Shown one piece after another: positions 1-64,000 of a stretch of 64,000 nt of DNA; position 1 is the first letter of the stretch, and every line of letters starts with the position of its first letter. The notes beneath the pieces are model-generated. The model did not search any database and was not told where the DNA came from. It was given only the letters and a program-made list of their open reading frames with translations. Made by a program: the position numbers and the translations under genes. The stretch is from Natronorubrum sediminis (GTDB lineage: Archaea; Halobacteriota; Halobacteria; Halobacteriales; Natrialbaceae), in assembly GCF_900108095.1 (NCBI RefSeq), contig NZ_FNWL01000001.1, forward strand, positions 1,178,001-1,242,000. Direction: 5' to 3'.

Positions 1-457
1 GACGGGAGAGGTCTCCCGGTCTATCTTCGGTGGCGGACGCTACGACGACCTGATCGAGAGCTTCGGCGGGCAGCCAACGCCAGCGGTCGGTGTCGCCCCC
101 GGCCACGCGACGCTCTCGTTGCTCTGTCAGCGAGCGGGCGTCTGGCCCGAAGAGGCGGTGACGACCGACTACTACGTGTTGCAAGTCGGCGACACGCGCC
201 CCGAGGCGGCACGAATCGCCCGCGACCTGCGCGAACGCGGTCACGTCGTCGAGACGGACGTCGCCGGTCGCTCCTTCGGTTCGCAACTGAACTACGCCGA
301 CTCGATCAACGCGGAGACGGTCGTCATCGCCGGCGAACAGGACCTGGCGAACGACGAAGTGACGATCAAGGACATGGACACGGGCGACCAGACGCAGGTG
401 CCAGTGGACGACTTCCCCGGCGACCTCGAGCGACCGACGTTCGACGACCTCACGTAA
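1..457 (+). CDS. hisS: Histidyl-tRNA synthetase, C-terminal part (5' end outside window)
   Basis: This is the last ~150 codons of a class II histidyl-tRNA synthetase, which charges tRNA-His. The reading frame is already open at base 2. It shows the HisRS box GGGRYDDL, then the motif-3-like stretch VGVAPGHATLSLL, and then an alpha/beta anticodon-binding domain (YYVLQVGD... to the stop). That order is the normal end of HisRS. The stop at 455-457 is followed 71 bases later by a separate sulfatase gene on the same strand. The catalytic core lies upstream of the window, so completeness cannot be judged. Confidence 0.93.
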   Translation, partial: TGEVSRSIFGGGRYDDLIESFGGQPTPAVGVAPGHATLSLLCQRAGVWPEEAVTTDYYVLQVGDTRPEAARIARDLRERGHVVETDVAGRSFGSQLNYADSINAETVVIAGEQDLANDEVTIKDMDTGDQTQVPVDDFPGDLERPTFDDLT

Positions 458-528
458 GCACCGCCGGTACGGGTACTTGGTGTAGTTCAGGGCCCACCAT
501 TAACTTCGGTGTCGGTGTACGCCGCCCG

Positions 529-2028
529 ATGGCCGATTTCGACACGCCGAACGTCCTCTTCGTGCTCACCGATCAGGAGCGATACGACTGCAGCGCCCCC
601 AACGGACCACCGGTCGAGACGACGGCGATGGATCGGCTCTCGAGCGACGGAATGCGATTTTCACGGGCGTTCACGCCGATCAGCATCTGCACGAGCGCTC
701 GAGCGTCGCTCATGACGGGCCAGTGGCCACACACGCACGGAATGCTCAATAACAGCCACGAGGCGGACGCGATCCAGCCGAATCTCTCCCCGGAGACGCC
801 GACGTTTTCGGAACTGCTGGCCGACGCCGGCTATCGGCTCAGCTATACGGGAAAGTGGCACGTCGGACGAGACCAGACGCCGGGAGACTTCGGATTCACG
901 TACCTCGGCGGCAGCGATACGCACCACGACGATATCGACGAGGCGTTCCGCAGGTATCGCAGCGACCGCGGCGTTCCGGTCGACGAAGTCGACTTCGAGG
1001 AGGAGATTTACACCGGTAGCGATCCACGGGATTCGACCGACGGGACGTTCGTCGCCGCGAAAACGCCCGTCAGCGTCGAAGACACTCGCGCGTACTTTCT
1101 CGCGGAACGAACGATCGAAGCGCTCGAGGGCCACGCCGAAGACGATCCCAGCAGCGACAGCGACGACCCGTTTTTCCACCGAGCGGATTTCTACGGCCCC
1201 CATCACCCCTACGTCGTCCCCGAACCCTACGCCTCGATGTACGACCCGAGTGAGATCGAGCCCCCAGAGAGCTACGCCGAAACGTACGAGGGGAAACCCC
1301 AGGTGCAGGAAAACTACCTCCACTACCGCGGTGTTGAGGGCTTCGAATGGGACATTTGGGCCGAAGCGATCGCGAAGTACTGGGGGTTCACCACCTTGAT
1401 CGACGACCAACTCGATCGGATCCTCGATACTCTCGAGCGACTCGGCCTCGCCGAGGAAACGGCCGTGATTCACGCCTCAGATCACGGTGACTTCGTGGGC
1501 GCGCACCGCCAATTCAACAAGGGGCCGTTGATGTACGACGATACCTACCGAATTCCCCTGCAGGTTCGCTGGCCCGGCGTCGTCGAGCCGGGATCGGTCT
1601 GTGACGCGCCCGTCCACCTCCACGACCTCGCGCCGACGTTCCTCGAGATGGGCGGTGTCGACGTCCCCAATTCGTTCGACGCGCAAAGTCTGGCACCATT
1701 GCTCGAGGCGGGCGGCGACCCCGATGACGTTCCCAACGCGTGGCCCGAATCGGTCTTCGCGGAGTACCACGGCGACGAGTTCGGGCTCTACACCCAGCGA
1801 ACGGTCCGAACGGATCGCTACAAGTACGTCTACAACGGTCCGGACGTCGACGAGTTGTACGATCTCGAGGCCGATGCGGCCGAACTCAACAACCTGATCG
1901 ATCATCCCGGATACGCCGACGACCGACGGGAGATGCGCCAACGACTGATCGAGTGGATGCGGGAAACGGACGACCCGAATCAGGGATGGGTGCCAGACGT
2001 GCTCAGGGCGGCGAACGACGGTGCGTAA
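529..2028 (+). CDS. Sulfatase / arylsulfatase-like alkaline phosphatase superfamily enzyme
   Basis: A 499-residue hydrolase of sulfate esters, substrate unknown. The N-terminal metal site NVLFVLTDQE is at residues 8-17. The formylglycine-type motif is C54-T-S-A-R58 followed by ASLMTGQ, so Cys54 is the residue expected to be oxidised. Further ligands are visible in GKWHVG (around residue 107), GPHHPYVVP (around 225) and SDHGDFVGAH (around 320), all typical of type I sulfatases. Position 3 of the motif is Ser where Pro or Ala is usual. There is no signal peptide, so it probably acts in the cytoplasm. The ATG at 529 is the first in-frame start before the metal motif. No maturase or transporter is adjacent. 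Confidence 0.9.
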   Translation: MADFDTPNVLFVLTDQERYDCSAPNGPPVETTAMDRLSSDGMRFSRAFTPISICTSARASLMTGQWPHTHGMLNNSHEADAIQPNLSPETPTFSELLADAGYRLSYTGKWHVGRDQTPGDFGFTYLGGSDTHHDDIDEAFRRYRSDRGVPVDEVDFEEEIYTGSDPRDSTDGTFVAAKTPVSVEDTRAYFLAERTIEALEGHAEDDPSSDSDDPFFHRADFYGPHHPYVVPEPYASMYDPSEIEPPESYAETYEGKPQVQENYLHYRGVEGFEWDIWAEAIAKYWGFTTLIDDQLDRILDTLERLGLAEETAVIHASDHGDFVGAHRQFNKGPLMYDDTYRIPLQVRWPGVVEPGSVCDAPVHLHDLAPTFLEMGGVDVPNSFDAQSLAPLLEAGGDPDDVPNAWPESVFAEYHGDEFGLYTQRTVRTDRYKYVYNGPDVDELYDLEADAAELNNLIDHPGYADDRREMRQRLIEWMRETDDPNQGWVPDVLRAANDGA

Positions 2029-2141
2029 GTCGGTTGTTTCGACCGTCTGAGTGCCGCCTCTAGTCGAGCACAACGCTCAAATATGCTAAACGAGAGTGAA
2101 ATTCTATTTGAGATATTCGTAATACCCATACTATCTTGGGA

Positions 2142-2155
2142 GAAATAATAAATAC
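2142..2155 (+). promoter_or_regulatory. TATA box of the cohesin-domain surface protein gene
   Basis: An AT-rich box (agaaataataaata) lies in an otherwise unusually AT-rich 140-base gap. Its centre is about 25-30 bases upstream of position 2173-2179. This supports the ATG at 2179 as the start of the following gene with a very short leader, rather than the TTG codons at 2170 and 2173. Confidence 0.55.
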
Positions 2156-2178
2156 GAAGACATATATCATTGTTGAAG

Positions 2179-4824
2179 ATGCAAGATCTGTACGGTGTAC
2201 GACGCAACCGCAACGAGCGCCGGAACCGTCGAATAACCGCGCTTGCAGCGATCGCCGTGTTACTCGCGGTAGGCGCTATCGGAGCTGCCGCGTTGCCCCT
2301 CGCTGTCGGTGGTGAAAGTCTCCTCGCGAGTGGGAGTGACGAGCCGAGCGAGGCGACACCACCGGACGCGACGCTCGAAACGACGGCGAGCGAACACGAC
2401 GACGCCACGCAGCCGGTTCAGGCCTCGAGCGACTCGTCAGCCGAGTACGAGGTAACGCCGTCTGACGCTGAGGGCGAACCGGGCGAGCGGGTGAGCGTAG
2501 ACGTGGACGCACGGACGCTGACCGACGACGATGACGCCGACATTTCGGGATACGATCTTCGTATCGACTACGACGACGAGCAGGTCGAACTCACCGACGC
2601 TGACACCTATCTCGACGACGACGAGGAACTCGAGGTCGACGCGAACGACGGGTCGGCCGACGTCGAGTGGACGCCGAGTGGCCTCGAGATCATCGGCGAC
2701 GAACTGACCGATTCGATAACCGACGGCGACTCGATGGAGAGCATGAACGCGACGATCGTCACGCTGGAGTTCGTCGTCGTCGGCGAACCCGGCGAAACGG
2801 GCGACGTCGATATCGACGACGACTCGCAGATCTGGGACGGGGCGACCGGCCTCTCCGAGTATGACGACGACGAACTGAACTGGGGCGAGGGGACCGTCGA
2901 GGTCGCCGGCGAGTCGGACGAGGGTGACGACGGCGAAGACGAAAACGAGACCGACGAGGAGTCACCCGAGAATCAGCGGGTGGCCGAGTTCTCAGCCGTG
3001 AGCCAAGACGGATTCGTCGCGTTCGACGAGTCGAGTCAGAGCGACGCCGAGAGCGAGGGCGTGTCCTTCCCCGCCGAGGACGACGGTGAGACGCCGATCG
3101 AGTTGGACGGAGCCGTCTACGGCGACGGCACCTGGGAGTCGACCGACGTGTCGTTCCCGACGCTCGACGCCGGTGCGGCCGACGCCGACGTCGAGGCTCG
3201 CAACGGACTCCACGGCGAGTTCGACGAGGACGCCGACGAGATGACGGTCGAAGGCGAGTTGACGGTGCTCGTCGACGGCGACGAGGATCGCTCGTTCAGC
3301 TTCGATATCGACGGAACGACTGGCGATAGCGGTGAGTTGAGCGGGAGCGGTGACTTCGACGATTCAGCCGCGTCGGCCTCGCTCGTCGACAACGAGTTCC
3401 TCGTCGAAGATACGACCGGCGACACGGTCATCGACAGCGCGCTCGGGTTGCCGTCGACGAACGAAGGCGACAACTGGTTCGACCTCGCGCTCGACCTCGA
3501 GATCGAAGAGAGCGACTCGGTCACGGGAACAGTCGAGGGGACCGTCGAGGACGACGACGGCGAACCGATCGACGGCGCGACCGTCGACGCGGCCGACGGT
3601 GGTCCCACAGCCGAGACTGACGACGACGGAACGTACGACCTCGTCCTCGAGTCCGGAGCCACCGAGTTGACGGTCGACGCCGACGGCTACGCCGAGGAGA
3701 CCGTCGAGACGGACGTGGGCGAAGCCGAGACGACCACCGAAGACGTCACCCTCGAGGGCGAGGAGTCGTCGACTGCAGTGTCGATCGAGGCCGACGACGC
3801 GACGGCGGGCGAGACCGTGACCGTCGACGCGACCGTCGAGAACGTGGGAGACGACGCTGTCGAGCAAGAAGTGACGGTTTCGGTGAGCGACGAAGAGACC
3901 ACGGAAACCGTCGCGCTCGACGCCGGCGACTCGGAGACGGTGACCCTCGAGTGGGACGTGGACGAAGACGACGTCGACGAGCACACGGCGGAAGTCGAGA
4001 GCGAGGATGACCACGCGACGACCGACGTCAGCGTGGACAAGTCCTCGAAGAGCGACGGCGAATCTCCAGAGGGTGAGGAAGGCGACGTCGACGAGGACGA
4101 AGATGCGTTCGTCGCCACCAGTCAGGGAGGGTTCATCTCCTTCGCCGAGGACGCCGACAGAGAAGTCGCCCTCGAGGAGGGCCTCGAGTTCCCGTCGGCG
4201 GATGAAGACGACGAGTACATCCAGATCGTTGGCGTGATCGACGACGGCACGTGGGAATCCACCAGTACGTCCTTCCCGAACCTCGAGACCGACTCCGGTA
4301 TCGAAGCCGAGGTGACGGCGCCCGACGGTCTCGAGGGTGAGATCGACGAGGAAGGCGACGAAATGTCCGTCGAGGGCGAACTCGAGGTCGCGATCGAGGG
4401 AGACTCGGACAGGCAGTTCTCGTTCGAAATCGACACGACCACGGGAGAGAGTGAGGATCTCACCGGAGACGCTGACTTCGAGGACGACCACGCGACGACC
4501 TCGCTCGTCGATAACGAGTTCCTCGTCGAAGACGAGACCGGCGACAGTATCATCGACTCCGAACTCGACTTGCCAGCCGACGAGGCCGGAACGAACTGGT
4601 TCGAACTCGATCTCGACCTCGAACTCGACGTCGACGACGAAGAAGTCGACGACACGGAGTCCTCCAGCGACGCTGAATCTGACGACGAGGACGACACTGA
4701 TGGCGAGAGCGCGACCGGCTCGTCGACCGCCGTTGCTGGGTTCGGCCAGCTCCTCGGCGCACTCGGCGTGATCGCGGCCATCGGGGCACTCGGTATCGGC
4801 GCGTTCAGTCGGTTTACTCCGTGA
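2179..4824 (+). CDS. Large secreted surface protein with cohesin, duplicated unknown, CarboxypepD-like and CARDB domains
   Basis: An 881-residue, extremely acidic protein with a hydrophobic N-terminal segment (about 17-40, after an arginine-rich start) and a C-terminal membrane helix (about 850-877). Between them I read, in order: a cohesin-like domain (about 85-230); a first copy of an unrecognised ~175-residue domain (about 269-444) containing DGTWEST and LVDNEFLVED; a carboxypeptidase-regulatory-like beta domain (about 448-530); a CARDB-like domain (about 533-621); and a second copy of the unknown domain (about 643-819). The layout suggests a cell-surface or matrix adhesin anchored by its C-terminal helix. 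There is no PGF-CTERM signature. Neighbours give no functional clue; it is monocistronic with its own promoter. Confidence 0.85.
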   Translation: MQDLYGVRRNRNERRNRRITALAAIAVLLAVGAIGAAALPLAVGGESLLASGSDEPSEATPPDATLETTASEHDDATQPVQASSDSSAEYEVTPSDAEGEPGERVSVDVDARTLTDDDDADISGYDLRIDYDDEQVELTDADTYLDDDEELEVDANDGSADVEWTPSGLEIIGDELTDSITDGDSMESMNATIVTLEFVVVGEPGETGDVDIDDDSQIWDGATGLSEYDDDELNWGEGTVEVAGESDEGDDGEDENETDEESPENQRVAEFSAVSQDGFVAFDESSQSDAESEGVSFPAEDDGETPIELDGAVYGDGTWESTDVSFPTLDAGAADADVEARNGLHGEFDEDADEMTVEGELTVLVDGDEDRSFSFDIDGTTGDSGELSGSGDFDDSAASASLVDNEFLVEDTTGDTVIDSALGLPSTNEGDNWFDLALDLEIEESDSVTGTVEGTVEDDDGEPIDGATVDAADGGPTAETDDDGTYDLVLESGATELTVDADGYAEETVETDVGEAETTTEDVTLEGEESSTAVSIEADDATAGETVTVDATVENVGDDAVEQEVTVSVSDEETTETVALDAGDSETVTLEWDVDEDDVDEHTAEVESEDDHATTDVSVDKSSKSDGESPEGEEGDVDEDEDAFVATSQGGFISFAEDADREVALEEGLEFPSADEDDEYIQIVGVIDDGTWESTSTSFPNLETDSGIEAEVTAPDGLEGEIDEEGDEMSVEGELEVAIEGDSDRQFSFEIDTTTGESEDLTGDADFEDDHATTSLVDNEFLVEDETGDSIIDSELDLPADEAGTNWFELDLDLELDVDDEEVDDTESSSDAESDDEDDTDGESATGSSTAVAGFGQLLGALGVIAAIGALGIGAFSRFTP

Positions 4825-4923
4825 CCTGAAACGACGGTCGCGTCCTCGAGCGACGCGCTCCACTCGTGTTTTTCGACGGAAGTACCGAGCCAACACCTGA
4901 TTCGTCACGGTCGCGGTGACAGT

Positions 4924-4974
4924 TGACACCGTTGCGGGAAAGACGGCGGAGTCGACACCGTCGCGGGAAAGACG
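4924..4974. repeat. Two-copy tandem repeat, 28-base period
   Basis: The sequence gacaccgt-t/c-gcgggaaagacgg occurs at 4925-4946 and again at 4953-4974. It lies in the 253-base gap between two convergent genes (4824 and 5078). No gene was seen in the gap. Function unknown. Confidence 0.7.
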
Positions 4975-5077
4975 GCTCTCGTTCGCAGATACGGTTCGCT
5001 CTCTTCGCGTTCGTCGTCTCGTCCGATCGAAAACCGCGTTCGTACCGACGTTCCACCGCCGTCTACTGGGAAGCGGG

Positions 5078-5668
5078 TTATTCGTCCTCAGTTTCACTCG
5101 AGTCGCGCTGTGCGCTCGTCGACGCCGCGGGTCGAGCCGGCGGAATCGCCGGGTGATTGGTTCGGATCGTTCTGGTCACCGCTGCCGTTAGCACGCCGGC
5201 AATCGCGCTACCGACGCCGCTGAGGCCAGCCAGCCCAAGGAGGTCCATCGCGCCGAGTCCGGCCCCGCCGTCGCCGCCGGTCGAACCGATGAAAATGCCC
5301 GCGGCGAAGACCAGTACCGTCGCCCCGATGAAACTGCCGACGCCGACGAGGAGGACGTCCTCGCTCGAGAGAACGCGCTGCCCTTCGACAACCCCAGCGA
5401 GACCGGCGACCACCGGTGCGGCGAGGGCGGCAACGAGGAGGAACACCAGCGGCGTGTAGCCTTCGACGATGAGCGCTTCCGTCCCGTCTTGTTGAGGGAG
5501 AACCGCCGATTCGATCCAGAACCAGCTCAAGAGGCTGGTAGCGCCGAGACAGAGTCCGACGACGAGCATCGTCACCGAAATTCGTCCGAGCAGTTCGATC
5601 GAACGGTGTGAAATCGTGAGGTTGAAACTCTGAGTCGTCTCGATTTGCTCCGAGTTACCCTTTGACAT
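5078..5668 (-). CDS. Hypothetical four-TM membrane protein
   Basis: 196 residues with four hydrophobic segments, at about 28-51, 71-93, 103-128 and 138-163. The ~27-residue N-terminal tail and the acidic, serine-rich C-terminal tail are probably cytoplasmic. Glycine and alanine dominate the last two helices. No family was recognised with confidence; it looks like the lineage-specific membrane proteins common in haloarchaea. The start is the ATG at 5666-5668. The upstream DNA (5680-5730) is AT-rich with a TATA-like stretch. It is transcribed alone, convergent to the surface protein gene on its left. Confidence 0.75.
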   Translation of the reverse strand: MSKGNSEQIETTQSFNLTISHRSIELLGRISVTMLVVGLCLGATSLLSWFWIESAVLPQQDGTEALIVEGYTPLVFLLVAALAAPVVAGLAGVVEGQRVLSSEDVLLVGVGSFIGATVLVFAAGIFIGSTGGDGGAGLGAMDLLGLAGLSGVGSAIAGVLTAAVTRTIRTNHPAIPPARPAASTSAQRDSSETEDE

Positions 5669-5863
5669 AGTCCATCATTCTTCGAGTATGGTAATTAACG
5701 TATTGGATAATTATTTATTATCGTTACTGTCTCGAGTCGTCCGCTTACGGTATGTATCGGGCTCGAGTCGGAACGTCTCGGGTTTGGCGCGAGTAATATG
5801 ACGCATGAGAGAGGAAAAGAGCGAAAAAGGGTGTGTGAGCGAGAAGGGGGAGCAAGACGGTGG

Positions 5864-6319
5864 TTACGCGGAGAGAATAATCCGTTCTCGTTCGAACTGA
5901 TCCTCGCCTGCGCGCCATCGCCACGACCCGATCTCGAGGGGTGAAAGCGAGACGATCAGATACGAGCGATCGGGCCACGTCGCGGCAGCGACGTCGGTCG
6001 CACTCGGTGCTAGTGTCCCGCGGGGATGAGAGTGATAGAAGCCGACGATCTCCTCGCCGGCATCCTCGAGTCGTTCGAACGCCTCGAGTTGGGCCTCGGG
6101 ATCGATCCGATAGCGCGTTCGCGGCGACTCGGCGACGTTCTCGGTGGGATAGTGTGAACGAACGCGACTCGTTCCCCCGGGAGCGTCGTCGTACTCGCCG
6201 CCGAAGATGCCACAGATTTCCTCGGGGGACTCCGCTCGAGCCCGCTCGAGAATAGTTTCGCGGATCTCACTCGGGAGCACGAGCGCGGGCCCGGCGTCGG
6301 TGGGCAGATCGTCGGTCAT
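5864..6319 (-). CDS. JAMM/MPN-domain metalloprotease (desampylase-type)
   Basis: 151 residues forming a single JAB/MPN domain. The zinc site is complete: Glu33 in PEEICGIF, then His96-Ser-His98, with Ser106 and Asp109 in HSHPRGTLAPSATD. Haloarchaeal proteins of this class (HvJAMM1 type) cleave isopeptide bonds between ubiquitin-like SAMP proteins and their targets, and can act on linear SAMP fusions. The length fits a stand-alone desampylase. Its ATG overlaps the TGA of the upstream cobalamin-binding protein gene by four bases (6316-6319), so the two are translationally coupled. Assignment to SAMP removal is by family; the substrate is not shown by the sequence. Confidence 0.9.
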   Translation of the reverse strand: MTDDLPTDAGPALVLPSEIRETILERARAESPEEICGIFGGEYDDAPGGTSRVRSHYPTENVAESPRTRYRIDPEAQLEAFERLEDAGEEIVGFYHSHPRGTLAPSATDVAAATWPDRSYLIVSLSPLEIGSWRWRAGEDQFERERIILSA

Positions 6320-7299
6320 GGTCGCAACTCGGCGTCCGCCTCGCGACGGTCGAGCAGGTCCGCGAACGGAACCGCGATTTCCTCGAGCGCTTCGGGCGGC
6401 GTCTCCGGGTCGAACGATTCGGGCTGAACGATCGGTGCCAGCGCCTCGAGCGTGTCCACCAGCCGCGGGCCGGGGCGATTCGAGTAGTGGTGACCGTCCA
6501 TCGCCCAGACGCGACCGTTTTGGACGGCCGTGAGGTCCGCCCAGCCCTCGCGGTCGGTGAGATCCGTGGCGTTTTCGGCAGTTTGCTCGAGGCCGAAGCC
6601 ACAGGGCGCGACGACGACGAGTTCGGGGTCGTACTCGCGGATGTCAGCCCACTCGCGAGGTGTGGATCGCTCGCCCACCCCGGCCAGTCCGTACTCGCCG
6701 CCGGCCCATTCGACCAGTTCGGCACTCCAGTGGCCCGCGATCATGACGGGGTCGGTCCAGTCGAAAATAGCGACCCGCGGACGCTCCGCTGGAGCGAGAT
6801 CCGCGGTTCGCTCGCGGATCGCGTCGATTCGGGACTCGAGGGCAGCCCGAACGTTTCGGCCGCGTTCCTCGTGGCCCGTCGCGCGACCGATTCGCTCGAG
6901 ATCGTCCAGAACGTCACCGACGCTATGCGGGTCCGTGGTAAGGATTTCGGGGTCGGCCTCGATCTCCTCGACAGCGTCTTCGACGACCACCTCGTCGACC
7001 GCACAGACGTCGCACATGCCCTGCGTGACGATCAGATCCGGCTCGAGGGACTCGAGGAGAGCCGTGTCGACGTCGTAGACACCCGAATCGGCCTCGTCGT
7101 TCCCGCCGTCGCCAGTCGCTTCGAGGACCTGCTCGTCGATCTCGCCGCTCGAGGCGTCCACGTCGATTCTCGAGGACGTGACCGACGGGATCGATTCGAC
7201 GCCGGACGGGTAGTCGCACTCGTGGGAAACGCCGACCGGCTCGAGACCGAGGACCGCAACGAGTTCGGTCGCCGAGGGCAGCGTCGTGACGATTCGCAT
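6316..7299 (-). CDS. Cobalamin-binding protein, BtuF-like periplasmic-binding fold
   Basis: 327 residues starting MRIVTTLPSATELVAVLG, the usual beginning of the cobalamin/Fe(III) substrate-binding fold (PF01497). Two lobes are seen, with the motif GVSHECDYP in lobe 1 and MIAGHWSAELVEWAGG in lobe 2. No signal peptide or lipobox precedes the domain, so as written it would be cytoplasmic, unlike a classical ABC binding protein. The ATG at 7297-7299 is preferred over an upstream start 41 codons earlier because the conserved fold begins here. It overlaps the downstream JAMM protease gene by four bases. No BtuC/BtuD genes are nearby. Confidence 0.85.
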   Translation of the reverse strand: MRIVTTLPSATELVAVLGLEPVGVSHECDYPSGVESIPSVTSSRIDVDASSGEIDEQVLEATGDGGNDEADSGVYDVDTALLESLEPDLIVTQGMCDVCAVDEVVVEDAVEEIEADPEILTTDPHSVGDVLDDLERIGRATGHEERGRNVRAALESRIDAIRERTADLAPAERPRVAIFDWTDPVMIAGHWSAELVEWAGGEYGLAGVGERSTPREWADIREYDPELVVVAPCGFGLEQTAENATDLTDREGWADLTAVQNGRVWAMDGHHYSNRPGPRLVDTLEALAPIVQPESFDPETPPEALEEIAVPFADLLDRREADAELRP

Positions 7300-7676
7300 G
7301 ACCCGCTGTAGGTGGGGGAGGGTCAAAAGCGAACGGCTCGTGGTCGGAACAGTCCCGTTCGTCAGCGTCACCGGGGCTGGCGAGGGCTCGAGCACGCCTT
7401 GAGAGCTGATCCATGCTTTCAAAATTGAGCTATGCTTTCAGAATTGATCCGTAACTCGAGCACACTTCTCGTACTGCCAACATGGATTTCCACGTCCTCC
7501 CCAGCCGATTGCGGTCCTCGCTCCTGTCGTCGCTGCGGTCCTCACCCCTCGCACGGCTTCGTCGATCGGTCTCGCTCGCTCTCGGCCGATCGACAGCGCG
7601 CGCCACGACACACGAATGGGGACCGTCTTGTTTCGTCGAACGATTGTCTCTGCTGTAGAAACCGACGTTTCGTAGC
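7300..7676. other. Intergenic stretch without a gene; contains a 19-base tandem repeat
   Basis: 377 bases between two minus-strand genes. At 7413-7450 a 19-base unit (atgctttca-a/g-aattga...) is repeated twice in tandem with few changes. The rest shows no open frame with haloarchaeal codon bias and no obvious RNA fold. It presumably contains the promoter of the btuF/JAMM pair just above 7300. Confidence 0.6.
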
Positions 7677-8345
7677 CTACAAGAACTTCACACCGACATC
7701 GTGGAGTTCCTCGTTGTACTTCGCGATGTTGATGACGAGGGGGGTAACGCTCTCGACTTCGGCGGCGTTAGCAAGCGGGCCGGAGTCGAGCGCGCGCAGC
7801 CCCTCGATTTCGTTCGAGAGGTTGCGAACGGTTTCCTTTGCATCGTCGTCGTCCGCGACGAGTAGCGTGTCGAGATCCAGTTCGTTGTCGAGATTCGAGA
7901 GGGCGTCGGCCGCGAGGTTGTGGAACGCGCCGACGACGGGGACGTCCTCTGGCGCGCGCTCGGCCACGAGTTGGGTCACGCTGCCGGTTCCGGGCGGGTG
8001 GTAGTGCAGGCCGTCTTCGTCGCCTTGCATGCCCACTGCGGGGGTGACCAAAATCGTGTCCTCGTCGAGGGAGTCCGCGACGGCTTCGACCGTGTCGCCG
8101 GCGTAGTACGGCGGGACGCTGAGAACGACGACGTCGGCGCGATCCGCCGCCATCTCGTTGACGAAGCCGGTGATTTTCGCGTCGACGCCGCGCGAGTCGA
8201 GCGTCTCCTCGTATTCCGCGACGGCTTCACGCGCCTTCTCCGGGTCGCGCGAGCCGATGATGACCTCGTGGTCCGTATCGTGTGCAAACCGCAGGGCGAG
8301 GCCCTGCCCGATGTCGCCGGTGCCGCCGAGTAGTGCAATTCGCAT
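7677..8345 (-). CDS. npdG: NADPH:F420 oxidoreductase-like protein
   Basis: 222 residues beginning MRIALLGGTGDIGQGLALRFA, a Rossmann NADP-binding glycine motif (GGTGDIG, residues 7-13). It continues through VVVLSVPPYYAGDTVEAV to GAFHNLAADAL, matching the Fno/NpdG family. These enzymes move hydride between NADPH and coenzyme F420. In haloarchaea F420 supports a limited set of redox reactions; a flavin-dependent LLM-family enzyme, a fold that includes F420 users, is encoded 860 bases away. The start ATG at 8343-8345 leaves no room for further N-terminal sequence. Good length match to the family. Confidence 0.88.
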   Translation of the reverse strand: MRIALLGGTGDIGQGLALRFAHDTDHEVIIGSRDPEKAREAVAEYEETLDSRGVDAKITGFVNEMAADRADVVVLSVPPYYAGDTVEAVADSLDEDTILVTPAVGMQGDEDGLHYHPPGTGSVTQLVAERAPEDVPVVGAFHNLAADALSNLDNELDLDTLLVADDDDAKETVRNLSNEIEGLRALDSGPLANAAEVESVTPLVINIAKYNEELHDVGVKFL

Positions 8346-8435
8346 ACCTACCTTCGGTGGGGCACCCGAATAAAAGGGGTGGAGGGCGGCCGTTCTCGCC
8401 GGGTTCTGGGACGGTGGCGAACCCGAGCGAGAACG

Positions 8436-8720
8436 TTAGCCTCGAAACGGTGGAAGCAAGTCGAACGCCGCTGCAGTAATCGCGAGCCCGAGACCGACCA
8501 TGACGCCACCGAACGCAACGTTGACGGACGACGGTGTCTCGACGATTGCCTGCACACCGACACCGACCAAGAGCAAGGCGAGAGCCAACAAGAGGACGGT
8601 CCCCAGCACGTCGAGTAGCGCGTCCTCGATTCCGGTTCGAACGGCCGTGTAGAGTTCGTCCTGATCGATCTCGACGGTAACGGTAGTATCCGTCTCCGCG
8701 TCTCGGCCCGATTCGCTCAT
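8436..8720 (-). CDS. Small membrane protein, unknown function
   Basis: 94 residues beginning MSESGRDAE. An acidic soluble N-terminal half (about 1-38) is followed by two hydrophobic helices (about 39-60 and 68-86), with a charged break at VETPSS between them. No family recognised. The ATG at 8718-8720 is preferred over the start ten codons upstream, since that extension lacks coding character. It sits between the F420 reductase gene and another short gene on the same strand. Confidence 0.65.
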   Translation of the reverse strand: MSESGRDAETDTTVTVEIDQDELYTAVRTGIEDALLDVLGTVLLLALALLLVGVGVQAIVETPSSVNVAFGGVMVGLGLAITAAAFDLLPPFRG

Positions 8721-8842
8721 GAGTGCTCGGTTGCAGCCAGTGCCTATCAATCCACTGTTATATCTCGAGTCCGACCGTCTCGTCGTCTGACGGTACGTTG
8801 CCGTCCTCCGGATTCGTCGCCATCCGACGACACCCCGTCATT

Positions 8843-9100
8843 CTACGGTGCGTCGCCGTCCTCCGGGTTCATCGCCGATCCGAGGCCGCTGTCGTAGGCG
8901 TCGCGGTTTTCCACTTCGCGAATTCGTTGGTCGAGTCGATCCTCGAGTTCGCGTCGACGTTCCTCGTCGACATCTGCGGCAGTTCCGAGGTCCTCGAGAT
9001 CCTGTCTGGCCGTTCGCAGGACGGAGACGGCCGCTTCGGTCTCCAGTTCGGTCGCCCGATTCAGACTCCGTTCGACGTCCTCGAGCGTGGTCTCGGTCAT
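8843..9100 (-). CDS. Short acidic coiled-coil protein, unknown function
   Basis: 85 residues starting MTETTLEDVERS. Almost the whole length is predicted helix with heptad-like leucines (RSLNRATELETEA, ARQDLEDL, RRRELEDRLDQR), so a coiled coil or helical hairpin is likely. No Cys, no membrane segment, no known motif. The ATG at 9098-9100 is chosen because upstream in-frame sequence is arginine-rich and noncoding in character. It is divergent from the LLM oxidoreductase gene, which starts about 100 bases away. Confidence 0.65.
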   Translation of the reverse strand: MTETTLEDVERSLNRATELETEAAVSVLRTARQDLEDLGTAADVDEERRRELEDRLDQRIREVENRDAYDSGLGSAMNPEDGDAP

Positions 9101-9203
9101 AGTGGAGAGACGGGCTCGAGGCCCCTCAAGGCTCGGCCGTCGATAGTCACCTCGTCTCATCCGGAAAGCGGACACACTTATTCGACTGCGCCCAACCACG
9201 AAC

Positions 9204-10238
9204 GTGGAGCTATCGATCGTCGATCTCGCGCCGATTCCGGAGGGTGGGGACGCAACGGACGCGTTCGAGGGGACCGTCGAACGCGCAAAGCAGGCCGAAC
9301 GACTCGGCTATTCGAGGTTCTGGGTAGCCGAACACCACGACTTTCCGGACTCGATCGCGAGCACGACACCCGAGGTACTGATTCCCCACGTCGCGGGGAA
9401 AACGGAGGACATCCGCGTCGGTTCCGGAACGGTCCTGCTCAATCACTACAGCCCCTACAAGGTCGCAGAGTCGTTCAGCGTCCTGGATTCGCTCGCCCCC
9501 GAGCGCATCGATCTCGGACTCGGACGAGCGACCGGCAACCCGACGCGAGACTTGGCCTTACAGACGGATCGAAGTCAGCGACGGAATCCGAACGATCACG
9601 CCGAGAAGATCGAGGAGGTCACGAAACACCTTCACGACGGCTTTTCGGCGGAGCATCCCTTCAGCGGGCTCGAGCTTCCTAGCGCTGATGACACGAAACC
9701 CGAAACCTGGGTCCTCGGCTCGAGTCCCTCGAGTGCGAAGATCGCCGGCGAACTCGGACTGCCGTATTGCTTTGCCGCGTTCATCCGGCCGGGGCCGGCC
9801 GTCCGCGCCTTCGAGGTGTACCGAGAACACTTCGAGCCCTCGCCGTTCGGTGCGGGCCCGGCAGAACCGTACGGGATGCTGGCAGTGAACGCGACGTGCG
9901 CCGAAACCGACGAGGAGGCCGCGCGGCTTCGGGCAGCGACCGACGCCTCCTCTCGAGCGCTCCGACGCGGCCAGGTCGATCAGTTGCCGATTCGATCGGT
10001 CGAGGACGCAATCGACTACCTCGGGTCGGTGCCAGAGCCGACTGAACTTCCGCTCGAGCCAGGCGAGTGGCCGCGAGCGGTTTCCGGCAGTCCGGAGACG
10101 ATACAAGAAATTCTCGAGGAACTCACGTCGCAGGTCGGCGTCGACGAAGTCATTATCCAAAACCAGATTGCGGACCCCGAGGACACGCTTCGTTCACACG
10201 AGCTCCTCGCTGAAGCTGTCGGACTCGAGTCGCGATAA
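9204..10238 (+). CDS. LLM-class (luciferase-like) flavin-dependent oxidoreductase
   Basis: 344 residues with the bacterial luciferase-like TIM-barrel pattern. It opens ELSIVDLAPIPEG, then has RFWVAEHHDFPDSIASTTPEVL, GSGTVLLNHYSPYKVAE and RIDLGLGRATGN, diagnostic of the MsnO8/YhbW-type LLM family. These use FMN or F420. The start is the GTG at 9204-9206: a TATA-like box (acttattcg, 9177-9185) lies about 25 bases upstream, giving a leaderless transcript. An F420 reductase gene lies within 1 kb on the opposite strand, which makes F420 a candidate cofactor but does not prove it. Substrate unknown. Confidence 0.9.
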   Translation: MELSIVDLAPIPEGGDATDAFEGTVERAKQAERLGYSRFWVAEHHDFPDSIASTTPEVLIPHVAGKTEDIRVGSGTVLLNHYSPYKVAESFSVLDSLAPERIDLGLGRATGNPTRDLALQTDRSQRRNPNDHAEKIEEVTKHLHDGFSAEHPFSGLELPSADDTKPETWVLGSSPSSAKIAGELGLPYCFAAFIRPGPAVRAFEVYREHFEPSPFGAGPAEPYGMLAVNATCAETDEEAARLRAATDASSRALRRGQVDQLPIRSVEDAIDYLGSVPEPTELPLEPGEWPRAVSGSPETIQEILEELTSQVGVDEVIIQNQIADPEDTLRSHELLAEAVGLESR

Positions 10239-10340
10239 CAGGCAATCATCCCGAATGCGAGCCAGCCTCGTCTTGGGTTCGATCTCACTCTCACCAGGGC
10301 CGAGCGCCACACCAATGAGTCCGGAGAGAGACGTGTACGC

Positions 10341-11174
10341 ATGGCCACTCCGACCGTCATCGCTCACCGCGGCTACGCCGGCGTCGCACCCGAGAACACC
10401 CTCGAAGCGGCCGCCGTCGCGGCCGATGACGACCGAACGGCGATGCTCGAGATCGACGTTCAGCCGGCCGCCTGTGGAACCCCCGTCGTGATCCACGACG
10501 AACGACTCGAGGGGGCGCGCGACGGACGGCCGCTCACCGACGGTTCGGGACACGTCTGGGAGACGCCACTCAAGGAACTCCAGGAGACGCGCGTGCTCGG
10601 AACTGACGCGACGGTGCCGACGCTCGAGGCGTTCCTCGAGTCGATTCCCGAGACGATGGGCGTCAACGTCGAGTTGAAGAATCCGGGGACGACCGACGTG
10701 CGATTTGCGGAGGCGTTGCCGGCCGACGAGCGCGAGGAGCGACGTGCGGTGTGGGCTCCGTTCGTCGAACGAGTCGTCGACGCGTGCGAGGCGTTCGACG
10801 GCGAGATTCTCTTTTCGTCGTTCTGCGAGGGAGCTCTCGCGGCCCTTCGCGACGTGGCTCCCCGGTATCCAGCCGCGACGCTCGTCTGGCACGACCTCGA
10901 GGCGGGCCTCGAGATCACCCGTCGCTACGACTGCGAGGCGGTTCACCCGCCGCGAAACGCGATCCTCGAAACTGGACTCGAGCAGACCACGTACGCAGGG
11001 TTTTCGGGAGAGGCGGCTCCGAGTATCGACGTTCTCGAGGAAGCCCACGGGGAGGGACGAACGGTGAACGTCTGGACGGTGACGACCTGGAATCAGTTCG
11101 AGGCGCTCGCCGCGGCGGGCGTCGACGGGATCATCGCCGACTACCCCGGCCTCGGCTCGTTTTCGGACGCGTGA
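10341..11174 (+). CDS. Glycerophosphodiester phosphodiesterase
   Basis: 277 residues of a GDPD TIM barrel. It has the catalytic His in IAHRGYAGVAPENT (residues 7-20), metal-binding acids in LEIDVQPAACGTPVVIHD and MGVNVELKN, and near the C-terminus VNVWTVTTWNQFEALAAAGVDGIIADYPG. It hydrolyses glycerophosphodiesters to glycerol-3-phosphate and an alcohol, with metal help. No signal peptide, so cytoplasmic. It follows the LLM gene by about 100 bases on the same strand and may be co-transcribed. Length is normal for short microbial GDPDs. Confidence 0.92.
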   Translation: MATPTVIAHRGYAGVAPENTLEAAAVAADDDRTAMLEIDVQPAACGTPVVIHDERLEGARDGRPLTDGSGHVWETPLKELQETRVLGTDATVPTLEAFLESIPETMGVNVELKNPGTTDVRFAEALPADEREERRAVWAPFVERVVDACEAFDGEILFSSFCEGALAALRDVAPRYPAATLVWHDLEAGLEITRRYDCEAVHPPRNAILETGLEQTTYAGFSGEAAPSIDVLEEAHGEGRTVNVWTVTTWNQFEALAAAGVDGIIADYPGLGSFSDA

Positions 11175-11202
11175 GGACGTCGGCGGGTCCAGCCGGACAG
11201 CA

Positions 11203-11739
11203 TTAGGGAACGTCCATCCGAACTCCGAGCCAGCAGGCACCGCCTTGAACGGCGATAGCGAGGGCACCCGCGACTGGATCGACCGCGAACCACGTCACGT
11301 CGGCGAGGACGCGCGCAGCGACGGGGGGCGAGCCGAGCGCGACGACAAAGACGCCGATTCGGAGGAAGTCGTCCGGCGCGAGTGACAGTCGCTCGAGGCC
11401 GCCGTAGAACGCGAGCCAGCCGGCAAACAGTGTCGTCGCGAGGATGAACGCGGCGTCGAGAACGCCCGCACTGTTGGCGACGGCGTCGAGGGCCACTCGC
11501 GTCGGGAAGAATGCGAGTGGTACGAAGAAGATGGCCAACCAGACGAACGTCAAACCCCCGCTCGGATCGGCACCGAGACGGTCGAATCCGCCGTCGACGA
11601 GCCAACTCGTCACGACGAACGCGACGGCGAGGACACTGATACCGAGCCACTCCGCGGGGACGGCCGTCACCGACGCGTCGCTGACTCGAGCGAGGACGGT
11701 TCCCGTCACGACGCACAGCCAGGCGACGCCGGCGAACAT
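11203..11739 (-). CDS. Hypothetical five- or six-TM membrane protein
   Basis: At least 178 residues with five or six hydrophobic segments (the first begins at the given start, then about 30-50, 63-80, 90-110, 123-140 and 150-170). It resembles a haloarchaeal family of unknown function (TIGR04206-like), but I am not sure. The N-terminus is uncertain: in the same frame, upstream codons to about 11802 (ending LADTRVPALSSALVD... before the ATG) look coding. A TATA-like box on the minus strand at about 11823-11832 would start transcription near 11802, yet no ATG, GTG or TTG occurs there. The true start may therefore be an unusual codon upstream of 11739. Confidence 0.65.
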   Translation of the reverse strand: MFAGVAWLCVVTGTVLARVSDASVTAVPAEWLGISVLAVAFVVTSWLVDGGFDRLGADPSGGLTFVWLAIFFVPLAFFPTRVALDAVANSAGVLDAAFILATTLFAGWLAFYGGLERLSLAPDDFLRIGVFVVALGSPPVAARVLADVTWFAVDPVAGALAIAVQGGACWLGVRMDVP

Positions 11740-11886
11740 CCCGAGGAACCGACCGAGGTCGACGAGGGCCGACGAGAGGGCTGGAACGCGTGTATCCGCC
11801 AGTATCGAAGACTCGTTCGATATCCTACATAAATTGTCCGACTACGGGTCAAAATACACGGCCCGCAGTTACTGATCGGAATGCGG

Positions 11887-13512
11887 TCACCGGTTCGACC
11901 CGGGTTCGGAATCCGATGGCGGCCCATCGAGTGACTCCCGCTTCGGCAAGTCGTCGGTCGCCGGCCCCTCGAGCACGTCGCCGTCGGGGTCGAACCGAGA
12001 GCCGTGACACGGGCAATCCCAGCTTCCTTCGGCGTCGTTCCACTCGACGACGCAGTACATGTGCGTGCAAACGGCGGACGTCGCGTGGAGTTCACCGTCG
12101 TCGTCGCGCGAGCAGGCGACGGGTTTGCCACCCTGTCGGACGACCCGACCCTCGCCTGGGTCGAGGGACTCGAGGCCGGGCGAGAGCAGCGAGCGCGCCC
12201 AGTCGGTCGCGAACTGGCTCATCGCGTCGGCGTTTTCAGTGAGCGCCGAGCCAGCCGAGGTCTTCGGCGTGAATCGAAGCGGGTCGAACAGGTCGCGTTC
12301 CGGGGGCTCCTCGCCCGTAACGAGCTTCGCGAGTAGGGTTCCGGCGGCGACGCCGTTCGTCATCCCCCAGCCGCGAAAACCGGTCGCGACGAGGACGTTT
12401 TCGGCCCCGCCGACGCGACCGACGAACGGCACTTTGTCGACCGGTTTGTAATCCTGCGTCGACCAGCGATAGGCGACCTCGTCCACGGGAAACCGTTCAC
12501 GAGCCCAGCGCTCGAGTCGCTGGTAGCGCTCGGCGGTCGAGCCGCCCTGGCCGGTCTTGTGATTCTCGCCGCCGACGAGCAAGAGTTCGCCATCAGTGTC
12601 GCGATGGCTGCGTACGGATCGATAGTTGTCGCTCGAGCGGTAGTACATCCCCTCGGGCGGATCGCCCGCGAGACGGATCCCGAGCACGTACGAACGCTTG
12701 GGGTGCATCCGTGCGAAGTAGCCGATCCGATCGAGGATGGGGAACCCGGTCGCGAGAACGACTCGCCGCGCCGTCACGGTCCCCTCGGAGGTGTGAACGC
12801 GACACGGCGTCCCCGGATCGAGGTCCGTCACGCGGGTGCGTTCGTAGACGCTCGCGCCCTCGTCGTCTCGCAATTCGTCCGTAATCGCGAGCAGGTACTT
12901 TCGCGGGTGAAACCACGCCTGGTCGTCGAAGCGCACGGCCGCCTGCGCCCGCTCGAACGGCGGCACCGAGGTCACGTACGTCGCCTCGAGTCCGGCAGCC
13001 TGTGCGGCATCCGTCTCGCGCTGGATCGCGTCGGGTTCGTTGCTGTAGAGGTACGACGGCTGACGTTCGAACCCGCAGTCGATGTCGAGGGCGTCGACCA
13101 GTCCTTCGACTCGATCGATCGCGTCCTCCTGAACGCGAGCGTACTGTCTCGCCTGTCGACGGCCGAACTCCCGACGAAGGTGGTCGTATATCTCGCCGTG
13201 TTGGCTGGTCAGTTTCGCCGTCGACTTCGCCGTCACCCCGCTCGCGACGCGATCACGCTCGAGGACGGCGACCGTTTCGCCGCGTTCGCGAAGCGAGTAC
13301 GCCGTCGAGAGACCGGCGATTCCGGCACCGACGACCGCTACGTCGACCGACTGGTCGGTCGTCAGCGTCCTGGTTTCGTCGTCCTCATCCCCTGCTTCGT
13401 CACCTTCTCTCTCACCACCTCCCGTCTCATCGTCTCGCGTCGACTCTGGGGTGCTCGCGAGCCACCACGATGTCGGTTCGCCGGGAAGATCGTCTCGAGT
13501 GAATTCGGCCAT
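11887..13512 (-). CDS. FAD-dependent oxidoreductase fused to a C-terminal Rieske [2Fe-2S] domain
   Basis: 541 residues. An acidic N-terminal extension (1-55) precedes a DAO-type FAD domain with the glycine motif VVGAGIAGLS (60-69). The Rieske domain is at the C-terminus, with iron-sulphur ligands Cys482-x-His484 and Cys500-Pro-Cys-His503 in CTHMYC and CPCHGSRF. The arrangement is that of the Bacillus YhfW-type glycine/D-amino-acid oxidase-Rieske fusions, whose substrate is unsettled. A C-terminal tail of low complexity follows. The ATG at 13510-13512 (MAEFTRDDLPGEPTSWW) is chosen because upstream codons overlap a tandem repeat. The protein lacks a signal peptide and should be cytoplasmic. Confidence 0.9.
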   Translation of the reverse strand: MAEFTRDDLPGEPTSWWLASTPESTRDDETGGGEREGDEAGDEDDETRTLTTDQSVDVAVVGAGIAGLSTAYSLRERGETVAVLERDRVASGVTAKSTAKLTSQHGEIYDHLRREFGRRQARQYARVQEDAIDRVEGLVDALDIDCGFERQPSYLYSNEPDAIQRETDAAQAAGLEATYVTSVPPFERAQAAVRFDDQAWFHPRKYLLAITDELRDDEGASVYERTRVTDLDPGTPCRVHTSEGTVTARRVVLATGFPILDRIGYFARMHPKRSYVLGIRLAGDPPEGMYYRSSDNYRSVRSHRDTDGELLLVGGENHKTGQGGSTAERYQRLERWARERFPVDEVAYRWSTQDYKPVDKVPFVGRVGGAENVLVATGFRGWGMTNGVAAGTLLAKLVTGEEPPERDLFDPLRFTPKTSAGSALTENADAMSQFATDWARSLLSPGLESLDPGEGRVVRQGGKPVACSRDDDGELHATSAVCTHMYCVVEWNDAEGSWDCPCHGSRFDPDGDVLEGPATDDLPKRESLDGPPSDSEPGSNR

Positions 13513-13556
13513 CTCCCGACGTGCTACACCGACGAGCGACAAAAAGCGGACGGGGG

Positions 13557-13602
13557 TCCTGCAAGGAAACACGGACCAGGCGATCCTGCAAGGGAAGACG
13601 GA
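13557..13602. repeat. Two-copy tandem repeat, 27-base period
   Basis: A 19-base unit (tcctgcaagg-a/g-aa-c/g-acgga) occurs at 13557-13575 and 13584-13602 with two differences. It lies in the 108-base gap between the FAD/Rieske gene and the HAD phosphatase gene. The bases gaagacgga are shared in style with the repeat at 4924-4974, though the two are not the same unit. Confidence 0.6.
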
Positions 13603-13620
13603 TCGCTCGAGTATCCCCAC

Positions 13621-14496
13621 CTACGACTCGAGCAGCGACGGCAGTTCGTCGATCGACTCGAGCACGGCCGCCGCGTCTTCGGCTTCGTACGCACGCCGGC
13701 CCGCCTCGCCCGTGAGACCGCCAGTGAGGACACCCACGCCGTGGTACTCCCGGTCGGGGTCCACGTCGGCCGCGTTCGTGGCCGTTCGAACGTCGTCCAA
13801 GGTGTCGCCGACGAAGACGACGCTGTCGGCGTCGAATCGCTCGGCAAGCGTGGTCAACGCGTGGGGATGTGGCTTTCCTTCGGCCCAGTCGTCCATCGTG
13901 AATCGGTGCTCGAGTGGAATCTCGCTCTCGAGACCGACACGCTCCAGCGCGATTTCGGCCTCCGCTTCCGGCCGGCCCGTGACGACGCCGACGTCGTACT
14001 GTTCGAGGATGGCCTCGCGCGTCCCTTCCCCGAGCAACACCGGTTCGTCGTGGATGAACCCGGGCGTCTCTCGATCAGGGTCCCCGCCCTCGAGGCCCCG
14101 ATAGAGGTCGGCTCCGAGGTACAACTGCTGGAAGACGTCGCGGAGTCGCTCTCGATCCCAGCGCTCCGTGACGCGCTGGGTCGCCCGCGCGCCGAGTTCC
14201 TCACGAATCGCGCCTTCGGCGGCCTCGAGTCCGCCGCCTCGAGCGGCGATTTCGTCAGTATACTCGTCGATGGACGTGCTGTACCCTTCACCCGTCGCGA
14301 GGACGTACAGCGCTGCGGCGTACGTCAGTTCCCAGTCGTTGTTGAACCCGCCCGCGTCTTTGAACTGCTGAATGTCGGGCTTGCGGATCGTTCGGTCGTA
14401 GACGGTCTCGATCGACTCGACGATCGCACGTCGGTAGGAGTCTTCCACGTCGACGAGCACGCCATCGATATCGAGGACGACAGCATCTGCGTTCAT
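13621..14496 (-). CDS. HAD-superfamily (subfamily IA) phosphatase
   Basis: 291 residues. Motif [12 protein letters not shown] gives nucleophile Asp9 and Asp11; motif II is the Thr/Ser in VVTGRPEAE; motif III Lys is in EGKPHPHAL; motif IV is [10 protein letters not shown] helical cap (about 20-160) lies after motif I. The overall form matches TIGR01548-type haloarchaeal HAD proteins. It is a phosphatase or related phosphotransferase of unknown substrate. The ATG at 14494-14496 (MNADAVVLD) is correct: an upstream in-frame extension of 123 codons is noncoding overlap with the next gene. Confidence 0.85.
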
Positions 14497-14578
14497 ACTC
14501 GAGTAGAGGCAGGGGCAGGAATAAAGACGGTCGGATTTGGCCTCGAGACGGGGACCGAGGGTCACGGCTGCAGTTGAA

Positions 14579-15238
14579 TCACAAACCGATCCAGCCGACG
14601 ACGGAAAACGCGGCGACGCCGAGCGCCAGCGCGTAGAGCACGTCGGCCCACAGCCACGAGAGCAGGTTCGCGACGTAGATGACGACGACGACGGGAACGC
14701 CGAGCAACACGAGCGGCGACTGGCGCCACTCGGAACTCGAGCGCGTCCAGAGCGTTTTCGCGTCGCCGGTGCTCGGAAACGCCTGCATCCCAACGGAGAG
14801 TCCCAGCCACCCGCTGAGTCCGACGAGCGCGAGTGTTTCGGGTGGGGCGACACGCAGGTCGGCAACCGCCGCGGAGACCGACGCGACGTCGACGGTCGTC
14901 GTCACGAGCCAGGCGAACCCGAGGAACGCGACGAGGGAGATGATCGTGTTCACCAGAAACGGCGCGACGCTGATGAGGAACGACGTGCGATAGCGCTTCG
15001 GGTGGTGGTGGCGAACGTACCCCGGCGGGTCACCCAGTCGGAAGTACACCACCTCCGCGACGGGAACCCCGGCAGCGTCACAGGCTTGTTTGTGGGCGAA
15101 CTCGTGGACGACGACGCCGGGCGCAGAGAACACTCGAAGCACTAACCAGAGGAGGTAGCTGAAACCCGAAACTGCCACCGCCACGGCCACGAGCGCAACG
15201 ACGAGCGCGACGGCAGCGACCACGTACTCACTGGCCAT
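14579..15238 (-). CDS. Membrane zinc metalloprotease, M50/DUF3267-like
   Basis: 219 residues with about five membrane helices. Helix 1 (5-35) is followed by the zinc motif [11 protein letters not shown], with His45-Glu46-x-x-His49, embedded at a membrane surface as in site-2 proteases. A histidine-rich loop [11 protein letters not shown] is at about 73-83. The later helices (about 87-110, 135-150, 175-215) end the protein. The third metal ligand is not obvious; NLLSWLWAD near 196-204 is a candidate. Probably an intramembrane or membrane-associated peptidase; substrate unknown. The start ATG lies at 15236-15238. Confidence 0.8.
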
Positions 15239-15362
15239 TAGTGTGCGAAAGGAAGTACACCCCGATAATTCGTTCGGAGCGATCTGTCACGCGTCCCACT
15301 GGTAGTTTTCTGGTAACATTCCTCACACCTGAGCCAAATCGATCTCACTCGAGCCAGGTCGA

Positions 15363-15770
15363 TCATCGAGACTCGCTCGAGCGAGCCACGTACAGCGTCC
15401 CCGAGTCGATGGTCACCCGCTCGACGGGAACCGCGGGCTGGTCGCCACCGAGCGTCGTAAACAAGAACGCAGCGTCGACCTCGCGAGCGACGTCGAGTGC
15501 CGGGCGATGTAACTCAGGAGGGAGGTTTTGTGCGTAAATCGCCTCGACACCCTCGTAGATCGGAAGATTTGGATCGACGATATCGTCCCGGACGAACCCC
15601 ACGCCGTCCGGAACCGATCGATCGTGAACGTCCGTCGCGGTGACGTTCGCGCTGCGAGCGACGAGGGCCGCCGCGATATCGCTTCGACGGCCGATACCGA
15701 CCTCGACGAGTGACTCGAAATCGGCCAAGGACTCGAGCAACGTCTCCGGGTTCCGGCGAGAGTGGGACAC
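15363..15770 (-). CDS. UPF0146 family protein
   Basis: 135 residues with a Rossmann-like start (VEVGIGRRSDIAAAL, then VTATDVHDRSVPDGV) and YAQNLPPELHRPALDVA, typical of UPF0146 (MJ0688-like) archaeal proteins, which look like small SAM-methyltransferase-fold proteins lacking known activity. The GTG at 15768-15770 (MSHSRRNPETLLESLADF) is the best start, since an upstream extension would run antisense through archaemetzincin. It is divergent from amzA with only 39 bases between starts, so the two promoters must overlap each other's genes. Confidence 0.8.
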   Translation of the reverse strand: MSHSRRNPETLLESLADFESLVEVGIGRRSDIAAALVARSANVTATDVHDRSVPDGVGFVRDDIVDPNLPIYEGVEAIYAQNLPPELHRPALDVAREVDAAFLFTTLGGDQPAVPVERVTIDSGTLYVARSSESR

Positions 15771-15778
15771 GGCGGGAC

Positions 15779-15787
15779 GTTTATGCC
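15779..15787 (+). promoter_or_regulatory. TATA box of amzA
   Basis: The box gtttatgcc is centred about 26 bases upstream of the ATG at 15810, predicting a leaderless archaemetzincin transcript. It also lies only a few bases upstream of the divergent UPF0146 start, so the two genes share a compact control region. Confidence 0.55.
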
Positions 15788-15809
15788 ATCCGCCGCCATA
15801 GCACTTGCT

Positions 15810-16331
15810 ATGCTCGTCGATATCGTGCCGGTCGGAAACGTCCCCGCCAACGTCAAACGGGCGGCTTCTTCCGCGTTGCGATCGGTATACGATTGCGACG
15901 TGACGATCAACGACGCCCAACCGGTCCCCAACGGTGCGTACGACGCCGACCGAAACCAGTACACTGCAGAAACCTTCATCCAACTCGCCGAACGCGTCGG
16001 CAACGGCGAGAAGAACATCGCTATCACGCCACACGACCTCTTCTATCGCCGTCGAAACTACGTCTTCGGACTCGCTTATCTCGACGGCAGCGGCAGCGTC
16101 GTCTCGACCTATCGCCTCCAGACCTCGAGCGACGGCGGCTTTTCGAATCAAAGTGCAGCCGACATCTTTCAAGACCGCGTCCGTAAAGAGATCGTCCACG
16201 AAATCGGCCACACCTACGGCCTCGAACACTGTGACAACAACCGCTGCGTGATGAACTTCTCGCCGACCGTCCGCGAAGTCGACATCAAAGAGGAGAACCT
16301 CTGTGGCAGCTGTCAGCGATTGATTAGCTAA
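15810..16331 (+). CDS. amzA: Archaemetzincin zinc protease
   Basis: 173 residues. The metzincin signature is H130-E-I-G-H134-T-Y-G-L-E-H140-C141, followed by structural cysteines Cys146, Cys165 and Cys168, which with Cys141 make the second zinc site typical of archaemetzincins. The downstream Met of the Met-turn is in CVMNF (residue 148). Such aminopeptidase-like zinc proteases are widespread in archaea, with an unsettled physiological role. The start ATG at 15810 (MLVDIVPVGNVPANV) has a TATA box 26 bases upstream. Divergent from a UPF0146 gene. Confidence 0.94.
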   Translation: MLVDIVPVGNVPANVKRAASSALRSVYDCDVTINDAQPVPNGAYDADRNQYTAETFIQLAERVGNGEKNIAITPHDLFYRRRNYVFGLAYLDGSGSVVSTYRLQTSSDGGFSNQSAADIFQDRVRKEIVHEIGHTYGLEHCDNNRCVMNFSPTVREVDIKEENLCGSCQRLIS

Positions 16332-16484
16332 CTTGGCCCTCCTCTCGGTGGCAGCCTGCTACCCCACACCCTCACCGATTAGATTGCACTCCACCCAGTT
16401 CGGATCTGTCTGTGTGTCTTCGAGGGGGACGTGTTCTCGAAAGCGTGCCGGGAAAGGTGAGCCGGCTGTCAGCCTGTCGCAGGG

Positions 16485-17375
16485 ATGCAAGAGACGGGAA
16501 CGACTTACCTCGCTCGCGCCCGTACGCTCGAGACGACCATCCCACTCGTGACCGACGAACCTACCGAACCGAACGATATCGACCGCGAGACCAGCGATAG
16601 CGACGGTGAAGTCGAAATCGAGGTCACTCGCGGACGCGACGAGCGATTCGACGACGCTCCCGGTTCACTCAGTGACCGACGACACGACCGAGAGACGACT
16701 CACGACCGACTCGAGGGGAATGCCAGTGAGTCCGTTTCGGACGGAGCCCTCGCCGACGAACTCGGTCGGATCGACATCATGACGACGCCTGAAGGGTACG
16801 TCGAGGGTCGCATCATCGACGTCGCCGGCGTCGATTCCACCACAGTCGAACTCACTGTCTCTCTCCCCCACGGCGAGACCGCCTCGTTCCCCCTCGAGAA
16901 ACCGATTCCGTGGTCCCGGGAGTTTCTCCTCGCCCGACTCGTCGAAGACATCGGCTACGACGCTGCCTCGATCGACCACATCGTCGGCGAACCCGTCTAC
17001 GTCCAGCGAACGGATCTCGAGGCCAACGACGAGGAGTGGTGGGCGTGGGAATCCTCGCTCCAAACCGCCAGCGACGCGTTGCTCTCCTCACTCTCGGGCG
17101 GGCGATACCGACTCGAGCGAGAGCAAACACCCGAGTGGCGACTCGTGGATCCCCTCGAGCGACCGGAGCCGAAGGCGGAACCCGACTCGACGCTCGTCAC
17201 CGACGAACGCCTCGGTATCGCGTTCGTCCTCGTGGGAACGCTCGTCGCTGCGATCGGTGGCGTCCTCGGCGCGACCGGGACGCTCGTCGTCTCGGCGTCC
17301 GTACTCGGAGCCCTCGCTCTCGGGCTCGCGATCGTGCTGGTAGGACTCGCTATCGGCACTCGCGACTCATCGTGA
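16485..17375 (+). CDS. Hypothetical protein with two C-terminal membrane helices
   Basis: 296 residues. A charged, low-complexity N-terminus (1-90, many Asp/Arg/Thr) leads to a compact domain of about 120 residues (ATG-GYVEGRIIDVAGVDSTTVEL region, about 105-215) that includes TVSLPHGETASFPLEKPIPWSREFLLARL. Two hydrophobic helices (about 240-262 and 266-289) close the protein. I do not recognise the family; it looks specific to haloarchaea. It is probably a membrane-anchored cytoplasmic-domain protein. It is convergent with the ABCE1 gene on the right. Confidence 0.75.
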   Translation: MQETGTTYLARARTLETTIPLVTDEPTEPNDIDRETSDSDGEVEIEVTRGRDERFDDAPGSLSDRRHDRETTHDRLEGNASESVSDGALADELGRIDIMTTPEGYVEGRIIDVAGVDSTTVELTVSLPHGETASFPLEKPIPWSREFLLARLVEDIGYDAASIDHIVGEPVYVQRTDLEANDEEWWAWESSLQTASDALLSSLSGGRYRLEREQTPEWRLVDPLERPEPKAEPDSTLVTDERLGIAFVLVGTLVAAIGGVLGATGTLVVSASVLGALALGLAIVLVGLAIGTRDSS

Positions 17376-17435
17376 GGTGTCGTGAGGTACCGTCGAAAGA
17401 ATCGCTTCGAATACAGACCAATTCACGCCCCAGCG

Positions 17436-19250
17436 TCAGGGCGCGTAGTAGTACTCGCCGTCTGCTTTCTGCTGTTTGTCGAGTTGCGAATCGGGCTTGT
17501 TGATTCGCGGACGCGACGTACGCTCGTCCCGGCGGAACGTGACCTCGAGATTCGCCAGGAAGTCGTTCATGCCCTCGCGCATCGGTTGTGGCCCACTGGC
17601 CCGACCGTGTTCGGCTGGTTCGCCGTCGAAGACCATCAATCGGTCCGCGAGCAGGTCGATCATGTACGTGTCGTGGTCGATGACCATGACCGTCGCGTCC
17701 TGTTGTTCAGCGTAGCGCCGGATCGCGCTCGTCGCCTGCACCCGCTGTTCGACGTCGAGGTGCGCCGACGGTTCGTCGAGGAGGTACAGATCCGCGGAGT
17801 CGGAGAGACAGGCCGCGATTGCCACCCGCTGGCGTTCACCGCCCGAGAGGTCTGCGAGATTCTGCTCCATGATCCGCTCGAGTTGGAGCGGTTGAGCGAT
17901 TTCGGTGTTCCAGTACGACGAACCGAACTGGTCCGTGATCGACGAGAGGAACGCGTCGACGCGCATGTGCTGGTCGATCGTCACGTACTGTGGCTTGTAG
18001 GAGATGTCGAGGTCGAGGTCCGCGTCCCCTTCGTCTGGCTCGAGGTTCCCCGTGAGAAGTTTCGCGAACGTCGACTTCCCGATGCCGTTCGGACCGACGA
18101 TGCCGAGCACCTCGTTCTGGCGGATCGTCCCGCCCTCGACCTCGAGGGAGAACTCGCCGTCGCCGTAGCTCTTAGTGAGGTCGGGGTACTCGACGAGCGG
18201 CTCAGTGTGACTCGCCGCTCGAGGCGCGTGTTCTTCGAACTCGATGGGATCCGGTCGGATCCGCATGTTCTCGTTGTCGAGGTAGCCCGAGAGGTACTCG
18301 TTGATCCCGTTTCGGACGGATTTCGGGGCCGTAATGACACCGTAGGCACCGGGCTCACCGTAGGCGACGTGGAGCGTGTCGGCCAGTAAGTCGAGAATGG
18401 CGAGGTCGTGTTCGATGACGAGCATCGACCGATCCTCTTTCTCGGCGAGGTCTCGGATCAGTCGGGCCGCCGTCACTCGCTGCCCGATATCGAGGTACGG
18501 CGTGATCTCGTCGAGGAAGTAAAAGTCCGTATCGCGAGCCAGCGTCGCCGCGATGGCCACACGCTGGAGTTCCCCGCCGGAGAGGTCGTCGATCGATTGG
18601 TCCATCACCGGCCCGAGCGAGAGTCGCTCGACGAGTTCGTCGAGCGCCCCACGTTCGTTAGTTTGCTCGAGCAACTCGCGTGTATTGCCATCGAACGTGT
18701 TCGGAATCTGGTCGACGTACTGGGGCTTTCGGGCGACCGTCACGTCGCCGTCACGGACGGCTGCGATGTAGTCCTGGAGTTCCGTCCCGCGATAGGCCTC
18801 GAGGACGTCGTCCCAGTCGACGTCTTCGTCGTGGCGTCCGAGATTCGGCTCGAGTTCACCGGCTAAAATTCGGATGGCAGTGGTCTTCCCGATACCGTTC
18901 GGGCCGAGAATCCCGGTGACTTGCCCGTCCTGTGGTGCTGGGAGCCCATAGAGCGAGAAGGCGTTCTCGCCGTAGCGATGGGCCGGATCGTTCTGGAGTT
19001 CCTTCGGGAGGTTGATGATCTCGATGGCGTCGAAGGGACACTTTTCGACGCAGATTCCGCAGGTTTCGCCCAGACAGATCTCTTCGGAGATGTGAATCTG
19101 TTCGGGTTGCCCTTCGTCCGTATCTTCACCCCGAAGGGTGATACACTCCTTTCCCGTCCGATTCGGCGGGCAGTAGTTCTTACACTCGTAGCTACATCGA
19201 TCTGGCTGGCACCGATCTAAGTCTACGACGGCGATACTGTCATCAGCCAT
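17436..19250 (-). CDS. Ribosome recycling ATPase ABCE1/Rli1
   Basis: 604 residues with the full ABCE1 layout. Two N-terminal [4Fe-4S] clusters are ligated by Cys14, 19, 23, 27 and Cys59, 64, 67, 71. Two ABC ATPase domains follow: Walker A GPNGIGKTT then GPNGIGKST, signatures LSGGELQRVAIA and LSGGERQRVAIA, with a hinge between and after. ABCE1 splits post-termination 70S ribosomes in archaea and joins initiation complexes. The gene starts two bases after the end of the EMC6-like gene, so they form an operon. Short acidic tail. Nothing is missing compared with characterised archaeal ABCE1. Confidence 0.97.
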   Translation of the reverse strand: MADDSIAVVDLDRCQPDRCSYECKNYCPPNRTGKECITLRGEDTDEGQPEQIHISEEICLGETCGICVEKCPFDAIEIINLPKELQNDPAHRYGENAFSLYGLPAPQDGQVTGILGPNGIGKTTAIRILAGELEPNLGRHDEDVDWDDVLEAYRGTELQDYIAAVRDGDVTVARKPQYVDQIPNTFDGNTRELLEQTNERGALDELVERLSLGPVMDQSIDDLSGGELQRVAIAATLARDTDFYFLDEITPYLDIGQRVTAARLIRDLAEKEDRSMLVIEHDLAILDLLADTLHVAYGEPGAYGVITAPKSVRNGINEYLSGYLDNENMRIRPDPIEFEEHAPRAASHTEPLVEYPDLTKSYGDGEFSLEVEGGTIRQNEVLGIVGPNGIGKSTFAKLLTGNLEPDEGDADLDLDISYKPQYVTIDQHMRVDAFLSSITDQFGSSYWNTEIAQPLQLERIMEQNLADLSGGERQRVAIAACLSDSADLYLLDEPSAHLDVEQRVQATSAIRRYAEQQDATVMVIDHDTYMIDLLADRLMVFDGEPAEHGRASGPQPMREGMNDFLANLEVTFRRDERTSRPRINKPDSQLDKQQKADGEYYYAP

Positions 19251-19252
19251 TG

Positions 19253-19579
19253 TTAGACGCTTGCCCCCGTGGTGAGCAGGATACCAAACGTCACGAACCA
19301 GAACGAGAAGGTCATGAACACGATGTACAGGTAGTGTTTCGCCCCGAACTCGTCGTCCCCGTAAATGCTCGTGAAGTCAAAGAGGATGAACTGGGCGAGG
19401 ATTGCCCCCAACACGAGCAAGAGCCCTCGCATATCCGACGCTGCCGCGTCTGCCGAAGCGGCGTCGCCGGTAATCGCCAGCGAGGCAAACCCGGCAGCGA
19501 CGCCGAGCAGCGCCGACAGCGCCGTCACGCTGATCGAGCGAATATGCTCGCGTCGGTCACTAATCGATTCGGTCGACAT
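19253..19579 (-). CDS. EMC6-like small membrane protein
   Basis: 108 residues with three hydrophobic helices (about 17-36, 50-68, 82-104) and a charged N-terminus. The loop FTSIYGDDEFGAKHYLYIVFMTF between helices 2 and 3 and the overall size are those of the archaeal EMC6-like family, relatives of a subunit of the eukaryotic ER membrane complex that helps insert membrane proteins. The stop is separated by two bases from the ATG of abce1, so co-translation is likely. Identification rests on size, topology and the recurrent abce1 context, so function is inferred. Confidence 0.7.
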   Translation of the reverse strand: MSTESISDRREHIRSISVTALSALLGVAAGFASLAITGDAASADAAASDMRGLLLVLGAILAQFILFDFTSIYGDDEFGAKHYLYIVFMTFSFWFVTFGILLTTGASV

Positions 19580-19777
19580 GCGAATAACTCCGAGTGCGGG
19601 GCTAAAAAGGCGTTCGGGTCGCCGCCGAGAGACGATAGCGTCCAGAATTGGGGACTCGAGATAACGACGTTGCGACTGACGAGCGAACTCGATCGTAACT
19701 GATCGCCAACAACACGAACATGCAGGTATTATTCGTCATATTCGTCAGGAAGAGCCTCCTTTGTTTAGTCCGATAGG

Positions 19778-20281
19778 CTACCCAGGAGGACCGCCACCAC
19801 CGGGACCGCCACCGCCGCCAGGGTGGCAATTGTACTCGAGATCGAACTCGAGAGCGATGTTAGAGACCGTCATTGCTTCGGATTCTGCCTCTTCAACGAA
19901 CACATCAACCTGCACCGTATTACCATCGTGTCCGCCAATTCCGTCCACACACTCAACGACGATCTCACCTGATTCTTCTGGGCCGAGGGTATCAGGACTG
20001 CTCTCCACCTCGAGGTCGTTACCGAGTCCATCGACTACGATATCAGGGTTGGTAAACTCCGTGCCAACGTTGTTGTGAAGGTAAACGACAGTGGCGGCAT
20101 CACCGTTTCCTTCAATTTCCTCACCAGTTGGTTCGACACCCAGGTACGCACTTGAGTCGCCCCCTGTACTGACGTCCACCCCTCGCTCAGAGCTCACGGT
20201 GGTAAACCCGTAGATCGGACCCGCCAGTAACACGGCACCTATCACGAGGAACGCAATGGCGAGTCTCGAGAGTCTGAGCAT
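19778..20281 (-). CDS. Small secreted TasA/DUF1102-like protein A of the surface-fibre locus
   Basis: 167 residues. A signal peptide (1-27, MLRLSRLAIAFLVIGAVLL...) ends at GFTTVSSERGVDVS. The mature part begins with the pattern F-x-x-V...R-x-V-x-V...AYLGV that is also found in the genes at 23887 and 25364. The body is beta-rich and acidic (VVYLHNNVGTEF). The C-terminus is a glycine/proline tail (GGGGGPGGGGPPG) after one Cys. It probably is an exported structural protein cut by the SipW-type peptidase encoded at 27331, as in TasA-like fibres; this is inference from motif and locus. It lies three bases downstream of the winged-helix gene on the same strand. Confidence 0.72.
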   Translation of the reverse strand: MLRLSRLAIAFLVIGAVLLAGPIYGFTTVSSERGVDVSTGGDSSAYLGVEPTGEEIEGNGDAATVVYLHNNVGTEFTNPDIVVDGLGNDLEVESSPDTLGPEESGEIVVECVDGIGGHDGNTVQVDVFVEEAESEAMTVSNIALEFDLEYNCHPGGGGGPGGGGPPG

Positions 20282-20284
20282 TAA

Positions 20285-20821
20285 TTACGGTGGACGCTCC
20301 ATTCGTCCGAGTTGCTGCTTTCGGGCCTGAAACGCGTGGACGACGGCCGAAACTCCGAACACCGAAAAGACCAGCGTTCCCCAGAATAGCTCTGAAACGG
20401 TCTCCGTTGGTATCGCCCCCAACCAGAGTCCGCTCACGACGACCGCGCCAATCGCCGTCAACCCGAGGTAGTACATTGCCCACGGAATCGAGCCCGACGG
20501 GACGATATCGAGGTAGATCTCGAGGTCCGCCGCCTCGTCCGTCAGTTCGATCGTTCGGTCGTCGAACTCGATCACGTCCGCTCGCTCGAGCGTCGGCAAA
20601 TGTGTCTGCTGTAAGGACGTGTACACGCGCTTTCGCTCTGCAGACGTGAGTTCTGTGACCTCCTTGTCGAGTTCCCAGGCCGCCACGTGTTCCGCCAGGT
20701 CGCCGATCGTCACCGGTTCGTTCTCGCGTTTACAGTAGTGAATCGTATAGCGGCGACGCTGATTGCTCAGCAGATCGAATATCTCCCCCTTTCTCGAGTC
20801 GCTACTCATCGGTGTCGCCAT
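20285..20821 (-). CDS. Winged-helix (DUF7344-like) membrane regulator
   Basis: 178 residues. The N-terminal half (about 1-105) is a winged helix of the haloarchaeal DUF7344 kind: KGEIFDLLSNQRRRYTIHYC, TIGDLAEHVAAWE, then SAERKRVYTSLQQTHLPTLERADVIEFD. Two membrane helices (about 111-133 and 140-160) and a basic tail follow. This suggests a DNA-binding domain held at the membrane. It is upstream of and nearly abutting secreted protein A, so it probably regulates the surface-fibre locus. The ATG at 20819-20821 is favoured over the TTG at 20839 because a TATA-like box around 20862 would place transcription start near 20836. Confidence 0.75.
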   Translation of the reverse strand: MATPMSSDSRKGEIFDLLSNQRRRYTIHYCKRENEPVTIGDLAEHVAAWELDKEVTELTSAERKRVYTSLQQTHLPTLERADVIEFDDRTIELTDEAADLEIYLDIVPSGSIPWAMYYLGLTAIGAVVVSGLWLGAIPTETVSELFWGTLVFSVFGVSAVVHAFQARKQQLGRMERPP

Positions 20822-21011
20822 TGGATATCGTACCCCCAATGAAGAGTGACGTATCTATCGTACATAATGTTTCTTGCCGGGAGACGACAGTACTTTTGTG
20901 TGTGACAGGATGGAAATTCCCACTCAGTATGCGCCTTATCGACTGAATTCAATTGAGCAAGTCAATCTCGATATTGCCACCATCCACAATTTGTCAGTTT
21001 TAGCGAGCGAG

Positions 21012-23765
21012 TCAGGAGTCGATCTCGACGACCTGTTCGCTGGCACTGACAGCGTAGTCTGCCGTCACGTCTCGTTCGTGTGTCGCAGTAATTTCGACTT
21101 CTGGTTCGGCATCGACCTCGACTTCTTCTTCCGCGATGGTCTCGAAGAGATCGAAGAGTTCCTCGGCGTCGTCCGTGCTGTGGAACGAGCCGCCAGTCTG
21201 TTCGGCCCACTCCTCGAGTTCGTCTTCCGGAATCGGATCGTGCTCGAGGCCGCCCAACCCGACAGTGTAGAGCGTGACGTTGAGTTCGTTCGCGCGCTCG
21301 ACTTGCGCGTCCATCGCCGCATCATCTTCGGGATAGTTGTTCTGTCCGTCGCTCAGCAGAACCGTAACTCGCTCCTGGTCGTCTTCGCCGTAGTTCTCGT
21401 AGTCGTTAAGTGCGAGTTCGAACCCGTCGGCCATGTTCGTTCCGCCGTCTGCGTGGCCTTCGACGTTCGCCTGCGCTGCCTCGAGGTCGTCGTCGAGGTG
21501 ATGGAGCACGTGTCCGTCTCGGTCGAAGTCGTAGACACCGGCGCGGTCACCATCGGTCTCGTTCATCATGCCGATGAAATTCCGAGTCGCGTCGACGCGT
21601 TCACTGGTCGGGTCGTTTCCGGGGTGATTGTACAGACCGAGCGACGCTGTACGTTCCCAAAAGGACACCCCGGAATGGTCGTCGGGATGGACACGAACGT
21701 CCTCCCAGTCATCTGGATGAGCGTAATCGCGATACTCGAGTCGCTCGGTGTTGCCGTCCTCGTCTCGGAGTTCGACGTCACGTTCGTTCGATCCCAGGAA
21801 ACCACCCTCCATATTCCGGAAGGGGTCCCCCGTCGGAATCGGTTCCCAGTCTTCGCCGACGTCGACTTCGTCGTTCGGATTGTACGGATCGACCGCGTCG
21901 TTCGGGTTGTGTGGCCCCATCGACCCGGATCGGTCGAGCACGAACGTCGCGTCGAGTGGCATTCGTTGCTCGCCGTACTCGAAGTAGAGGTCCTCGTCGG
22001 AGTCCGTAAACGGCGTCTCGGTACGCAACGATTCGTCGAAGTTGACCTCGACATCGTACTCCTCGATGTCATCGTCTTGTGGGCCCTGTGGGTTCTGGTT
22101 TGAAGATTCGAGATTGCCATCCCCAGCAACGACTGCACCGTCGATCGTTACGTCCGCAGCAATGTCGATATCGGCACCCGGCGCGTAGACGACACCCTGG
22201 AAGTCGTCGTCGATAGTGATTTCTGAATTACTCGAGCCGTAGATCCACAGCGAATCAGCGCTGTCGTCGGGTTCGATTTCGACGTTTCCGAGTTCGACGT
22301 TTCCATCGACGTAAAAGTTCGTCTGATTGTCCCCACTGACTGTAATAGTGTCCGACTCGTTTATAAGTTCAAGCGCGTTGTGTCCGTCGACACCGACATG
22401 GACATCACCATCAGACGAATCGAGTGAGTCAATGTCGGAGGCCCCATCGAACAACCCTTCTTGACCGTCACCGTCGGTGGCGGAAACTTCACCATCCGCT
22501 TCTGGTTCCCCATCGAGATACTCATCATGCAATTGCTCGAGTTCGTCGTCGATACGATCGATGTCATCGAACGGTTCTGAGAGCTCCGTTGCAAGTGCAT
22601 CTACCTGGTGAGGTTGAGCGTTCTCATCTGGATCTGGCCGTAATTGGTAGACACCGTCAGCCTCGCCTTCGGAACCAACAGGATGGCCATCGACAGCCGT
22701 TCCGTAACCGAGTTGCGAAATTACTGGGTTACCATTAGATCCGAGTGTGCCGTTCACGACGGGAATTCCATCGACAGTTGCGTGGTTGTGGAGATCGTAC
22801 GACTCGTAATTTGCGAGGAACAGGTCGTCGGAGACGTTCTCTTCCGTATCGTCATTTTCGTAGGAATTTACGTCAAGCGTCGAATCGAGTTGGCCCTCGT
22901 CACCCTCGAGGAACAGGCCGCCGAAGATGGCCGGTTCGATATCGACGAGGTCTGCGAGCGGCGCGTCGCCGTCGACGGCGGCGACGACCGTAACCGACTC
23001 TGCCGACTCATCGTGGCAGATAACAGTCACTTCACCACTGGCCGAGTCACAGTCGTCGTCTACGTCGGATTCGTCGACCGCATCGAACTCGTCCTCCAGG
23101 AATGAGTACCAGCCGTGGTGGTAGGCCGTCTCGGTAACCTCGACCGTGACGTGGTCCACGTAGTCCATGTCGTTACCGAGGGTGTCGAATTCACCTGAAT
23201 TATCGTCTTGGGGTTGTTGAACCGTGTGTTCACCGGAGCCAACGGTTCCCTCGAGCGAGAGCGGCGAAATGTCGATTCGACCGACCTCCTCGTCGTCGAT
23301 GGTTTCTTGATAATAGTCGATGTTCGGCGTCGACATCGGGGTCGCACGGTCGTCGTGAATCTCCCAAACGCCACCTGCCTGATAGGCGTACTCGTTTCCA
23401 CCGTCGTCTTCGGCCGCGAACGTTGTCAAATTGGTCGATTCAGTGTCAGTTCGGTACCCATCCGACACGGTCACTTCCAACTTACCGTCATCGACGATTT
23501 CGCCGTCGAGATCGTCGAGGTAGACCGATCCCGTTTCACCCTGTGCAGCAATCGTCGTGAGATCGGAGTCGAACTGCTGGAGGTCCTGTTCGGTCTTTTC
23601 TCCGTGCGTCTGTGATTGGATTGTATCCATCGCACCCATTCCGACGACGAATACGAGCGTCCCCCCCACGAAGACCATCATGAACAACAGCACGATACCG
23701 AGTTGTGGATTAACCCCCCGATCCCGGTGAGCGTGCGAAGATGGTCTATTCCCAACACTGTTCAT
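21012..23765 (-). CDS. Giant exported von Willebrand factor A protein with pilin-like N-terminus
   Basis: 917 residues. A short basic start and RGVNPQLGIVLLFMMVFVGG (residues ~16-35) form an archaellin/pilin-like membrane segment of the DUF7289 kind. Next is a long beta-rich acidic region (40-500) with a DUF7305-like, polymer-forming-type stretch (SLWIYGSSNSEITIDDDFQG...) near 500-545. A von Willebrand A domain (about 605-890) has the MIDAS start D611-R-S-G-S (VLDRSGSMG), GGTNMADGFELAL and VTVLLSDGQNN. It is probably a surface metal-dependent adhesion protein. The ATG at 23763-23765 is preferred to a TTG four codons upstream since a TATA box (23789-23800) predicts leaderless transcription there. 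Part of the surface-fibre locus. Confidence 0.83.
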   Translation of the reverse strand: MNSVGNRPSSHAHRDRGVNPQLGIVLLFMMVFVGGTLVFVVGMGAMDTIQSQTHGEKTEQDLQQFDSDLTTIAAQGETGSVYLDDLDGEIVDDGKLEVTVSDGYRTDTESTNLTTFAAEDDGGNEYAYQAGGVWEIHDDRATPMSTPNIDYYQETIDDEEVGRIDISPLSLEGTVGSGEHTVQQPQDDNSGEFDTLGNDMDYVDHVTVEVTETAYHHGWYSFLEDEFDAVDESDVDDDCDSASGEVTVICHDESAESVTVVAAVDGDAPLADLVDIEPAIFGGLFLEGDEGQLDSTLDVNSYENDDTEENVSDDLFLANYESYDLHNHATVDGIPVVNGTLGSNGNPVISQLGYGTAVDGHPVGSEGEADGVYQLRPDPDENAQPHQVDALATELSEPFDDIDRIDDELEQLHDEYLDGEPEADGEVSATDGDGQEGLFDGASDIDSLDSSDGDVHVGVDGHNALELINESDTITVSGDNQTNFYVDGNVELGNVEIEPDDSADSLWIYGSSNSEITIDDDFQGVVYAPGADIDIAADVTIDGAVVAGDGNLESSNQNPQGPQDDDIEEYDVEVNFDESLRTETPFTDSDEDLYFEYGEQRMPLDATFVLDRSGSMGPHNPNDAVDPYNPNDEVDVGEDWEPIPTGDPFRNMEGGFLGSNERDVELRDEDGNTERLEYRDYAHPDDWEDVRVHPDDHSGVSFWERTASLGLYNHPGNDPTSERVDATRNFIGMMNETDGDRAGVYDFDRDGHVLHHLDDDLEAAQANVEGHADGGTNMADGFELALNDYENYGEDDQERVTVLLSDGQNNYPEDDAAMDAQVERANELNVTLYTVGLGGLEHDPIPEDELEEWAEQTGGSFHSTDDAEELFDLFETIAEEEVEVDAEPEVEITATHERDVTADYAVSASEQVVEIDS

Positions 23766-23788
23766 TCTACAATACAATCTCGCCCTAA

Positions 23789-23800
23789 ATTATATAAGTG
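23789..23800 (-). promoter_or_regulatory. TATA box of the giant VWA gene
   Basis: On the minus strand acttatataatt is centred about 26 bases before 23768, just ahead of the ATG at 23765. It is one of the clearest haloarchaeal promoter boxes in the window and decides the start codon. Confidence 0.65.
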
Positions 23801-23886
23801 TACTGTATAGTCATCATAGACGAACATCTATTTTATCAGAAATTAGAGAAAAGAGTAGGTCGCGTGGACGAGTGCTCACTACCGCA

Positions 23887-24918
23887 CTATTCAGGAATCT
23901 CGAGATCGATTTTGACGGGGAGCTCTGCGCCAGGGTCGTCCGGGTCGAGTCCCCCTACGTACAGCACAACAGTCGCTGTTTCTCCGCGCATGTCGACCTG
24001 GCTAAACGCGCCACCAGTACGGAACTGCTCGAGCGTAACTGTGGCCTCGTCCCCACTTTCGAGCACTGCCTGATCACCGAGATCGTATCGGGGTGCACCG
24101 TCGCCGATTTCGATGTCGTCATCGAGACTTCCGTCTTCACTCGCGTCGATGATGAGTTCTGAGCCGCCGGTTCCGGTGTAGCCGATTTCACTCGCCGCAC
24201 TCGAGGTTTCTCGTACTGAGATTCCAGTCACAGTTCCATCACCTTCACCCTCGTATTCGATGTCGAACATGACTGCCGATTCCTCGCCAGTATCGACGCC
24301 ACTCGAGGTCGCAGTTTCGGGTGGACCGACGAGTTCAAGGCCGGAATCGTCGATTGGAATCGGCGCTGGGTAGTCATCGGCGGGTGGCTGGTCGCCTTCG
24401 CAATCGAAATTGACGCCAGATACCGTAAACGCCTCTCGGTCAACAGAAGCACCAGATCCGTCTGTAGTAACCGACAAGTCGACCGTCGCGTCGTCCGCCG
24501 CCACGTCGACATCCTGACTACACTCGAGTTCGATCGGCACGGCGTCCCCTGAGTTGAGGCCGGCGTGATCATCGGTATTCGCGACCGAGAGGACACTGCT
24601 ATCACCGCCGCCAGCCCACGTCGTACCGCGAACGTGTACGTCCGCAATCTCGAGTGGGTCGTTTGCGTTGTTCGTTATGGATGCGACCTCAGCGCTCACA
24701 TCGGTGCCGCCAATCGGCCCCCATCCACTATCGTATTCGATTTCCGGCCCGTCGTACGTTTCCTCGAGACCGAGATACGCGTATTGGTCGTTCTCGGCGA
24801 CGGAGACGCTCGTTTCTCTGTCTGCGACTGACGAGTAGCCGCCGAACAGGGGTGCGACGACGATTGCGCCGCCGACGAGGAGACAGATCACGCCCAGCAT
24901 CGTGAACGCGTTTCTCAC
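23887..24918 (-). CDS. Secreted TasA/DUF1102-like protein B of the surface-fibre locus
   Basis: 343 residues starting at GTG 24918. A hydrophobic signal segment (5-25, MLGVICLLVGGAIVVAP) leads to FGGYSSVADRETSVSVAENDQ, then AYLGLEET, the same motif as proteins A and C. The mature part is beta-rich and acidic and seems to hold two or three domains (about 30-190 and 190-340), including CSQDVDVA and FDCEGDQ with two cysteines. The C-terminus lacks a membrane anchor. Likely an exported fibre or matrix subunit. The start codon GTGA overlaps the stop of a small ORF that begins leaderlessly at 25079 (see that entry). Confidence 0.75.
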   Translation of the reverse strand: MRNAFTMLGVICLLVGGAIVVAPLFGGYSSVADRETSVSVAENDQYAYLGLEETYDGPEIEYDSGWGPIGGTDVSAEVASITNNANDPLEIADVHVRGTTWAGGGDSSVLSVANTDDHAGLNSGDAVPIELECSQDVDVAADDATVDLSVTTDGSGASVDREAFTVSGVNFDCEGDQPPADDYPAPIPIDDSGLELVGPPETATSSGVDTGEESAVMFDIEYEGEGDGTVTGISVRETSSAASEIGYTGTGGSELIIDASEDGSLDDDIEIGDGAPRYDLGDQAVLESGDEATVTLEQFRTGGAFSQVDMRGETATVVLYVGGLDPDDPGAELPVKIDLEIPE

Positions 24919-25079
24919 GGCACGATCCCCCTATCGATCGAGTGGAGTCGACAGCCGTGCCGATCCGTTCGCCCTGCGTCAGTCGAATTCGCGCTCGAGT
25001 GGTCGCCCCGATCACGGCCTCGTCTCGAGTCGACCACCGAAATGGTCACTCCCTGTCGTTCCCCAACACGTGCTCCCAT
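24915..25079 (-). CDS. Possible 54-residue leader ORF upstream of protein B
   Basis: An ORF from ATG 25079 whose TGA overlaps the GTG start of protein B by four bases. On the minus strand a TATA box (25103-25112) lies about 26 bases upstream of the ATG, so the mRNA would start at this ATG. The encoded peptide is arginine/aspartate/serine-rich, unlike known families, and its codon use is not clearly haloarchaeal. It may be a translated leader that couples ribosomes into protein B, or just an untranslated leader. Not recognised. Confidence 0.35.
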   Translation of the reverse strand: MGARVGERQGVTISVVDSRRGRDRGDHSSANSTDAGRTDRHGCRLHSIDRGIVP

Positions 25080-25102
25080 AGGGCTCGAGATAGGACGGGC
25101 CC

Positions 25103-25112
25103 ACAATAATTT
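25103..25112 (-). promoter_or_regulatory. TATA box in the divergent gap between fibre proteins B and C
   Basis: Reading the minus strand, aaaattattgtg fits a haloarchaeal promoter. The 445-base gap 24919-25363 separates the minus-strand proteins B, VWA, A and regulator from the plus-strand run C to DUF5305, so it is the likely control centre of the locus. Apart from the small ORF above I see no gene in the gap; several TATA-like stretches occur (25105, 25280, 25357). Confidence 0.5.
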
Positions 25113-25363
25113 TTCTGCCGAACGGGATAGATTGTACTATTGAAGACTGTTCGTATTTGGCAGTGGCTCGTAAACAGAATCGAACGGTTTCGACGCCGAA
25201 CAGAGCCGTTCAAGCCTACCCTGAGCGAGTGTATGGCTCACCGTTCAGCCCTTCTGGCAACCGAATACAAAGTGGGTGGCATATCTACCGGTTAGTACGG
25301 ACCGCGTACCGGCGTCCGTCCTCGAGACGAGACGACCGGCGCGACAGAACGGAGATCATATAC

Positions 25364-25942
25364 ATGAGAATGAATCGACGCAACGTGTTAGTGGGATTAG
25401 GAACGATCGTCGCGGGTGGTGGGGCTGCACTCGGGACGGGCGCGTTTAGTACCGTAGAAGCAAGTCGGGACGTCTCCGTCGAAATCGCAGACGACGCGAA
25501 CGCGTTTCTCGCGATCGACGTACACGAAGACCGTGACGGAGATGATGAGTTTGACGGAGACGATGAGTTCGTCGAACTCGACGAGGACGGTGATCACGAC
25601 ACCGTCGAGTTCGATTTCAGTGGCACTGATGATTCGGACGGACTCAATGAGGATGCGGTAACCAGATTCGATAATCTCGTTACGCTCACGAACAATGGTT
25701 CGGAGCCAGTAGAGATCACTATTGACGCATACACGGAAGACGATGACGGTGAAGTTGACAATGAAATTTCGGAGGGCTTCACCGCGTACGAAGGAGATAC
25801 CGAAGACGATGTTATCGACGACAAGACGCTCGATGAAGACGACGACGAGCAGCTTCACGTCGGTTTCGAGTTCGACACCACGACGGACGACGACGTTGAG
25901 GATATCGACATAATCCAAATCGAAGCCTCTGCCGAGGACTAG
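25364..25942 (+). CDS. Secreted TasA/DUF1102-like protein C with a twin-arginine-like signal
   Basis: 192 residues. The N-terminus MNRRNVLVGLGTIVAGGG resembles a Tat signal peptide; the mature protein begins ...GTGAFSTVEASRDVSVEIADDANAFLAI, matching the motif of proteins A and B. This is the DUF1102 family of haloarchaeal exported proteins, and the later VTLTNNGSEPVEITI recalls the beta-sandwich of TasA/CalY-type fibre proteins. No cysteines are seen, and no C-terminal anchor. The ATG at 25364 or 25370 would start it. It heads the plus-strand run of the locus (C, D, signal peptidase, DUF5305). Confidence 0.82.
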   Translation: MRMNRRNVLVGLGTIVAGGGAALGTGAFSTVEASRDVSVEIADDANAFLAIDVHEDRDGDDEFDGDDEFVELDEDGDHDTVEFDFSGTDDSDGLNEDAVTRFDNLVTLTNNGSEPVEITIDAYTEDDDGEVDNEISEGFTAYEGDTEDDVIDDKTLDEDDDEQLHVGFEFDTTTDDDVEDIDIIQIEASAED

Positions 25943-26081
25943 TGGGCCAGGTGAGTAGCACTAGCTAAGGCTGTTACGCAGTACACCGAAACCACTGGGA
26001 ATGGGGTGAACTTGCGTAGACGGCGTGCCGGCCCAGGTTCGGCTGGCACCCGACAGCCGTTTGAGACGAGCCGAGTGACGA

Positions 26082-27221
26082 ATGCGAACTATACGGCGAA
26101 TGGTATCACCGAAGGCGATATGGACCGTTGTGGCGGCCTGTGTAGTACTTACACTGGCAGTGCCGACCGTGGCGATTACGATGGCCGAAGATACCACCAG
26201 TGACGACGTCGTCCTCGAGCCAACGACATCCTACGCGTCGGTCACGGACGAGGGTAAGCTCGAGGTGGATCTCGAGCGTCTCAACGAGCAGGCGGTGACC
26301 ACGTTCGACGATGTATTTACGATCAGCGTCGGTGACGATGCCGTTTCACGAGTCTGGATCGAAGACGTCGAGGGGCTCACCTTTTACGAAAACGGGAACC
26401 AACACGCAGAGCTGAGCGAATCGTCACCGCTCGAGCCGGAGGCTGGCGAGAGCGCACGGATCGGTGTGAGTATCGATACGCACGTCGACCACGCAGAGAC
26501 GGAGAGGTTCACGGTCCACGTCGAGTACGAAGACGACGATGGGAAATCGGCCGGTGTCGTTACCCTCGAGGACCTCGAGGTCGAGCCGGAAACGGTCGAA
26601 ACGGGAGCGAACGTCACGGTGAACGCGACCTACGAGAACGTCGGCGAGCGGACGAAGACGACCGACGCCGAGTTGACGGTAGACGGAGCCGTCGTCGATT
26701 CCGAGTCAGTGACGGTCAGTCCTGGAGACACAGAGACGGTGCATTTCGAGCGCCAACTCGAGTGGCCGGGGGAGACCGAACTCGGCGTCGACGGCGTCGA
26801 ACACGAGACGGTTTCGGTCGACGGCCCGCCGGTCGACGTGCTCGAGGCATCGGTCGTCGATACCGAACTCGAGGCTGGCGAGACGGGGGAAATCGAGGCG
26901 ACGGTCTCGAATCCGACCGACGAACCGGTCGATCGAACGCTCGAACTCGCGGTCGACGGCATCGTCGTCGACACGCAAACGGTGGCACTCGAGTCCGCGA
27001 GCGAGCAGACGCTCACGTTCGAACACGAGTTCGACGGCGAAGGGACGACGCCCGTTGCAGTCAGCGGCGTCGACGCCGGCACGGTCACCGTCGACGAGCC
27101 GACGTTCGAGATTCAAAACAGAGAGCTGTCGGCGACGACAGTGGCTGCGCTCGCACCACCGATGGCGGCGAGTTTGCTGATTGTCGCGACTGCCGCGAAT
27201 CGGCGGTGGGTGAACAAATGA
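26082..27221 (+). CDS. Membrane-anchored surface protein D with CARDB-like repeats
   Basis: 379 residues. Hydrophobic signal (about 12-33), an N-terminal DUF1102-like domain (about 40-165), then two CARDB-like beta domains (about 165-255 and 258-345; ETGANVTVNATYENVGERTKT and EAGETGEIEATVSNPTDEPVD). A C-terminal membrane helix (about 351-371) is followed by a short basic tail, so the bulk is outside the cell. It sits between fibre protein C and the SipW-type peptidase and could be the anchor or assembly factor of the fibre. Its stop overlaps a 38-codon ORF by four bases. Confidence 0.8.
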   Translation: MRTIRRMVSPKAIWTVVAACVVLTLAVPTVAITMAEDTTSDDVVLEPTTSYASVTDEGKLEVDLERLNEQAVTTFDDVFTISVGDDAVSRVWIEDVEGLTFYENGNQHAELSESSPLEPEAGESARIGVSIDTHVDHAETERFTVHVEYEDDDGKSAGVVTLEDLEVEPETVETGANVTVNATYENVGERTKTTDAELTVDGAVVDSESVTVSPGDTETVHFERQLEWPGETELGVDGVEHETVSVDGPPVDVLEASVVDTELEAGETGEIEATVSNPTDEPVDRTLELAVDGIVVDTQTVALESASEQTLTFEHEFDGEGTTPVAVSGVDAGTVTVDEPTFEIQNRELSATTVAALAPPMAASLLIVATAANRRWVNK

Positions 27222-27334
27222 CTCGCGTACCCGAACGAAAACTGGGGAAGCGAGTACAACCAGTGTCGAAGCGAGCACGGTCACCGTCGAGGCGAAGACA
27301 GCCGAACGGACGCCTTCGGGTGGTCAAACCGTGA
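27218..27334 (+). CDS. Possible 38-residue basic ORF bridging protein D and the signal peptidase
   Basis: ATG 27218 overlaps the stop of protein D by four bases (ATGA) and its TGA overlaps the GTG start of the peptidase gene by four bases (GTGA). The product would be strongly basic (about one third Arg/Lys), unlike the acidic haloarchaeal proteome. Double overlap fits translational coupling, but each ATGA/GTGA overlap is partly automatic, so the ORF may be non-functional as a protein. Not recognised. Confidence 0.35.
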   Translation: MTRVPERKLGKRVQPVSKRARSPSRRRQPNGRLRVVKP

Positions 27335-28500
27335 CGACGAGAACGATCCTCAAGCGGGTGCTAGGCGGTGTCGTCGCGCTCGTCATCGTCTTGTTGTTGG
27401 TCGGCCAACTCCTCGGCCAGCCCATTTTGCTCGGGTACGTCGCGACCGGCAGCATGGAGCCGACGATGGACGCGGGAGACGGCTTCGTCTCGGTTCCGAG
27501 CGCCGTGACGGGATCGCCCGAGGAAGGTGACGTGGTCGTCTTCGAGGCTCGAGAGTTACACGACGGTGAGTTGACCACGCATCGAATCGTCGACGAAACG
27601 GAGGAAGGCTACGTGACGAGTGGCGACGCGAACCCGTTTACGGATCAAGATAGCGACGAGCCACACGTCACCGACGACCAGATCGTCGCGACCGCGTGGG
27701 CACCCGGCGGTGATCCCGTCACGATTCCACACCTGGGGACGGCGATTATGGGCATTCAGGGTGGCGTGGAATCGGCGTTCGGAACGGTTGCGTCGACGGT
27801 CGGGCTGTCGGAACCGACCGACTTCGATTCGGTCGGTGCGGTGCTCGTGGGTCTCGGTGTCGCCTTGCTCGGCTTCGGAATCCTCCTCGAGCGACTCGGG
27901 CCCGGACACCGGGAGGCGACGCGAACGCGCTCGCGACCGAACGTCATCGCGTTGTGGACGGTGTTGGGGGTCGTCTTGCTCGTCTTCGTGACAGGGGCGA
28001 CGGCAGCGATGGTGATTCCGTCGGGAACCGTCGAGTACGGACTCGCGAGCACCACGTCTCCGAGTGACGACCCACAGGAACTCGAGCCCGGTGAGACTGG
28101 CGAGTTGACACAGACGGTCAACAACGCGGGCTACCTGCCGATCGTCGCCATCCACGAGAGTGATCGCGAGTCTGTCGGTACCGATCCGGATCGACAGACG
28201 GTCGGCCCACGCTCGAGTGGGGAGGCGACGGTGTCGCTTACCGCACCCCAGGAAACTGGCGAATACACGCGTGCCGTCGAGGAACACCGATATATCGCAC
28301 TTCTGCCACCGTCCGTGATCGAGTGGCTCCACGATGGGCACCCACTCCTCGCAATCGCCGCCGTCAACGGCGTCATCGTTGGTGTTGCCGTTACGCTCGT
28401 CCTCGCCGTGTTCGGACGAAACGACATTCGGATTCGAAGCACTGGCGTGCACGTCTCGCTGACGACTCGAGTCCGTCGAAAAATTCGGGAGTGGCGATGA
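27331..28500 (+). CDS. Signal peptidase I, SipW/ER type, with a large C-terminal exported domain
   Basis: 389 residues from GTG 27331. A first membrane helix (10-35) precedes the S26B active site: Ser41 in ATGSMEPTM and His84 in TTHRIVDE (His rather than Lys, as in archaeal and eukaryotic SEC11 and bacterial SipW), with Asp99/Asp105 in SGDANPFTDQD. After the ~140-residue peptidase comes a pair of helices (about 165-187 and 208-230), an exported beta-type region (about 232-325) and a last helix (about 339-362). It probably processes the neighbouring secreted proteins. SipW-type peptidases are known to mature TasA-like fibre proteins in bacteria; that function here is inference. Confidence 0.88.
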   Translation: MTTRTILKRVLGGVVALVIVLLLVGQLLGQPILLGYVATGSMEPTMDAGDGFVSVPSAVTGSPEEGDVVVFEARELHDGELTTHRIVDETEEGYVTSGDANPFTDQDSDEPHVTDDQIVATAWAPGGDPVTIPHLGTAIMGIQGGVESAFGTVASTVGLSEPTDFDSVGAVLVGLGVALLGFGILLERLGPGHREATRTRSRPNVIALWTVLGVVLLVFVTGATAAMVIPSGTVEYGLASTTSPSDDPQELEPGETGELTQTVNNAGYLPIVAIHESDRESVGTDPDRQTVGPRSSGEATVSLTAPQETGEYTRAVEEHRYIALLPPSVIEWLHDGHPLLAIAAVNGVIVGVAVTLVLAVFGRNDIRIRSTGVHVSLTTRVRRKIREWR

Positions 28501-28699
28501 TCGGGTTCGAACGCGATTTCGGCCGCGTCGGACGATCCAACACGGCGACAGTCGCCCGTTCCGATTTGGCCAGTATAGTTATAATGGACGAAAGTGATAA
28601 TTATATTCAAGTGATACTTTCAACCGTTTGCGGTTGGGAATTACTGCGGGGATGGAAAGCGGAGGGCCAGCACCGCTGTCTCTCCAGGGGTAACTAACT

Positions 28700-29884
28700 G
28701 TGATCGATAACGCACGACTCGACTTGCTGTTCGCCGAGTATGGGAGAGCGATCGCGATTGCACTGGTCGTGATCGGTACGCTCGCACTCGTGGCGTCGGG
28801 ATGGGCCGTTGCGAACCCATCGACGACGACGGAAGCACAGTACGCGGACGAACACGTCTCGACGGAGTTGCACACGAGCGCCGAGGTCGTTCAAGACGGA
28901 ACGCTCTGGAACGAGGGAGAGTATCTCGAGAACAACGACGTCTACATGCTCAACGACTCGCCGATGTTGACCCTCGAGCCCGAGACGACGGTTCAGAGCG
29001 AACGCGAAGACGTCTCGGTCGACGATGCGGAGATCACACACGAACTCGAGGCGCGCTACGAAGCGACGCGAGACGGCGACGTGTTCTGGAACGAGAGCCA
29101 TACAGTGCTCGAGGAAACGCCGACCGTCGAAGACGGCGTCGCGACATCCTCGGAGACGATCGACGTCGAATCGTACCGAGACCGACAGGACGAACTCGAG
29201 CAGGAACTCGGCGGCGTCGGCGACGTGGACCTCGAGTTCGTGTTGTCGGTGGCCTACGATACTGGTGGCACGGAAGGAACTGACGAGGCGACGACGCCGT
29301 TCGAGGTGACCTCGACGGCCTACTGGCTCGGGGATTCGGCGTCGATGTCGGAGACGGCGACCCAGCAGACGGGGACCGAGGAGACGACTGAATCGCGCTC
29401 GCTCGCGTTGATCGCCGGACTGTCACTGCTCGGGACGATCTCACTCGCCGGGGCGGTGGGAATCGTCCGGCGCACGCCGGTCGACGAAACGGTTGCCCGG
29501 CGCAAAATCCACGAACGCCGCTACGCCGAGTGGATCTCGAAGGGGTCGATCCCGATGTGGATCGGGAACTATCACGTCTCGCTCGATACGCTCGAGGACG
29601 TCGTCGACGTCGCGATCGATACGAACGAGCGCGTCGTCCACGACACACAACGTGGGCTCTTCGCCGTGGTCAACGACGGCGTCGTCTACTACTACAGCGA
29701 GCGTGGACAGTGGGAGGAAACGGCCTGGCCGGAGATGAACCTCTCGGAGCACGGCGACTCGAGTGGCGACGGTGATGAACCGGCGATTACACCCGAAGAG
29801 ATGGATCTCGAGGGAATCGACGACTTCTCAGATCTGGACGAGGAAGGGTTCGAAGACGACGAAGACGTCTGGAAGCAACTCTAA
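28700..29884 (+). CDS. DUF5305 family membrane protein
   Basis: 394 residues from GTG 28700. An N-terminal helix (about 16-35) is followed by an outside beta-rich region (36-230), a second helix (about 236-258), and a cytoplasmic domain (260-394) with WIGNYHVSLDTLEDVVDVA and a very acidic tail. This fits the haloarchaeal DUF5305 family often found beside SipW-type signal peptidases. It follows the peptidase by 199 bases that hold a TATA-like stretch (about 28600-28612), so it may have its own promoter. Role unknown; it could sense or scaffold the surface fibre. Confidence 0.8.
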   Translation: MIDNARLDLLFAEYGRAIAIALVVIGTLALVASGWAVANPSTTTEAQYADEHVSTELHTSAEVVQDGTLWNEGEYLENNDVYMLNDSPMLTLEPETTVQSEREDVSVDDAEITHELEARYEATRDGDVFWNESHTVLEETPTVEDGVATSSETIDVESYRDRQDELEQELGGVGDVDLEFVLSVAYDTGGTEGTDEATTPFEVTSTAYWLGDSASMSETATQQTGTEETTESRSLALIAGLSLLGTISLAGAVGIVRRTPVDETVARRKIHERRYAEWISKGSIPMWIGNYHVSLDTLEDVVDVAIDTNERVVHDTQRGLFAVVNDGVVYYYSERGQWEETAWPEMNLSEHGDSSGDGDEPAITPEEMDLEGIDDFSDLDEEGFEDDEDVWKQL

Positions 29885-30116
29885 CCATCTCACAGCAGCC
29901 AGGGACGGGTACTGGTCCGAGCGGCGACGGAGGTGGGGCAGTCGTTTTTGACGGGCGAGTCGAGGGGGAGTAACTCGAGTGAAACTGCGTCGGGAAAAGC
30001 GGGATTTGGGGCAGACACACCGGGTCGCTTGCCGGTGATTTTGGTCGTGAAATCGGAGAGTCGGTTCGCCCGGTGATCGAAATGCGTAAATGATCGATCG
30101 TGATAGATTAGCGTGT

Positions 30117-31727
30117 ATGAAAACGCCACTCATCGTCACCGATTTTCTCGAGCAGGCACGGGCGTACTATGGAGACGAAACGGCGATCGTCGGGACTGCG
30201 GGGGAACGATTCACGTACGAGGAGTTTGGCGAGCGAGTCGATCGATTTTCGGCGGCGTTAGCAGAACGCGGAATCGAGAAGGGTGATCGAGTTGGAGTGC
30301 TCGATCCGAACACGCACTATCATCTCGAGGCGGCCTACGGTGCGATGCAACTGGGTGCGATCTTTACGCCGCTGAACTATCGGCTGACTCCGGACGATTA
30401 CGAGTACATTCTCTCGGATGCGGGCGTCGACGTGGTCTACGCGGATTACGAGTACGCCGAAAAGATCGAGCCGATCCGCGAGGACGTGCCGACGGAGACG
30501 TTCGTGACGAACGAGACGGACGCGGTGGACGGTCAGTGGGAGGACTTCGACACTGTACTCGAGGAGGCGGGGACCGAGTTCGACGCACCCGAGTTAGCCG
30601 AAGACGAGATCATTACGATCAACTACACCTCGGGGACGACGGGCGACCCGAAGGGCGTCTGTCGAACGCACAGAACGGAAACCGTTCACGCGTACCTGAT
30701 GTCGATGTATCACGAGATCACCGACGACGACGTCTACCTCTGGACGCTACCGATGTTCCACGTCAACGGGTGGGGCCACATCTACGCGGTGACCGGAATG
30801 GGTGCGACGCACGTCTGTACCCGCGGCGTCAACGCCGACGAGGTCGTCGAGGCGATTACAACCGAAGACGTGTCGTTCCTCTGTGCTGCACCGGCAGTGC
30901 TCAATCAGTTGATCGACTACTACGAGACAAAAGACGAACCCGAGATGATGGGCGAACACCGGGTGCGAGTGACGACCGCAGGCAGCGCGCCGCCGGAAGC
31001 GACCATTCGCGCCGTCGAAGAGGAGTTCGGCTGGTACCTGAAACACCTCTATGGAGCAACCGAAACCGGGCCGCTGATCACCATTTCCGATGCGAAACGG
31101 CTTCTGACCGACGAGAATCGCTACGAACTCAAGAAACGCCAGGGAATGGGCGTCCTCGGTACCGACGTCCGCGTCGTCGACGAAGACGGAAACGACGTCC
31201 CAAGAGACGACGCGACGCTCGGTGAAATCGTCGTCCGCGGCAATCAGATCATGGACCGCTACTGGAACAAGCCTGACGAGACGGAGGAAGCGTTCAGCGG
31301 CCGTCTCGAGGGATACTTCCACACCGGCGACCTCGCGTCGGTCGACGAAAACGGGATGATCGCCATCCGCGACCGGAAGAAGGACATCATCATCTCCGGC
31401 GGCGAGAACATCTCGAGTATCGAACTCGAGGACACGCTGTTCGATCACGACGCCGTTGGGGACGCTGCAGTCATCCCGGCTCCGAGCGAGGAGTGGGGAG
31501 AGACGCCGAAAGCGTTCGTCGTGCCCTCGAGTGGTTCGGCGGATCAACCGCCGGTTTCACCGGAGGAGTTGACCGAATTTACCCGCGAGCACCTCGCGAG
31601 CTACAAAGTGGTTCGGCAGATCGAATACGTCGAAGAGCTACCGAAGACTGCGACCGGAAAGACACAGAAGTACGAACTTCGCGAGCGCGAGTGGGAGGAC
31701 GAGGATCGACTGGTCGGTGAAGGATAA
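30117..31727 (+). CDS. Acyl-CoA/AMP-forming ligase (fatty-acid-CoA ligase type)
   Basis: 536 residues of the ANL superfamily. The N-terminal domain has the P-loop YTSGTTGDPKGV (about 176-187), the A5 motif YGATETGP, and the A8 hinge region YFHTGDLASVDENG...DRKKDIIISGGENISS. The C-terminal swing domain ends with the catalytic lysine in PKTATGKTQ. It activates a carboxylic acid (probably a fatty acid) with ATP and CoA. The ATG at 30117 is preferred to the start nine codons upstream since the conserved fold begins here. Transcribed alone on the plus strand. Confidence 0.9.
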   Translation: MKTPLIVTDFLEQARAYYGDETAIVGTAGERFTYEEFGERVDRFSAALAERGIEKGDRVGVLDPNTHYHLEAAYGAMQLGAIFTPLNYRLTPDDYEYILSDAGVDVVYADYEYAEKIEPIREDVPTETFVTNETDAVDGQWEDFDTVLEEAGTEFDAPELAEDEIITINYTSGTTGDPKGVCRTHRTETVHAYLMSMYHEITDDDVYLWTLPMFHVNGWGHIYAVTGMGATHVCTRGVNADEVVEAITTEDVSFLCAAPAVLNQLIDYYETKDEPEMMGEHRVRVTTAGSAPPEATIRAVEEEFGWYLKHLYGATETGPLITISDAKRLLTDENRYELKKRQGMGVLGTDVRVVDEDGNDVPRDDATLGEIVVRGNQIMDRYWNKPDETEEAFSGRLEGYFHTGDLASVDENGMIAIRDRKKDIIISGGENISSIELEDTLFDHDAVGDAAVIPAPSEEWGETPKAFVVPSSGSADQPPVSPEELTEFTREHLASYKVVRQIEYVEELPKTATGKTQKYELREREWEDEDRLVGEG

Positions 31728-31930
31728 GTAAGTAACCAAGTGAGCGGGTGATCGTCAACTCTCGACTCCCGCAATCCTCGCCATTGACTGACTGGCCAGT
31801 CAAATATGTATTTCTAGCACCTGAGTCCCCATTGAGGCAATATGCAACAGTACTTCTGACGGAATTTATGTCGAGTGATCCCGCTGACGAGGCTCAACTT
31901 TTATGCTTCTGGGACCTTTCGATTCGTAGT

Positions 31931-32224
31931 ATGGCACAGACCGACGGGGAGAACATCGAAGATTTGCCACCGAGTGCCAAACTCGTCTTCAAGGTACTCG
32001 AGTACGATGGTCCGTTGACCCAAAAGCAGATCGTCGAAGAGTCGATGTTGTCTGCCCGAACCGTTCGCTACGCACTCGAGCGGCTAGAGGATATTGGAAT
32101 CGTCGACGAAGATATTTACTTTGCTGACGCCCGACAGAGCCTCTATCGGATCGAGGAACCCGTCGCGGCCGACGGAAACGGCGTCGAGGAGTCACCGAAG
32201 AAGGACGCCTGCTGCGCCGAATAA
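31931..32224 (+). CDS. Winged-helix transcription regulator, MarR/ArsR-like
   Basis: 97 residues. Residues 12-70 form a winged helix: LPPSAKLVFKVLEYDGPLTQKQIVEESMLSARTVRYALERLEDIGIV. A short C-terminal extension ends KKDACCAE with paired cysteines that could bind a metal or sense redox state. A TATA-like box (aactttta, 31896-31903) about 26 bases upstream makes it leaderless at the ATG 31931 rather than the earlier in-frame start at 31748. It precedes a small membrane protein gene by 48 bases; regulation target unknown. Confidence 0.82.
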   Translation: MAQTDGENIEDLPPSAKLVFKVLEYDGPLTQKQIVEESMLSARTVRYALERLEDIGIVDEDIYFADARQSLYRIEEPVAADGNGVEESPKKDACCAE

Positions 32225-32272
32225 CCATCAGCAAATAGGAGGATTATTTTGGCGGCGGAATCGTCTTCCTCC

Positions 32273-32683
32273 ATGGACAAGGAATCGCTTCCACGCTGGG
32301 GCTGGCTCTTAATTGGCCTGTTTGGGATGGTGCTCGTCGCCGAGTTGCTCAACTTCTACGTGTTCAGACCGGCCGGAGTACCACAGTCGTTCGAGGTGAT
32401 TCCCATCATCACCGCGATGGCACCGGTATTGATCTTTATCGGTCCCTGGTACGACGAGGAGCGCCAGCACTACTGGGAGCAATCACAGGCGCACATCGTC
32501 GGAGACCTCCTATTCGTCCTCGTCGGTGCTGCCCTCGGCTCGGCGATCGTACTGGCCGCAATCGTCACCATCGGCCTGCCACGCATCGTTCAGGACATCC
32601 TCGCGATGGGTGGCGGCTTCATGCTCTCGTGGGGACTCTTCTGGTGGCGCAACACGGCGCTGTACGCCGGAACTCTCGAGTGA
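32273..32683 (+). CDS. Hypothetical four-TM membrane protein
   Basis: 136 residues from ATG 32273. Hydrophobic segments at about 9-31, 40-57, 74-98 and 104-126. Between helices 2 and 3 is a charged loop WYDEERQHYWEQSQAH. A TATA-like box (attattttgg, 32242-32251) lies about 26 bases upstream of 32273, favouring this ATG over the TTG at 32249. No family recognised. Convergent with nadE. Confidence 0.75.
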   Translation: MDKESLPRWGWLLIGLFGMVLVAELLNFYVFRPAGVPQSFEVIPIITAMAPVLIFIGPWYDEERQHYWEQSQAHIVGDLLFVLVGAALGSAIVLAAIVTIGLPRIVQDILAMGGGFMLSWGLFWWRNTALYAGTLE

Positions 32684-32750
32684 ATCGACTCGAGCCAACC
32701 GATCGTCCGAGTGAATCGTTCGTCCGATTCAGCCGATCGACGCGAGATCG

Positions 32751-33644
32751 TTACACGAGCGGACGGTCCGCGATACCGGGTGTCTGTGGCATTTCGCGTT
32801 TGTGCTGTGTTTCAGCACAGAGCCACGCGATCGACCGGGCCGTCTGCCGATCGATGCCGAGCGCGTCCGCGGCATCCGTGACCGAGGTACTCTCGTCGAC
32901 GAGTTGGTGAAGCAACGGATCGATGGTGTCGTAGGTCGCACCCAGCTCGTCGGCGTCGGTCTGTGCTGCCCAGAATCCGGCGGTCGGCTCCTTACTGACG
33001 ATCCGTTTTGGAACGCCGATTCGCTTTGCAAGTGCGCGAACTTCGGTTTTATAGAGGTCGCCGATCGGGTACGTATCGGCCGCGCCGTCGCCATACTTGG
33101 TGAAGTAGCCGAGCAACAGCTCCGAACGGTTCGCCGTCCCGAGGACGAGTCGCCGCTGGCGATTCGCCGCGTAGTACGCACAGCACATCCGCAAGCGAGC
33201 GATCACGTTGCCGATCGCGTGATTTCGCTCGTGAGGGCGATCAGCGTCGGCCTCGTCTGTCCAGGACTCGAGCGAACCGACGACCGTCTCCTCGAACGCT
33301 TCGCGCATCGGCCGAAGGCTGAGCTCTTCGAACTTGATTCCCAGTCCGTCCGCAATGGTTCGAGCGTCGCTGACGTCGACGTGCTCAGTTTTGTGACACG
33401 GTAGGCCGAGACCGAGCACGCTGTCGCTTCCGACCGCGTCGACGGCGAGTGCGGTCGTCACGGTCGAGTCGATTCCGCCGCTCATCGCGACGACGACGCC
33501 CTCCGCGCTCGCGTCCTCGACGGTCGTCCGAATGTCGCTGACGATCCGAGATCGGACGGCCTCGAGTCCAGACCGGTCCGTTACGAACGATGTACTAGCT
33601 CGTTCGACACTGGCGCTGTCGACTGTTTCGACGTTCGCGTTCAC
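32751..33644 (-). CDS. nadE: NAD(+) synthetase
   Basis: 297 residues of NH3-type NAD synthetase, which adenylates nicotinate adenine dinucleotide and amidates it. The PP-loop is MSGGIDST (54-61), followed by a conserved GTANRSELLLGYFTKYGDGAAD stretch with the NAD+ site and KEPTAGFWAAQTDADELGA near the C-terminus. No glutaminase domain, so ammonia-dependent. GTG at 33642-33644 (protein starting MNANVET) is favoured: a TATA box (ttatac, about 33693) would start the transcript just upstream. The same window encodes nicotinate phosphoribosyltransferase (54478), a feeder of the same pathway. Confidence 0.93.
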   Translation of the reverse strand: MNANVETVDSASVERASTSFVTDRSGLEAVRSRIVSDIRTTVEDASAEGVVVAMSGGIDSTVTTALAVDAVGSDSVLGLGLPCHKTEHVDVSDARTIADGLGIKFEELSLRPMREAFEETVVGSLESWTDEADADRPHERNHAIGNVIARLRMCCAYYAANRQRRLVLGTANRSELLLGYFTKYGDGAADTYPIGDLYKTEVRALAKRIGVPKRIVSKEPTAGFWAAQTDADELGATYDTIDPLLHQLVDESTSVTDAADALGIDRQTARSIAWLCAETQHKREMPQTPGIADRPLV

Positions 33645-33860
33645 GGGAGTTGAACACCACGTTTTTCCATAGATAGTTAGACAAACGTCCCGTATAAGTG
33701 CGTGTCCCTTAAACACCTAGTAGCTCTACGATAGGTTGCTGTCGATATGCACAACCAGTATCGACTCGTAATCCGCCCAAACCCCTCACACACTGGAAAC
33801 GGTTCACGACAAACACCATTATAAGATGTCAGAAGAGATGACAAGCAAGCGTTTCCACAC

Positions 33861-34892
33861 ATGGCTCTCTCCACCGACCGCGAACTCCATATTCGGATGC
33901 TCCTCGCACTCGGCTTAGTCGTCTGTCTGCCGTTCGCATTCGTCTACACGTTTCTCTTCCTCGTGAACACCGTCGGTATACCGCTACTCGAATGGGCCAA
34001 CGAACGACCGTACCACGGCGAGTTCTACATCGATCCGCTCGTCCTGTCGGTCGTCGTCCTCGGCGGCCTCGCCGTCCAGTATCGGTATGGGCCCCAAACT
34101 GTCGTCGACTCGCTCGGTGCCCGTCCCGTCGACGCGAGCGCGTATCCGGAGCTTCACGCGACGGTCACTCGACTCTCCTCGCAAGTTGACGTAGCGAAAC
34201 CAGCCATCAGCGTCATCGAGAGCGACGTCCCCAACGCCTTCGCCGTCGCCGGTGGCGGCGAAACGGGCCGCGTCGTCGTGACGAGTTCCCTCCTCGAGTC
34301 GCTCTCAGATGAGGAACTCGAAGCCGTGTTAGCCCACGAACTCGCCCACCTCAAGAACCGAGACGCGAACCTGATGACCGTCGCGTGGTTATTGCCGACG
34401 ATCACCTACTACCTCGCGATCGTCGCGTTCTACGTTCTCTATGGCTTCTACCGGCTACTCGGAGCCGGCGCGGGTGGACGCTCAAGCGGAAGCGGCGACG
34501 GGCGGGGTATCGTAGCCGTGATCGTCGTCATCACCGTCACAGCCGTCGCGACGTTGTTGGTCTCGGCGATGTTCTGGATCGCGAGCGTGCTGTTCTATCG
34601 AATCCTCTCGCGCCAACGCGAGTACGCCGCGGACGAGGCCGCTGCCGCGATCACCGGCTCGCCGGCAGCCCTCGCGAGCGCCCTCGAGACCATCGACGAG
34701 ACGATGACGGCCGTCCCGGACGAGGATCTTCGAAAGCTCGACGGCGGCACCGAAGCGCTGTATCTCGCCCCACTCGAGGACCGGGCGTTCGACTCGAACG
34801 ACCTGCTCAGCACGGACATCTTCCCGGATACGCACCCGCCTACGGCGGTTCGAATCGAGCGACTGCGCGAACTCGAGGGTGAGCGGTCGTGA
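33861..34892 (+). CDS. htpX: Membrane zinc metalloprotease HtpX (M48)
   Basis: 343 residues. Two N-terminal membrane helices (about 13-38 and 60-78), the zinc motif AVLAHELAHLKNRD with His159-Glu160-x-x-His163, two more helices (about 175-197 and 214-240), and the third ligand Glu in REYAADEAAA (about 257). HtpX degrades misfolded membrane proteins at the cytoplasmic face. A TATA box attata (33818-33823) lies upstream. The last four bases overlap the GTG start of the following lipoprotein gene, implying an operon. Confidence 0.95.
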   Translation: MALSTDRELHIRMLLALGLVVCLPFAFVYTFLFLVNTVGIPLLEWANERPYHGEFYIDPLVLSVVVLGGLAVQYRYGPQTVVDSLGARPVDASAYPELHATVTRLSSQVDVAKPAISVIESDVPNAFAVAGGGETGRVVVTSSLLESLSDEELEAVLAHELAHLKNRDANLMTVAWLLPTITYYLAIVAFYVLYGFYRLLGAGAGGRSSGSGDGRGIVAVIVVITVTAVATLLVSAMFWIASVLFYRILSRQREYAADEAAAAITGSPAALASALETIDETMTAVPDEDLRKLDGGTEALYLAPLEDRAFDSNDLLSTDIFPDTHPPTAVRIERLRELEGERS

Positions 34893-36178
34893 GCCGTGAC
34901 TCGCTCAACCGTCGTGCGCTCCTTGGAACGCTCGCGACCGGAGTCGCCGCCAGCCTCGCGGGCTGTGGCTATCAGCCGGCTGCGGGCGAGTACAAGTGGA
35001 GCGAGAGCGTGTCTGTCGGCCCGAGCGTCCCGTTTTCGGACGGTGAAAGTACCTGGCTCGCCGGAACCGATCGTCTCTACAGCGTCGCCAACGTCTCGGG
35101 ACGGACACCCCAACCCGGCGAAGACGGGTGGCGAGAACTGGACGAAGCATACGTCAGCGCCTTCGATAGCTCGGGTGAAGAGCTGTGGACGACAGACGCC
35201 GCTGAGCAGTACGTCGGCGACCCAGTCTTCGCCGACGGAACGATCTACCTCGCACTCGAGGGCGGTAGCGTCACTGCGGTCGGTCCGGGATCGGACGACG
35301 AGGGAGAAGTCCATTGGACGACCGAAGTTGACACGGACGACGGTAGAGATGAACGCGACGAGGAGTCCGACGACGAACGCGGCGAAGCTGGTGACGACGT
35401 AGACGGCGAAGGCAGTGACGACGATGATAGCGGAGACGACGAAGACGGAACTGACGACAGCGAAGAGGAACTCGAACTCGCCGCCGGCTCGCCACTCGTC
35501 GTCGCCCTCGGTGACGGTGAACTGTGGGGATTCGAGGCGGCAACTGGCGAAGAGCTGTTCGAAGCCGAAGTTCCGGCCTCGCAGAACGCGACCGCTATCG
35601 CCGCCGCTGGCGAGTACGCCTGGGTCGCCTTCCTCGAGGACGACGAGCACCACCTCGCAGTCTTCGACACCGGTGGGGAGCGAGAAACGCGCTCGCTTCC
35701 CGAGGGCCCCGAGTGGCTCGTGGCCGGGGACGACCTCGCTCTCCTCGGATTCGAGGACGAATCCGCCGTCTGGGGGGTCGTTCCCGACGGAAATCGGCAG
35801 TTCGAACTCGAGTTCGAACTCGATCCCGGGCCACGCTCACCCATCATCGTCGACCACACGGCCTATCTCGAGTCCGGCGGCGACCTGCTCGCCATCGACC
35901 TCGAGGCGGGCGAACGCCTGTGGGACCTCGACTCGCCGCTCAGCGGCGGCCTCGTCGCCGACGCCGACAGCATTTACGGCTGGGCAAGTGGGTCCGGTTG
36001 CGGCCTCGCCAGCGTCGACTCGAGCGGCGAGTTCCAGTGGGACGCGACCCTCCCCGACGAGATAACCTGTCGTGACGACCTCTTCGTCCTCGAGGATACC
36101 CTCGTCGTCGCCGGGTCGAACGGAGACCTGACCGGATTCCGAACCGAATCCGGCCGTCGCTATTCGGTCGTTTCCTGA
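34889..36178 (+). CDS. Tat-exported lipoprotein with a PQQ-type beta-propeller
   Basis: 429 residues from GTG 34889 (overlapping htpX by four bases). N-terminus MSRDSLNRRALLGTLATGVAASLAGC is a twin-arginine signal with a lipobox ending at Cys26, as in many haloarchaeal lipoproteins. The body contains PQQ/WD40-like propeller blades (GEELWTTDAAEQYVG, GDLLAIDLEAGERLWDL, SGEFQWDATLP) interrupted by a very acidic insert (about 142-195). It has a BamB-like form; a role in envelope protein quality control beside HtpX is possible but inferred from context only. Confidence 0.87.
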   Translation: MSRDSLNRRALLGTLATGVAASLAGCGYQPAAGEYKWSESVSVGPSVPFSDGESTWLAGTDRLYSVANVSGRTPQPGEDGWRELDEAYVSAFDSSGEELWTTDAAEQYVGDPVFADGTIYLALEGGSVTAVGPGSDDEGEVHWTTEVDTDDGRDERDEESDDERGEAGDDVDGEGSDDDDSGDDEDGTDDSEEELELAAGSPLVVALGDGELWGFEAATGEELFEAEVPASQNATAIAAAGEYAWVAFLEDDEHHLAVFDTGGERETRSLPEGPEWLVAGDDLALLGFEDESAVWGVVPDGNRQFELEFELDPGPRSPIIVDHTAYLESGGDLLAIDLEAGERLWDLDSPLSGGLVADADSIYGWASGSGCGLASVDSSGEFQWDATLPDEITCRDDLFVLEDTLVVAGSNGDLTGFRTESGRRYSVVS

Positions 36179-36242
36179 GCGGTGACTCGGGCACGTACCT
36201 TTTTCCGCGTCGGGTTCGCTCGCTTCGCTCACTCACCACTCG

Positions 36243-36321
36243 CGCAAAAATCTCCTCCAAAAAGGCCGCTCACTCACTGCGTTCGTTCGCGGTGTGACTA
36301 CGACGGAACGACCGTAATCGG
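36243..36321. repeat. 79-base direct repeat, distal copy of the PINA-like gene 3' end
   Basis: A 79-base sequence identical to 36371-36449, offset 128 bases. It carries the last eight codons and stop of the PIN/ATPase gene plus downstream DNA, now in a non-coding position. The flanking DNA also resembles (actttttgcg...tcactc-type stretches at 36197-36242 and 36330-36370), so the true unit is about 130 bases with an imperfect left part. Confidence 0.85.
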
Positions 36322-36370
36322 CTCCTCACAATGGACCTTTTTGCGCTCAGGTTCACGCTGTTCACCCTCA

Positions 36371-36449
36371 CGCAAAAATCTCCTCCAAAAAGGCCGCTCA
36401 CTCACTGCGTTCGTTCGCGGTGTGACTACGACGGAACGACCGTAATCGG
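36371..36449. repeat. 79-base direct repeat, proximal copy overlapping the PINA-like gene end
   Basis: Second copy, 36371-36449. It includes the true 3' end of the gene at 36426, so the duplication ends inside that gene's last codons. Its left part contains aaaaatctcctccaaaaagg, an AT-rich purine run that may act as transcription termination signal for convergent genes. Confidence 0.85.
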
Positions 36450-38300
36450 ATCTTTGCGATCGACCGCTTGCTCTAACTCGTCCGCAATTGCACTGCCTCG
36501 AGAGACTTGTATTTCGCCGCCGCGACTCACCGTCGCGGTGAAGAGGTAGTCGCCGCCGGCTTGCACCTCGACGGTCTCGCCGTGGTTGCCGTCGACGGGG
36601 ACGACAATGTGTCTCGAGGTGATCTCGGGGGTGACCATCTGGCCTGCCGCCTGGCCACCGCCTGCGCCACCGTCCGCGCTGGCTCCGCCGCCACTCGGGG
36701 CACCGTAGTTGGGGTTCTCGTCGTGGGTCCGAACGTCGATGTCGATCCCGAGGCGGTTCTCTACGTCCGAAATTCGACCGCCGCCCTTGCCGATGACGCT
36801 CGAGATGTCGTCGTCTTCGACGTAGACGACCGCCGTGTCCTGACTCTTGAGTTCGACGTCGACGTAGCCCTGGGCAATCGAGCGAATCTCGCGTTCGATC
36901 TCCTGTTTGGCGATTCGGTCGACGCCGGACTCGTTCGCCGGGCCGCCCTCTTCGTCTGTGAGCGGCACGGTGACGACCTGACGGTTGAAGGTGTAGATCT
37001 CGTACTCGGGTTCGCCCGTCTCGAAGTTCGTGACCTGGATGACCGGCCGCGCGAGGTCCTCTTCGGTGAGACCGGCGGGGACCTTGACCTCCGTCCGGAC
37101 GTCGTAGACGGTGTGAACCTCACCGGCTTCGATGTAGACGACGGTGTCGACGACCTGTGGGATCATCCCGAGTTCGACCCGACCCACGAGCCGCTGGAGG
37201 GCGTCGATCGCCCGAGTCGCGTGGACGACGCCGATCATGCCGACGCCCGCGAGGCGCATATCCGCGAAGACCTCGAAGTCGTCCGTTTTGCGGACCTCGT
37301 CGTAGATGGTGTAGTCCGGCCGAACCATCAATAACGCGTCGGCCGTGTTGGCCATCTCACCGGCCAGTTCGGTGTACTGAGTGATCTCGGGACCGACCTG
37401 CAGGTCCCGTGGTTTCTCCATCGTCTTGACGGAGTAGTCGTGATCCGAAATGTAGCGAGCGACCGCCTGCGCGAACGTCGACTTCCCGGCACCCGGCGCA
37501 CCCGAGATGAGGACGCCGCGTTGGTGCTCAAGCAGGCGTTCTTTCAATTCGTCGGCTTTCTCGTAGTCCTCGATGTCGGTCTGGGCGATCGGACGGACGG
37601 CCGTGATCTCGATGCCGTCAGAGAAGGGGGGCCGACCGATCGCGATCCGGTAGTCCCGAAACTGAACGATCTTCATTCCCGGCTGGGAGAGTTCGATGAA
37701 GCCCTCGGACGATTCCTTGGCCCCGTCGACGACCTCGCGAGCGTACTCGTCCATGGTCGCCTCGTCGAGTGGTTCGTCGGCGATCGGTTCGTAGCGCATC
37801 TCGCCGAGTTCGCCGCGTTTGGCCTTCGGAACGGCACCCGCCCGAAGGTGGAGGCTCATCGTCTGGTCGTCGAAGTAGCTCTCGACGGTGAGCGTCCCGA
37901 CCTCTCTCACTTCCGGAGAGACGCGCTCGACTTCGAGCCCCTTGGCGCGAGCGACTTCGGCCTGAACGACGTCGCTGGTCATGAACGTCGCCTCGAGTTC
38001 CTCTGCGAGGTCGCGAATCAACGCGTCGATCTCGCCTTCGGAGGCGTGACCGCGCTCGATGGCGTTGGGCCGCTCGCCGACGTACTCGAGGTCGATCTCG
38101 CCCTCGTCAGCGAGGTCGGCGAGTCGCTGAAGCTCCTCGAGACCGTCCCAGCCGCTATCGATCCCGTCGTTTGCCTGCGCCTCGAGTTCTGCGACGACGG
38201 CTTCCGGCACCGATATCGTCGCTCCCTCGAACTGCCCGTCCTCGATCGTCGCCGAGACGCGGCCGTCGATGACCACGCTCGTATCCGGCACGACGTGCAT
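36426..38300 (-). CDS. PIN-domain AAA/VirB11-like ATPase with KH domain (PINA type)
   Basis: 624 residues. N-terminal PIN nuclease domain (1-150; Asp6 in VPDTSVVIDGR, later acidic residues in FMTSDVVQAEVA). Next a VirB11/T2SE-like ATPase (about 195-450) with Walker A GAPGAGKSTFA (about 267-277). Then a KH domain (about 490-540) with VIGKGGGRISDVENRLGI, a Gly/Ala linker, and a C-terminal beta domain. Archaeal PINA-type proteins assemble into hexamers; the Sulfolobus homologue promotes Holliday-junction migration. The conserved acids in the PIN domain look intact. The gene's end is tandemly duplicated. Confidence 0.9.
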   Translation of the reverse strand: MHVVPDTSVVIDGRVSATIEDGQFEGATISVPEAVVAELEAQANDGIDSGWDGLEELQRLADLADEGEIDLEYVGERPNAIERGHASEGEIDALIRDLAEELEATFMTSDVVQAEVARAKGLEVERVSPEVREVGTLTVESYFDDQTMSLHLRAGAVPKAKRGELGEMRYEPIADEPLDEATMDEYAREVVDGAKESSEGFIELSQPGMKIVQFRDYRIAIGRPPFSDGIEITAVRPIAQTDIEDYEKADELKERLLEHQRGVLISGAPGAGKSTFAQAVARYISDHDYSVKTMEKPRDLQVGPEITQYTELAGEMANTADALLMVRPDYTIYDEVRKTDDFEVFADMRLAGVGMIGVVHATRAIDALQRLVGRVELGMIPQVVDTVVYIEAGEVHTVYDVRTEVKVPAGLTEEDLARPVIQVTNFETGEPEYEIYTFNRQVVTVPLTDEEGGPANESGVDRIAKQEIEREIRSIAQGYVDVELKSQDTAVVYVEDDDISSVIGKGGGRISDVENRLGIDIDVRTHDENPNYGAPSGGGASADGGAGGGQAAGQMVTPEITSRHIVVPVDGNHGETVEVQAGGDYLFTATVSRGGEIQVSRGSAIADELEQAVDRKDPITVVPS

Positions 38301-38484
38301 ACGCTAGCTGGTCGACGGACACGTATAAGCGTGTCCCACCGGGGAACGGCGCTTTTCGGCCCTCCGACGGCGTGTGTGGCGGGCACACGATTCGGGTGAT
38401 CGACCGGGAAGAGAGTCACCCTCGAGTGATGGTCATCCGAAGTGTCGAATTATATATCCACGTGTAGTGCGAACGAGTGTCTCG

Positions 38485-38976
38485 ATGAGTGAGTTTACGA
38501 CACCGGCGTTCGGGACGACGACCGGCGCACAGGCGTACGAATTCCTCGATACGACCTCGTTCGTCCGGGTCCCCAGCGAGGCGACGGACGGACACCACTC
38601 CGTCGTCGAAATGCGACTTCGGGAGGGCCACGCCCCGCCGATGCACGTCCACGAGCGAGCGGACGAGGTCATTCACGTCGTCGACGGCGAACTCGAGGCG
38701 CACACCCCAGACGGGGTAATTGTCGTGGCTGCAGGCGGTTCGATCGTCTTCCCGCGAGGTGAGGAACACTCACTCGTCGCTCGAGAAGAGACGACGATCG
38801 TCACGTCGGCGACGCCGGGAGGATTCGACGAGTTCGTGAAGACGGCGGGCGAGCCGACGGACGACGAGTCGGTTCCGAGCCGGCCGCCGGATGAGGACGC
38901 AATCGATCGAGTGATGGAAGCGGCTCCGGTGCACGGAATCGACATCGTCGGACCGCCGCCGGGTGGCTCTCAGTAA
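38485..38976 (+). CDS. Cupin-domain protein
   Basis: 163 residues. A single cupin barrel (about 30-115): motif 1 PPMHVHERADEVIHVVDGELE with three metal-binding His/Glu, motif 2 GGSIVFPRGEEHSLV. A C-terminal helical extension follows, with many Pro. Such proteins range from small-molecule dioxygenases to binding proteins; no activity can be assigned. A TATA box (ttatatat, 38450-38457) about 27 bases upstream of ATG 38485 gives an almost leaderless mRNA. Convergent with the HalOD1-like gene (nine bases between stops). Confidence 0.88.
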   Translation: MSEFTTPAFGTTTGAQAYEFLDTTSFVRVPSEATDGHHSVVEMRLREGHAPPMHVHERADEVIHVVDGELEAHTPDGVIVVAAGGSIVFPRGEEHSLVAREETTIVTSATPGGFDEFVKTAGEPTDDESVPSRPPDEDAIDRVMEAAPVHGIDIVGPPPGGSQ

Positions 38977-38985
38977 CCGACGGTA

Positions 38986-39252
38986 TCACTCTTTGAAAAT
39001 CGAGTTCTCGGATCCTTCCTCGACGAGTTCGCCGTCGATTTCGATCGCACCCGTTCCGTAAACCGTGACGGTGTGGTCCGGGACGCGAAACGTGAGTTCC
39101 CACTCGGGTTGCTTGGAGGTCATCAACAGTTCGAGCGCCTCGGTGTTGATACAATTGTACAGGGAGTACTCGAGTTCGTGGGGCTCGACGCCCTCGATTT
39201 CGGCGAGCACTCGCGCGACTCGCAACGAGACGCTGGTCGATTCAGGTCCCAC
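38986..39252 (-). CDS. HalOD1-type output-domain protein
   Basis: 88 residues. The sequence SLRVARVLAEIEGVEPHELEYSLYNCIN and YGTGAIEIDG fits the haloarchaeal output domain HalOD1 found C-terminal to sensor domains or alone. GTG 39250-39252 starts it and overlaps the previous gene's stop by 11 bases, so the two are coupled. The longer in-frame extension upstream is an antisense-like shadow of the overlapping gene. It probably works with the adjacent winged-helix protein in a small signalling operon. Confidence 0.72.
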   Translation of the reverse strand: MGPESTSVSLRVARVLAEIEGVEPHELEYSLYNCINTEALELLMTSKQPEWELTFRVPDHTVTVYGTGAIEIDGELVEEGSENSIFKE

Positions 39253-39607
39253 GCGATACCTCCCGAAGACGGTTGCAGTCGACGATGAGGTGGTGTGGCA
39301 GCCCGTCGTGGTCGTGAATCGCTTCGATGACCACCGCCGCGTCCTCGAACGACGACCCGCGAGCGACCCGAAACGGCTCGTGCTCCCACGCAACGAAGTC
39401 GTGTTCTGCAAGCACCGGGAGGTGTCGGTGAACCAGTTCCGTCTGGAGTGCGCCCTCGTCGTCCGACTGGTCAGTCATCGCCGCTGCGGGGAGTGAGACG
39501 GACGCGTCCGCCGGGGCCTCGAGGAGCGCTTCGATGATCTCTCGACGCGGGGTTTCAGAGACTGCCCGGAAGATCCGCCGCCATTGTTGTTGTGAGTCCG
39601 CCACCAT
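39242..39607 (-). CDS. Winged-helix regulator (DUF7344-like)
   Basis: 121 residues from ATG 39607. The N-terminal part WRRIFRAVSETPRREIIEALLEAP has the typical first helices of a haloarchaeal winged-helix domain; ELVHRHLPVLAEHDFVAWEHEPFRVARG is the recognition helix and wing. The rest may bind a ligand. It overlaps the HalOD1-type gene by 11 bases, and the pair likely forms a two-gene signalling unit. The TTG/GTG upstream of 39607 is less likely, as the region is AT-rich promoter. Confidence 0.75.
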   Translation of the reverse strand: MVADSQQQWRRIFRAVSETPRREIIEALLEAPADASVSLPAAAMTDQSDDEGALQTELVHRHLPVLAEHDFVAWEHEPFRVARGSSFEDAAVVIEAIHDHDGLPHHLIVDCNRLREVSRGT

Positions 39608-39745
39608 GGTCACTCGATAGTAAAGAGTCCCGCTCAAATAAAATCACGGTCTCAGAAGCCCTGAAGCTATCGATTGCGAGCGATGTTCAATCGCGCTGTC
39701 GGTCCACCCGAGGCGACACTCCAGTCCATCAGCGAACGGAGCACC

Positions 39746-40519
39746 TCACTCGACCAGCAACCCGCCGTTGACGGGGGTTCGCGTGCCGGTGACGAACGAG
39801 GCGTCGTCGCTGGCGAAAAGGGCGACCGTTCGCGCGACGTCTCGTGGCTCGGCGAGGTCACCCATCGGCGTCTCGGCGATCAACTGGTCTTCGAACTGTT
39901 CGAGAACGTCCGCACTGGCTTCCGTGCGGACGGGTCCCGGCGAGATGACGTTCGCAACGACGCCTTCCGACGCGAGTTCGGTCGCAACCGACCGAGCCAA
40001 CCCGTTGAGCGCCGACTTCGCCACCACGTGGGAGCTGAACCCGGGCCTGACGGTTCGCGTCGCCTCGCTCGAGACGTAGACGATTCGACCGTATTCGTGC
40101 TCGAGCATGCCCGGTGTGACGGCCTGCGTACAGTTGTATGCCGCGCGAATTTCACCCACGAGTTTGTCTCGGAATTCGTCCCAGGGGTGCTCGAGGAAAG
40201 GCGTTCTGGAAAAGGAGATGTTCGCGTTATTGACCAACACGTCGATAGTACCGAACGCCGATTCGGCAGTCGCGACCAGTTCGTCGACGGCGTCCGGATC
40301 GCGAACGTCCGCTTGGACGGCGATCGCCTCCCCGCCGGCGTCGGTGATCGAGTCGACAACTGCCTCGGCACGGTCCTCACTCGTGCGATAGTTGACGACG
40401 ACGTCACCGCCTCGCTCGGCGAGTTCTTTGGCAGTCGCTGCACCGATGCCGCGGCTGCTGCCGGTGACGAGAATTGTTCGGTCGCTGAATTCGTCGTGAG
40501 TAGTGGTGTTTCGTGACAC
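39746..40519 (-). CDS. SDR-family oxidoreductase (FabG-like) lacking the catalytic tyrosine
   Basis: 257 residues. The Rossmann motif VTGSSRGIGAA (18-28), NNAN (97-100) and VSSEAT with Ser150/151 are normal for 3-oxoacyl-ACP reductase-like SDRs. The catalytic Tyr-x-x-x-Lys is replaced: residues 164-168 read H-V-V-A-K, so His164 stands where Tyr should be and Lys168 remains. The C-terminus NGGLLVE is as usual. Either the enzyme uses another acid/base or is inactive. The sequence at this place reads CAC in a clean stretch, so it is not a frameshift artefact. Preceded by an AT-rich leader. Confidence 0.88.
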   Translation of the reverse strand: MSRNTTTHDEFSDRTILVTGSSRGIGAATAKELAERGGDVVVNYRTSEDRAEAVVDSITDAGGEAIAVQADVRDPDAVDELVATAESAFGTIDVLVNNANISFSRTPFLEHPWDEFRDKLVGEIRAAYNCTQAVTPGMLEHEYGRIVYVSSEATRTVRPGFSSHVVAKSALNGLARSVATELASEGVVANVISPGPVRTEASADVLEQFEDQLIAETPMGDLAEPRDVARTVALFASDDASFVTGTRTPVNGGLLVE

Positions 40520-40650
40520 GAGAGACGACAGACGGTAATCGACGAAATATGTATCGACCGGAAATTGAGTGAAAGGAATTGTGGGCCGAACTTCCCAACT
40601 GATAGGAACTCACGACAGTCATTCACGGTGAGACTACGCAATCACAGTCA

Positions 40651-42288
40651 ATGAATCCGACAGAAACGTTCGGGACTGGGGCACTCAACGACGCGTTCGA
40701 CACGGCCGAACTCGTCGAGCGAATCGGACTCACCGAGGACGAACTCGCCTGGCGAAAACACTTCATCGGATTCGACGAGTCGGACGAGCGGCGACTCGCC
40801 GACCTCGAGCCCGTCGTCCGCGACAATCAGGACGCGATCGCCGACGATTTCTACGAAAATTTGCTCGGATACGAGGGGACTCGAAACGTCATCGAACGGT
40901 CGCCGAAGGGCGTAGAGGCGCTCAAACAGACCCAGCGGGCGTACCTCGTCTCGCTGTCGACCGGCGACTACGACCAGCAGTTCTTCGCGAACCGGGCGCG
41001 CATCGGCAAGCTTCACGAGCTGCTCGACATGCCGCTCAAACACTACATCGGCCAGTACGGCGTCTACTACGATCTCTTGCTCGAGCGGCTGAACGAACGA
41101 ATCCAGCGGCAGGTGATCGAGGAGATCGAAACGTGGACGGCCGAGCGAGACGACGATGGCGGAGCGCTCGGTGGACTCGCCGGTGCGCTCGGCTTCCGTG
41201 GCGACGAATCCGACGCAGACGGCCTCGAGGCGAGTTTCGAGGAGACCGTCAGAGACGCGATCGACGACGGCATGCACGACGTGCTCTCGCTGTTGCGCAT
41301 CATCAATCTCGACGTCCAGATCGCGACCGAGACGTACGTCGACTCGGCCGCCCAGGACCTCGAGGAGTCGATCGCCCGCCGGCAACGACTGGCTCGAGAG
41401 GTCGAGACGGACGTGCAGGCCCCGATCGAGGAACTCCACGACGCCGGCGAGGAAATCGCGTCCCGGGCCGAGGCGATCAGCACGCACACCGATCGACAGG
41501 CCGACGAAGCGACCGACGCGGCCGCCGAACTGGGCGAACTGAGCGCCGCAATCGAGGAGGTTGCCAGCGTCACCGACGCCGTCAGCGCCGAGAGCGAGCG
41601 GACCGAACGCCTCGCTGCTGACGGTACGTCGGCGGCCACCGACGCGATCGACGATCTCGAGAAGATCGACGAGGCCGCCGAGACGGTCTCCCAATCGGTC
41701 GACGAACTCGCAGCTCGTACCGACGAAATCGAGACGGTGCTCGAGCGACTCGAGGACGTCGCCGACCGAACGAGCGTGCTCGCGAAGAACGCGAAGATCG
41801 AAGCGACGCGCACGAGAGGCGACAACGCGCAAACGATGAGCGTCATCGCGGAGGAAGTCGACTCCTTCGCCGAACAGACCAGACGCGACCTCGAGCGGGT
41901 CGAAGACGCGCTGGAAGGCGTCCGCGAGGCGGCCGCCGACACGGTCGATGCGACCGACGCGACCGTCGAGCGAATCGACGACGGGACGACCCGAATACGG
42001 GCCACGATGGAGTCGTTTGACGAGATCCACGCGGCGGCGCGAACGACGGCGGCACGGATGGACGACGTTGCAACGGCGACGGACCAGCAGGCGCACAACG
42101 TCCAGTCGGCCGCGGCGACCGTCGAATCGATCGCCGAGACGGCCGGCGACGTGTCCGGCGCGGCGCAGTCCGTCGCGGCCGCGAGCCAAGAACAGACGGC
42201 CAGCCTCGAGTCGGTGAGCGAAACAGTCGCTCGACTCACGACGGTCGAGACAGATGCCGACGTCCCCGTATACGAGCGACTCGAGTGA
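40651..42288 (+). CDS. Globin-coupled methyl-accepting transducer (HemAT-like, soluble)
   Basis: 545 residues without a membrane helix. N-terminal protoglobin domain (about 20-185) with RARIGKLHELL, where His122 is the likely proximal heme ligand. A central helical region (190-250) leads to the MCP signalling hairpin; the tip region (about 370-410) VLAKNAKIEATRTRGDNAQTMSVIAEEVDSF matches haloarchaeal HemAT. It is likely an aerotaxis or oxygen-signal transducer acting with CheA/CheW encoded elsewhere. Monocistronic with its own promoter (TATA-like stretch near 40600). Confidence 0.92.
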   Translation: MNPTETFGTGALNDAFDTAELVERIGLTEDELAWRKHFIGFDESDERRLADLEPVVRDNQDAIADDFYENLLGYEGTRNVIERSPKGVEALKQTQRAYLVSLSTGDYDQQFFANRARIGKLHELLDMPLKHYIGQYGVYYDLLLERLNERIQRQVIEEIETWTAERDDDGGALGGLAGALGFRGDESDADGLEASFEETVRDAIDDGMHDVLSLLRIINLDVQIATETYVDSAAQDLEESIARRQRLAREVETDVQAPIEELHDAGEEIASRAEAISTHTDRQADEATDAAAELGELSAAIEEVASVTDAVSAESERTERLAADGTSAATDAIDDLEKIDEAAETVSQSVDELAARTDEIETVLERLEDVADRTSVLAKNAKIEATRTRGDNAQTMSVIAEEVDSFAEQTRRDLERVEDALEGVREAAADTVDATDATVERIDDGTTRIRATMESFDEIHAAARTTAARMDDVATATDQQAHNVQSAAATVESIAETAGDVSGAAQSVAAASQEQTASLESVSETVARLTTVETDADVPVYERLE

Positions 42289-42332
42289 GAGTAACCGGTG
42301 CAATCAACCCCGTCGACGAGAAAGGCACGCGT

Positions 42333-43445
42333 ATGAGCGTCGTCGAACTCACCCGTGAACTCGTCTCCATCCCCAGTCACGAGGACGAAACGGCCGCGGG
42401 CGACGTCATCGAGTCGTGGCTCCGGGAGGAAACCACCGCGACGGTTCGCCGGGACGAGGCCGGAAACGTGATCGCTCGAGCGGGACCGACCGGGTCCCAG
42501 AGGGAGTCCGTCGACACGCTGGCACTCGTCGGCCACCACGATGTGGTCGACCCAGCCGAATCACAGGTCGACGGCGGCGAGTACGTCGTCGAAGCACGAG
42601 ACGGCCGACTCTACGGGCGTGGCACGGCCGATATGAAGGGAGCCATCGCGGCCGCAATGCTCGCCTTTCGTGACGCGACGGCAGCGACCGACGTCGAAGC
42701 GGCGACGGGCGAACTCGTCTTCGTGAGTTTCGTCGGCGAGGAGGTCGGCGGCGTCGGTGCTCGCCACGCCATCGACCGCGGATTCACACCCGAGTACGCT
42801 ATCGTCGGCGAGGGATCGACGGGCTACTCGAGTCCGGACGTGACCGACGTCGCCGTGGCGCACAAAGGTCGTCGCGGAAGCACGATCACGGCTGTCGGTG
42901 AAGCCGCCCACGCCAGCGAAGTCGGGGCCGGCGAGAACGCGATTTACCGGGCGACCGACGCCGTCGACCGAATTCGAGAACTCGAGGTCCCCTCGGTCAC
43001 CGCGGCGGGCGAGACGCTCGCGGGGAGCCTCGTCGTCACGGAAATCGAGGGCGGAACGGCGATGAACGTCGTTCCCGACCGGTGTGAGCTCACGATCGAC
43101 GAACGAACGGTTCCGGGTGAACGCGTCGCCCTCGAGCGAGTGGCGGCACTCGAAGGTCTCGAGTGGACCGTCGATCAGGACCTGCCGCCGATGCGCTGTG
43201 GGGACGACACGTTCGCCGAGCGCGTCCTCGAGGCAGCCGCGAGCGTCCAGTCGGGGTCGCCGGAACTGGTGACGAAGCCCCACGCGACCGACGCTGGCTG
43301 GCTCTCTGCGGCGGGAACCGAGTGCGTGATCTACGGCGCGGCAGAACCCGGCGAGGCTCACACCGAAGACGAGAGCGCCTCGATCGACGTCCTCGAGCGG
43401 TGTCGAGAAACTTACCGACGGGTTTCGAATGCGTGGCTCGAGTGA
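42333..43445 (+). CDS. M20-family metallohydrolase (ArgE/DapE/ACY1-like)
   Basis: 370 residues. Zinc-binding motifs GHHDVVDP (His69, Asp70), GRGTADMKG (Asp100), FVGEEVGG (catalytic Glu136 and Glu137) and a lid domain (about 185-295) between. The late His is in GEAHTEDE (about 344). It is similar to haloarchaeal peptidase/deacylase members; the true substrate cannot be read. The start ATG 42333 (MSVVELTREL) follows the transducer's stop by 44 bases; an in-frame GTG at 42285 is not needed. Confidence 0.88.
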   Translation: MSVVELTRELVSIPSHEDETAAGDVIESWLREETTATVRRDEAGNVIARAGPTGSQRESVDTLALVGHHDVVDPAESQVDGGEYVVEARDGRLYGRGTADMKGAIAAAMLAFRDATAATDVEAATGELVFVSFVGEEVGGVGARHAIDRGFTPEYAIVGEGSTGYSSPDVTDVAVAHKGRRGSTITAVGEAAHASEVGAGENAIYRATDAVDRIRELEVPSVTAAGETLAGSLVVTEIEGGTAMNVVPDRCELTIDERTVPGERVALERVAALEGLEWTVDQDLPPMRCGDDTFAERVLEAAASVQSGSPELVTKPHATDAGWLSAAGTECVIYGAAEPGEAHTEDESASIDVLERCRETYRRVSNAWLE

Positions 43446-43539
43446 CACTCGAGAGCGTGAAAGCGAGACGACGTCGAGCACTTGCTCGCGGAGCAAGCAG
43501 TTCACCGCCGGAACGGGCCGCTCGTGAAGGTGGGGATGT

Positions 43540-43896
43540 CTATACGCCCGGTACGCCGATTGCGTCGAAGCCGGTGATTCCGACGGCCGCGAGCGCGTAG
43601 AGGACGGCCAGCACGACCACCCAGGCGAGGAGGCCGATCATCGCCGCCGCAGTCCAGTCGCCGGGGTAGCGGAACTTGATCACCGCGATGTACGCGAGGA
43701 GCGCGAGCAGCGGCCCCAGGAGTGGAATCCACCCGACGAGGTAGCCAACGACTGCCCAGACGACCGCCCCGATCAACGCCGTGACGATTGCGTGATCGTA
43801 GTCGCCAGCGCCGACGATGACGCGTGCGCCGATGTAGATACCCAGTGCACCGATCAACAGACTCGTGACGAAGACGATGGCTGACGCGACTACCAT
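43540..43896 (-). CDS. Hypothetical membrane protein, four TM
   Basis: 118 residues starting at ATG 43896 (MVVASAIVFVTSLLIGALG). Hydrophobic segments at about 3-25, 35-54, 56-68 and 83-105, with FRYPGDW before the last. Probably a small integral membrane protein of unknown function found in haloarchaea. A longer ORF to 44025 is less likely since the added part is cysteine-rich and lacks haloarchaeal codon bias. The 275-base gap to 44171 shows an AT-rich box (tttatatcat, 44034-44043) but no gene. Confidence 0.72.
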   Translation of the reverse strand: MVVASAIVFVTSLLIGALGIYIGARVIVGAGDYDHAIVTALIGAVVWAVVGYLVGWIPLLGPLLALLAYIAVIKFRYPGDWTAAAMIGLLAWVVVLAVLYALAAVGITGFDAIGVPGV

Positions 43897-44171
43897 ACTA
43901 TGGATGAACACATCAACTCGATAGAACAGTTCTCTGCTTGCACGTTCCACACAGCTATCACCGGTCGGAGCGGAACACCACGATTCATACGAGCACATCA
44001 CAGTAACGGCACGAAGACGACACACATCTCGTTTATATCATATTTTGATGAATTGTGTGCTCGAGTGAAATCGCTGTCACGTCCTCCTTGCCCGTACTGG
44101 AGGGAATCGATAGCCCCACCGCACCACCGGAACCACGACGTTGATATCGCGTTCTCCCAAACGAGGGACAT

Positions 44172-45701
44172 ATGTCGACCGAACAGGACACCCAATCGAC
44201 TGCGGCCGAGACGTACACCGAACTCGAATCGCGAATTCGTCGCATCTCGAACATCTCTCACGCGGGCGGCGTCCTCCGCTGGGACCAGGAAGTCGTCATG
44301 CCCGAAGACGGCACGCCCGCTCGAGCACAACAGCTCTCGACGCTCTCGTCGATCGGTCACGAGTTACTGACGGCCGACGAAACGGGCGAGTTGCTCGAGG
44401 CCCTCGAGTCCGAAGCCCTCTCGGACGAACAGGCGGCCGTCGTCCGCGAGGTCCGCCGACGCTACGACCGGGAGACGAGCGTCCCGCAGGAACTCGTCGA
44501 GGAGATTTCGGAGACGACGGCCACCGCCCACCCCAAGTGGAAAGAAGCCAAGGAAACCGACGACTTCGAGGCGTTCGCGCCGACGCTCGAGAAACTGGTC
44601 GAACTCAACCGCGAGTACGCGGCCCACATCGACCCCGACGCCGACCCCTACGAGGTGCTCTTCGCGGAGTACGAACCGTACCTCGACCTCGAGACGGCCG
44701 AACGCGTGCTCGAACGTCTGCGCGACGAACTCGTCCCGCTGATCGACGCGATCGACGACAGCGAAGCCGAGATCGAGACCGACGCGTTCGCGGGCACGTT
44801 CGAGGACGACGATCAGGAGGCCCTCGCACGAGACGTCCTCGACTCGCTGAACTACGATTGGGATCGCGGCCGACTGGATACGGCACCGCATCCGTTCTCG
44901 ACGGGCACGCAATTCGACGCCCGGGTGACGACTCGCTTCGAGGAGGACGACCTGCTCGGCTCCATCACGTCGACGATCCACGAGTTCGGTCACGCGAACT
45001 ACACGCAGGGACTCCCGGACGAGGGCTACGGAACGCCACTGGGCGAATCCCGCGACCTCTCGGTCCACGAATCCCAATCGCGGCTCTGGGAGAACCACGT
45101 CGGTCGCTCTCGGCCCTTCTGGGAACACTTCTTTCCCATCGCCCGCGAGCGATTCCCCGAACTCGAGGCGGTCTCCCCGAAAGAAGCCTACGAGGCGGCG
45201 AATCAGGTCTACGACGACAACCTCATCCGCGTCGAAGCGGACGAACTCACCTACCACCTCCACATCGTCATCCGCTTCGAGGTCGAGCGAGCCCTGATCT
45301 CGGGCGATCTCGAGGTCAGTGAGGTTCCCGAGGTCTGGAACGACAAGTACGAAGAGTATCTCGGCGTTCGTCCCGAGACCGACGCGGAAGGCTGTCTGCA
45401 GGACATCCACTGGTCACACGGCTCCTTCGGCTACTTCCCGACGTACTCGCTTGGCTCCGTGCTCGCCGCACAGTTGTACGCGACTGCCGAAGACGAACTT
45501 GGAGATCTCGACGACGATATTCGGGCTGGCGAGTTCGAGGAGCTAAACGGCTGGCTCCGCGAGAACATCCACCAACACGGCTGCCAGTACACCACGCCCG
45601 ACCTGATCGAGGAGGCGAGCGATGAAGCGTTCACGGCCGACTACTTCCTCGAGTACGTCACCGAGAAGTACGGCGAATTGTACGATCTCGAGGCGTACTG
45701 A
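44172..45701 (+). CDS. Carboxypeptidase M32 (Taq-type)
   Basis: 509 residues. Helical N-terminal part, then the zinc motif TIHEFGHANYTQG with His270-Glu271-x-x-His274. The signature HESQSRLWENHVGRS (about 298-312) includes the third ligand Glu. These dimeric carboxypeptidases remove C-terminal residues from peptides. Length agrees with other M32 enzymes (about 500). No signal peptide, so cytoplasmic peptide turnover. Confidence 0.95.
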   Translation: MSTEQDTQSTAAETYTELESRIRRISNISHAGGVLRWDQEVVMPEDGTPARAQQLSTLSSIGHELLTADETGELLEALESEALSDEQAAVVREVRRRYDRETSVPQELVEEISETTATAHPKWKEAKETDDFEAFAPTLEKLVELNREYAAHIDPDADPYEVLFAEYEPYLDLETAERVLERLRDELVPLIDAIDDSEAEIETDAFAGTFEDDDQEALARDVLDSLNYDWDRGRLDTAPHPFSTGTQFDARVTTRFEEDDLLGSITSTIHEFGHANYTQGLPDEGYGTPLGESRDLSVHESQSRLWENHVGRSRPFWEHFFPIARERFPELEAVSPKEAYEAANQVYDDNLIRVEADELTYHLHIVIRFEVERALISGDLEVSEVPEVWNDKYEEYLGVRPETDAEGCLQDIHWSHGSFGYFPTYSLGSVLAAQLYATAEDELGDLDDDIRAGEFEELNGWLRENIHQHGCQYTTPDLIEEASDEAFTADYFLEYVTEKYGELYDLEAY

Positions 45702-45761
45702 CGAACGGATCACACGTTCCGGTGGCTATTTTTGTCGCCTCGACGTACAACTCGGGCGAAT

Positions 45762-46505
45762 ATGGTCGAAACGTCACTCGAGTCGAAGACGGCGATCGTC
45801 ACGGGAGCGAGCGCGGGCATCGGCGCGGCGACCTGTCACGAGTTCGCGGCCGCGGGTGCGAACGTGGTCCTCGCGGCCCGTAGCGAGGATACGTTGGACG
45901 CCATTGCGGATGACCTCGAGTCGGCCCACGGTGTCGAAACACTGGTCGTCCCGACGAACGTCCGCGAGGAGGAGGCTGTCGACGCGCTGATCGAGGAAAC
46001 CATCGACGCCTTCGGCGGGATCGACGTCCTGGTGAACAACGCCGGACTCTCTCGAGGGAGCGACGTGGAGTCCATGTCGACCGAGGAGTACGAGACGATG
46101 CAGGAGACGAACGTCGACGGTCTCTTCTACGCGACGCGGGCCGCGATTCCCCACGTTCGCGAGCGAACGGGACACATCGTCTTCGTCGGCAGTTTCGCGG
46201 GCCAGTACCCGCGGTCGTTCAATCCCGTTTACGCCGCGACGAAGTGGTGGACGCGGGGCTTCGCCAAGAGCGTCGCCGCACAGGTCGGCGACGACGGCGT
46301 CGGCGTCACCGTCGTCAACCCCGCGGAGGTCCGCTCGGAGTTCGAAGCGGCCGACGGCAAGACGTTCGCGGAGCACTTCGAGGAGGGCGAGGTCAGCGAA
46401 CCCGAGGAGGTCGCCGAGGCGATTCGCTTCGCCGCGAGTCGCGAGGGCTCGAGCATCAGCGAGATCGACGTCAACCGACGAGACAAGTTCGCCGACGGGT
46501 TCTAA
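45762..46505 (+). CDS. Short-chain dehydrogenase/reductase
   Basis: 247 residues. Rossmann TGASAGIG (14-21), NNAG (92-95) and a complete catalytic triad Ser144-Tyr157-Lys161 (VGSFAGQYPRSFNPVYAATK). It belongs to the DltE/SDR group with unknown substrate. A TATA-like box (ctatttttg, 45725-45733) upstream supports ATG 45762 as start (near-leaderless). In contrast to the SDR at 39746 the active site is intact. Convergent with vapC. Confidence 0.9.
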   Translation: MVETSLESKTAIVTGASAGIGAATCHEFAAAGANVVLAARSEDTLDAIADDLESAHGVETLVVPTNVREEEAVDALIEETIDAFGGIDVLVNNAGLSRGSDVESMSTEEYETMQETNVDGLFYATRAAIPHVRERTGHIVFVGSFAGQYPRSFNPVYAATKWWTRGFAKSVAAQVGDDGVGVTVVNPAEVRSEFEAADGKTFAEHFEEGEVSEPEEVAEAIRFAASREGSSISEIDVNRRDKFADGF

Positions 46506-46544
46506 CGGAGAGACACGTTCGAGAGTTCGACAGAGTCGGCGAAC

Positions 46545-47012
46545 TCAGCCTTCGAGAAATCGATTCAGTTCACGAAATTCCGTCGGTGAGAGAATGATTT
46601 CGGTATCGAATGCATCGAATCGTTCGAAGTCGTGGTCGATCGTCAACACAGTTTTGACCCCTTCGTCGATCGCGACCTGTGCGTAGTAGCCGTCCCATCC
46701 GCCAACGTTCGCGTCATTCGACCGGGAAAACCCATCCAAAACGACGGCTTCGGATATCCCGTCGTACCAGTGGATCCGCTTCGCGTCCATGAAATTCTGT
46801 AACAGCCGAGATGCGTCCGCGTTCGAACGGCCGTAGTGCGTCGTCAAGACGGTATGTGCTCCGAACAGCGCGGGATACGGAACGACGGCATCGATATCGC
46901 CAGCGATGGCATCTCGAACGTACGAGAGCGCACTTTCGCGAACCGGGGCCTGTGTATGGGCGAGGGCAATCACTCCAACATCGAACAGGTACGGCCCACC
47001 AGCGTCACTCAT
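46545..47012 (-). CDS. vapC: PIN-domain RNase toxin (VapC-like)
   Basis: 155 residues. The PIN fold has the first acid Asp11 in YLFDVGVIAL and C-terminal acids in NVGGWDGYYAQVA and TIDHDFERFD. The second acid expected around residues 40-50 (PYPALFGAH) is not obvious. VapC toxins cut RNA and are held by VapB. ATG 47010-47012 overlaps the vapB stop by eight bases, so they form a toxin-antitoxin operon. The longer ORF to 47297 covers vapB and is a shadow. Confidence 0.83.
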   Translation of the reverse strand: MSDAGGPYLFDVGVIALAHTQAPVRESALSYVRDAIAGDIDAVVPYPALFGAHTVLTTHYGRSNADASRLLQNFMDAKRIHWYDGISEAVVLDGFSRSNDANVGGWDGYYAQVAIDEGVKTVLTIDHDFERFDAFDTEIILSPTEFRELNRFLEG

Positions 47013-47289
47013 CCGTACGTTTCTCTGCACCGCGTCGAACAGCGTCTCTGTGCTTGCGGGCAACCGGGTCGACCCCGTCCTCGAGCGACGTCGTCCCCCC
47101 ACGCTCTGAAGCCGTTTCCTCGAGGAGTCGATCCATCCGTTCGATAATCTGTTCAGGGTCGTCCTCGGGCTCGACGACCGCTTTCCCGTCTTCTTCGTGG
47201 ATCTCCACTTCTGTCCCAGGAGTGATACCGAGGCGTTCTCGTACTTCCTGTGGGAGGACGATCCGCCCCTTCGAATCCACTTTCGCCAT
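47005..47289 (-). CDS. vapB: AbrB/SpoVT-domain antitoxin (VapB-like)
   Basis: 94 residues starting MAKVDSKGRIVLPQEVRERLG, the AbrB-type swapped-hairpin DNA-binding domain (1-46), followed by an acidic helical tail (47-94) that likely binds VapC. Such antitoxins bind their own promoters. A perfect 7-base inverted repeat (47291-47309) just upstream of the ATG is a candidate operator. Overlaps vapC by eight bases. Confidence 0.85.
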   Translation of the reverse strand: MAKVDSKGRIVLPQEVRERLGITPGTEVEIHEEDGKAVVEPEDDPEQIIERMDRLLEETASERGGTTSLEDGVDPVARKHRDAVRRGAEKRTDE

Positions 47290-47290
47290 A

Positions 47291-47309
47291 TTCCCACAAA
47301 GGGTGGGAA
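47291..47309. promoter_or_regulatory. Inverted repeat, candidate VapB operator
   Basis: ttcccac (47291-47297) and gtgggaa (47303-47309) form a perfect inverted repeat with a five-base gap, directly adjacent to the vapB start at 47289. It overlaps the predicted transcription start. AbrB-family antitoxins commonly autoregulate through such palindromes; binding here is inferred. Confidence 0.5.
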
Positions 47310-47468
47310 AGGGTATGGTCGTTTTGGTTAGCATGCTGACCTCGCTCGATGACCTGAATCCGAAAACTAGGTGCCGAGTTACGCCCGACGGTCCACCCAA
47401 CCAGCTCTTAAAAGGATAATTGCACGTGCCGGGTGTAGACTCACCCGCGACGGACCCCTTGCGTGCGT

Positions 47469-48065
47469 ATGCGCCTCTCGATTCCAGGCCTCCCCGGCGT
47501 CTACTACGACACCGACTCCGGCACGACGGCGATCGGCGTCGCGACAACCGCGCTCGGCCGCAAAGCACCGAAACCCAAGGGCTACGCCATCCAACTGTTG
47601 CCCTACCTCTGGTCGTTCAACGTCGACCTCCACGAGGTTCCAAACGACCACCCGATTCAGTACCTCCACCCCGAGAGCGCTCAGAGCCTCGGCGAACTCT
47701 CGCCCGAACGCGGCATGCGTCAGGCCGGCACCGAACTCGAGTCCGTCCTTCGGTTCGTCTGGTCGGTCAATCAGGAACTCGAGTCGACGACCAACCAGTT
47801 GATCGGCCGCCCTGAACAGACGGCCGGCGTCGTCATCGACATCGAGGACGGCAGCGTCAGCGTCGACGGCGAGAGACTCGAGACCGACGAGTTCGACCTC
47901 GAGGGAGACTCTGGGCCCGAAACCGAACACGAACACGAAATCGAAGACGAGAGCGAGAGCGAGACCGGCGTCGACACGTTCGGCGGCACCGAAGAGGCAC
48001 CCGGCGAGGAGTTCGAGGCCGACGACGATCCGAGCGTCGACGACATCGATCCGGACGAGCCCTAA
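47469..48065 (+). CDS. Hypothetical acidic haloarchaeal protein
   Basis: 198 residues from ATG 47469. Residues 1-120 form a compact domain (SIPGLPGVYYDTDSGTTAIG, KGYAIQLLPYLWSFNVDLHEVP, LRFVWSVNQELESTTN). The rest is an extremely acidic, low-complexity tail rich in Glu/Asp/Ser. No family recognised; the domain start may be a small metabolite- or protein-binding fold. A TATA-like box (cttaaaag, 47406-47413) lies about 60 bases upstream. Confidence 0.75.
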   Translation: MRLSIPGLPGVYYDTDSGTTAIGVATTALGRKAPKPKGYAIQLLPYLWSFNVDLHEVPNDHPIQYLHPESAQSLGELSPERGMRQAGTELESVLRFVWSVNQELESTTNQLIGRPEQTAGVVIDIEDGSVSVDGERLETDEFDLEGDSGPETEHEHEIEDESESETGVDTFGGTEEAPGEEFEADDDPSVDDIDPDEP

Positions 48066-48150
48066 CGTTCTCTTTCACCGAGAGAGGTGACAAGAGAGTC
48101 GCCACTGGCCGTGTAGCGAAATACCGCAGAAAACCACTCGAGTCCGTCGC

Positions 48151-48420
48151 TTACGCGCCGGCGGATTCGAGTGCGTCTTCGATATCGTCGCGCTGGGTGA
48201 CGCCGACGAAGCGCTCGACGATGCCGTCGTCGTTCTCGATGACGAGCGTCGGCAGCGACCGAACCTGATACTCGTTGGCCACGTCCTGTTGCTCGTCGAC
48301 GTTTACTTTCTCGACTTCGAATCGGCCCTCCCAGTCGTCCTCGAGGTCCTCGAGGATCGGATCCTGGGTCTTACAGGGGCCACACCAGTCAGCGTAGAAA
48401 TCCTTGAGTGTGACAGTCAT
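48151..48420 (-). CDS. trxA: Thioredoxin
   Basis: 89 residues, a minimal thioredoxin fold. The active site is Cys13-Gly-Pro-Cys16 in YADWCGPCKT, with the cis-Pro motif VRSLPT and an acidic C-terminal helix. It reduces protein disulphides. ATG 48418-48420 is favoured because a TATA-like box (cttatgcg, about 48447-48454) gives a short leader. Convergent with the acidic hypothetical gene at 47469. Confidence 0.94.
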   Translation of the reverse strand: MTVTLKDFYADWCGPCKTQDPILEDLEDDWEGRFEVEKVNVDEQQDVANEYQVRSLPTLVIENDDGIVERFVGVTQRDDIEDALESAGA

Positions 48421-48613
48421 CGGTTCACCGCTAGTTCCGACGCGTCGCGCATAAGGGTTTCCCACCAGTTCTCGATTGCCGCAATCGGCGACAGAGGCGG
48501 ACAGACCGGGCCGAGCCAGCGGGCTCCTCGAGCGGGGCCAGACGCTCCCAATTCGGAAGGACCGTCTCGCGCGAATTAAATCAGTCCCCCTCCAAAGACC
48601 GGGCAGACAATCG

Positions 48614-49501
48614 ATGGTCGTGACGCTCCCCGAGACGGTGTTGTCCCAGTATCGGCGGTTTTCGCTCTACAACTCGCCGTATCCGGCCCACGACGAGGGC
48701 TGTGCGATCGACTTGTATCCGGGCACTCTTCGAGACGGACGAACGACGGCCGCACCCAGTCCGGTGTCTGGAACCGTCCTCGAGACAACCGCCGTTCGCG
48801 CGCCGCCGAAGTCGTACGCCCCCGAGCACGACTACCTAATCCTCCTCGAGTGCGACGGCCCCGGCGACCTCGCGGGGCTAACGGCCCGGGTTTTGCACGT
48901 CGAGCCGTCGGTCGAAGCCGGACAGCGCGTCGAGCGCGGCGACTGCCTCGGCGAACTCGTCCGCGCGGGCTTCTTCGCCCCGTGGGTCGACAACCACCTC
49001 CACGTCGGCTTCCGGCGACCCGACCAGAACCCCCGACGGGCGTCTGGCTCCCTGTCACTCGAGGTCGGCGTCGACGTCGAGGGACTCGAGTGGGACGGAA
49101 CCGGCACAGTCGTCTCGACGGGGGAGACGTACGCCGTCCTCGACGCTCCAGTTCACCCCAACCCGGGCGAGACGTTCGTCGGCATCCGAGCCGACGAGGG
49201 CGGCGTACTCGACGGTGGGTTGCCCCACTACGACGGCGGCGGGATCTACGGACGGGACAGCAGGGTTCGCTCGCTCGAGCAACCGGTGTCGCTAAACGAT
49301 GACCGACTCGGCGCTGTGGCTGGGCGAACGATCGCATGGGAAGACGTGGTCGTCACGGCCAACGGCGAGGCGATTACCGGGCTCTCGCTGTTTTGCGCTC
49401 GAGACGACGCGTTCGGGGCGAAGCTGATCTGCCCGGAGACGGCGTTTTCGGTCGGCGACTCGGTTCGAGTTCGGGTACGAGTACAGGAGACCGGCGAGTG
49501 A
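48614..49501 (+). CDS. LytM/M23-like metallo-domain protein
   Basis: 295 residues. The N-terminal half resembles an M23 beta-barrel domain: His26 and Asp33 in AHDEGCAIDLY, and His128-x-His130 in DNHLHVGF, the usual zinc ligands. The C-terminal half (about 150-295) is a beta-rich unknown domain. In archaea, which lack murein, M23-like proteins are rare; the substrate is unknown. A TATA-like box (aattaaatc, 48574-48582) upstream supports ATG 48614. No signal peptide, so probably cytoplasmic. Confidence 0.75.
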   Translation: MVVTLPETVLSQYRRFSLYNSPYPAHDEGCAIDLYPGTLRDGRTTAAPSPVSGTVLETTAVRAPPKSYAPEHDYLILLECDGPGDLAGLTARVLHVEPSVEAGQRVERGDCLGELVRAGFFAPWVDNHLHVGFRRPDQNPRRASGSLSLEVGVDVEGLEWDGTGTVVSTGETYAVLDAPVHPNPGETFVGIRADEGGVLDGGLPHYDGGGIYGRDSRVRSLEQPVSLNDDRLGAVAGRTIAWEDVVVTANGEAITGLSLFCARDDAFGAKLICPETAFSVGDSVRVRVRVQETGE

Positions 49502-49554
49502 GAACAGGGTGGCAGCGACTCGTCCCGGATGGGAACTCGAGGAGCGCCCGTCGA

Positions 49555-50049
49555 TTACGGGTTCTGGTGTTCGTCTTTTGCTCGCTGGTAGCGCTCGTCC
49601 TCGCGAACGCGTTCCCAGTAGGATTCGAAGACGAGGGCCCCAGCCCGCTTGTCGGGATCGGCCCACTGCTGTGGCTCGCGTTCCCCGCCGTCGCTCTCGT
49701 CGTACTTCCTCCCGCCGGGGTACTTCGCGTACCGCATCGCTCGTGTGTACCCCATCTGGAGGTACTTCCGGGCCATATCCATTCCCGGAAAGTCGTCGTT
49801 CGCTCGGTAGCGTTCGTAGCGCTCGTAGATGTCCTGTGCTGACTCTCGAGCAGCGGCTTCGTCCGCGTAGGACCACAGCGGCAGGAGTTCGCTCTTGTAC
49901 GGTTCGACTTTGAAGACGCCTTCCTCGCCGCGACCGATCTCGTATCGCTCGGGCTCGTCGCGAAAGTCGATATCGTACTCGGGGCCGTCGTCTCCCCCCT
50001 GATCGGTCGCGTCGCCGTCACCCGCGCTGTCGTCGGTCGGATCGGGCAT
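49555..50049 (-). CDS. DUF4385 family protein
   Basis: 164 residues. After an acidic N-terminus the conserved part DIDFRDEPERYEIGRGEEGVF, then YKSELLPLWSYADEAAARES and GMDMARKYLQMGYTRAMRYA, with YPGGRKY, matches DUF4385. Function unknown. ATG 50047-50049 starts it; a much longer upstream ORF overlaps the thioesterase gene antisense and is a shadow. Divergent from the thioesterase gene. Confidence 0.85.
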   Translation of the reverse strand: MPDPTDDSAGDGDATDQGGDDGPEYDIDFRDEPERYEIGRGEEGVFKVEPYKSELLPLWSYADEAAARESAQDIYERYERYRANDDFPGMDMARKYLQMGYTRAMRYAKYPGGRKYDESDGGEREPQQWADPDKRAGALVFESYWERVREDERYQRAKDEHQNP

Positions 50050-50158
50050 GGGCGTGACACGCGCTCGAGTGATGTGAACCTGCGGCCTGGATGAACGATC
50101 GACAACGGGAACGTCTGGAAGCGGAGCCGTAAAGAGCGTCGGTCTGCGACCAGCAGCT

Positions 50159-50638
50159 ATGACCGAAGACGTGCAGACGATGATGGCGGAGTTCGACGAC
50201 GTCGGCGAGTTACTGCAGTACTTCATCGACGAACACCAGGAGTTCCTCTCGTGGATCGGCACGACCGTCGAACACGTCGGCGACGGCACGATGACGCTCG
50301 AGATTCCATACGACGAGAAGCTGAGCAACACCCGCCCCAACGCGCCGGAAACCGAGCGGGCGGACCTCCACGGCGGCGTCGCGGCGACCCTGATCGACAC
50401 GGCTGGCGGGCTCGTCCTTCGAACGGAGGTGGACGAACCCTTCGACATCAGCGTCGCGACAATCAACCTGAACGTCAACTACCTTCGGCCCGCGACGGGC
50501 GACCTCTCGGCGACGGCCGACGTGATCCGCGTCGGCGGCAGCGTCGGCGTCAGCGAGATCACGGTCGAGAGCACGACCCCCGACGGCGAGACGAAGGAAG
50601 TCGCGACCGGACAGGGAGCGTACCGGATCTTCCGGTAA
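50159..50638 (+). CDS. PaaI-type hotdog thioesterase
   Basis: 159 residues of a hotdog domain. The core motif is ADLHGGVAATLIDTAGGL (catalytic Asp in LIDTA) with the strand INLNVNYLRPATGD. It cleaves acyl-CoA thioesters (PaaI/YbgC group). No signal peptide. Start ATG 50159; divergent from the DUF4385 gene with ~110 bases between. Confidence 0.9.
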   Translation: MTEDVQTMMAEFDDVGELLQYFIDEHQEFLSWIGTTVEHVGDGTMTLEIPYDEKLSNTRPNAPETERADLHGGVAATLIDTAGGLVLRTEVDEPFDISVATINLNVNYLRPATGDLSATADVIRVGGSVGVSEITVESTTPDGETKEVATGQGAYRIFR

Positions 50639-50682
50639 GAGCGAGCGGTACGCAGCTTTCTGGCGTGGTGTTCTGTCCGCTG

Positions 50683-50955
50683 CTACTGCCGTTTCAACAC
50701 GTCCGGCGGCAATCGACAGCCACAGGGGGCGACCTGTGCCGCCGTCGGTTCGACGAGTGCGACGACCATGACCGATTCGTGGCACTTCGGGCAATGCGTC
50801 CAGCGTTTCATGCCGTTTCGATCGTGGTAGCTGTAGGCCTCGTACTCGCATAGCGGGTCGTCGGCGCTCGAGTCCGGATTCTTCCTCGACTCACAACCGC
50901 TCCTCGAGTCCGGAGGAAGATCCGAGGATCGATCTGCGTCGTGGTCGTCGGTCAT
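50683..50955 (-). CDS. Small zinc-ribbon-like protein
   Basis: 90 residues. The N-terminus is acidic and unstructured, with two isolated cysteines; the C-terminal half has THCPKCHESVMVV and VAPCGCRLPP, two Cys pairs that likely bind zinc. No family recognised. Convergent with the thioesterase gene. Its start region faces a strong promoter for a structured RNA candidate at 51049. Confidence 0.75.
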   Translation of the reverse strand: MTDDHDADRSSDLPPDSRSGCESRKNPDSSADDPLCEYEAYSYHDRNGMKRWTHCPKCHESVMVVALVEPTAAQVAPCGCRLPPDVLKRQ

Positions 50956-51017
50956 AGATGGTCCTCCGTGAGTGGGTGTGTGGCCCGTCGTGGTGTGGAA
51001 TTTCGCTGCTGTTCGGG

Positions 51018-51027
51018 ACGTTTATAT
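51018..51027 (+). promoter_or_regulatory. TATA box of the structured RNA/small ORF at 51049
   Basis: The sequence acgtttatat is a strong BRE/TATA combination. Its centre is about 25 bases before 51049, so transcription should begin at or beside the ATG of a 24-codon ORF. It is the best promoter in the 395-base stretch between 50956 and 51350. Confidence 0.65.
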
Positions 51028-51048
51028 CGCCGGAGTAGTAACGTAATC

Positions 51049-51199
51049 ATGGCTTTTGAGTTCCCTTTCGGGAATAGAAGCCACGTCTCGGGTGGTCTAG
51101 CACCCGGGACATTTCAGGGATAGTGCCCCTTCGGCTTGCTGGAGCGTGGCTTCCGTACTAATTACTGTCGTAAATTATCTTATACCTACTGGTTTTTTT
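51049..51199 (+). ncRNA. Candidate structured small RNA (or leaderless 24-residue peptide mRNA)
   Basis: Between a clear promoter (51018-51027) and a T-run (51193-51199) lies a compact fold: hairpin ttccc/gggaa (51061-51074), an enclosing 9-bp stem gaagccacg (51077-51085) with cgtggcttc (51145-51153), and inside it cgggtg/cacccg plus other GC-rich hairpins. An ATG at the expected transcription start opens a 24-codon ORF ending at 51123, inside the same fold. Either a small RNA or a tiny leaderless message with structured 3' end. No known family recognised. Bases 51200-51350 hold nothing else than two actcgagtaaac repeats (from about 51253 and 51289). Confidence 0.5.
51193..51199 (+). terminator. 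T-run terminator
   Basis: Seven Ts follow the structured region by about 40 bases in an AT-rich setting, a typical archaeal termination signal. Confidence 0.5.
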
Positions 51200-51350
51200 A
51201 TGAAATAGAGGGGCGTGGAGCCGTCTCCGACCCCTCTCGAGCGCGTTACCCACTCGAGTAAACGACGGTACTCGAACAGCCACTAACACTCGAGTAAACA
51301 CGCTCGGACACCGAAATAGCCCAAACATGAATGGGAAAAACCGATCTGCG

Positions 51351-51521
51351 TTACCCGTTTAACCGCGACCCGTCGTCCTCGGTACCGTCAGATCGCTGTT
51401 GCGTGCCAGACTGCGAGCACGAGGCGAGCCAGAGGCGACCGTGGAGGTACCAGCCAATCGCCGCGACGAGCGCGAAGTAGCTGTAGATAGCCAGCTCGAC
51501 GTAGATGGAGGACTCGAGCAT
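51351..51521 (-). CDS. Short single-TM protein, 56 residues
   Basis: ATG 51519-51521 opens a 56-codon frame to a TAA at 51351. Residues 6-30 are hydrophobic (YVELAIYSYFALVAAIGWYL), followed by RLW and a polar acidic tail (DGTEDDGS). The codon use, acidic tail and membrane helix are like small haloarchaeal membrane proteins. Too short to assign. A second tiny membrane protein gene lies ~110 bases upstream on the same strand. Confidence 0.55.
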   Translation of the reverse strand: MLESSIYVELAIYSYFALVAAIGWYLHGRLWLASCSQSGTQQRSDGTEDDGSRLNG

Positions 51522-51628
51522 CGACGATGGCTACGCGCGAGTCCCTAATACACGATGACCTGCAGTAGGTCACGCTTCGTATAGTGGTGGCTATCGCGCC
51601 ACCGAACAACCGCTGGGGACTCGAGCGA

Positions 51629-51790
51629 TCACTGATTCGAGACCATCCAGTAGCGAACGCCGAGATAGACCATGACGAGGCCGAATGTGACGGCGAACAA
51701 CGGCGAATCGTCGGTGACCGCATAGACCAACGCGCCGGCGTTCAACACGATGCCGAGGATGTACATCGATTGCAGGCGGCGGTCGTTCAC
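51629..51790 (-). CDS. Short two-TM protein, 53 residues
   Basis: GTG 51788-51790 starts MNDRRLQSMYILGIVLNAG, a frame with two hydrophobic segments (about 9-24 and 30-48) ending RYWMVSNQ. A longer in-frame extension to 52003 has no coding character. Size and topology suggest a small membrane protein; family not recognised. Neighbours on the same strand are the short single-TM gene downstream and the cysteine hydrolase gene upstream. Confidence 0.6.
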   Translation of the reverse strand: MNDRRLQSMYILGIVLNAGALVYAVTDDSPLFAVTFGLVMVYLGVRYWMVSNQ

Positions 51791-52009
51791 GCTGGCGCAC
51801 CTCCGAGCGAACCAGGGAGTGTGGCCGAACGCTCGAGGCAACCCAACCGAGCATGTCGGGAGCTGTCCATATCGGATCGTTTCGGCGGGGCCGTTGAAAA
51901 CGCTCGCATTTCGCGTCGGAGGCGTCGATCTGAACGGCGCTCGAATCGAACCCTTCGACGGCCGAAGGTCGACGAAGACCTCGACGACGGATTCGCTCCA
52001 CAACGACCG

Positions 52010-52588
52010 CTACTCGCCCTCGAACTCGAGATCCTCGCTTTCGACGACCTCGCCGAACAACCAGTCGGCGTGCTCGAGAGCGTACTCCCTGTGGTCGTCT
52101 TCGATCGACCCGATGCAGTCTTCGACCATGAGCGGCCGGAAGTCCCGCAGACCGGCGCTGCCGCCAGTGTGGAGCACGCAGACGTTCGCGAGGGTACCAC
52201 AGATGACCAAATCGTGGATCCCGCGGGCGTTCAGCCAGCTCTCGAGTTCGGTGTTGTAGAAGGCGTCGTAGGTGTGTTTCTCGAGGACGTAGTCGTCGTC
52301 CTCGACGGAGAGTCCGTCGACGATTTCTGCTTCCCACGATCCCTCGAGGACGTGCTCGCCCCACTGCTCGAACTCGTCGTAGTAGTGGGCGTCCTCGAAC
52401 TGTTCGGGTGGATGAACGTCTCGCGTGTAGATGACCTGCGTGTCGGCGTTCCGGGCGCGTTCGACGAGGGCTGCGATCGGTTCGATCACCGACTCGCTGC
52501 CCGGCGCGTACAGCGAGCCATCGGGATGACAGAACCCGTTTTGCATGTCGACGACCACCACTGCCGTATTCGCTGGCTCGAGGTGCAT
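52010..52588 (-). CDS. Isochorismatase-family cysteine hydrolase
   Basis: 192 residues with a complete catalytic triad: Asp14 (VVVDMQNGF), Lys104 (LEKHTYDAF) and Cys137 (GTLANVCVLHT). This group includes nicotinamidases, N-carbamoylsarcosine amidases and isochorismatases. Given nicotinate phosphoribosyltransferase (54478) and nadE in this window, nicotinamidase is an attractive guess, but not proven; the Asp/His metal triad of PncA is not clearly present. ATG 52588 is supported by a possible box near 52612. Confidence 0.88.
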   Translation of the reverse strand: MHLEPANTAVVVVDMQNGFCHPDGSLYAPGSESVIEPIAALVERARNADTQVIYTRDVHPPEQFEDAHYYDEFEQWGEHVLEGSWEAEIVDGLSVEDDDYVLEKHTYDAFYNTELESWLNARGIHDLVICGTLANVCVLHTGGSAGLRDFRPLMVEDCIGSIEDDHREYALEHADWLFGEVVESEDLEFEGE

Positions 52589-52732
52589 ATGGGAGGTCCT
52601 ACGAAGGGGCGCGTGAAAACGTTCGTGGGCGCGACGCTGTCGGTCTTCGACGCGAGACGGTGATTCCGTCCCGATCACGTCAACCGGCGGTCTTTTTACA
52701 GGCCCGTTCGTAGTCGGTGTCATCGTTTCCAA

Positions 52733-54418
52733 ATGATGGAAAAAGTGACGCGTTCGCGGGTTCTCGTCGCGACAGTTGTGGCTGTGATACTCGTGATCGG
52801 AATTGCGGCGGCCGCGGGTGCAGTCCCCCTCTTTGCGAGCGGCGATTCGACAGACCGCCCCGACGATCCGTCGACCGAGGAGACGGTCGGCTACGTCGAG
52901 GGCTACTGGTACGACGACGAACTCGACGCGGACGACGGTGCTGACGCCGTCATCGACGACGAGGACGACCTCGAGGAAGTGATCTACCGCTCGATGGCGC
53001 GCGTCGAGGAGATTCGCGAGCTGACCTTCGAAGAGGAGGTTCCGGTCGACGTGATCTCCCGCGAGGAGTTCCAGGAAGATCACGACGACATGTTCGTCGA
53101 ACTAGAAGAGGACGAGGAACTCCAGCAGAACGTCACCTACGAGGCGCTGTTCATGGTCGACAGCGAAACCGACGCCGAAGACGAGTTCGAGGCGATGTAC
53201 GGCGATAGCGTCGGCGGCTACTACGATCCCGCGACGAACGAAATCGTCCTCGTTTCGGATAGCCCGGACGAACCCGAAGTCGACGAGGTGATTCTCGGGC
53301 ACGAACTCCTGCACGCGTTGCAGGATCAACACTTCGATCTGGCGAGTTACGACCGAGAGACGATCGATCAGGACGCCGCCAAAAACGGCCTCATCGAAGG
53401 CGACGCAGTCACAGTAGAGCAAGCGTACGACCAACACTGTGACGCCGAGTGGGAGTGCCTGCCGAGTGCACAGCCACCGGAGAATCAAGTCGGCGACCTC
53501 AACTGGGGCATCTACTTGCTGCTCATGCACCCCTACGAAGCCGGGCCAGAGTACGTCGACTCGCTGCTCGAGGGAGACGACTGGTCGGCAGTCGACGACG
53601 CCTACGACGACGCGCCTGCGAGTTCCTCAGACGTGATTCACACCGACGAGGATCGCGAGGCCGGCGACGTCACGGTCGACGACGACTCGAGTGACTCGTG
53701 GGAGCAACTCGAGACGGACGACGGACTCGCGAACGAGACGGTCGGAGAGGCGGGGATGGTCTCGATGCTCGGCAGCGACGCGATGGACCCCCTTCGGTCG
53801 TCCGTGATCGAAGAAACCGACCTCCTCACGGCCGATCTACAGGGTGTCGATTACGACCAGCCCTACACCGACGGCTGGGCCGGTGACGAACTCGTCACTT
53901 ACGTCGATTCGGACGTTACAGACACTGACACCGTTTCCACGAGCGAGGAGGCCGGCTACGTCTGGGAAACCGAGTGGACCTCCGAGGAAGACGCCGACGA
54001 GTTCGCAGACGGCTACACTCAGTTACTCGAACTCAACGACGCGCAGGTTCTCAACGAGAGCGAAGGCGTCTACTCCGTCGACGACGGCTACCAGGGCGCG
54101 TACGCACTCGACATCGACGGCGAGTCCGTGACGATCGTTCGCGGCCCCTCGGTCGACGATCTGAACGCCATCGAAGACGGTGTCGTCGCCGAGGACCTCG
54201 AGGTCAGCGACGACCCCGACGAACCGACGGACGGTGATGCTGGTACCGACGACGACACCGGCTCCGACGACGCCGACGAAGAGAGTAGTGACGCAGACGA
54301 CGCAGATGACGCGAGCGAAGCCAGTGACGCGGACAACGACTCGATCCCCGGCTTCGCCGCCTCGAGTGCTGTCGTCGCGCTCGCTGTCGCCGTGCTCGCT
54401 GCGCGGCACAAACGGTAG
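52733..54418 (+). CDS. Hvo_1808-type surface protein with HExxH motif and PGF-CTERM anchor
   Basis: 561 residues. Signal segment (8-33), a domain with VILGHELLHALQDQH (His190-Glu191-x-x-His194) suggesting a zinc metalloprotease-like fold, further beta/alpha regions, and a 60-residue Asp/Ser-rich stalk. The C-terminus SIPGFAASSAVVALAVAVLAARHKR has the PGF-CTERM tripartite form (PGF, helix, basic tail), so it should be cut by archaeosortase and lipid-anchored. It belongs to the Hvo_1808 family of surface proteins. Promoter box tcttttta at about 52691. Confidence 0.9.
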   Translation: MMEKVTRSRVLVATVVAVILVIGIAAAAGAVPLFASGDSTDRPDDPSTEETVGYVEGYWYDDELDADDGADAVIDDEDDLEEVIYRSMARVEEIRELTFEEEVPVDVISREEFQEDHDDMFVELEEDEELQQNVTYEALFMVDSETDAEDEFEAMYGDSVGGYYDPATNEIVLVSDSPDEPEVDEVILGHELLHALQDQHFDLASYDRETIDQDAAKNGLIEGDAVTVEQAYDQHCDAEWECLPSAQPPENQVGDLNWGIYLLLMHPYEAGPEYVDSLLEGDDWSAVDDAYDDAPASSSDVIHTDEDREAGDVTVDDDSSDSWEQLETDDGLANETVGEAGMVSMLGSDAMDPLRSSVIEETDLLTADLQGVDYDQPYTDGWAGDELVTYVDSDVTDTDTVSTSEEAGYVWETEWTSEEDADEFADGYTQLLELNDAQVLNESEGVYSVDDGYQGAYALDIDGESVTIVRGPSVDDLNAIEDGVVAEDLEVSDDPDEPTDGDAGTDDDTGSDDADEESSDADDADDASEASDADNDSIPGFAASSAVVALAVAVLAARHKR

Positions 54419-54477
54419 CGGCTGTAGCCGCGTCGGCAGACGAGTAACTTTTTTGTGTCCCACGGGAAGTCGTCGGT

Positions 54478-55644
54478 ATGTCAAACCCGTTCGGAACCAT
54501 CTCAGCGGAGGCGATTCTCGAGGGCTCCGCGACCGACGCCTACTTCGAGCGCACCCGGACGACCCTCGAGCACGCGGGGAAGAACCCCCGCGTCGTCGCC
54601 GAAGTGACCGCAGACCAGTTCCCGACCGGTTCCTTCGACGTGTTCACCGGCGTCGCTGACGTCGCCACCCTCTTCGAAGGCCGTAACGTCGATATCGACG
54701 CCCTCCCCGACGGGGAACTCTTCGACGGCGGCCCTGTCATGCGGATCGAAGGCCCCTACCTCGAGTTCGCCGAACTCGAGACCGCGCTTCTGGGCTTTCT
54801 CTCTCAGCCCAGCGGATTCGCGACGGCCGCCCTCGAGGTGCGACGGGCAGCGCCCGACTCGCAGGTTCTCTCCTTCGGTGCTCGCCACGTCCACCCCGCC
54901 ATCGCTGCCTCGGTCGAACGCGCCGCGTTGCTCGCCGGTCTGGATGGCTTCTCACACGTGGCAGCGGGAGACGTACTCGGTCGCGAGGCGGGTGGAACGA
55001 TGCCCCACGCGCTCATGTTCTGTTTCGGCGAGGGCAACCAGGCCGACGCCTGGGAAGCGTTCGACGAAGCCGTCTCCGAAGACGTGCCACGAATCGCGCT
55101 GACCGATACCTTCTGGGACGAAAAGAGCGAGAGTCTGCTCGCCGCGGAGACCCTCGGCGACGACTTAGACGGCGTTCGAATCGACACGACGAGTTCGCGT
55201 CGGGGCGACTTCCAACACATCATCCGAGAAGTCCGCTGGGAACTCGACGCACGCGGCTACGACGACGTCGACATCTTCTGTAGCGGCGGCCTCGAACCGG
55301 ACACGATTCGACCCCTCCGTGACGTCGCAGACGGCTTCGGTGTCGGCAGCCACATCACCGGCGCTGATTCGGTCGACTTCAGTCTCGATATCGTCTCGCT
55401 CGAGGGCGAACCGATTTCCAAGCGCGGCAAACTCTCCGGCGTGAAAGACGCCTACCGAACGTCCGAGGGTGGCCACCACGTCGCGCTGGCTGAGCGCGAG
55501 GGTCCCGAAGGCGGCGAATCGCTGTTCGAACCGCTCGTCCGCGACGGCGAAGTCGTCCGCGAGTTCGACCTCGCGGACGCGAGCGAACGGTGTCTCGAGG
55601 CCGCCGAGGTAGTCGGGTTCGATACGGGTAGCGAGTCGTCATAA
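54478..55644 (+). CDS. pncB: Nicotinate phosphoribosyltransferase
   Basis: 388 residues of the NAPRTase barrel. Motifs SFGARHVHPAIA (PRPP-binding), MPHALMFCFGEGNQADAW and FCSGGLEPDTIRPLRD (phosphate loop). Converts nicotinate and PRPP to nicotinate mononucleotide, feeding NAD synthesis ending at NadE (32751). A T-rich box (aacttttttg, 54446-54455) about 26 bases before ATG 54478 gives a leaderless transcript. Confidence 0.93.
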   Translation: MSNPFGTISAEAILEGSATDAYFERTRTTLEHAGKNPRVVAEVTADQFPTGSFDVFTGVADVATLFEGRNVDIDALPDGELFDGGPVMRIEGPYLEFAELETALLGFLSQPSGFATAALEVRRAAPDSQVLSFGARHVHPAIAASVERAALLAGLDGFSHVAAGDVLGREAGGTMPHALMFCFGEGNQADAWEAFDEAVSEDVPRIALTDTFWDEKSESLLAAETLGDDLDGVRIDTTSSRRGDFQHIIREVRWELDARGYDDVDIFCSGGLEPDTIRPLRDVADGFGVGSHITGADSVDFSLDIVSLEGEPISKRGKLSGVKDAYRTSEGGHHVALAEREGPEGGESLFEPLVRDGEVVREFDLADASERCLEAAEVVGFDTGSESS

Positions 55645-55725
55645 CCGAGTGCGGAGAGACGTTTCACACCCCATTCGATAATTGGACGGGAAGAACCTTA
55701 TTGAACGAGTGAGAATCGAACATGT

Positions 55726-56103
55726 ATGTCAGACGTCGGTGAACAAACGGCGACACTCGGAGCGACCGTCGGTGCTGTGCTCGTGGGCCTCGGAATCGGT
55801 GCGTACGTCCTCACGGGTTTCGCGAGCGTGACGGCACTCATTCCAACCATCTTCGGCGTTCTCATCGCCACACTGGGCACGCTCGGACGCGACGAAAGCC
55901 GGGAACGAGGTGCACTGTACGGCATCGGTGCCCTCGCGGTTCTCGGCGCGTTGGGTTCGGCGCGGGCCGTGCCCGATATCATCGCGCTCGTCTCCGGAGA
56001 GTCGGTCGACTCCGTCGTCGCGACGGTCTCTCAGGGCGCGATGATCGTATTCTGTCTCGTCCTCGTCGTCGGCGTCGGTCGGTACGTCCTCGAGACGCGC
56101 TGA
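55726..56103 (+). CDS. Hypothetical four-TM membrane protein
   Basis: 125 residues. Four hydrophobic segments at about 12-32, 35-54, 64-82 and 100-119, with short charged loops (RDESRERG). No family recognised. A TATA-like box (accttattg, about 55693-55701) 26 bases upstream makes it leaderless at ATG 55726. Convergent with the sensor-domain gene. Confidence 0.72.
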   Translation: MSDVGEQTATLGATVGAVLVGLGIGAYVLTGFASVTALIPTIFGVLIATLGTLGRDESRERGALYGIGALAVLGALGSARAVPDIIALVSGESVDSVVATVSQGAMIVFCLVLVVGVGRYVLETR

Positions 56104-56176
56104 GGTTCGCCGAACAATCGGAAGGAACGTCGTTTTCCATCCCAGCAGAAGCCGGGGTCAGGACACGCATCTCGCG

Positions 56177-56935
56177 CTACCGGTCGAGACTCGAGTGGCC
56201 GAACGACCCCAGGAAGACGCGGCTGAACTGACCCACCAGCCGTGCGAACAGGTTCACCATCGAGAGCGCGAGGAGGAAGAAAACGATCCCGACACTCGAG
56301 ACGACGAGCGCCTGCGGAAGGCTCGTCACGCCCCACTCCACGAACGACCGCACGAACTCGACGCCGAAGAACAACTCGTAGACGGGGAGTTCTACCGACG
56401 CGACCGTGGTCGCCTCGCCGCCGGTGTCGAAGCCTGCGAGCGTGTCCGGCCTCGCGTAGTAAAGTGGCGTCAACACGACGGCGATCGCGGGAAGGAGTAC
56501 CGTCGTCACCAATACGAACGAGACGAGGCCGATCGCGGCCTTCGTCGCGAGAAAGCACATCGCCATGTACGTACCCAGACTGAACACGAGCGAGCGGATG
56601 CGTTCGAGTTCGGCGTCGGACTCGAGAAACGGATAACCCGGCGAGTCGATGTGCACGCCGAGGAGTCGCCGAGCGATCACGCGTTCGACGGTTGCGAGGA
56701 CGTGGCTCGTTCCCAGGACGAACAGCAAAATTGGAACGCCGACGACGAAGAGTGCGAGTGTGAGCCCGATCGAGAACCCTGCAATCAGGAAGGTGATGTA
56801 GAACGCTCCCAGCGGAATCGCGAGCAGGAGGTAACAGAGATTGGCGTACGTCTGGCGACGAAACGGGCTCAGAGCAGTTACCAGCAGCGCACGAGTGAAC
56901 GCGTTCGGTCTGTCGGGTTCTGTTCCGTCGCTCAC
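56177..56935 (-). CDS. Multipass membrane protein with 'putative sensor' domain
   Basis: 252 residues with about six hydrophobic segments. The central PF13796-like region has YANLCYLLLAIPLGAFYITFL and VGVPILLFVLGTSH, a fold usually fused to a kinase. Here it stands alone, with no kinase domain. It may act as a membrane sensor or a transport accessory. ATG 56933-56935 starts it; a possible 39-codon ORF lies just upstream. Confidence 0.8.
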   Translation of the reverse strand: MSDGTEPDRPNAFTRALLVTALSPFRRQTYANLCYLLLAIPLGAFYITFLIAGFSIGLTLALFVVGVPILLFVLGTSHVLATVERVIARRLLGVHIDSPGYPFLESDAELERIRSLVFSLGTYMAMCFLATKAAIGLVSFVLVTTVLLPAIAVVLTPLYYARPDTLAGFDTGGEATTVASVELPVYELFFGVEFVRSFVEWGVTSLPQALVVSSVGIVFFLLALSMVNLFARLVGQFSRVFLGSFGHSSLDR

Positions 56936-56947
56936 GTCAGAACGCGC

Positions 56948-57067
56948 TCAGTCGGTTCCGATAAACGTGACGAAAGGGCGAACGGCCGACCAGAGAGACG
57001 GGCGACGACGAGTGAGGTACTCGCGAATGCGAATGAGACCGCGGGCGGAATAGACCAGTGTGGTCAT
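56948..57067 (-). CDS. Possible 39-residue basic small protein
   Basis: A 39-codon ORF from ATG 57067 sits between two minus-strand genes (stop of AMMECR1 at 57116 and start of the sensor-domain gene at 56935). It is rich in Arg and hydrophobic residues and its third-position GC is lower than neighbours. No family, no clear promoter. Kept as a candidate only. Confidence 0.25.
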   Translation of the reverse strand: MTTLVYSARGLIRIREYLTRRRPSLWSAVRPFVTFIGTD

Positions 57068-57115
57068 TCGAACGGACCCGCACTCGAGTGCGTCGCGAAG
57101 CCGAACGAGTCGGCC

Positions 57116-57715
57116 TTAGAGTTCCTCGATGCTGCCGTCGGCGTCTCGCTCGCGGAAAACTTGCCCTTCGAAGAGCGTGACGACGACGTCGTCGTCCTGC
57201 CAGGCACTCGGCGCGAGTTTGGCTTTGCGACACGTTCGGTCGAGGTACTCGCGTGCACTCCAGCCGTTTTCGACCGGCACGGTCGGGTAGAGCCACCCGC
57301 CCTCCCCGCCGTCGATGGCGACGCCGTGGGTGCCGAGTTCGAGGTCTGCGAGCGGGTCGTCGGTCAGGACGACGTTTCGAACGGCACAGACCGAAACGGT
57401 GAGATTCGGTAGTTCGGAGGGGGTTACTTCGGAGCCACAGGAATCCTCGCTCGCGGCTTCGATTGCCGCGTCGACGATGACGTGACCGAGTTGTTCACCC
57501 GAACGATACCCACCAGCACAGCCACGCAGGCTCCCCCGCCCGCGTGTGGACTCGAGACGAACGAACGCACCAGTTCGTTCGTAAAACGCCTCGCGCATGC
57601 TGCCCGGTTGTTCTCGTTGACCGTGTTGTACGAAAGATTCGACAGACTCGCGTGCGAGTTCGACTGCACGCGCCCCGTCTTCGTAGGAAAGGTCGACGCC
57701 CTGTCGCTGGGACAT
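57116..57715 (-). CDS. AMMECR1-domain protein
   Basis: 199 residues. The AMMECR1 motif LRGCAGGYRS (normally LRGCIG) at about 68-77, followed by PNLTVSVCAVRNVVL, fits the TIGR00296 family, widespread from archaea to human, with unsolved function. A TATA-like box (ctttagg, about 57742-57748) upstream on the minus strand supports ATG 57715 over the one at 57727. Divergent from the RNase P RNA gene. Confidence 0.9.
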   Translation of the reverse strand: MSQRQGVDLSYEDGARAVELARESVESFVQHGQREQPGSMREAFYERTGAFVRLESTRGRGSLRGCAGGYRSGEQLGHVIVDAAIEAASEDSCGSEVTPSELPNLTVSVCAVRNVVLTDDPLADLELGTHGVAIDGGEGGWLYPTVPVENGWSAREYLDRTCRKAKLAPSAWQDDDVVVTLFEGQVFRERDADGSIEEL

Positions 57716-57791
57716 ACAGATATACATGGGAATTGTGCTCCTAAAGCGCTTCCATTCGGCGCCGGTGAACTGCGGGCGAACCGACCGAGGG

Positions 57792-57799
57792 ACTTATTC
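57792..57799 (+). promoter_or_regulatory. TATA box of the RNase P RNA gene
   Basis: acttattc (57792-57799) is 25-27 bases before 57820, where the P1-like 5' strand (ggtgggagag) begins. This agrees with the proposed 5' end. Confidence 0.55.
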
Positions 57800-57819
57800 G
57801 GCCGACGGTCCTACAAACG

Positions 57820-58378
57820 GTGGGAGAGAGAGCCTGGCTGCCGCGGCGACTGGGTCGGCAACGATCCAGTTGTACAACGTGATGTGACTCCTCGAGTCGC
57901 ATACCGCACACACCGTTGCCCGGCTCGTAGAGCCGCGTAACGCGCGCGAGGAAAGTCCCCCCACCTGTTCGGGCAGGTGACCGGATGCAAATCCGGAGCG
58001 GGAGACCGCTGGCTCTGGAACAGAAACGACACGTCTCGACCCGACCCATGATGCGTGCGAACCCGACCGAGAGGAAGGGGAGTTGACCCGCAGAGGAAGG
58101 GCGATTCGCGCGTCTTTGACGCGAGCGTCGCCGACAGGTGCGCGGCCACAGCCGCGAACCGCGTGTGGTCGCTTCGTTACACGGTTCGAACCCGTGGATC
58201 GCGTTCGACGCGATCGACCACACTCAGACGGTCGAGGATCGATGGAACGGCGAACCCTCACCGGTGCAAGTCCGTGCCGTGGTAGCCCGAACGCCCCGCG
58301 GCCTCGCCGCGGACGGCGCGGACGCTCAGCCGAATGCCGGGACGAACAGAAGGGGGCTTACTCCTCTCACCTACCTTT
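57820..58378 (+). ncRNA. rnpB: RNase P RNA
   Basis: The catalytic RNA that trims tRNA 5' leaders. The universal conserved region I gaggaaagtcc is at 57948-57958 and conserved region V acagaagggggctta at 58346-58360; their ccccc/ggggg bases pair as P4. Between lie typical P-helices, including a long GC-rich arm gtgtggtcg/cgaccacac. The 5' end near 57820 pairs with bases just after conserved region V (about 58362-58375) as P1. At ~560 bases it is longer than most archaeal RNase P RNAs (about 300-450), so the ends or an expanded arm should be checked. No protein gene overlaps in a credible frame. Confidence 0.88.
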
Positions 58379-58456
58379 GACCCTCGAGTGACGACGCTTT
58401 GTTTCACTCGAGCGAGGCGGAGATCGTTGCTATCGCCGCGGATGTAGTGTCTTCGC

Positions 58457-59359
58457 TCACTCGAAGTCGTCGACGATTTCGGGCACGCAGCCGACGTCGG
58501 GTTTCGTGTAGTCACAGTGGTCGTCGACTTGCTCCGAAACGTCGACGTCGGTGTAGTTCTCCGGCGTCGAACCGCTATCGCTGGTGACCAGACCACCCTC
58601 ACAGTCGCTACCGCCACAGCCCAGACCGCTCGAGAGCGACTGGATGTCATAGCCGTAGCAGACGCTGTCGTCGTTTTCGGAGTGGTAGTTGGCCACCGCG
58701 TCGGCACTGGTGGCGATACCGTAGGCGTATTCGCCGTCCGTACAGACCGAATCGTCGTCGACTGCTGCCCCGACCAGCGCGACATCGTCGACACTCTCCT
58801 CCTCACCGAGCGCCGCCAGCGTCTCGAGGCACACCCGACCGCCGAGGGAGTGGCCGACCAGTCGAACCGTCCCGTCTTCGAGGTCGATCCGATCGGACTC
58901 GAGCCACGACGCCAATCGCTGGCCGGCCGTCTCGGACTCGCTTTCGGCACCCCAGTAGTTCAGCGTGTCCGCCTCCCAGGACGCCGCGACGACGGACACG
59001 TCGAAGTCATTCTCCGCGAACGCCTCCTCGAGCGTGTACGCCTGATCGGTGCTGGTCTCGAGTCCGAGCCAGCCGTGGACGTGGATAACGAGGTCGTCGT
59101 CCTCCTCGAGATTCGACGCCGTCGGATTCGAACTCATCAGGTCGATTTCGGGGTACTCCGCGGGAGCCTCGAGCCAGTCGTCACAGCCCGAAAACGTTCC
59201 CGCTGCGGCAGTTCCCGTCGCGCCGGCAACTCCGGCCCCGGCGACGGCCGTCACTGCCGTCGTTCGGAGGACCCGCCGTCGACTCACGCGCCTCGAGTTG
59301 GCGTCGGTTTCGTGTGAATTTCTCCCCGCAGCAGTCTGCTTCCCGTCAGTGTCTCTCAT
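58457..59359 (-). CDS. Tat-exported alpha/beta-hydrolase (lipase-like)
   Basis: 300 residues. Twin-arginine signal NSRRVSRRRVLRTTAVTAV (22-40) with cleavage near Ala52. The oxyanion stretch HVHGW (93-97) and nucleophile Ser171 in VGHSLGGR are typical alpha/beta-hydrolase motifs. The C-terminal half is rich in cysteine (about eight), suggesting disulphides in the extracellular protein. It may be an esterase or lipase. The gene lies between the RNase P RNA gene and the repeat cluster that starts the mobile element. Confidence 0.88.
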   Translation of the reverse strand: MRDTDGKQTAAGRNSHETDANSRRVSRRRVLRTTAVTAVAGAGVAGATGTAAAGTFSGCDDWLEAPAEYPEIDLMSSNPTASNLEEDDDLVIHVHGWLGLETSTDQAYTLEEAFAENDFDVSVVAASWEADTLNYWGAESESETAGQRLASWLESDRIDLEDGTVRLVGHSLGGRVCLETLAALGEEESVDDVALVGAAVDDDSVCTDGEYAYGIATSADAVANYHSENDDSVCYGYDIQSLSSGLGCGGSDCEGGLVTSDSGSTPENYTDVDVSEQVDDHCDYTKPDVGCVPEIVDDFE

Positions 59360-59507
59360 AGGTTGGACAGGAGTGTCGAGCCTACCTCAGCGTCCCAGAC
59401 GGGTCCGCTCCCTGCAGGCACATTCCGGTTGCTTGTGGAGGAGGGAACTCGCGGGGAGCACCTGCTACTCACTCGAGATGGGACATAGCGAAGTGTTCAA
59501 TTAAAAG

Positions 59508-59551
59508 CGTCCTGACGGAGTCTCACGCGAACAAAGTGAGCGTGAGGCACG
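59508..59551. repeat. 44-base direct repeat, copy 1 (tRNA-end-like and palindromic)
   Basis: Begins cgtcctgacggag and contains tcacgc/gcgtga inverted arms. A near-identical copy (two differences) occurs at 59710-59753. The start cgtcctgacgg equals the beginning of the tRNA-Arg 3' fragment at 59811, so it is derived from the attachment region. Confidence 0.75.
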
Positions 59552-59568
59552 GAGCGTCAGAGACGCTC

Positions 59569-59583
59569 CGGAGATTTGAACTC
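59569..59583. repeat. tRNA T-arm-like 15-mer, copy 1
   Basis: cggagatttgaactc here equals 59819-59833 in the tRNA-Arg fragment; a degenerate inverted copy lies at about 59638-59655. Suggests earlier insertion/excision scars. Confidence 0.65.
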
Positions 59584-59709
59584 GCCAAGACGGTTCGGGT
59601 CGCTCACTTCGTTTGCTTCCCGGGCTAGGACTTGTCTGCTCAAATCTCCGCACTGAAGTTTCGTCGACACAAGTCGCTCGCTAAGCCCGTGAGTTTGTGT
59701 CGACAGAAA

Positions 59710-59753
59710 CGTCCTGACGGAGTCTCACGCGAACGAAATGAGCGTGAGGCACG
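59710..59753. repeat. 44-base direct repeat, copy 2
   Basis: Second copy of the unit at 59508. It is followed by gtcaggac (59753-59760) that pairs with its own start gtcctgac, making a long imperfect palindrome. Other palindromes in the cluster: gtcgacacaa/ttgtgtcgac (59662-59704) and gcgagtgct/agcactcgc (59772-59800). Confidence 0.75.
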
Positions 59754-59810
59754 TCAGGACCGAACGACGAAGCGAGTGCTGAACAACGTGAAGCACTCGC
59801 AAGGAGTGAG

Positions 59811-59858
59811 CGTCCTGACGGAGATTTGAACTCCGGTCCCTGGCTCCGCAAGCCAAGA
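59811..59858 (-). pseudogene. tRNA-Arg(GCG) 3' fragment, probable attachment site of the integrated element
   Basis: Reading the minus strand, ttggc-ttgcgga-gccag gives an anticodon stem-loop with anticodon GCG, followed by a variable region, a T-arm cggag-ttcaaat-ctccg and the acceptor 3' strand tcaggac plus g. The matching 5' half (gtcctga acceptor strand, D-arm) is not found upstream: only cctga recurs at the wrong distance. So only the 3' half of the tRNA is present, as at the far end of an element integrated into a tRNA gene. AT-rich DNA begins immediately to the right. Confidence 0.65.
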
Positions 59859-60048
59859 GCCTCGTTATGGATACAACCACACTAAATGGCCGTATCAGGG
59901 GCTTTTGACTGTTTACCAGGTTGTTTTCGTCCGTGACAGTTCATAAATCGGACTGTGGGTATATAAAACCCATTGTATTGGAGTGGGACCAACGTACCAT
60001 ATTAGCTGCTACCAACTGGAAGGCGATATAATAAGTCAGAATGTACCG

Positions 60049-60579
60049 TTACTTCTTATCTGAGATTTCAGAGGCCAAATATTCTTTCGCTTTTGCCACC
60101 CATTCTTCACCGAATTTTCTCTGGTACATCGGTGATGCAACCCTTATACTTCCGTTTTGTAGAATGAATTCCCCACTCCGTTCTTCATCCGTAACTTCAA
60201 AGATTGAGGCATCTTCGTCAGGTATACTAATGATATTCGAGTTTTCAACAACACTGTGGTTCAATTCTCCTACTACTTCCGGCTTATCTGCTTCTTCTGT
60301 GCTGTCTAATTCATCTTCTCGGCTATCACTGAGCGCATCGTCATGGTTTCCTACGATTTCATCATGATTAGCTTTCTTATCTATGAGATCTTCACACATG
60401 GATGCTATTGCAAAGAACAGGAAATACGATATTCCCAAAGCGACAACAATGGAGGACAGTAGTCCTAATATTATGTTAACTGCGAACAAGACTGCTGAAA
60501 TAATGGCACCGATGAACCAAATTCCAACTGATCCAAGTAGGAAGTTTTTGAAGTATGGGTTTACGAAGTCACTTTCCAT
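60049..60579 (-). CDS. Hypothetical two-TM protein of the integrated element
   Basis: 176 residues. Two hydrophobic helices (about 12-34 and 38-60) near the N-terminus, an acidic linker (70-115), then a small domain with GEFILQNGSIRVASPMYQRKFGEEWVAKAKEYL. Codon use is AT-rich, unlike the flanking chromosome, and consistent with foreign origin. No family recognised. ATG 60577-60579 starts it. Confidence 0.75.
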   Translation of the reverse strand: MESDFVNPYFKNFLLGSVGIWFIGAIISAVLFAVNIILGLLSSIVVALGISYFLFFAIASMCEDLIDKKANHDEIVGNHDDALSDSREDELDSTEEADKPEVVGELNHSVVENSNIISIPDEDASIFEVTDEERSGEFILQNGSIRVASPMYQRKFGEEWVAKAKEYLASEISDKK

Positions 60580-60808
60580 TATTGTATTTCATTTTCATGA
60601 CTGGTTTTGAGAATTGTAAGTGTTATTGCCGTATGGTTATTATCGAGTGTAAACCGCCTAAATTGATATGTCCCAATAATTATCTCCTATATGGATATGT
60701 CTCTAATCATGATTACAACAAATAAATATAAGTATTGATATAATCCAATTCAAATTAGATGATGTCTCGAGCAGTCATCAACCAAAACCTTACTGACCGT
60801 TGACAACA

Positions 60809-60916
60809 ATGGGAGGCAAATTAGTTAGAACATTAAGCAATCTGACTGGCCACCGGCCAAGCGCAACTCACTCGCAAATTTTCGGGATTTTGAGAGCCAT
60901 TTGTATAGATGTTTAA
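60809..60916 (+). CDS. Possible 35-residue ORF
   Basis: ATG 60809 to TAA 60916. The peptide is mildly basic with several hydrophobic residues. No Shine-Dalgarno-like or TATA signal stands out. Listed only because the region is otherwise empty. Confidence 0.2.
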   Translation: MGGKLVRTLSNLTGHRPSATHSQIFGILRAICIDV

Positions 60917-60955
60917 ATATAGACAGGTAGAAAAAGAAGACAACTCCTCATTCTC

Positions 60956-60977
60956 GACTGGAAGGGGGAAACCAGTC
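60956..60977. repeat. Perfect 6-bp hairpin with purine-rich loop
   Basis: gactgg (60956-60961) and ccagtc (60972-60977) flank an aagggggaaa loop. The motif gactggaaggg is repeated at 61800-61810 as part of the larger inverted repeat, so the element reuses it. Confidence 0.6.
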
Positions 60978-61393
60978 TATCCCACTACAAGTGATCTCCT
61001 ATCTTAACCAGCTTATTGGCAAGCTGATTCCTTGAGTGTTTCAGTAGAACTGGAAGTAGCTATAGTAACTACTGAGTGAGGTAATGAAAGTTATTGCTAC
61101 GTGCATATTTCACTACACATATTGATGAATCATATGAAAGGTTTTATGATGATAGGAAACCTTTGATAGAGAGGACTGGTAATTCTATACCAACGGTCAG
61201 TTAGGAAACGTTACTTCTACTGCGCACGAATAACTCCATTTAACAACTTTAGAGTGCATATAACGTTTTCTAAGGCCTTCCCTATGGAAAAGATATTCTT
61301 GAGGATGAATTTATCGGCAATATTTACCAATCCAGTACGCCGTTAGATATGGTTAGAATAGATCTAATCTGTTCTAATATGATCTCTTATGGG

Positions 61394-61404
61394 ATATTTA
61401 TATG
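61394..61404 (+). promoter_or_regulatory. TATA box of the element's structured RNA
   Basis: atatttatatg is about 25 bases upstream of 61420-61424, where the GC-rich folded stretch begins. It gives a likely start for the RNA. Confidence 0.6.
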
Positions 61405-61419
61405 CCCGTGTATTACTTA

Positions 61420-61722
61420 GGGTGAGGCAGTATCCCCGGTGGTCGCTCACGCCGTTCGGGGATTCAAACCGGTTCTGATCGTGAGCTAAGCAAGTTCCCG
61501 TATTTGGTCAAGCAAATTAATCCACAGGGTTAGTTTGCTCGCTCCGCTGTGATGGATGGTGAGAGGCCATATCTGTAGGCAATGCCGGGGAATACAACCC
61601 GGAGTAGCTAATGAACAGGTGTGGTAAAACATCTCTTAGGTAGCGTCCCAAGCAAGAGCGGCTGAAGGGAACTGGCTTGGGGCGTTCTGCAACTTTGAAA
61701 AATTGTGGTATTGAATACCACA
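61420..61722 (+). ncRNA. Candidate novel structured RNA (~300 nt) of the integrated element
   Basis: A GC-richer island in AT-rich DNA, with no open frame and several strong helices. Pseudoknot-type pairings: gtgag (61422-61426) with ctcac (61446-61450), and atccccg (61432-61438) with cggggat (61457-61463). A 10-bp hairpin is at 61511-61520/61530-61539, ccggg/cccgg at 61585-61602, a 10-bp stem cgtcccaagc (61644-61653) with gcttggggcg (61675-61684), and a final perfect 8-bp hairpin tgtggtat/ataccaca (61704-61722). A TATA box precedes it. It is not tRNA, RNase P, SRP or box C/D in any way I recognise. Possible regulatory or catalytic RNA of the element. Confidence 0.55.
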
Positions 61723-61794
61723 GTGGTCAGTAACAAAATATATGTTACAATAAATGTAGTAACGATACTTAATCAAACCTTCAAAAGACATACC

Positions 61795-61920
61795 TTAGCG
61801 ACTGGAAGGGACCCTAATCCCATCACCTAACTATTTTCACTTCTATTCATTCAGTGTAAGAATTATATTACGGTTCCAATGGAAAGAGTAGATGAAACTC
61901 TCACCCCTTCCCGTCGCTAA
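61795..61920. repeat. 16-base inverted repeat pair, one mismatch, 94-base spacer
   Basis: ttagcgactggaaggg (61795-61810) and cccttcccgtcgctaa (61905-61920) are reverse complements except at one position. The spacer is AT-rich, without a gene. It might be the ends of a miniature element, a replication origin/terminator, or a stem of a long RNA. Confidence 0.75.
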
Positions 61921-62183
61921 AATACTCTGAATTGATTTCTATTGCAATTGTATCCTATTCAAAGTTAGAAGGGTTGCACACATTGTGACGAAGATTGGTA
62001 AGCAACCTACGTGGCACGAATTTCAATCACACTAATCAATGAGCGAGGGTCATACCTCGGATTCAGACGAAGGGCTTCATTGATCTGGTTGAGAGGAATA
62101 CTGATGGGATTTATTTATCCGATCTGATTGGGATGGAAGTTCCTCATAAGAAGTTGGCGAAGAAATTCCTTTACTCACCAAAT

Positions 62184-62816
62184 TCAATATTCTTCTAACA
62201 AGCTTTCTTTCTTCTCTTCAAATTCCCTATCTGTGATGATCTCTTCCTCCTTAAGGTCTTTAAGTTCACGGAGTTTTGTAGATATATCTGTGATTTGTTT
62301 CAGTTCATTACTCTCTTCTGGAACACTTTCTTTAGATCTAAGCGCGATTCTTTCGGTGTTTTTCTTCTTAGATAGTTTCTCATAGGCGACATTGCCAGCA
62401 CCAAACGTCCACAGGCCGGTTGCTAATCCAGTTAATGTATGGCCACCAATAGTACCGCCACTTGTATTCTCCATCACTACACGCTCGTTCTTTTGATCTA
62501 TCTCCGCGATCTCCCACCCTTCTGCTTGTCTATCTTCAACTTGTTCCCTTAACCCTGGATCACTTATTGATTCTAACCCTAATTTTTCTTCAGATTTAAC
62601 GTCATCTACAAGCTTAGAAAACGATTTGACCACTTCTCGCTTAGAAGCTTCGTACCCACAGCTATCACAGTAGTAGTCAAATGGAGTGAAAATGCGTCCG
62701 TTAGCAAAATCAAAAACACTTTCTCTTGTTCGGTAAATTTTATCTTCAGAACACTCTGGGCAAGGCTTGAAAATATCGTGTTCACCAGGCTCACTCTCCA
62801 ATTCAAACATACCCAT
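62184..62816 (-). CDS. Zinc-ribbon and SHOCT-domain protein
   Basis: 210 residues. A treble-clef/zinc ribbon with Cys19-x-x-Cys22 and Cys50-x-x-Cys53; a helical middle (60-110); a short glycine-rich hydrophobic segment (about 119-143, GGTIGGHTLTGLATGLWTFG); and a C-terminal SHOCT domain (about 178-210, LRELKDLKEEEIITDREFEEKKESLL). SHOCT modules often occur in mobile or secreted proteins as oligomerisation parts. AT-rich codon use. It is just downstream of the integrase on the same strand, 76 bases apart, so possibly co-expressed. Confidence 0.8.
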   Translation of the reverse strand: MGMFELESEPGEHDIFKPCPECSEDKIYRTRESVFDFANGRIFTPFDYYCDSCGYEASKREVVKSFSKLVDDVKSEEKLGLESISDPGLREQVEDRQAEGWEIAEIDQKNERVVMENTSGGTIGGHTLTGLATGLWTFGAGNVAYEKLSKKKNTERIALRSKESVPEESNELKQITDISTKLRELKDLKEEEIITDREFEEKKESLLEEY

Positions 62817-62892
62817 AACTGATTCTTAAAGTCATTCTACTTAATACCTTTCAACATTTGTCATTTGAACGTTGGGAATAGTAGATGTATAA

Positions 62893-63999
62893 TCAGCCCA
62901 TTCGATTGAGGGCATCCCGTCGATCCTCGACAGGTGTTTGATCGTATCGTATTGTGGTTCTCTCTGACTTGTGGCGTAATTGGGCTTGTGCTGCTGCTAA
63001 CCCTTCCTCTCTCGTCATATACGTACCGACACTGTGTCGAATCGTGTACCAGCTAACTTGCCGGTTTTCGGTTGGAATCTCTGCTATTTCAAACAGTTTC
63101 TCTAATACCTGCCGGAGAGAACTTGTCTGATAAGGGTTCCCAAAGCGTGTGAGCCATAGCTGATCCGTCCCTTCATACAAGTCGTACTGCTTTCGCTCTT
63201 CTAACCATCGGTCAAGGGCCTTTGCTGTTCTGTCCTGTAGCCCAACAGTCCAATGGCCCTCATTTTTTGAACTCTCTTCTTTGGGGATTCGTAGTACTGC
63301 GTTATCAATGTCAATCCATGTCGTCTTTGCTCGCTCGACTTCCACCGGGCGAAGTCCAGCATCAAGACTGACCCATACCATGCTCGGGAACTTCCAACTG
63401 TTTGCTCGCTTCCAGTCGTCGGGGGTTACATCGGACTTGTTCTTGCTGAACCGTTGAGCAAGGTACGCTTTCCACTTGTCACGATTAGCAGCTGTTAGGT
63501 CGCTATACGCAGGGATTGAACCGTATTCTAAGGCCGCTTCTCGTATCTTACCGCGTTCCTCACGGGTTAGGAAGTCACGAGGCTCGCTACTACCCGAAGG
63601 TTCTGTGAAGACAATATCCGGTTCCCACAATTCGCTATTTCGTTCGTGGTGTTTGTACTTGAACAAGCGTTTGATGGAACTTTGTGTATTATTCCGCGAA
63701 TAGTCACTTTCGTCCCTTCGCGCCAACTCCTTCATGTAGTCGTTGGCATGGCTATGAGTGATTTCGGTCGTGTACCCCTTCCCGTCGTTCCAAGTCCACC
63801 GATAAAACTTGTCTAACCGGGCTGCGGTGTTTTTCACTGTTGCTTCCGCATACCCTTCGACCATATCCGGGTCTTTACCGAACACCAGCAACCACTCTAC
63901 GAGCTTCTTTCGGTGGTCTTTGTAATCGAGTACCTGCCGGTCGTTTAACCACTCTCTCGAGGGTTCGGGAACCAGTTTGATACCGTCAGTGTCTACCAT
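62893..63999 (-). CDS. Tyrosine recombinase (integrase) of the element
   Basis: 368 residues. N-terminal SAM-like core-binding domain (about 20-130) and catalytic domain (about 140-368). Catalytic residues: Arg217 in AGLRPVE, Lys245 region, Arg321 (YTIRHSVGTY, where the usual His of the HxxR box is Tyr318), His343 (LRHKSERTT) and nucleophile Tyr352. It should integrate and excise the element at the tRNA site near 59811. The ATG lies at 63997-63999, at the very window edge, so an upstream start cannot be excluded. Codon use is AT-richer than the chromosome. Confidence 0.9.
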   Translation of the reverse strand: MVDTDGIKLVPEPSREWLNDRQVLDYKDHRKKLVEWLLVFGKDPDMVEGYAEATVKNTAARLDKFYRWTWNDGKGYTTEITHSHANDYMKELARRDESDYSRNNTQSSIKRLFKYKHHERNSELWEPDIVFTEPSGSSEPRDFLTREERGKIREAALEYGSIPAYSDLTAANRDKWKAYLAQRFSKNKSDVTPDDWKRANSWKFPSMVWVSLDAGLRPVEVERAKTTWIDIDNAVLRIPKEESSKNEGHWTVGLQDRTAKALDRWLEERKQYDLYEGTDQLWLTRFGNPYQTSSLRQVLEKLFEIAEIPTENRQVSWYTIRHSVGTYMTREEGLAAAQAQLRHKSERTTIRYDQTPVEDRRDALNRMG

Positions 64000-64000
64000 A

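Follow-up and report, generated by a model that had tools for sequence, protein, structure and literature searches.

A probable Taf pilus locus with variable subunit genes in the haloarchaeon Natronorubrum sediminis

Eight adjacent genes of Natronorubrum sediminis, a haloarchaeon of the Natrialbaceae, very probably constitute a Taf (Tafi) pilus locus that makes a thin surface fibre; we put the probability of this reading at roughly 0.87, the fibre being predicted here from its genes. The case combines homology of the main subunit to a pilin of solved structure, agreement of its predicted fold with solved TasA-like pili, the gene set itself and its linkage in other genomes. The pilus type already has a name (NCBIfam Taf) and a solved structure (PDB entry 9p0a); what this locus adds to the known Taf system is a lineage-specific VWA accessory and a striking variability of the subunits. 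The window analysed is a stretch of 64,000 nucleotides, to which all coordinates refer except where another locus is named, and its proteins were assigned to families by Pfam and NCBIfam profile searches. The locus (19778-29884) and its neighbours are laid out as follows.

17436-19250: flanking ABC protein, ABCE1-like by sequence reading
19253-19579: flanking EMC6
19778-20281, minus strand: TafC-type exported subunit of 167 residues with a Sec-like leader and a Gly/Pro-rich tail (TafC model NF052521, E = 1.3e-14, below cut-off)
20285-20839, minus strand: membrane winged-helix regulator, DUF7344 (PF24035, E = 4.1e-30) followed by two hydrophobic, membrane-type helices; its start is probably the ATG at 20821
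21012-23777, minus strand: giant VWA protein of 921 residues with a type IV pilin-like start (DUF7289 start, PF23960, E = 1.3e-10; DUF7305, PF23981, E = 1.8e-21; VWA, PF00092, E = 8.8e-10); its start is likely to be the ATG at 23765
23887-24918, minus strand: exported subunit of 343 residues with a Sec-like leader and a TafC-related first domain (comparison of its family profile with TafC)
24919-25363: divergent intergenic stretch of 445 bases that separates two transcription units, as defined by the gene coordinates
25364-25942, plus strand: main pilin candidate of TafE/TafA type with an RR (Tat-like) leader (TafE, TafA and 9p0a matches)
25440-25920, plus strand: bounded variable block within the pilin gene (sliding DNA identity against the closest congener)
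26082-27221, plus strand: TafF-type anchored protein with a subunit-like first domain, two Ig-like stretches and a C-terminal membrane helix
27331-28500, plus strand: dedicated SipW-like signal peptidase, extended by a C-terminal domain and additional membrane helices (TIGR02228, NF046067)
28700-29884, plus strand: DUF5305 membrane protein (PF17231, E = 9.7e-50)
30090-31727: flanking acyl-CoA synthetase-like gene, by sequence reading

A preliminary description of this DNA had proposed eight genes over about 10 kb, and all eight are present as open frames at the positions that it gave, four reading outward from the intergenic stretch on the minus strand and four on the plus strand. The DUF5305 membrane protein, the membrane winged-helix regulator and the giant VWA protein with its pilin-like start, all named in that description, are borne out by the profile matches listed above. 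A simple scan of 24919-25363 found no TATA-like hexamer. Nearly all Natrialbaceae loci are bordered, on the side of the DUF5305 gene, by a conserved gene for a small winged-helix protein, which may be part of the Taf locus; here that gene (31748-32224) is separated from the DUF5305 gene by the acyl-CoA synthetase-like gene. Far to the right, at the end of the window (60001-64000), G+C content drops from about 62% to 40-45%, possibly the mark of foreign or mobile DNA.

The assignment of the locus turns on the protein encoded at 25364. It matches one PDB chain well, 9p0a_C, annotated 'Pilin', in the entry entitled 'Structure of Natrinema sp. J7-2 Tafi pilus' (E = 7.1e-23): leader and mature start are the same, whereas the rest of the mature part has strongly diverged. 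The protein in the same slot of the Natrinema ejinorense locus matches that chain from end to end (E = 7.8e-87). NCBIfam searches also relate the 25364 protein to TafE (E = 3.1e-22) and, over the first 43 TafA positions, to TafA (E = 2.3e-14), both below the curated cut-offs. A structure model built from 16 sequences, of moderate quality (pLDDT 68.5), finds 9p0a first in a fold search (Z = 7.5) and the bundling pilus of Pyrobaculum calidifontis, 7ueg, second (probability 0.96, Z = 7.2 over 126 residues), although the latter has no sequence match to the 25364 protein at the thresholds used. These Z scores are not decisive by themselves, since PapD- and MSP-type sandwiches follow closely behind; taken together with the sequence match, the modelled fold places the protein firmly with the Tafi pilin. 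Predicted folds unrelated to TasA would, by the preliminary description, have told against its fibre reading; the best solved matches, the Tafi pilus and the TasA-like bundling pilus, do not refute it. TasA itself is absent from the fold matches listed for the model, whose predicted sandwich is closest to Tafi and bundling pili, and Pfam searches up to E = 1 link none of the three small exported proteins to the TasA/CalY (peptidase M73) family. A search of a plasmid collection with the 25364 pilin gave no match at 1e-5.

An alternative reading is that the locus encodes separate exported surface proteins, adhesins or S-layer-associated, which the dedicated peptidase cuts and which form no polymer. 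Fibres have not been observed on this strain, and the proteins encoded at 19778 and 23887 are unlike the pilin and carry other leaders. Against this stand the homology of the 25364 protein to a solved pilus subunit and the end-to-end match of its syntenic relative, and we consider non-polymerizing proteins unlikely. The TasA-like surface fibre of the preliminary description is supported, as a predicted structure, by Tafi pilin homology, fold and linkage.

That the eight genes form a system can be judged from their relatives. NCBIfam holds models for four Taf fimbrial proteins, TafA, TafC, TafE and TafF, and one reference locus, L065, has all four above the cut-offs; the same 7 kb also encode a regulator of the DUF7344 family, a SipW-like peptidase and a DUF5305 protein. 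The complement of the window is the same: DUF7344, SipW-like peptidase, DUF5305 and TafE/TafA-, TafC- and TafF-type proteins. (Our guess is that the Taf letters without models belong to the regulator, peptidase and DUF5305 genes.) Gene order differs between the two, there is no separate TafA in the window, and its Taf matches are all below the cut-offs; those to TafE, TafA and TafC are significant nonetheless, and TafF is recognized by profile comparison only. As the NCBIfam cut-offs are set for equivalogs, they limit the exact name and not the kinship. When genome contigs were searched with the peptidase alone, 20 loci were found, and in each of the 17 with enough flanking DNA the regulator, at least one subunit and DUF5305 were all present. 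Because it recurs in this way, the gene set is more than chance. Homologues scattered without the peptidase, which by the preliminary description would refute the fibre reading, are not what other genomes show: across several haloarchaeal families the subunit genes occur together with those for the peptidase, the regulator and the DUF5305 protein. Among 242 genomes sampled from the class, 186 have the peptidase family and 197 have TafC-type matches.

The three small exported proteins (19778, 23887 and 25364) share, as already described, a putatively processed N-terminus: a hydrophobic or RR-type leader is followed in all three by a mature start of the form [G/A][F/Y]x[S/T]...R.V.V....A.LG[IL]. 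Two of them depart from L065 in having Sec-like instead of RR leaders. The 19778 protein is the TafC-type subunit, and the family profile of the 23887 protein also matches TafC (97.2%, E = 2.9e-11, by profile comparison); the 23887 gene occupies the slot that TafA holds in L065. Its structure model is unreliable (pLDDT 47) and its fold matches are generic sandwiches and chaperone domains only. TafC of the reference locus has a lectin-like Laminin_G_3 domain (E = 8.6e-23), which suggests that it is a tip adhesin; the TafC-type protein of the window is without that domain.

The protein encoded at 26082 had been described as an anchored CARDB protein. The anchor stands, as a C-terminal membrane helix at residues 350-372, and the CARDB label, which has no Pfam support, was dropped. 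By profile comparison its first domain, of TasA-like type, matches TafF (89.8%, E = 1.8e-6) and the pilin family (96.3%, E = 1.7e-9; profile hit, 8e-7), and on this evidence we take the protein to be a divergent TafF.

The peptidase had been called SipW-type. It matches the archaeal signal peptidase I model TIGR02228 just below its cut-off (E = 3.3e-13, 49.8 bits against 51.85) and the Bacillus SipW model NF046067 well below its own (E = 5e-9, 36 bits against 190). The catalytic serine and histidine are kept (Ser41, His84, Asp99 and Asp105 are identical in 39 of 39 relatives). Several residues in the C-terminal part are likewise identical in all 39 relatives, an indication that the extra domain has a share in what the enzyme does; that it receives the processed subunits is a guess. 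A second, distant signal peptidase is encoded elsewhere in the genome. Copies of the DUF5305 gene adjoin copies of the peptidase gene even in genomes with several loci, as do all three in one such genome (G045).

How these parts might work together can be sketched from their relatives. In view of its RR leader, the 25364 protein would probably take the Tat route out of the cell, and the dedicated SipW-like peptidase would cut it at A27|F28. The cut after residue 27 is inferred from the G26-A27-F28 triplet, invariant in 16 aligned 25364-type proteins, and from 9p0a_C, whose 188 listed residues end at residue 215 and so fit a mature start at F28. The N-terminal strand freed in this way would slot into a groove in the beta-sandwich of the following subunit, a donor-strand assembly as in TasA and the bundling pili, with a thin surface fibre as the outcome. 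The Bacillus peptidase SipW cuts TasA, whose N-terminal strand, once mature, completes the sandwich of the subunit that follows (PMC9674648). The one pointer to such a step here is that, in the 25364 subunit, leader and mature start are the best conserved part and the remainder varies; donor-strand assembly is, like that of Bacillus TasA, the likely mode. The TafF-type protein may hold the base of the fibre through its related domain and C-terminal membrane anchor, the 19778 and 23887 proteins may serve as minor subunits or at the tip, the locus is presumably regulated by the DUF7344 membrane protein, and the DUF5305 protein may work with the peptidase.

The parallel with the Bacillus TasA/TapA/SipW system lies in the dedicated SipW-type peptidase beside subunits that have a short conserved strand at the mature start. 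The differences are also substantial: no protein of the window has a Pfam match to the TasA/CalY family, the main subunit has a Tat-type leader, the peptidase carries its extra C-terminal domain, and a TafF-type anchor takes the place of TapA. With respect to L065, the window lacks the lectin-like domain of TafC and has gained the VWA protein.

That protein invites a second alternative, namely that the locus makes a filament of the type IV pilus family in which the VWA protein is a key part. Its 921 residues do include the DUF7289 region and a type IV pilin-like leader, its gene sits between subunit genes, and it recurs in the loci of relatives. The remaining seven proteins have no type IV pilin-like start, though, and Pfam assigns none of the eight to the families of pilus ATPases, platform proteins or prepilin peptidases. 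Of 22 matching relatives, 8 have a similar VWA protein within the locus and the rest have it elsewhere, and most of the Taf loci examined have no VWA gene; a core role for it was rejected on that ground, and a type IV-family filament is highly improbable. In the Taf pilus locus, which we continue to favour, the VWA protein is a lineage-specific, optional accessory. The middle of its gene (21801-23200) has 77-84% DNA identity between congeners, against 93-94% at both ends.

Comparison with the closest congener (locus L069) brings out an uneven pattern of divergence. The 26082, 27331 and 28700 proteins are 94-97% identical between the two, whereas the 25364 subunit is 55% identical and the 19778 protein 31% identical to the protein in the same slot. 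(The TafC slot of L069, 17634-18497, is filled by a longer subunit that looks unrelated, of 287 residues and with an RR leader, compared with 167 residues and a Sec-like leader in the window.) By sliding DNA identity, the two loci are 97% identical before about 25440, a point within the leader, and only 38-73% identical beyond it; at 25920, where the gene ends, identity is back at 92%. It is near 50% over 19620-20280, between EMC6 at 98% and the regulator at 84%. The overall pattern between close relatives is thus a subunit block of about 35-75% identity inside DNA that is about 90-98% identical. It repeats between Natrinema limicola and N. hispanicum and between two strains named N. hispanicum, where the block includes the start of the TafF-type gene, and it is less sharp between two Natronococcus. 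Outside the window, the sharply bounded low-identity blocks at subunit genes include 8180-8700 of locus L010 compared with L007 and 7940-9020 of L010 compared with L013.

Over 153 pairs, mean identity is 78% for leader and mature start and 31% for the rest of the mature subunit, compared with 70% for the peptidase and 53% for the TafF-type protein; these means are rough, because a few loci hold several subunits and some pairs may therefore mix paralogues. The pairwise DNA profiles are independent of such mixing. Blocks of this kind fit a fibre that is exposed and subject to strong pressure for variation, whether by block swapping or by fast divergence. A more specific proposal, which we hold only tentatively and would not back at even odds, is that subunits are swapped as gene blocks among relatives, with leader and mature start preserved as an invariable code for assembly. 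Strains would then present differing fibres built by shared machinery, which might help them to evade viruses or alter how they adhere; in the Natrialbaceae the type IV-pilin-like VWA protein would perhaps be a further adhesin of this pilus.

According to the analysis, most of the haloarchaeal genomes sampled have a TasA-type pilus locus that includes a peptidase of its own, and for one lineage the genes are now clearly mapped. The juxtaposition of constant machinery and variable subunits makes two questions open to test: are the leader and first strand sufficient to admit a subunit to assembly, and what causes subunits to be replaced?

Follow-up and report, generated by a model that had tools for sequence, protein, structure and literature searches.

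GOLLD and ROOL are large, ornate RNAs of bacterial phages that are often found near tRNA islands (PMC12286853). The Vibrio satellite PLE makes abundant non-coding transcripts (PMC7567579). In haloarchaea, the halovirus SNJ2 has a replication module with Rep-Arvir (DUF7845) and, likely, a conserved DNA hairpin as the origin (PMC13107129).

The locus described here lies in a stretch of 64,000 nucleotides from Natronorubrum sediminis (genome G000), referred to below as the window. An earlier note, made from the letters of the window, had proposed that a mobile element maintains a novel structured RNA. This proposal is now strongly supported by a family of 16 members that displays covariation, has no Rfam match and has an integrase beside every copy.

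The RNA and its family

The structured RNA extends over 61420..61722 on the + strand, its start being placed from the TATA box and its end from the terminal hairpin. The TATA box, ATATTTATAT (61394-61403, +), precedes 61420 by about 25 nt, in agreement with the promoter suggested in the earlier note. The GC-richer island described there was confirmed (GC 0.52 at 61400-61699 versus 0.35-0.43 on either side), as was the absence of a coding frame, the longest open reading frame being 51 aa. The predicted fold of 61420-61722 reaches -116.4 kcal/mol, compared with -95.1 +/- 5.2 kcal/mol for dinucleotide shuffles (z -4.1), none of which equalled the native value in 100 trials.

The overall layout, about 300 nt in length, comprises a 5' hairpin or pseudoknot domain followed by a multi-helix core inside a closing helix, all on the + strand. 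A perfect 7-bp hairpin (61432..61463, arms 61432-61438/61457-61463), also present in relatives, forms in the 5' part, and its loop (61445-61451) forms a perfect 7-bp pairing with CGTGAGC at 61480..61486. The pseudoknot-like 5' domain of the earlier note can thus be recognized, and, by eye, it recurs with different yet matching bases in G005, G055, G428 (strands CGTGGGC/GCCCACG) and, less cleanly, G010; a simple hairpin takes its place in the other members. The closing helix (61493..61499 with 61667..61673), supported by partner permutation, surrounds the conserved core (61506..61665), in which covariation supports 44 modelled pairs. The core includes a 12-bp hairpin with the loop ACA (61512..61538, arms 61512-61523/61527-61538), which is helix 1 of the covariation test and displays compensatory changes in seven of its 11 modelled pairs. 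A 10-bp arm (61566-61575/61616-61625) and a tip hairpin with the conserved loop GAAYACAA seen in the alignment (61585..61602; helix 7 of the test) also lie within it. The 12-bp hairpin and the 10-bp arm each contain more than one G-U pair, so the claim that the long helices have at most one did not hold. The RNA ends in a perfect 8-bp hairpin with the loop TGA (61704..61722, arms 61704-61711/61715-61722), which had been predicted and recurs in G010 with compensating base changes.

A DNA search of 199 related genomes returned three true relatives: G005 (84%), G010 (80%) and G055 (75%), G005 and G055 being Natronorubrum texcoconense and Natrialba hulunbeirensis according to the contig names in the genome collection. 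Another candidate from this search, L005, was a chance match within a transporter-permease gene. A covariance model of the core (R1) was built from the alignment of the four relatives and then refined once; R1 added four copies and a second model, R2, yielded further ones. In total, 15 haloarchaeal genomes, which represent four families of a single order, yielded 16 RNAs. Within this order the RNA occurs sporadically, in 12 of 392 genomes. A third model of the core, R3, found no additional copies in 391 genomes of the class. In a sample of 216 genomes drawn from the whole phylum, R3 with strict filters detected no copy that was not already known, and none outside Halobacteria.

Comparison with Rfam 15, which includes archaeal RNase P, SRP RNA, tmRNA, group I and II introns, HEARO, GOLLD and ROOL, gave no match at the gathering score for the window copy and none that was relevant up to E 10. 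The same comparison with all 16 loci returned just neighbouring tRNAs and sub-threshold chance matches. The earlier note had named a match to a known family, such as a group I/II intron fragment, as a refutation, and none emerged for the window copy or for any other member. The RNA class is called new because membership in any Rfam family was tested for and not found. Literature searches, which covered open-access papers, gave no description of such an RNA.

The 16-member alignment (A9) places standard pairs in 90% of pair cells, compared with 71% in shuffles. Changes on both sides occur at 29 of the 44 pairs versus 20 in shuffles, with none of 500 as high, so the RNA passed the test of compensatory changes in homologues that the note had set for itself. 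The covariation score is 0.576 versus 0.219 (0 of 500 shuffles), and slid alignments collapse. Since A9 was fitted to the covariance model, which favours the structure, an independent test was carried out on the closing helix, which lies outside the model. The 5' and 3' strands of each member pair at a mean of -11.4 kcal/mol with their own partners and -6.9 kcal/mol with those of other members, and none of 20,000 permutations was as good. The RNA strand is fixed by two U-G pairs, one conserved in all 16 members and the other in 15, because they would read A-C on the opposite strand. Furthermore, conservation in most members extends to loops such as GAAYACAA and to the segment UUAGG-AG. Judged from these alignments, this is a genuine structured RNA family, with compensatory changes beyond chance. 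That the family is real and resident beside integrases is almost certain.

TATA-like boxes comparable to that of the window copy lie 89-148 nt before the core in eight of the 16 members, compared with 1.8 expected. In six of the eight box-less members, a small open reading frame, which encodes an RHH-like protein in several of them, ends 57-97 nt upstream of the core. The TATA box in some members and the upstream frame in others suggest that the RNA forms a transcription unit by itself or else the distal part of one.

The elements that carry the RNA

The integrated element presumed in the earlier note was delimited by an exact direct repeat of 49 bp. The left copy (59811..59859) corresponds to the 3' part of tRNA-Arg(GCG). 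The two copies are found at -1695 and +2684 relative to the RNA core, the second within the tRNA-Arg(gcg) gene about 190 bp past the end of the window, and bound 4,379 bp. The element encodes, all on the - strand, a 176-aa protein of no significant family (60049..60579), a 210-aa protein with C-terminal SHOCT-like and zinc-ribbon-like matches below the cut-off (62184..62816; 51% to a relative in G496), and a tyrosine integrase of lineage I (62893..63999, with its start just beyond the window; PF00589, E 9e-14). The RNA lies between the 176-aa and 210-aa proteins. With an integrase and attachment repeats in a tRNA gene, the window copy has the attributes of a site-specific integrative element. 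In the sister species G001, a decayed copy occurs at the same tRNA-Arg (L078 7697-9115); the left end, including the DNA of the 176-aa protein, and a piece of the integrase are about 92% identical, and the RNA-bearing middle is deleted. An archaeal RNase P RNA gene (RF00373, 116 bits; 57922-58372), unrelated and chromosomal, lies about 1.4 kb before the end of the element.

Element ends were mapped for the members with exact repeats. There are six such elements of 3.1-14.8 kb: that of the window and those of G005 (6,499 bp, tRNA-Thr), G010 (3,122 bp, tRNA-Val), G055 (14.8 kb, tRNA-Gly), G428 (5,793 bp, tRNA-Thr) and G496 (4,990 bp, tRNA-Thr). Wherever the ends could be mapped, the RNA is clearly inside a tRNA-inserted integrative element. 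At the attachment site of G055 (L021, L025), tandem copies of an 89-bp repeat with the tRNA-Gly 3' end flank the element, suggesting repeated insertion at one site.

An integrase is found 0.6-8.3 kb from the RNA in all 16 copies. The 15 genomes contain 154 integrase matches in about 59 Mb, approximately one per 380 kb, and a random site would therefore lie as near an integrase in roughly 4% of cases. The smallest element, G010, comprises an integrase, a lipoprotein-like open reading frame and the RNA, and the only gene type that it shares with the window element is the integrase, of a different lineage. In the window element, G005 and G010, the RNA resides in a non-coding stretch of 1.3-1.6 kb, about 1 kb of which is conserved at 68-71% between G005 and G010; in the window element, this stretch is the 1.6 kb at 60580-62183. 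No match to a replication-initiator family, DUF7845/Rep-Arvir included (PMC13107129), was found among the element proteins scanned. Just 3' of the RNA in the window, a 16-bp inverted repeat, TTAGCGACTGGAAGGG ... CCCTTCCCGTCGCTAA, was observed at 61795-61810/61905-61920. Its motif CGACTGGAAGGG appears again upstream at 60955-60966 and, as CGACTGGAAGG, flanks the RNA on both sides in G010. These sites may be bound by a protein, serve as an origin or belong to a second small RNA.

Three integrase lineages were found with the RNA. Between the window element and G005, 80% of the RNA core is shared and the integrases have no BLAST similarity; between G005 and G496, the integrases are 87% identical and the RNA cores 57%. 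The pair G322 and G263 shares 68% of the RNA and 82-88% of the restriction-modification (R-M) genes, with integrases of different lineages. By these comparisons, the RNA is exchanged between elements independently of the integrase. The possibility of an obligatory partnership with one integrase lineage was rejected, given these three lineages and the fact that most lineage-I integrases of related genomes belong to genomes without the RNA. Small tRNA-inserted elements with related lineage-I integrases and without the RNA also exist in G136 (5.5 kb), G009 (3.7 kb) and G002 (6.9 kb); the RNA is therefore not needed by every such element. Inspection of three RNA-less elements for a hidden divergent copy revealed neither a match to the model nor a common set of motifs.

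The cargo of the larger elements consists mostly of R-M or other defence genes: type I R-M systems (G301a, G322, G263), type IIG enzymes (G055, G076, G478), HsdR-N, HNH and HEPN-like proteins (G005) and PDC-S31 (G496). Except for the integrase, no protein is constant across the elements. A small HTH-HNH gene on the same strand begins about 90-480 nt after the RNA core in G301a, where its frame is interrupted, and in G301b, G243, G484, G437 and G478. These HTH-HNH genes (L037 7815-8237; places in L034, L046, L049, L054 and L055) are related to halovirus HNH genes. A protein of 597/616 aa (L050 6062-7855, L036 9506-11356), found in two elements whose integrases differ and 73% identical between them, contains a P-loop-like motif and perhaps a DNA-binding domain at the C-terminus; it is possibly a replication protein.

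Searches of limited sensitivity, in which the first-pass filter yielded no candidates, did not find the RNA in seven halovirus and two plasmid records, nor was there any true match in IMG/VR scanned with two specific patterns, also of limited sensitivity. One IMG/VR candidate, L039, proved to be coding sequence. Related integrases were observed beside a viral tRNA-Thr gene in Halorubrum virus VOLN27B (L059, 33514-37617) and beside a type IIG restriction enzyme gene in HCTV-6 (L058), in both cases with the RNA not found there. These integrase regions resemble such elements inserted in virus genomes.

Possible roles of the RNA

It is proposed, with about even chances overall, that this is a mobile-element RNA that serves the element by acting on its DNA or circle. 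For a role in maintaining or spreading the element itself, the chances are put slightly lower. Service to the element is considered the most likely role for three reasons: nothing is constant apart from the RNA and an integrase, whatever its lineage; the smallest element contains little more; and the RNA lies within a conserved non-coding stretch of elements with no recognized replication gene. The RNA would be transcribed either on its own promoter or downstream of a small gene, and would then fold. Host factors are invoked as partners, since the integrase, itself of varying lineage, is the one protein that the elements have in common; with them, the folded RNA could act on the surrounding DNA or the excised circle. 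By priming or controlling, it may influence replication, copy number or excision in elements without a recognisable replication gene. The large RNAs of phages and satellites provide a precedent (PMC12286853, PMC7567579), whereas the existence of related small elements without the RNA argues against this reading. More tentatively, and with chances well short of even, the RNA may be a mobility module, swapped among elements with unrelated integrases, that maintains or spreads elements lacking a replication gene, either by priming or controlling their replication or by exploiting a helper.

The same RNA-less sister elements, together with the defence-rich company of the RNA, make a cargo role the main rival. 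The RNA would then be a passenger of benefit to the host, with antiviral defence or regulation, in concert with host proteins, as its most likely task. Defence genes are present in most of the larger elements, and the patchy distribution across the order is as expected for cargo. However, every copy found is near an integrase, the RNA has no constant protein companion, and integrase, RNA and R-M cargo shuffle independently, which leaves this role rather unlikely. Satellite, HNH-linked and DNA-only roles are less likely than either the element-serving or the cargo role. It is improbable that the elements are satellites of haloviruses whose RNA hijacks the packaging or gene expression of a helper. 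The elements are small, no capsid genes were recognized in the minimal ones, their integrases have relatives in haloviruses (47% to HCTV-6, 37% to HRPV-9), and the PLE transcripts offer a parallel (PMC7567579), but no helper is known and the halovirus and IMG/VR searches, within their sensitivity, did not find the RNA.

The downstream HTH-HNH gene of six elements could point to a partner nuclease, the pair forming a homing module or an RNA-directed nuclease. This is very improbable, since the gene is absent next to the RNA in ten of 16 members, there is no match to the Rfam HEARO or group I/II intron models, the loops are conserved whereas guide loops vary, and complementarity to the attachment sites is not above chance. 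A guide RNA for the integrase, similar to the IS110 bridge RNA, is likewise not supported: the longest match between RNA and attachment site averages 7.9 nt for true partners versus 8.1 nt for swapped ones. Scarcely probable at all is a role at the DNA level, with the region working as single-stranded DNA, such as a hairpin replication origin. The region is non-coding and SNJ2 likely has an origin of this kind (PMC13107129); the strand-specific G-U pairs, the preceding TATA box and a multi-branched, pseudoknotted fold of 300 nt, unlike a nick-site hairpin, speak for RNA.

Large structured RNAs are a hallmark of catalytic and scaffolding functions, and to our knowledge few are known in archaea besides the universal ones. 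Here, the RNA is the sole feature besides the integrase that is common to otherwise very different haloarchaeal elements, some of them of 3-4 kb. If it controls replication or spread, the persistence of gene-poor elements would be explained; if it is defence or regulatory cargo, it would represent a new RNA-based host function. The size of the minimal elements permits direct tests in haloarchaeal laboratory strains.

Comparison with known systems

Like GOLLD and ROOL, this RNA is a highly structured non-coding RNA of mobile elements near tRNA genes. GOLLD and ROOL exceed 600 nt and belong to bacterial phages, whereas the haloarchaeal RNA is about 300 nt long, resides in integrative elements and has no Rfam match in any of its 16 members.

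The PLE transcripts of Vibrio and the regulatory RNA of P4 are likewise produced from small, gene-poor integrative elements. However, P4-type RNAs work by pairing with complementary leader sequences (PMC7567579), while the haloarchaeal RNA has a larger multi-helix fold with conserved loops, and its elements, unlike PLE and P4, have no known helper virus. With HEARO, the omega RNA of IscB, the similarity is a small HNH gene beside the RNA in six haloarchaeal members. The neighbour here is a 140-aa HTH-HNH protein without the RuvC part, and in ten members it is absent beside the RNA, in contrast with a constant, IscB-like neighbour.

The SNJ2 replication module (PMC13107129) also places a non-coding structure near the genes of a haloarchaeal integrative element, and the SNJ2 integrase is related to lineage II (36%). 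In contrast with SNJ2, the scanned proteins of the RNA-bearing elements have no DUF7845 match, and their structure is RNA-like, strand-specific and about 300 nt in length. The nearest known kind is that of the large structured phage RNAs and the satellite non-coding RNAs, from which the haloarchaeal family differs in sequence, size, fold and domain of life.
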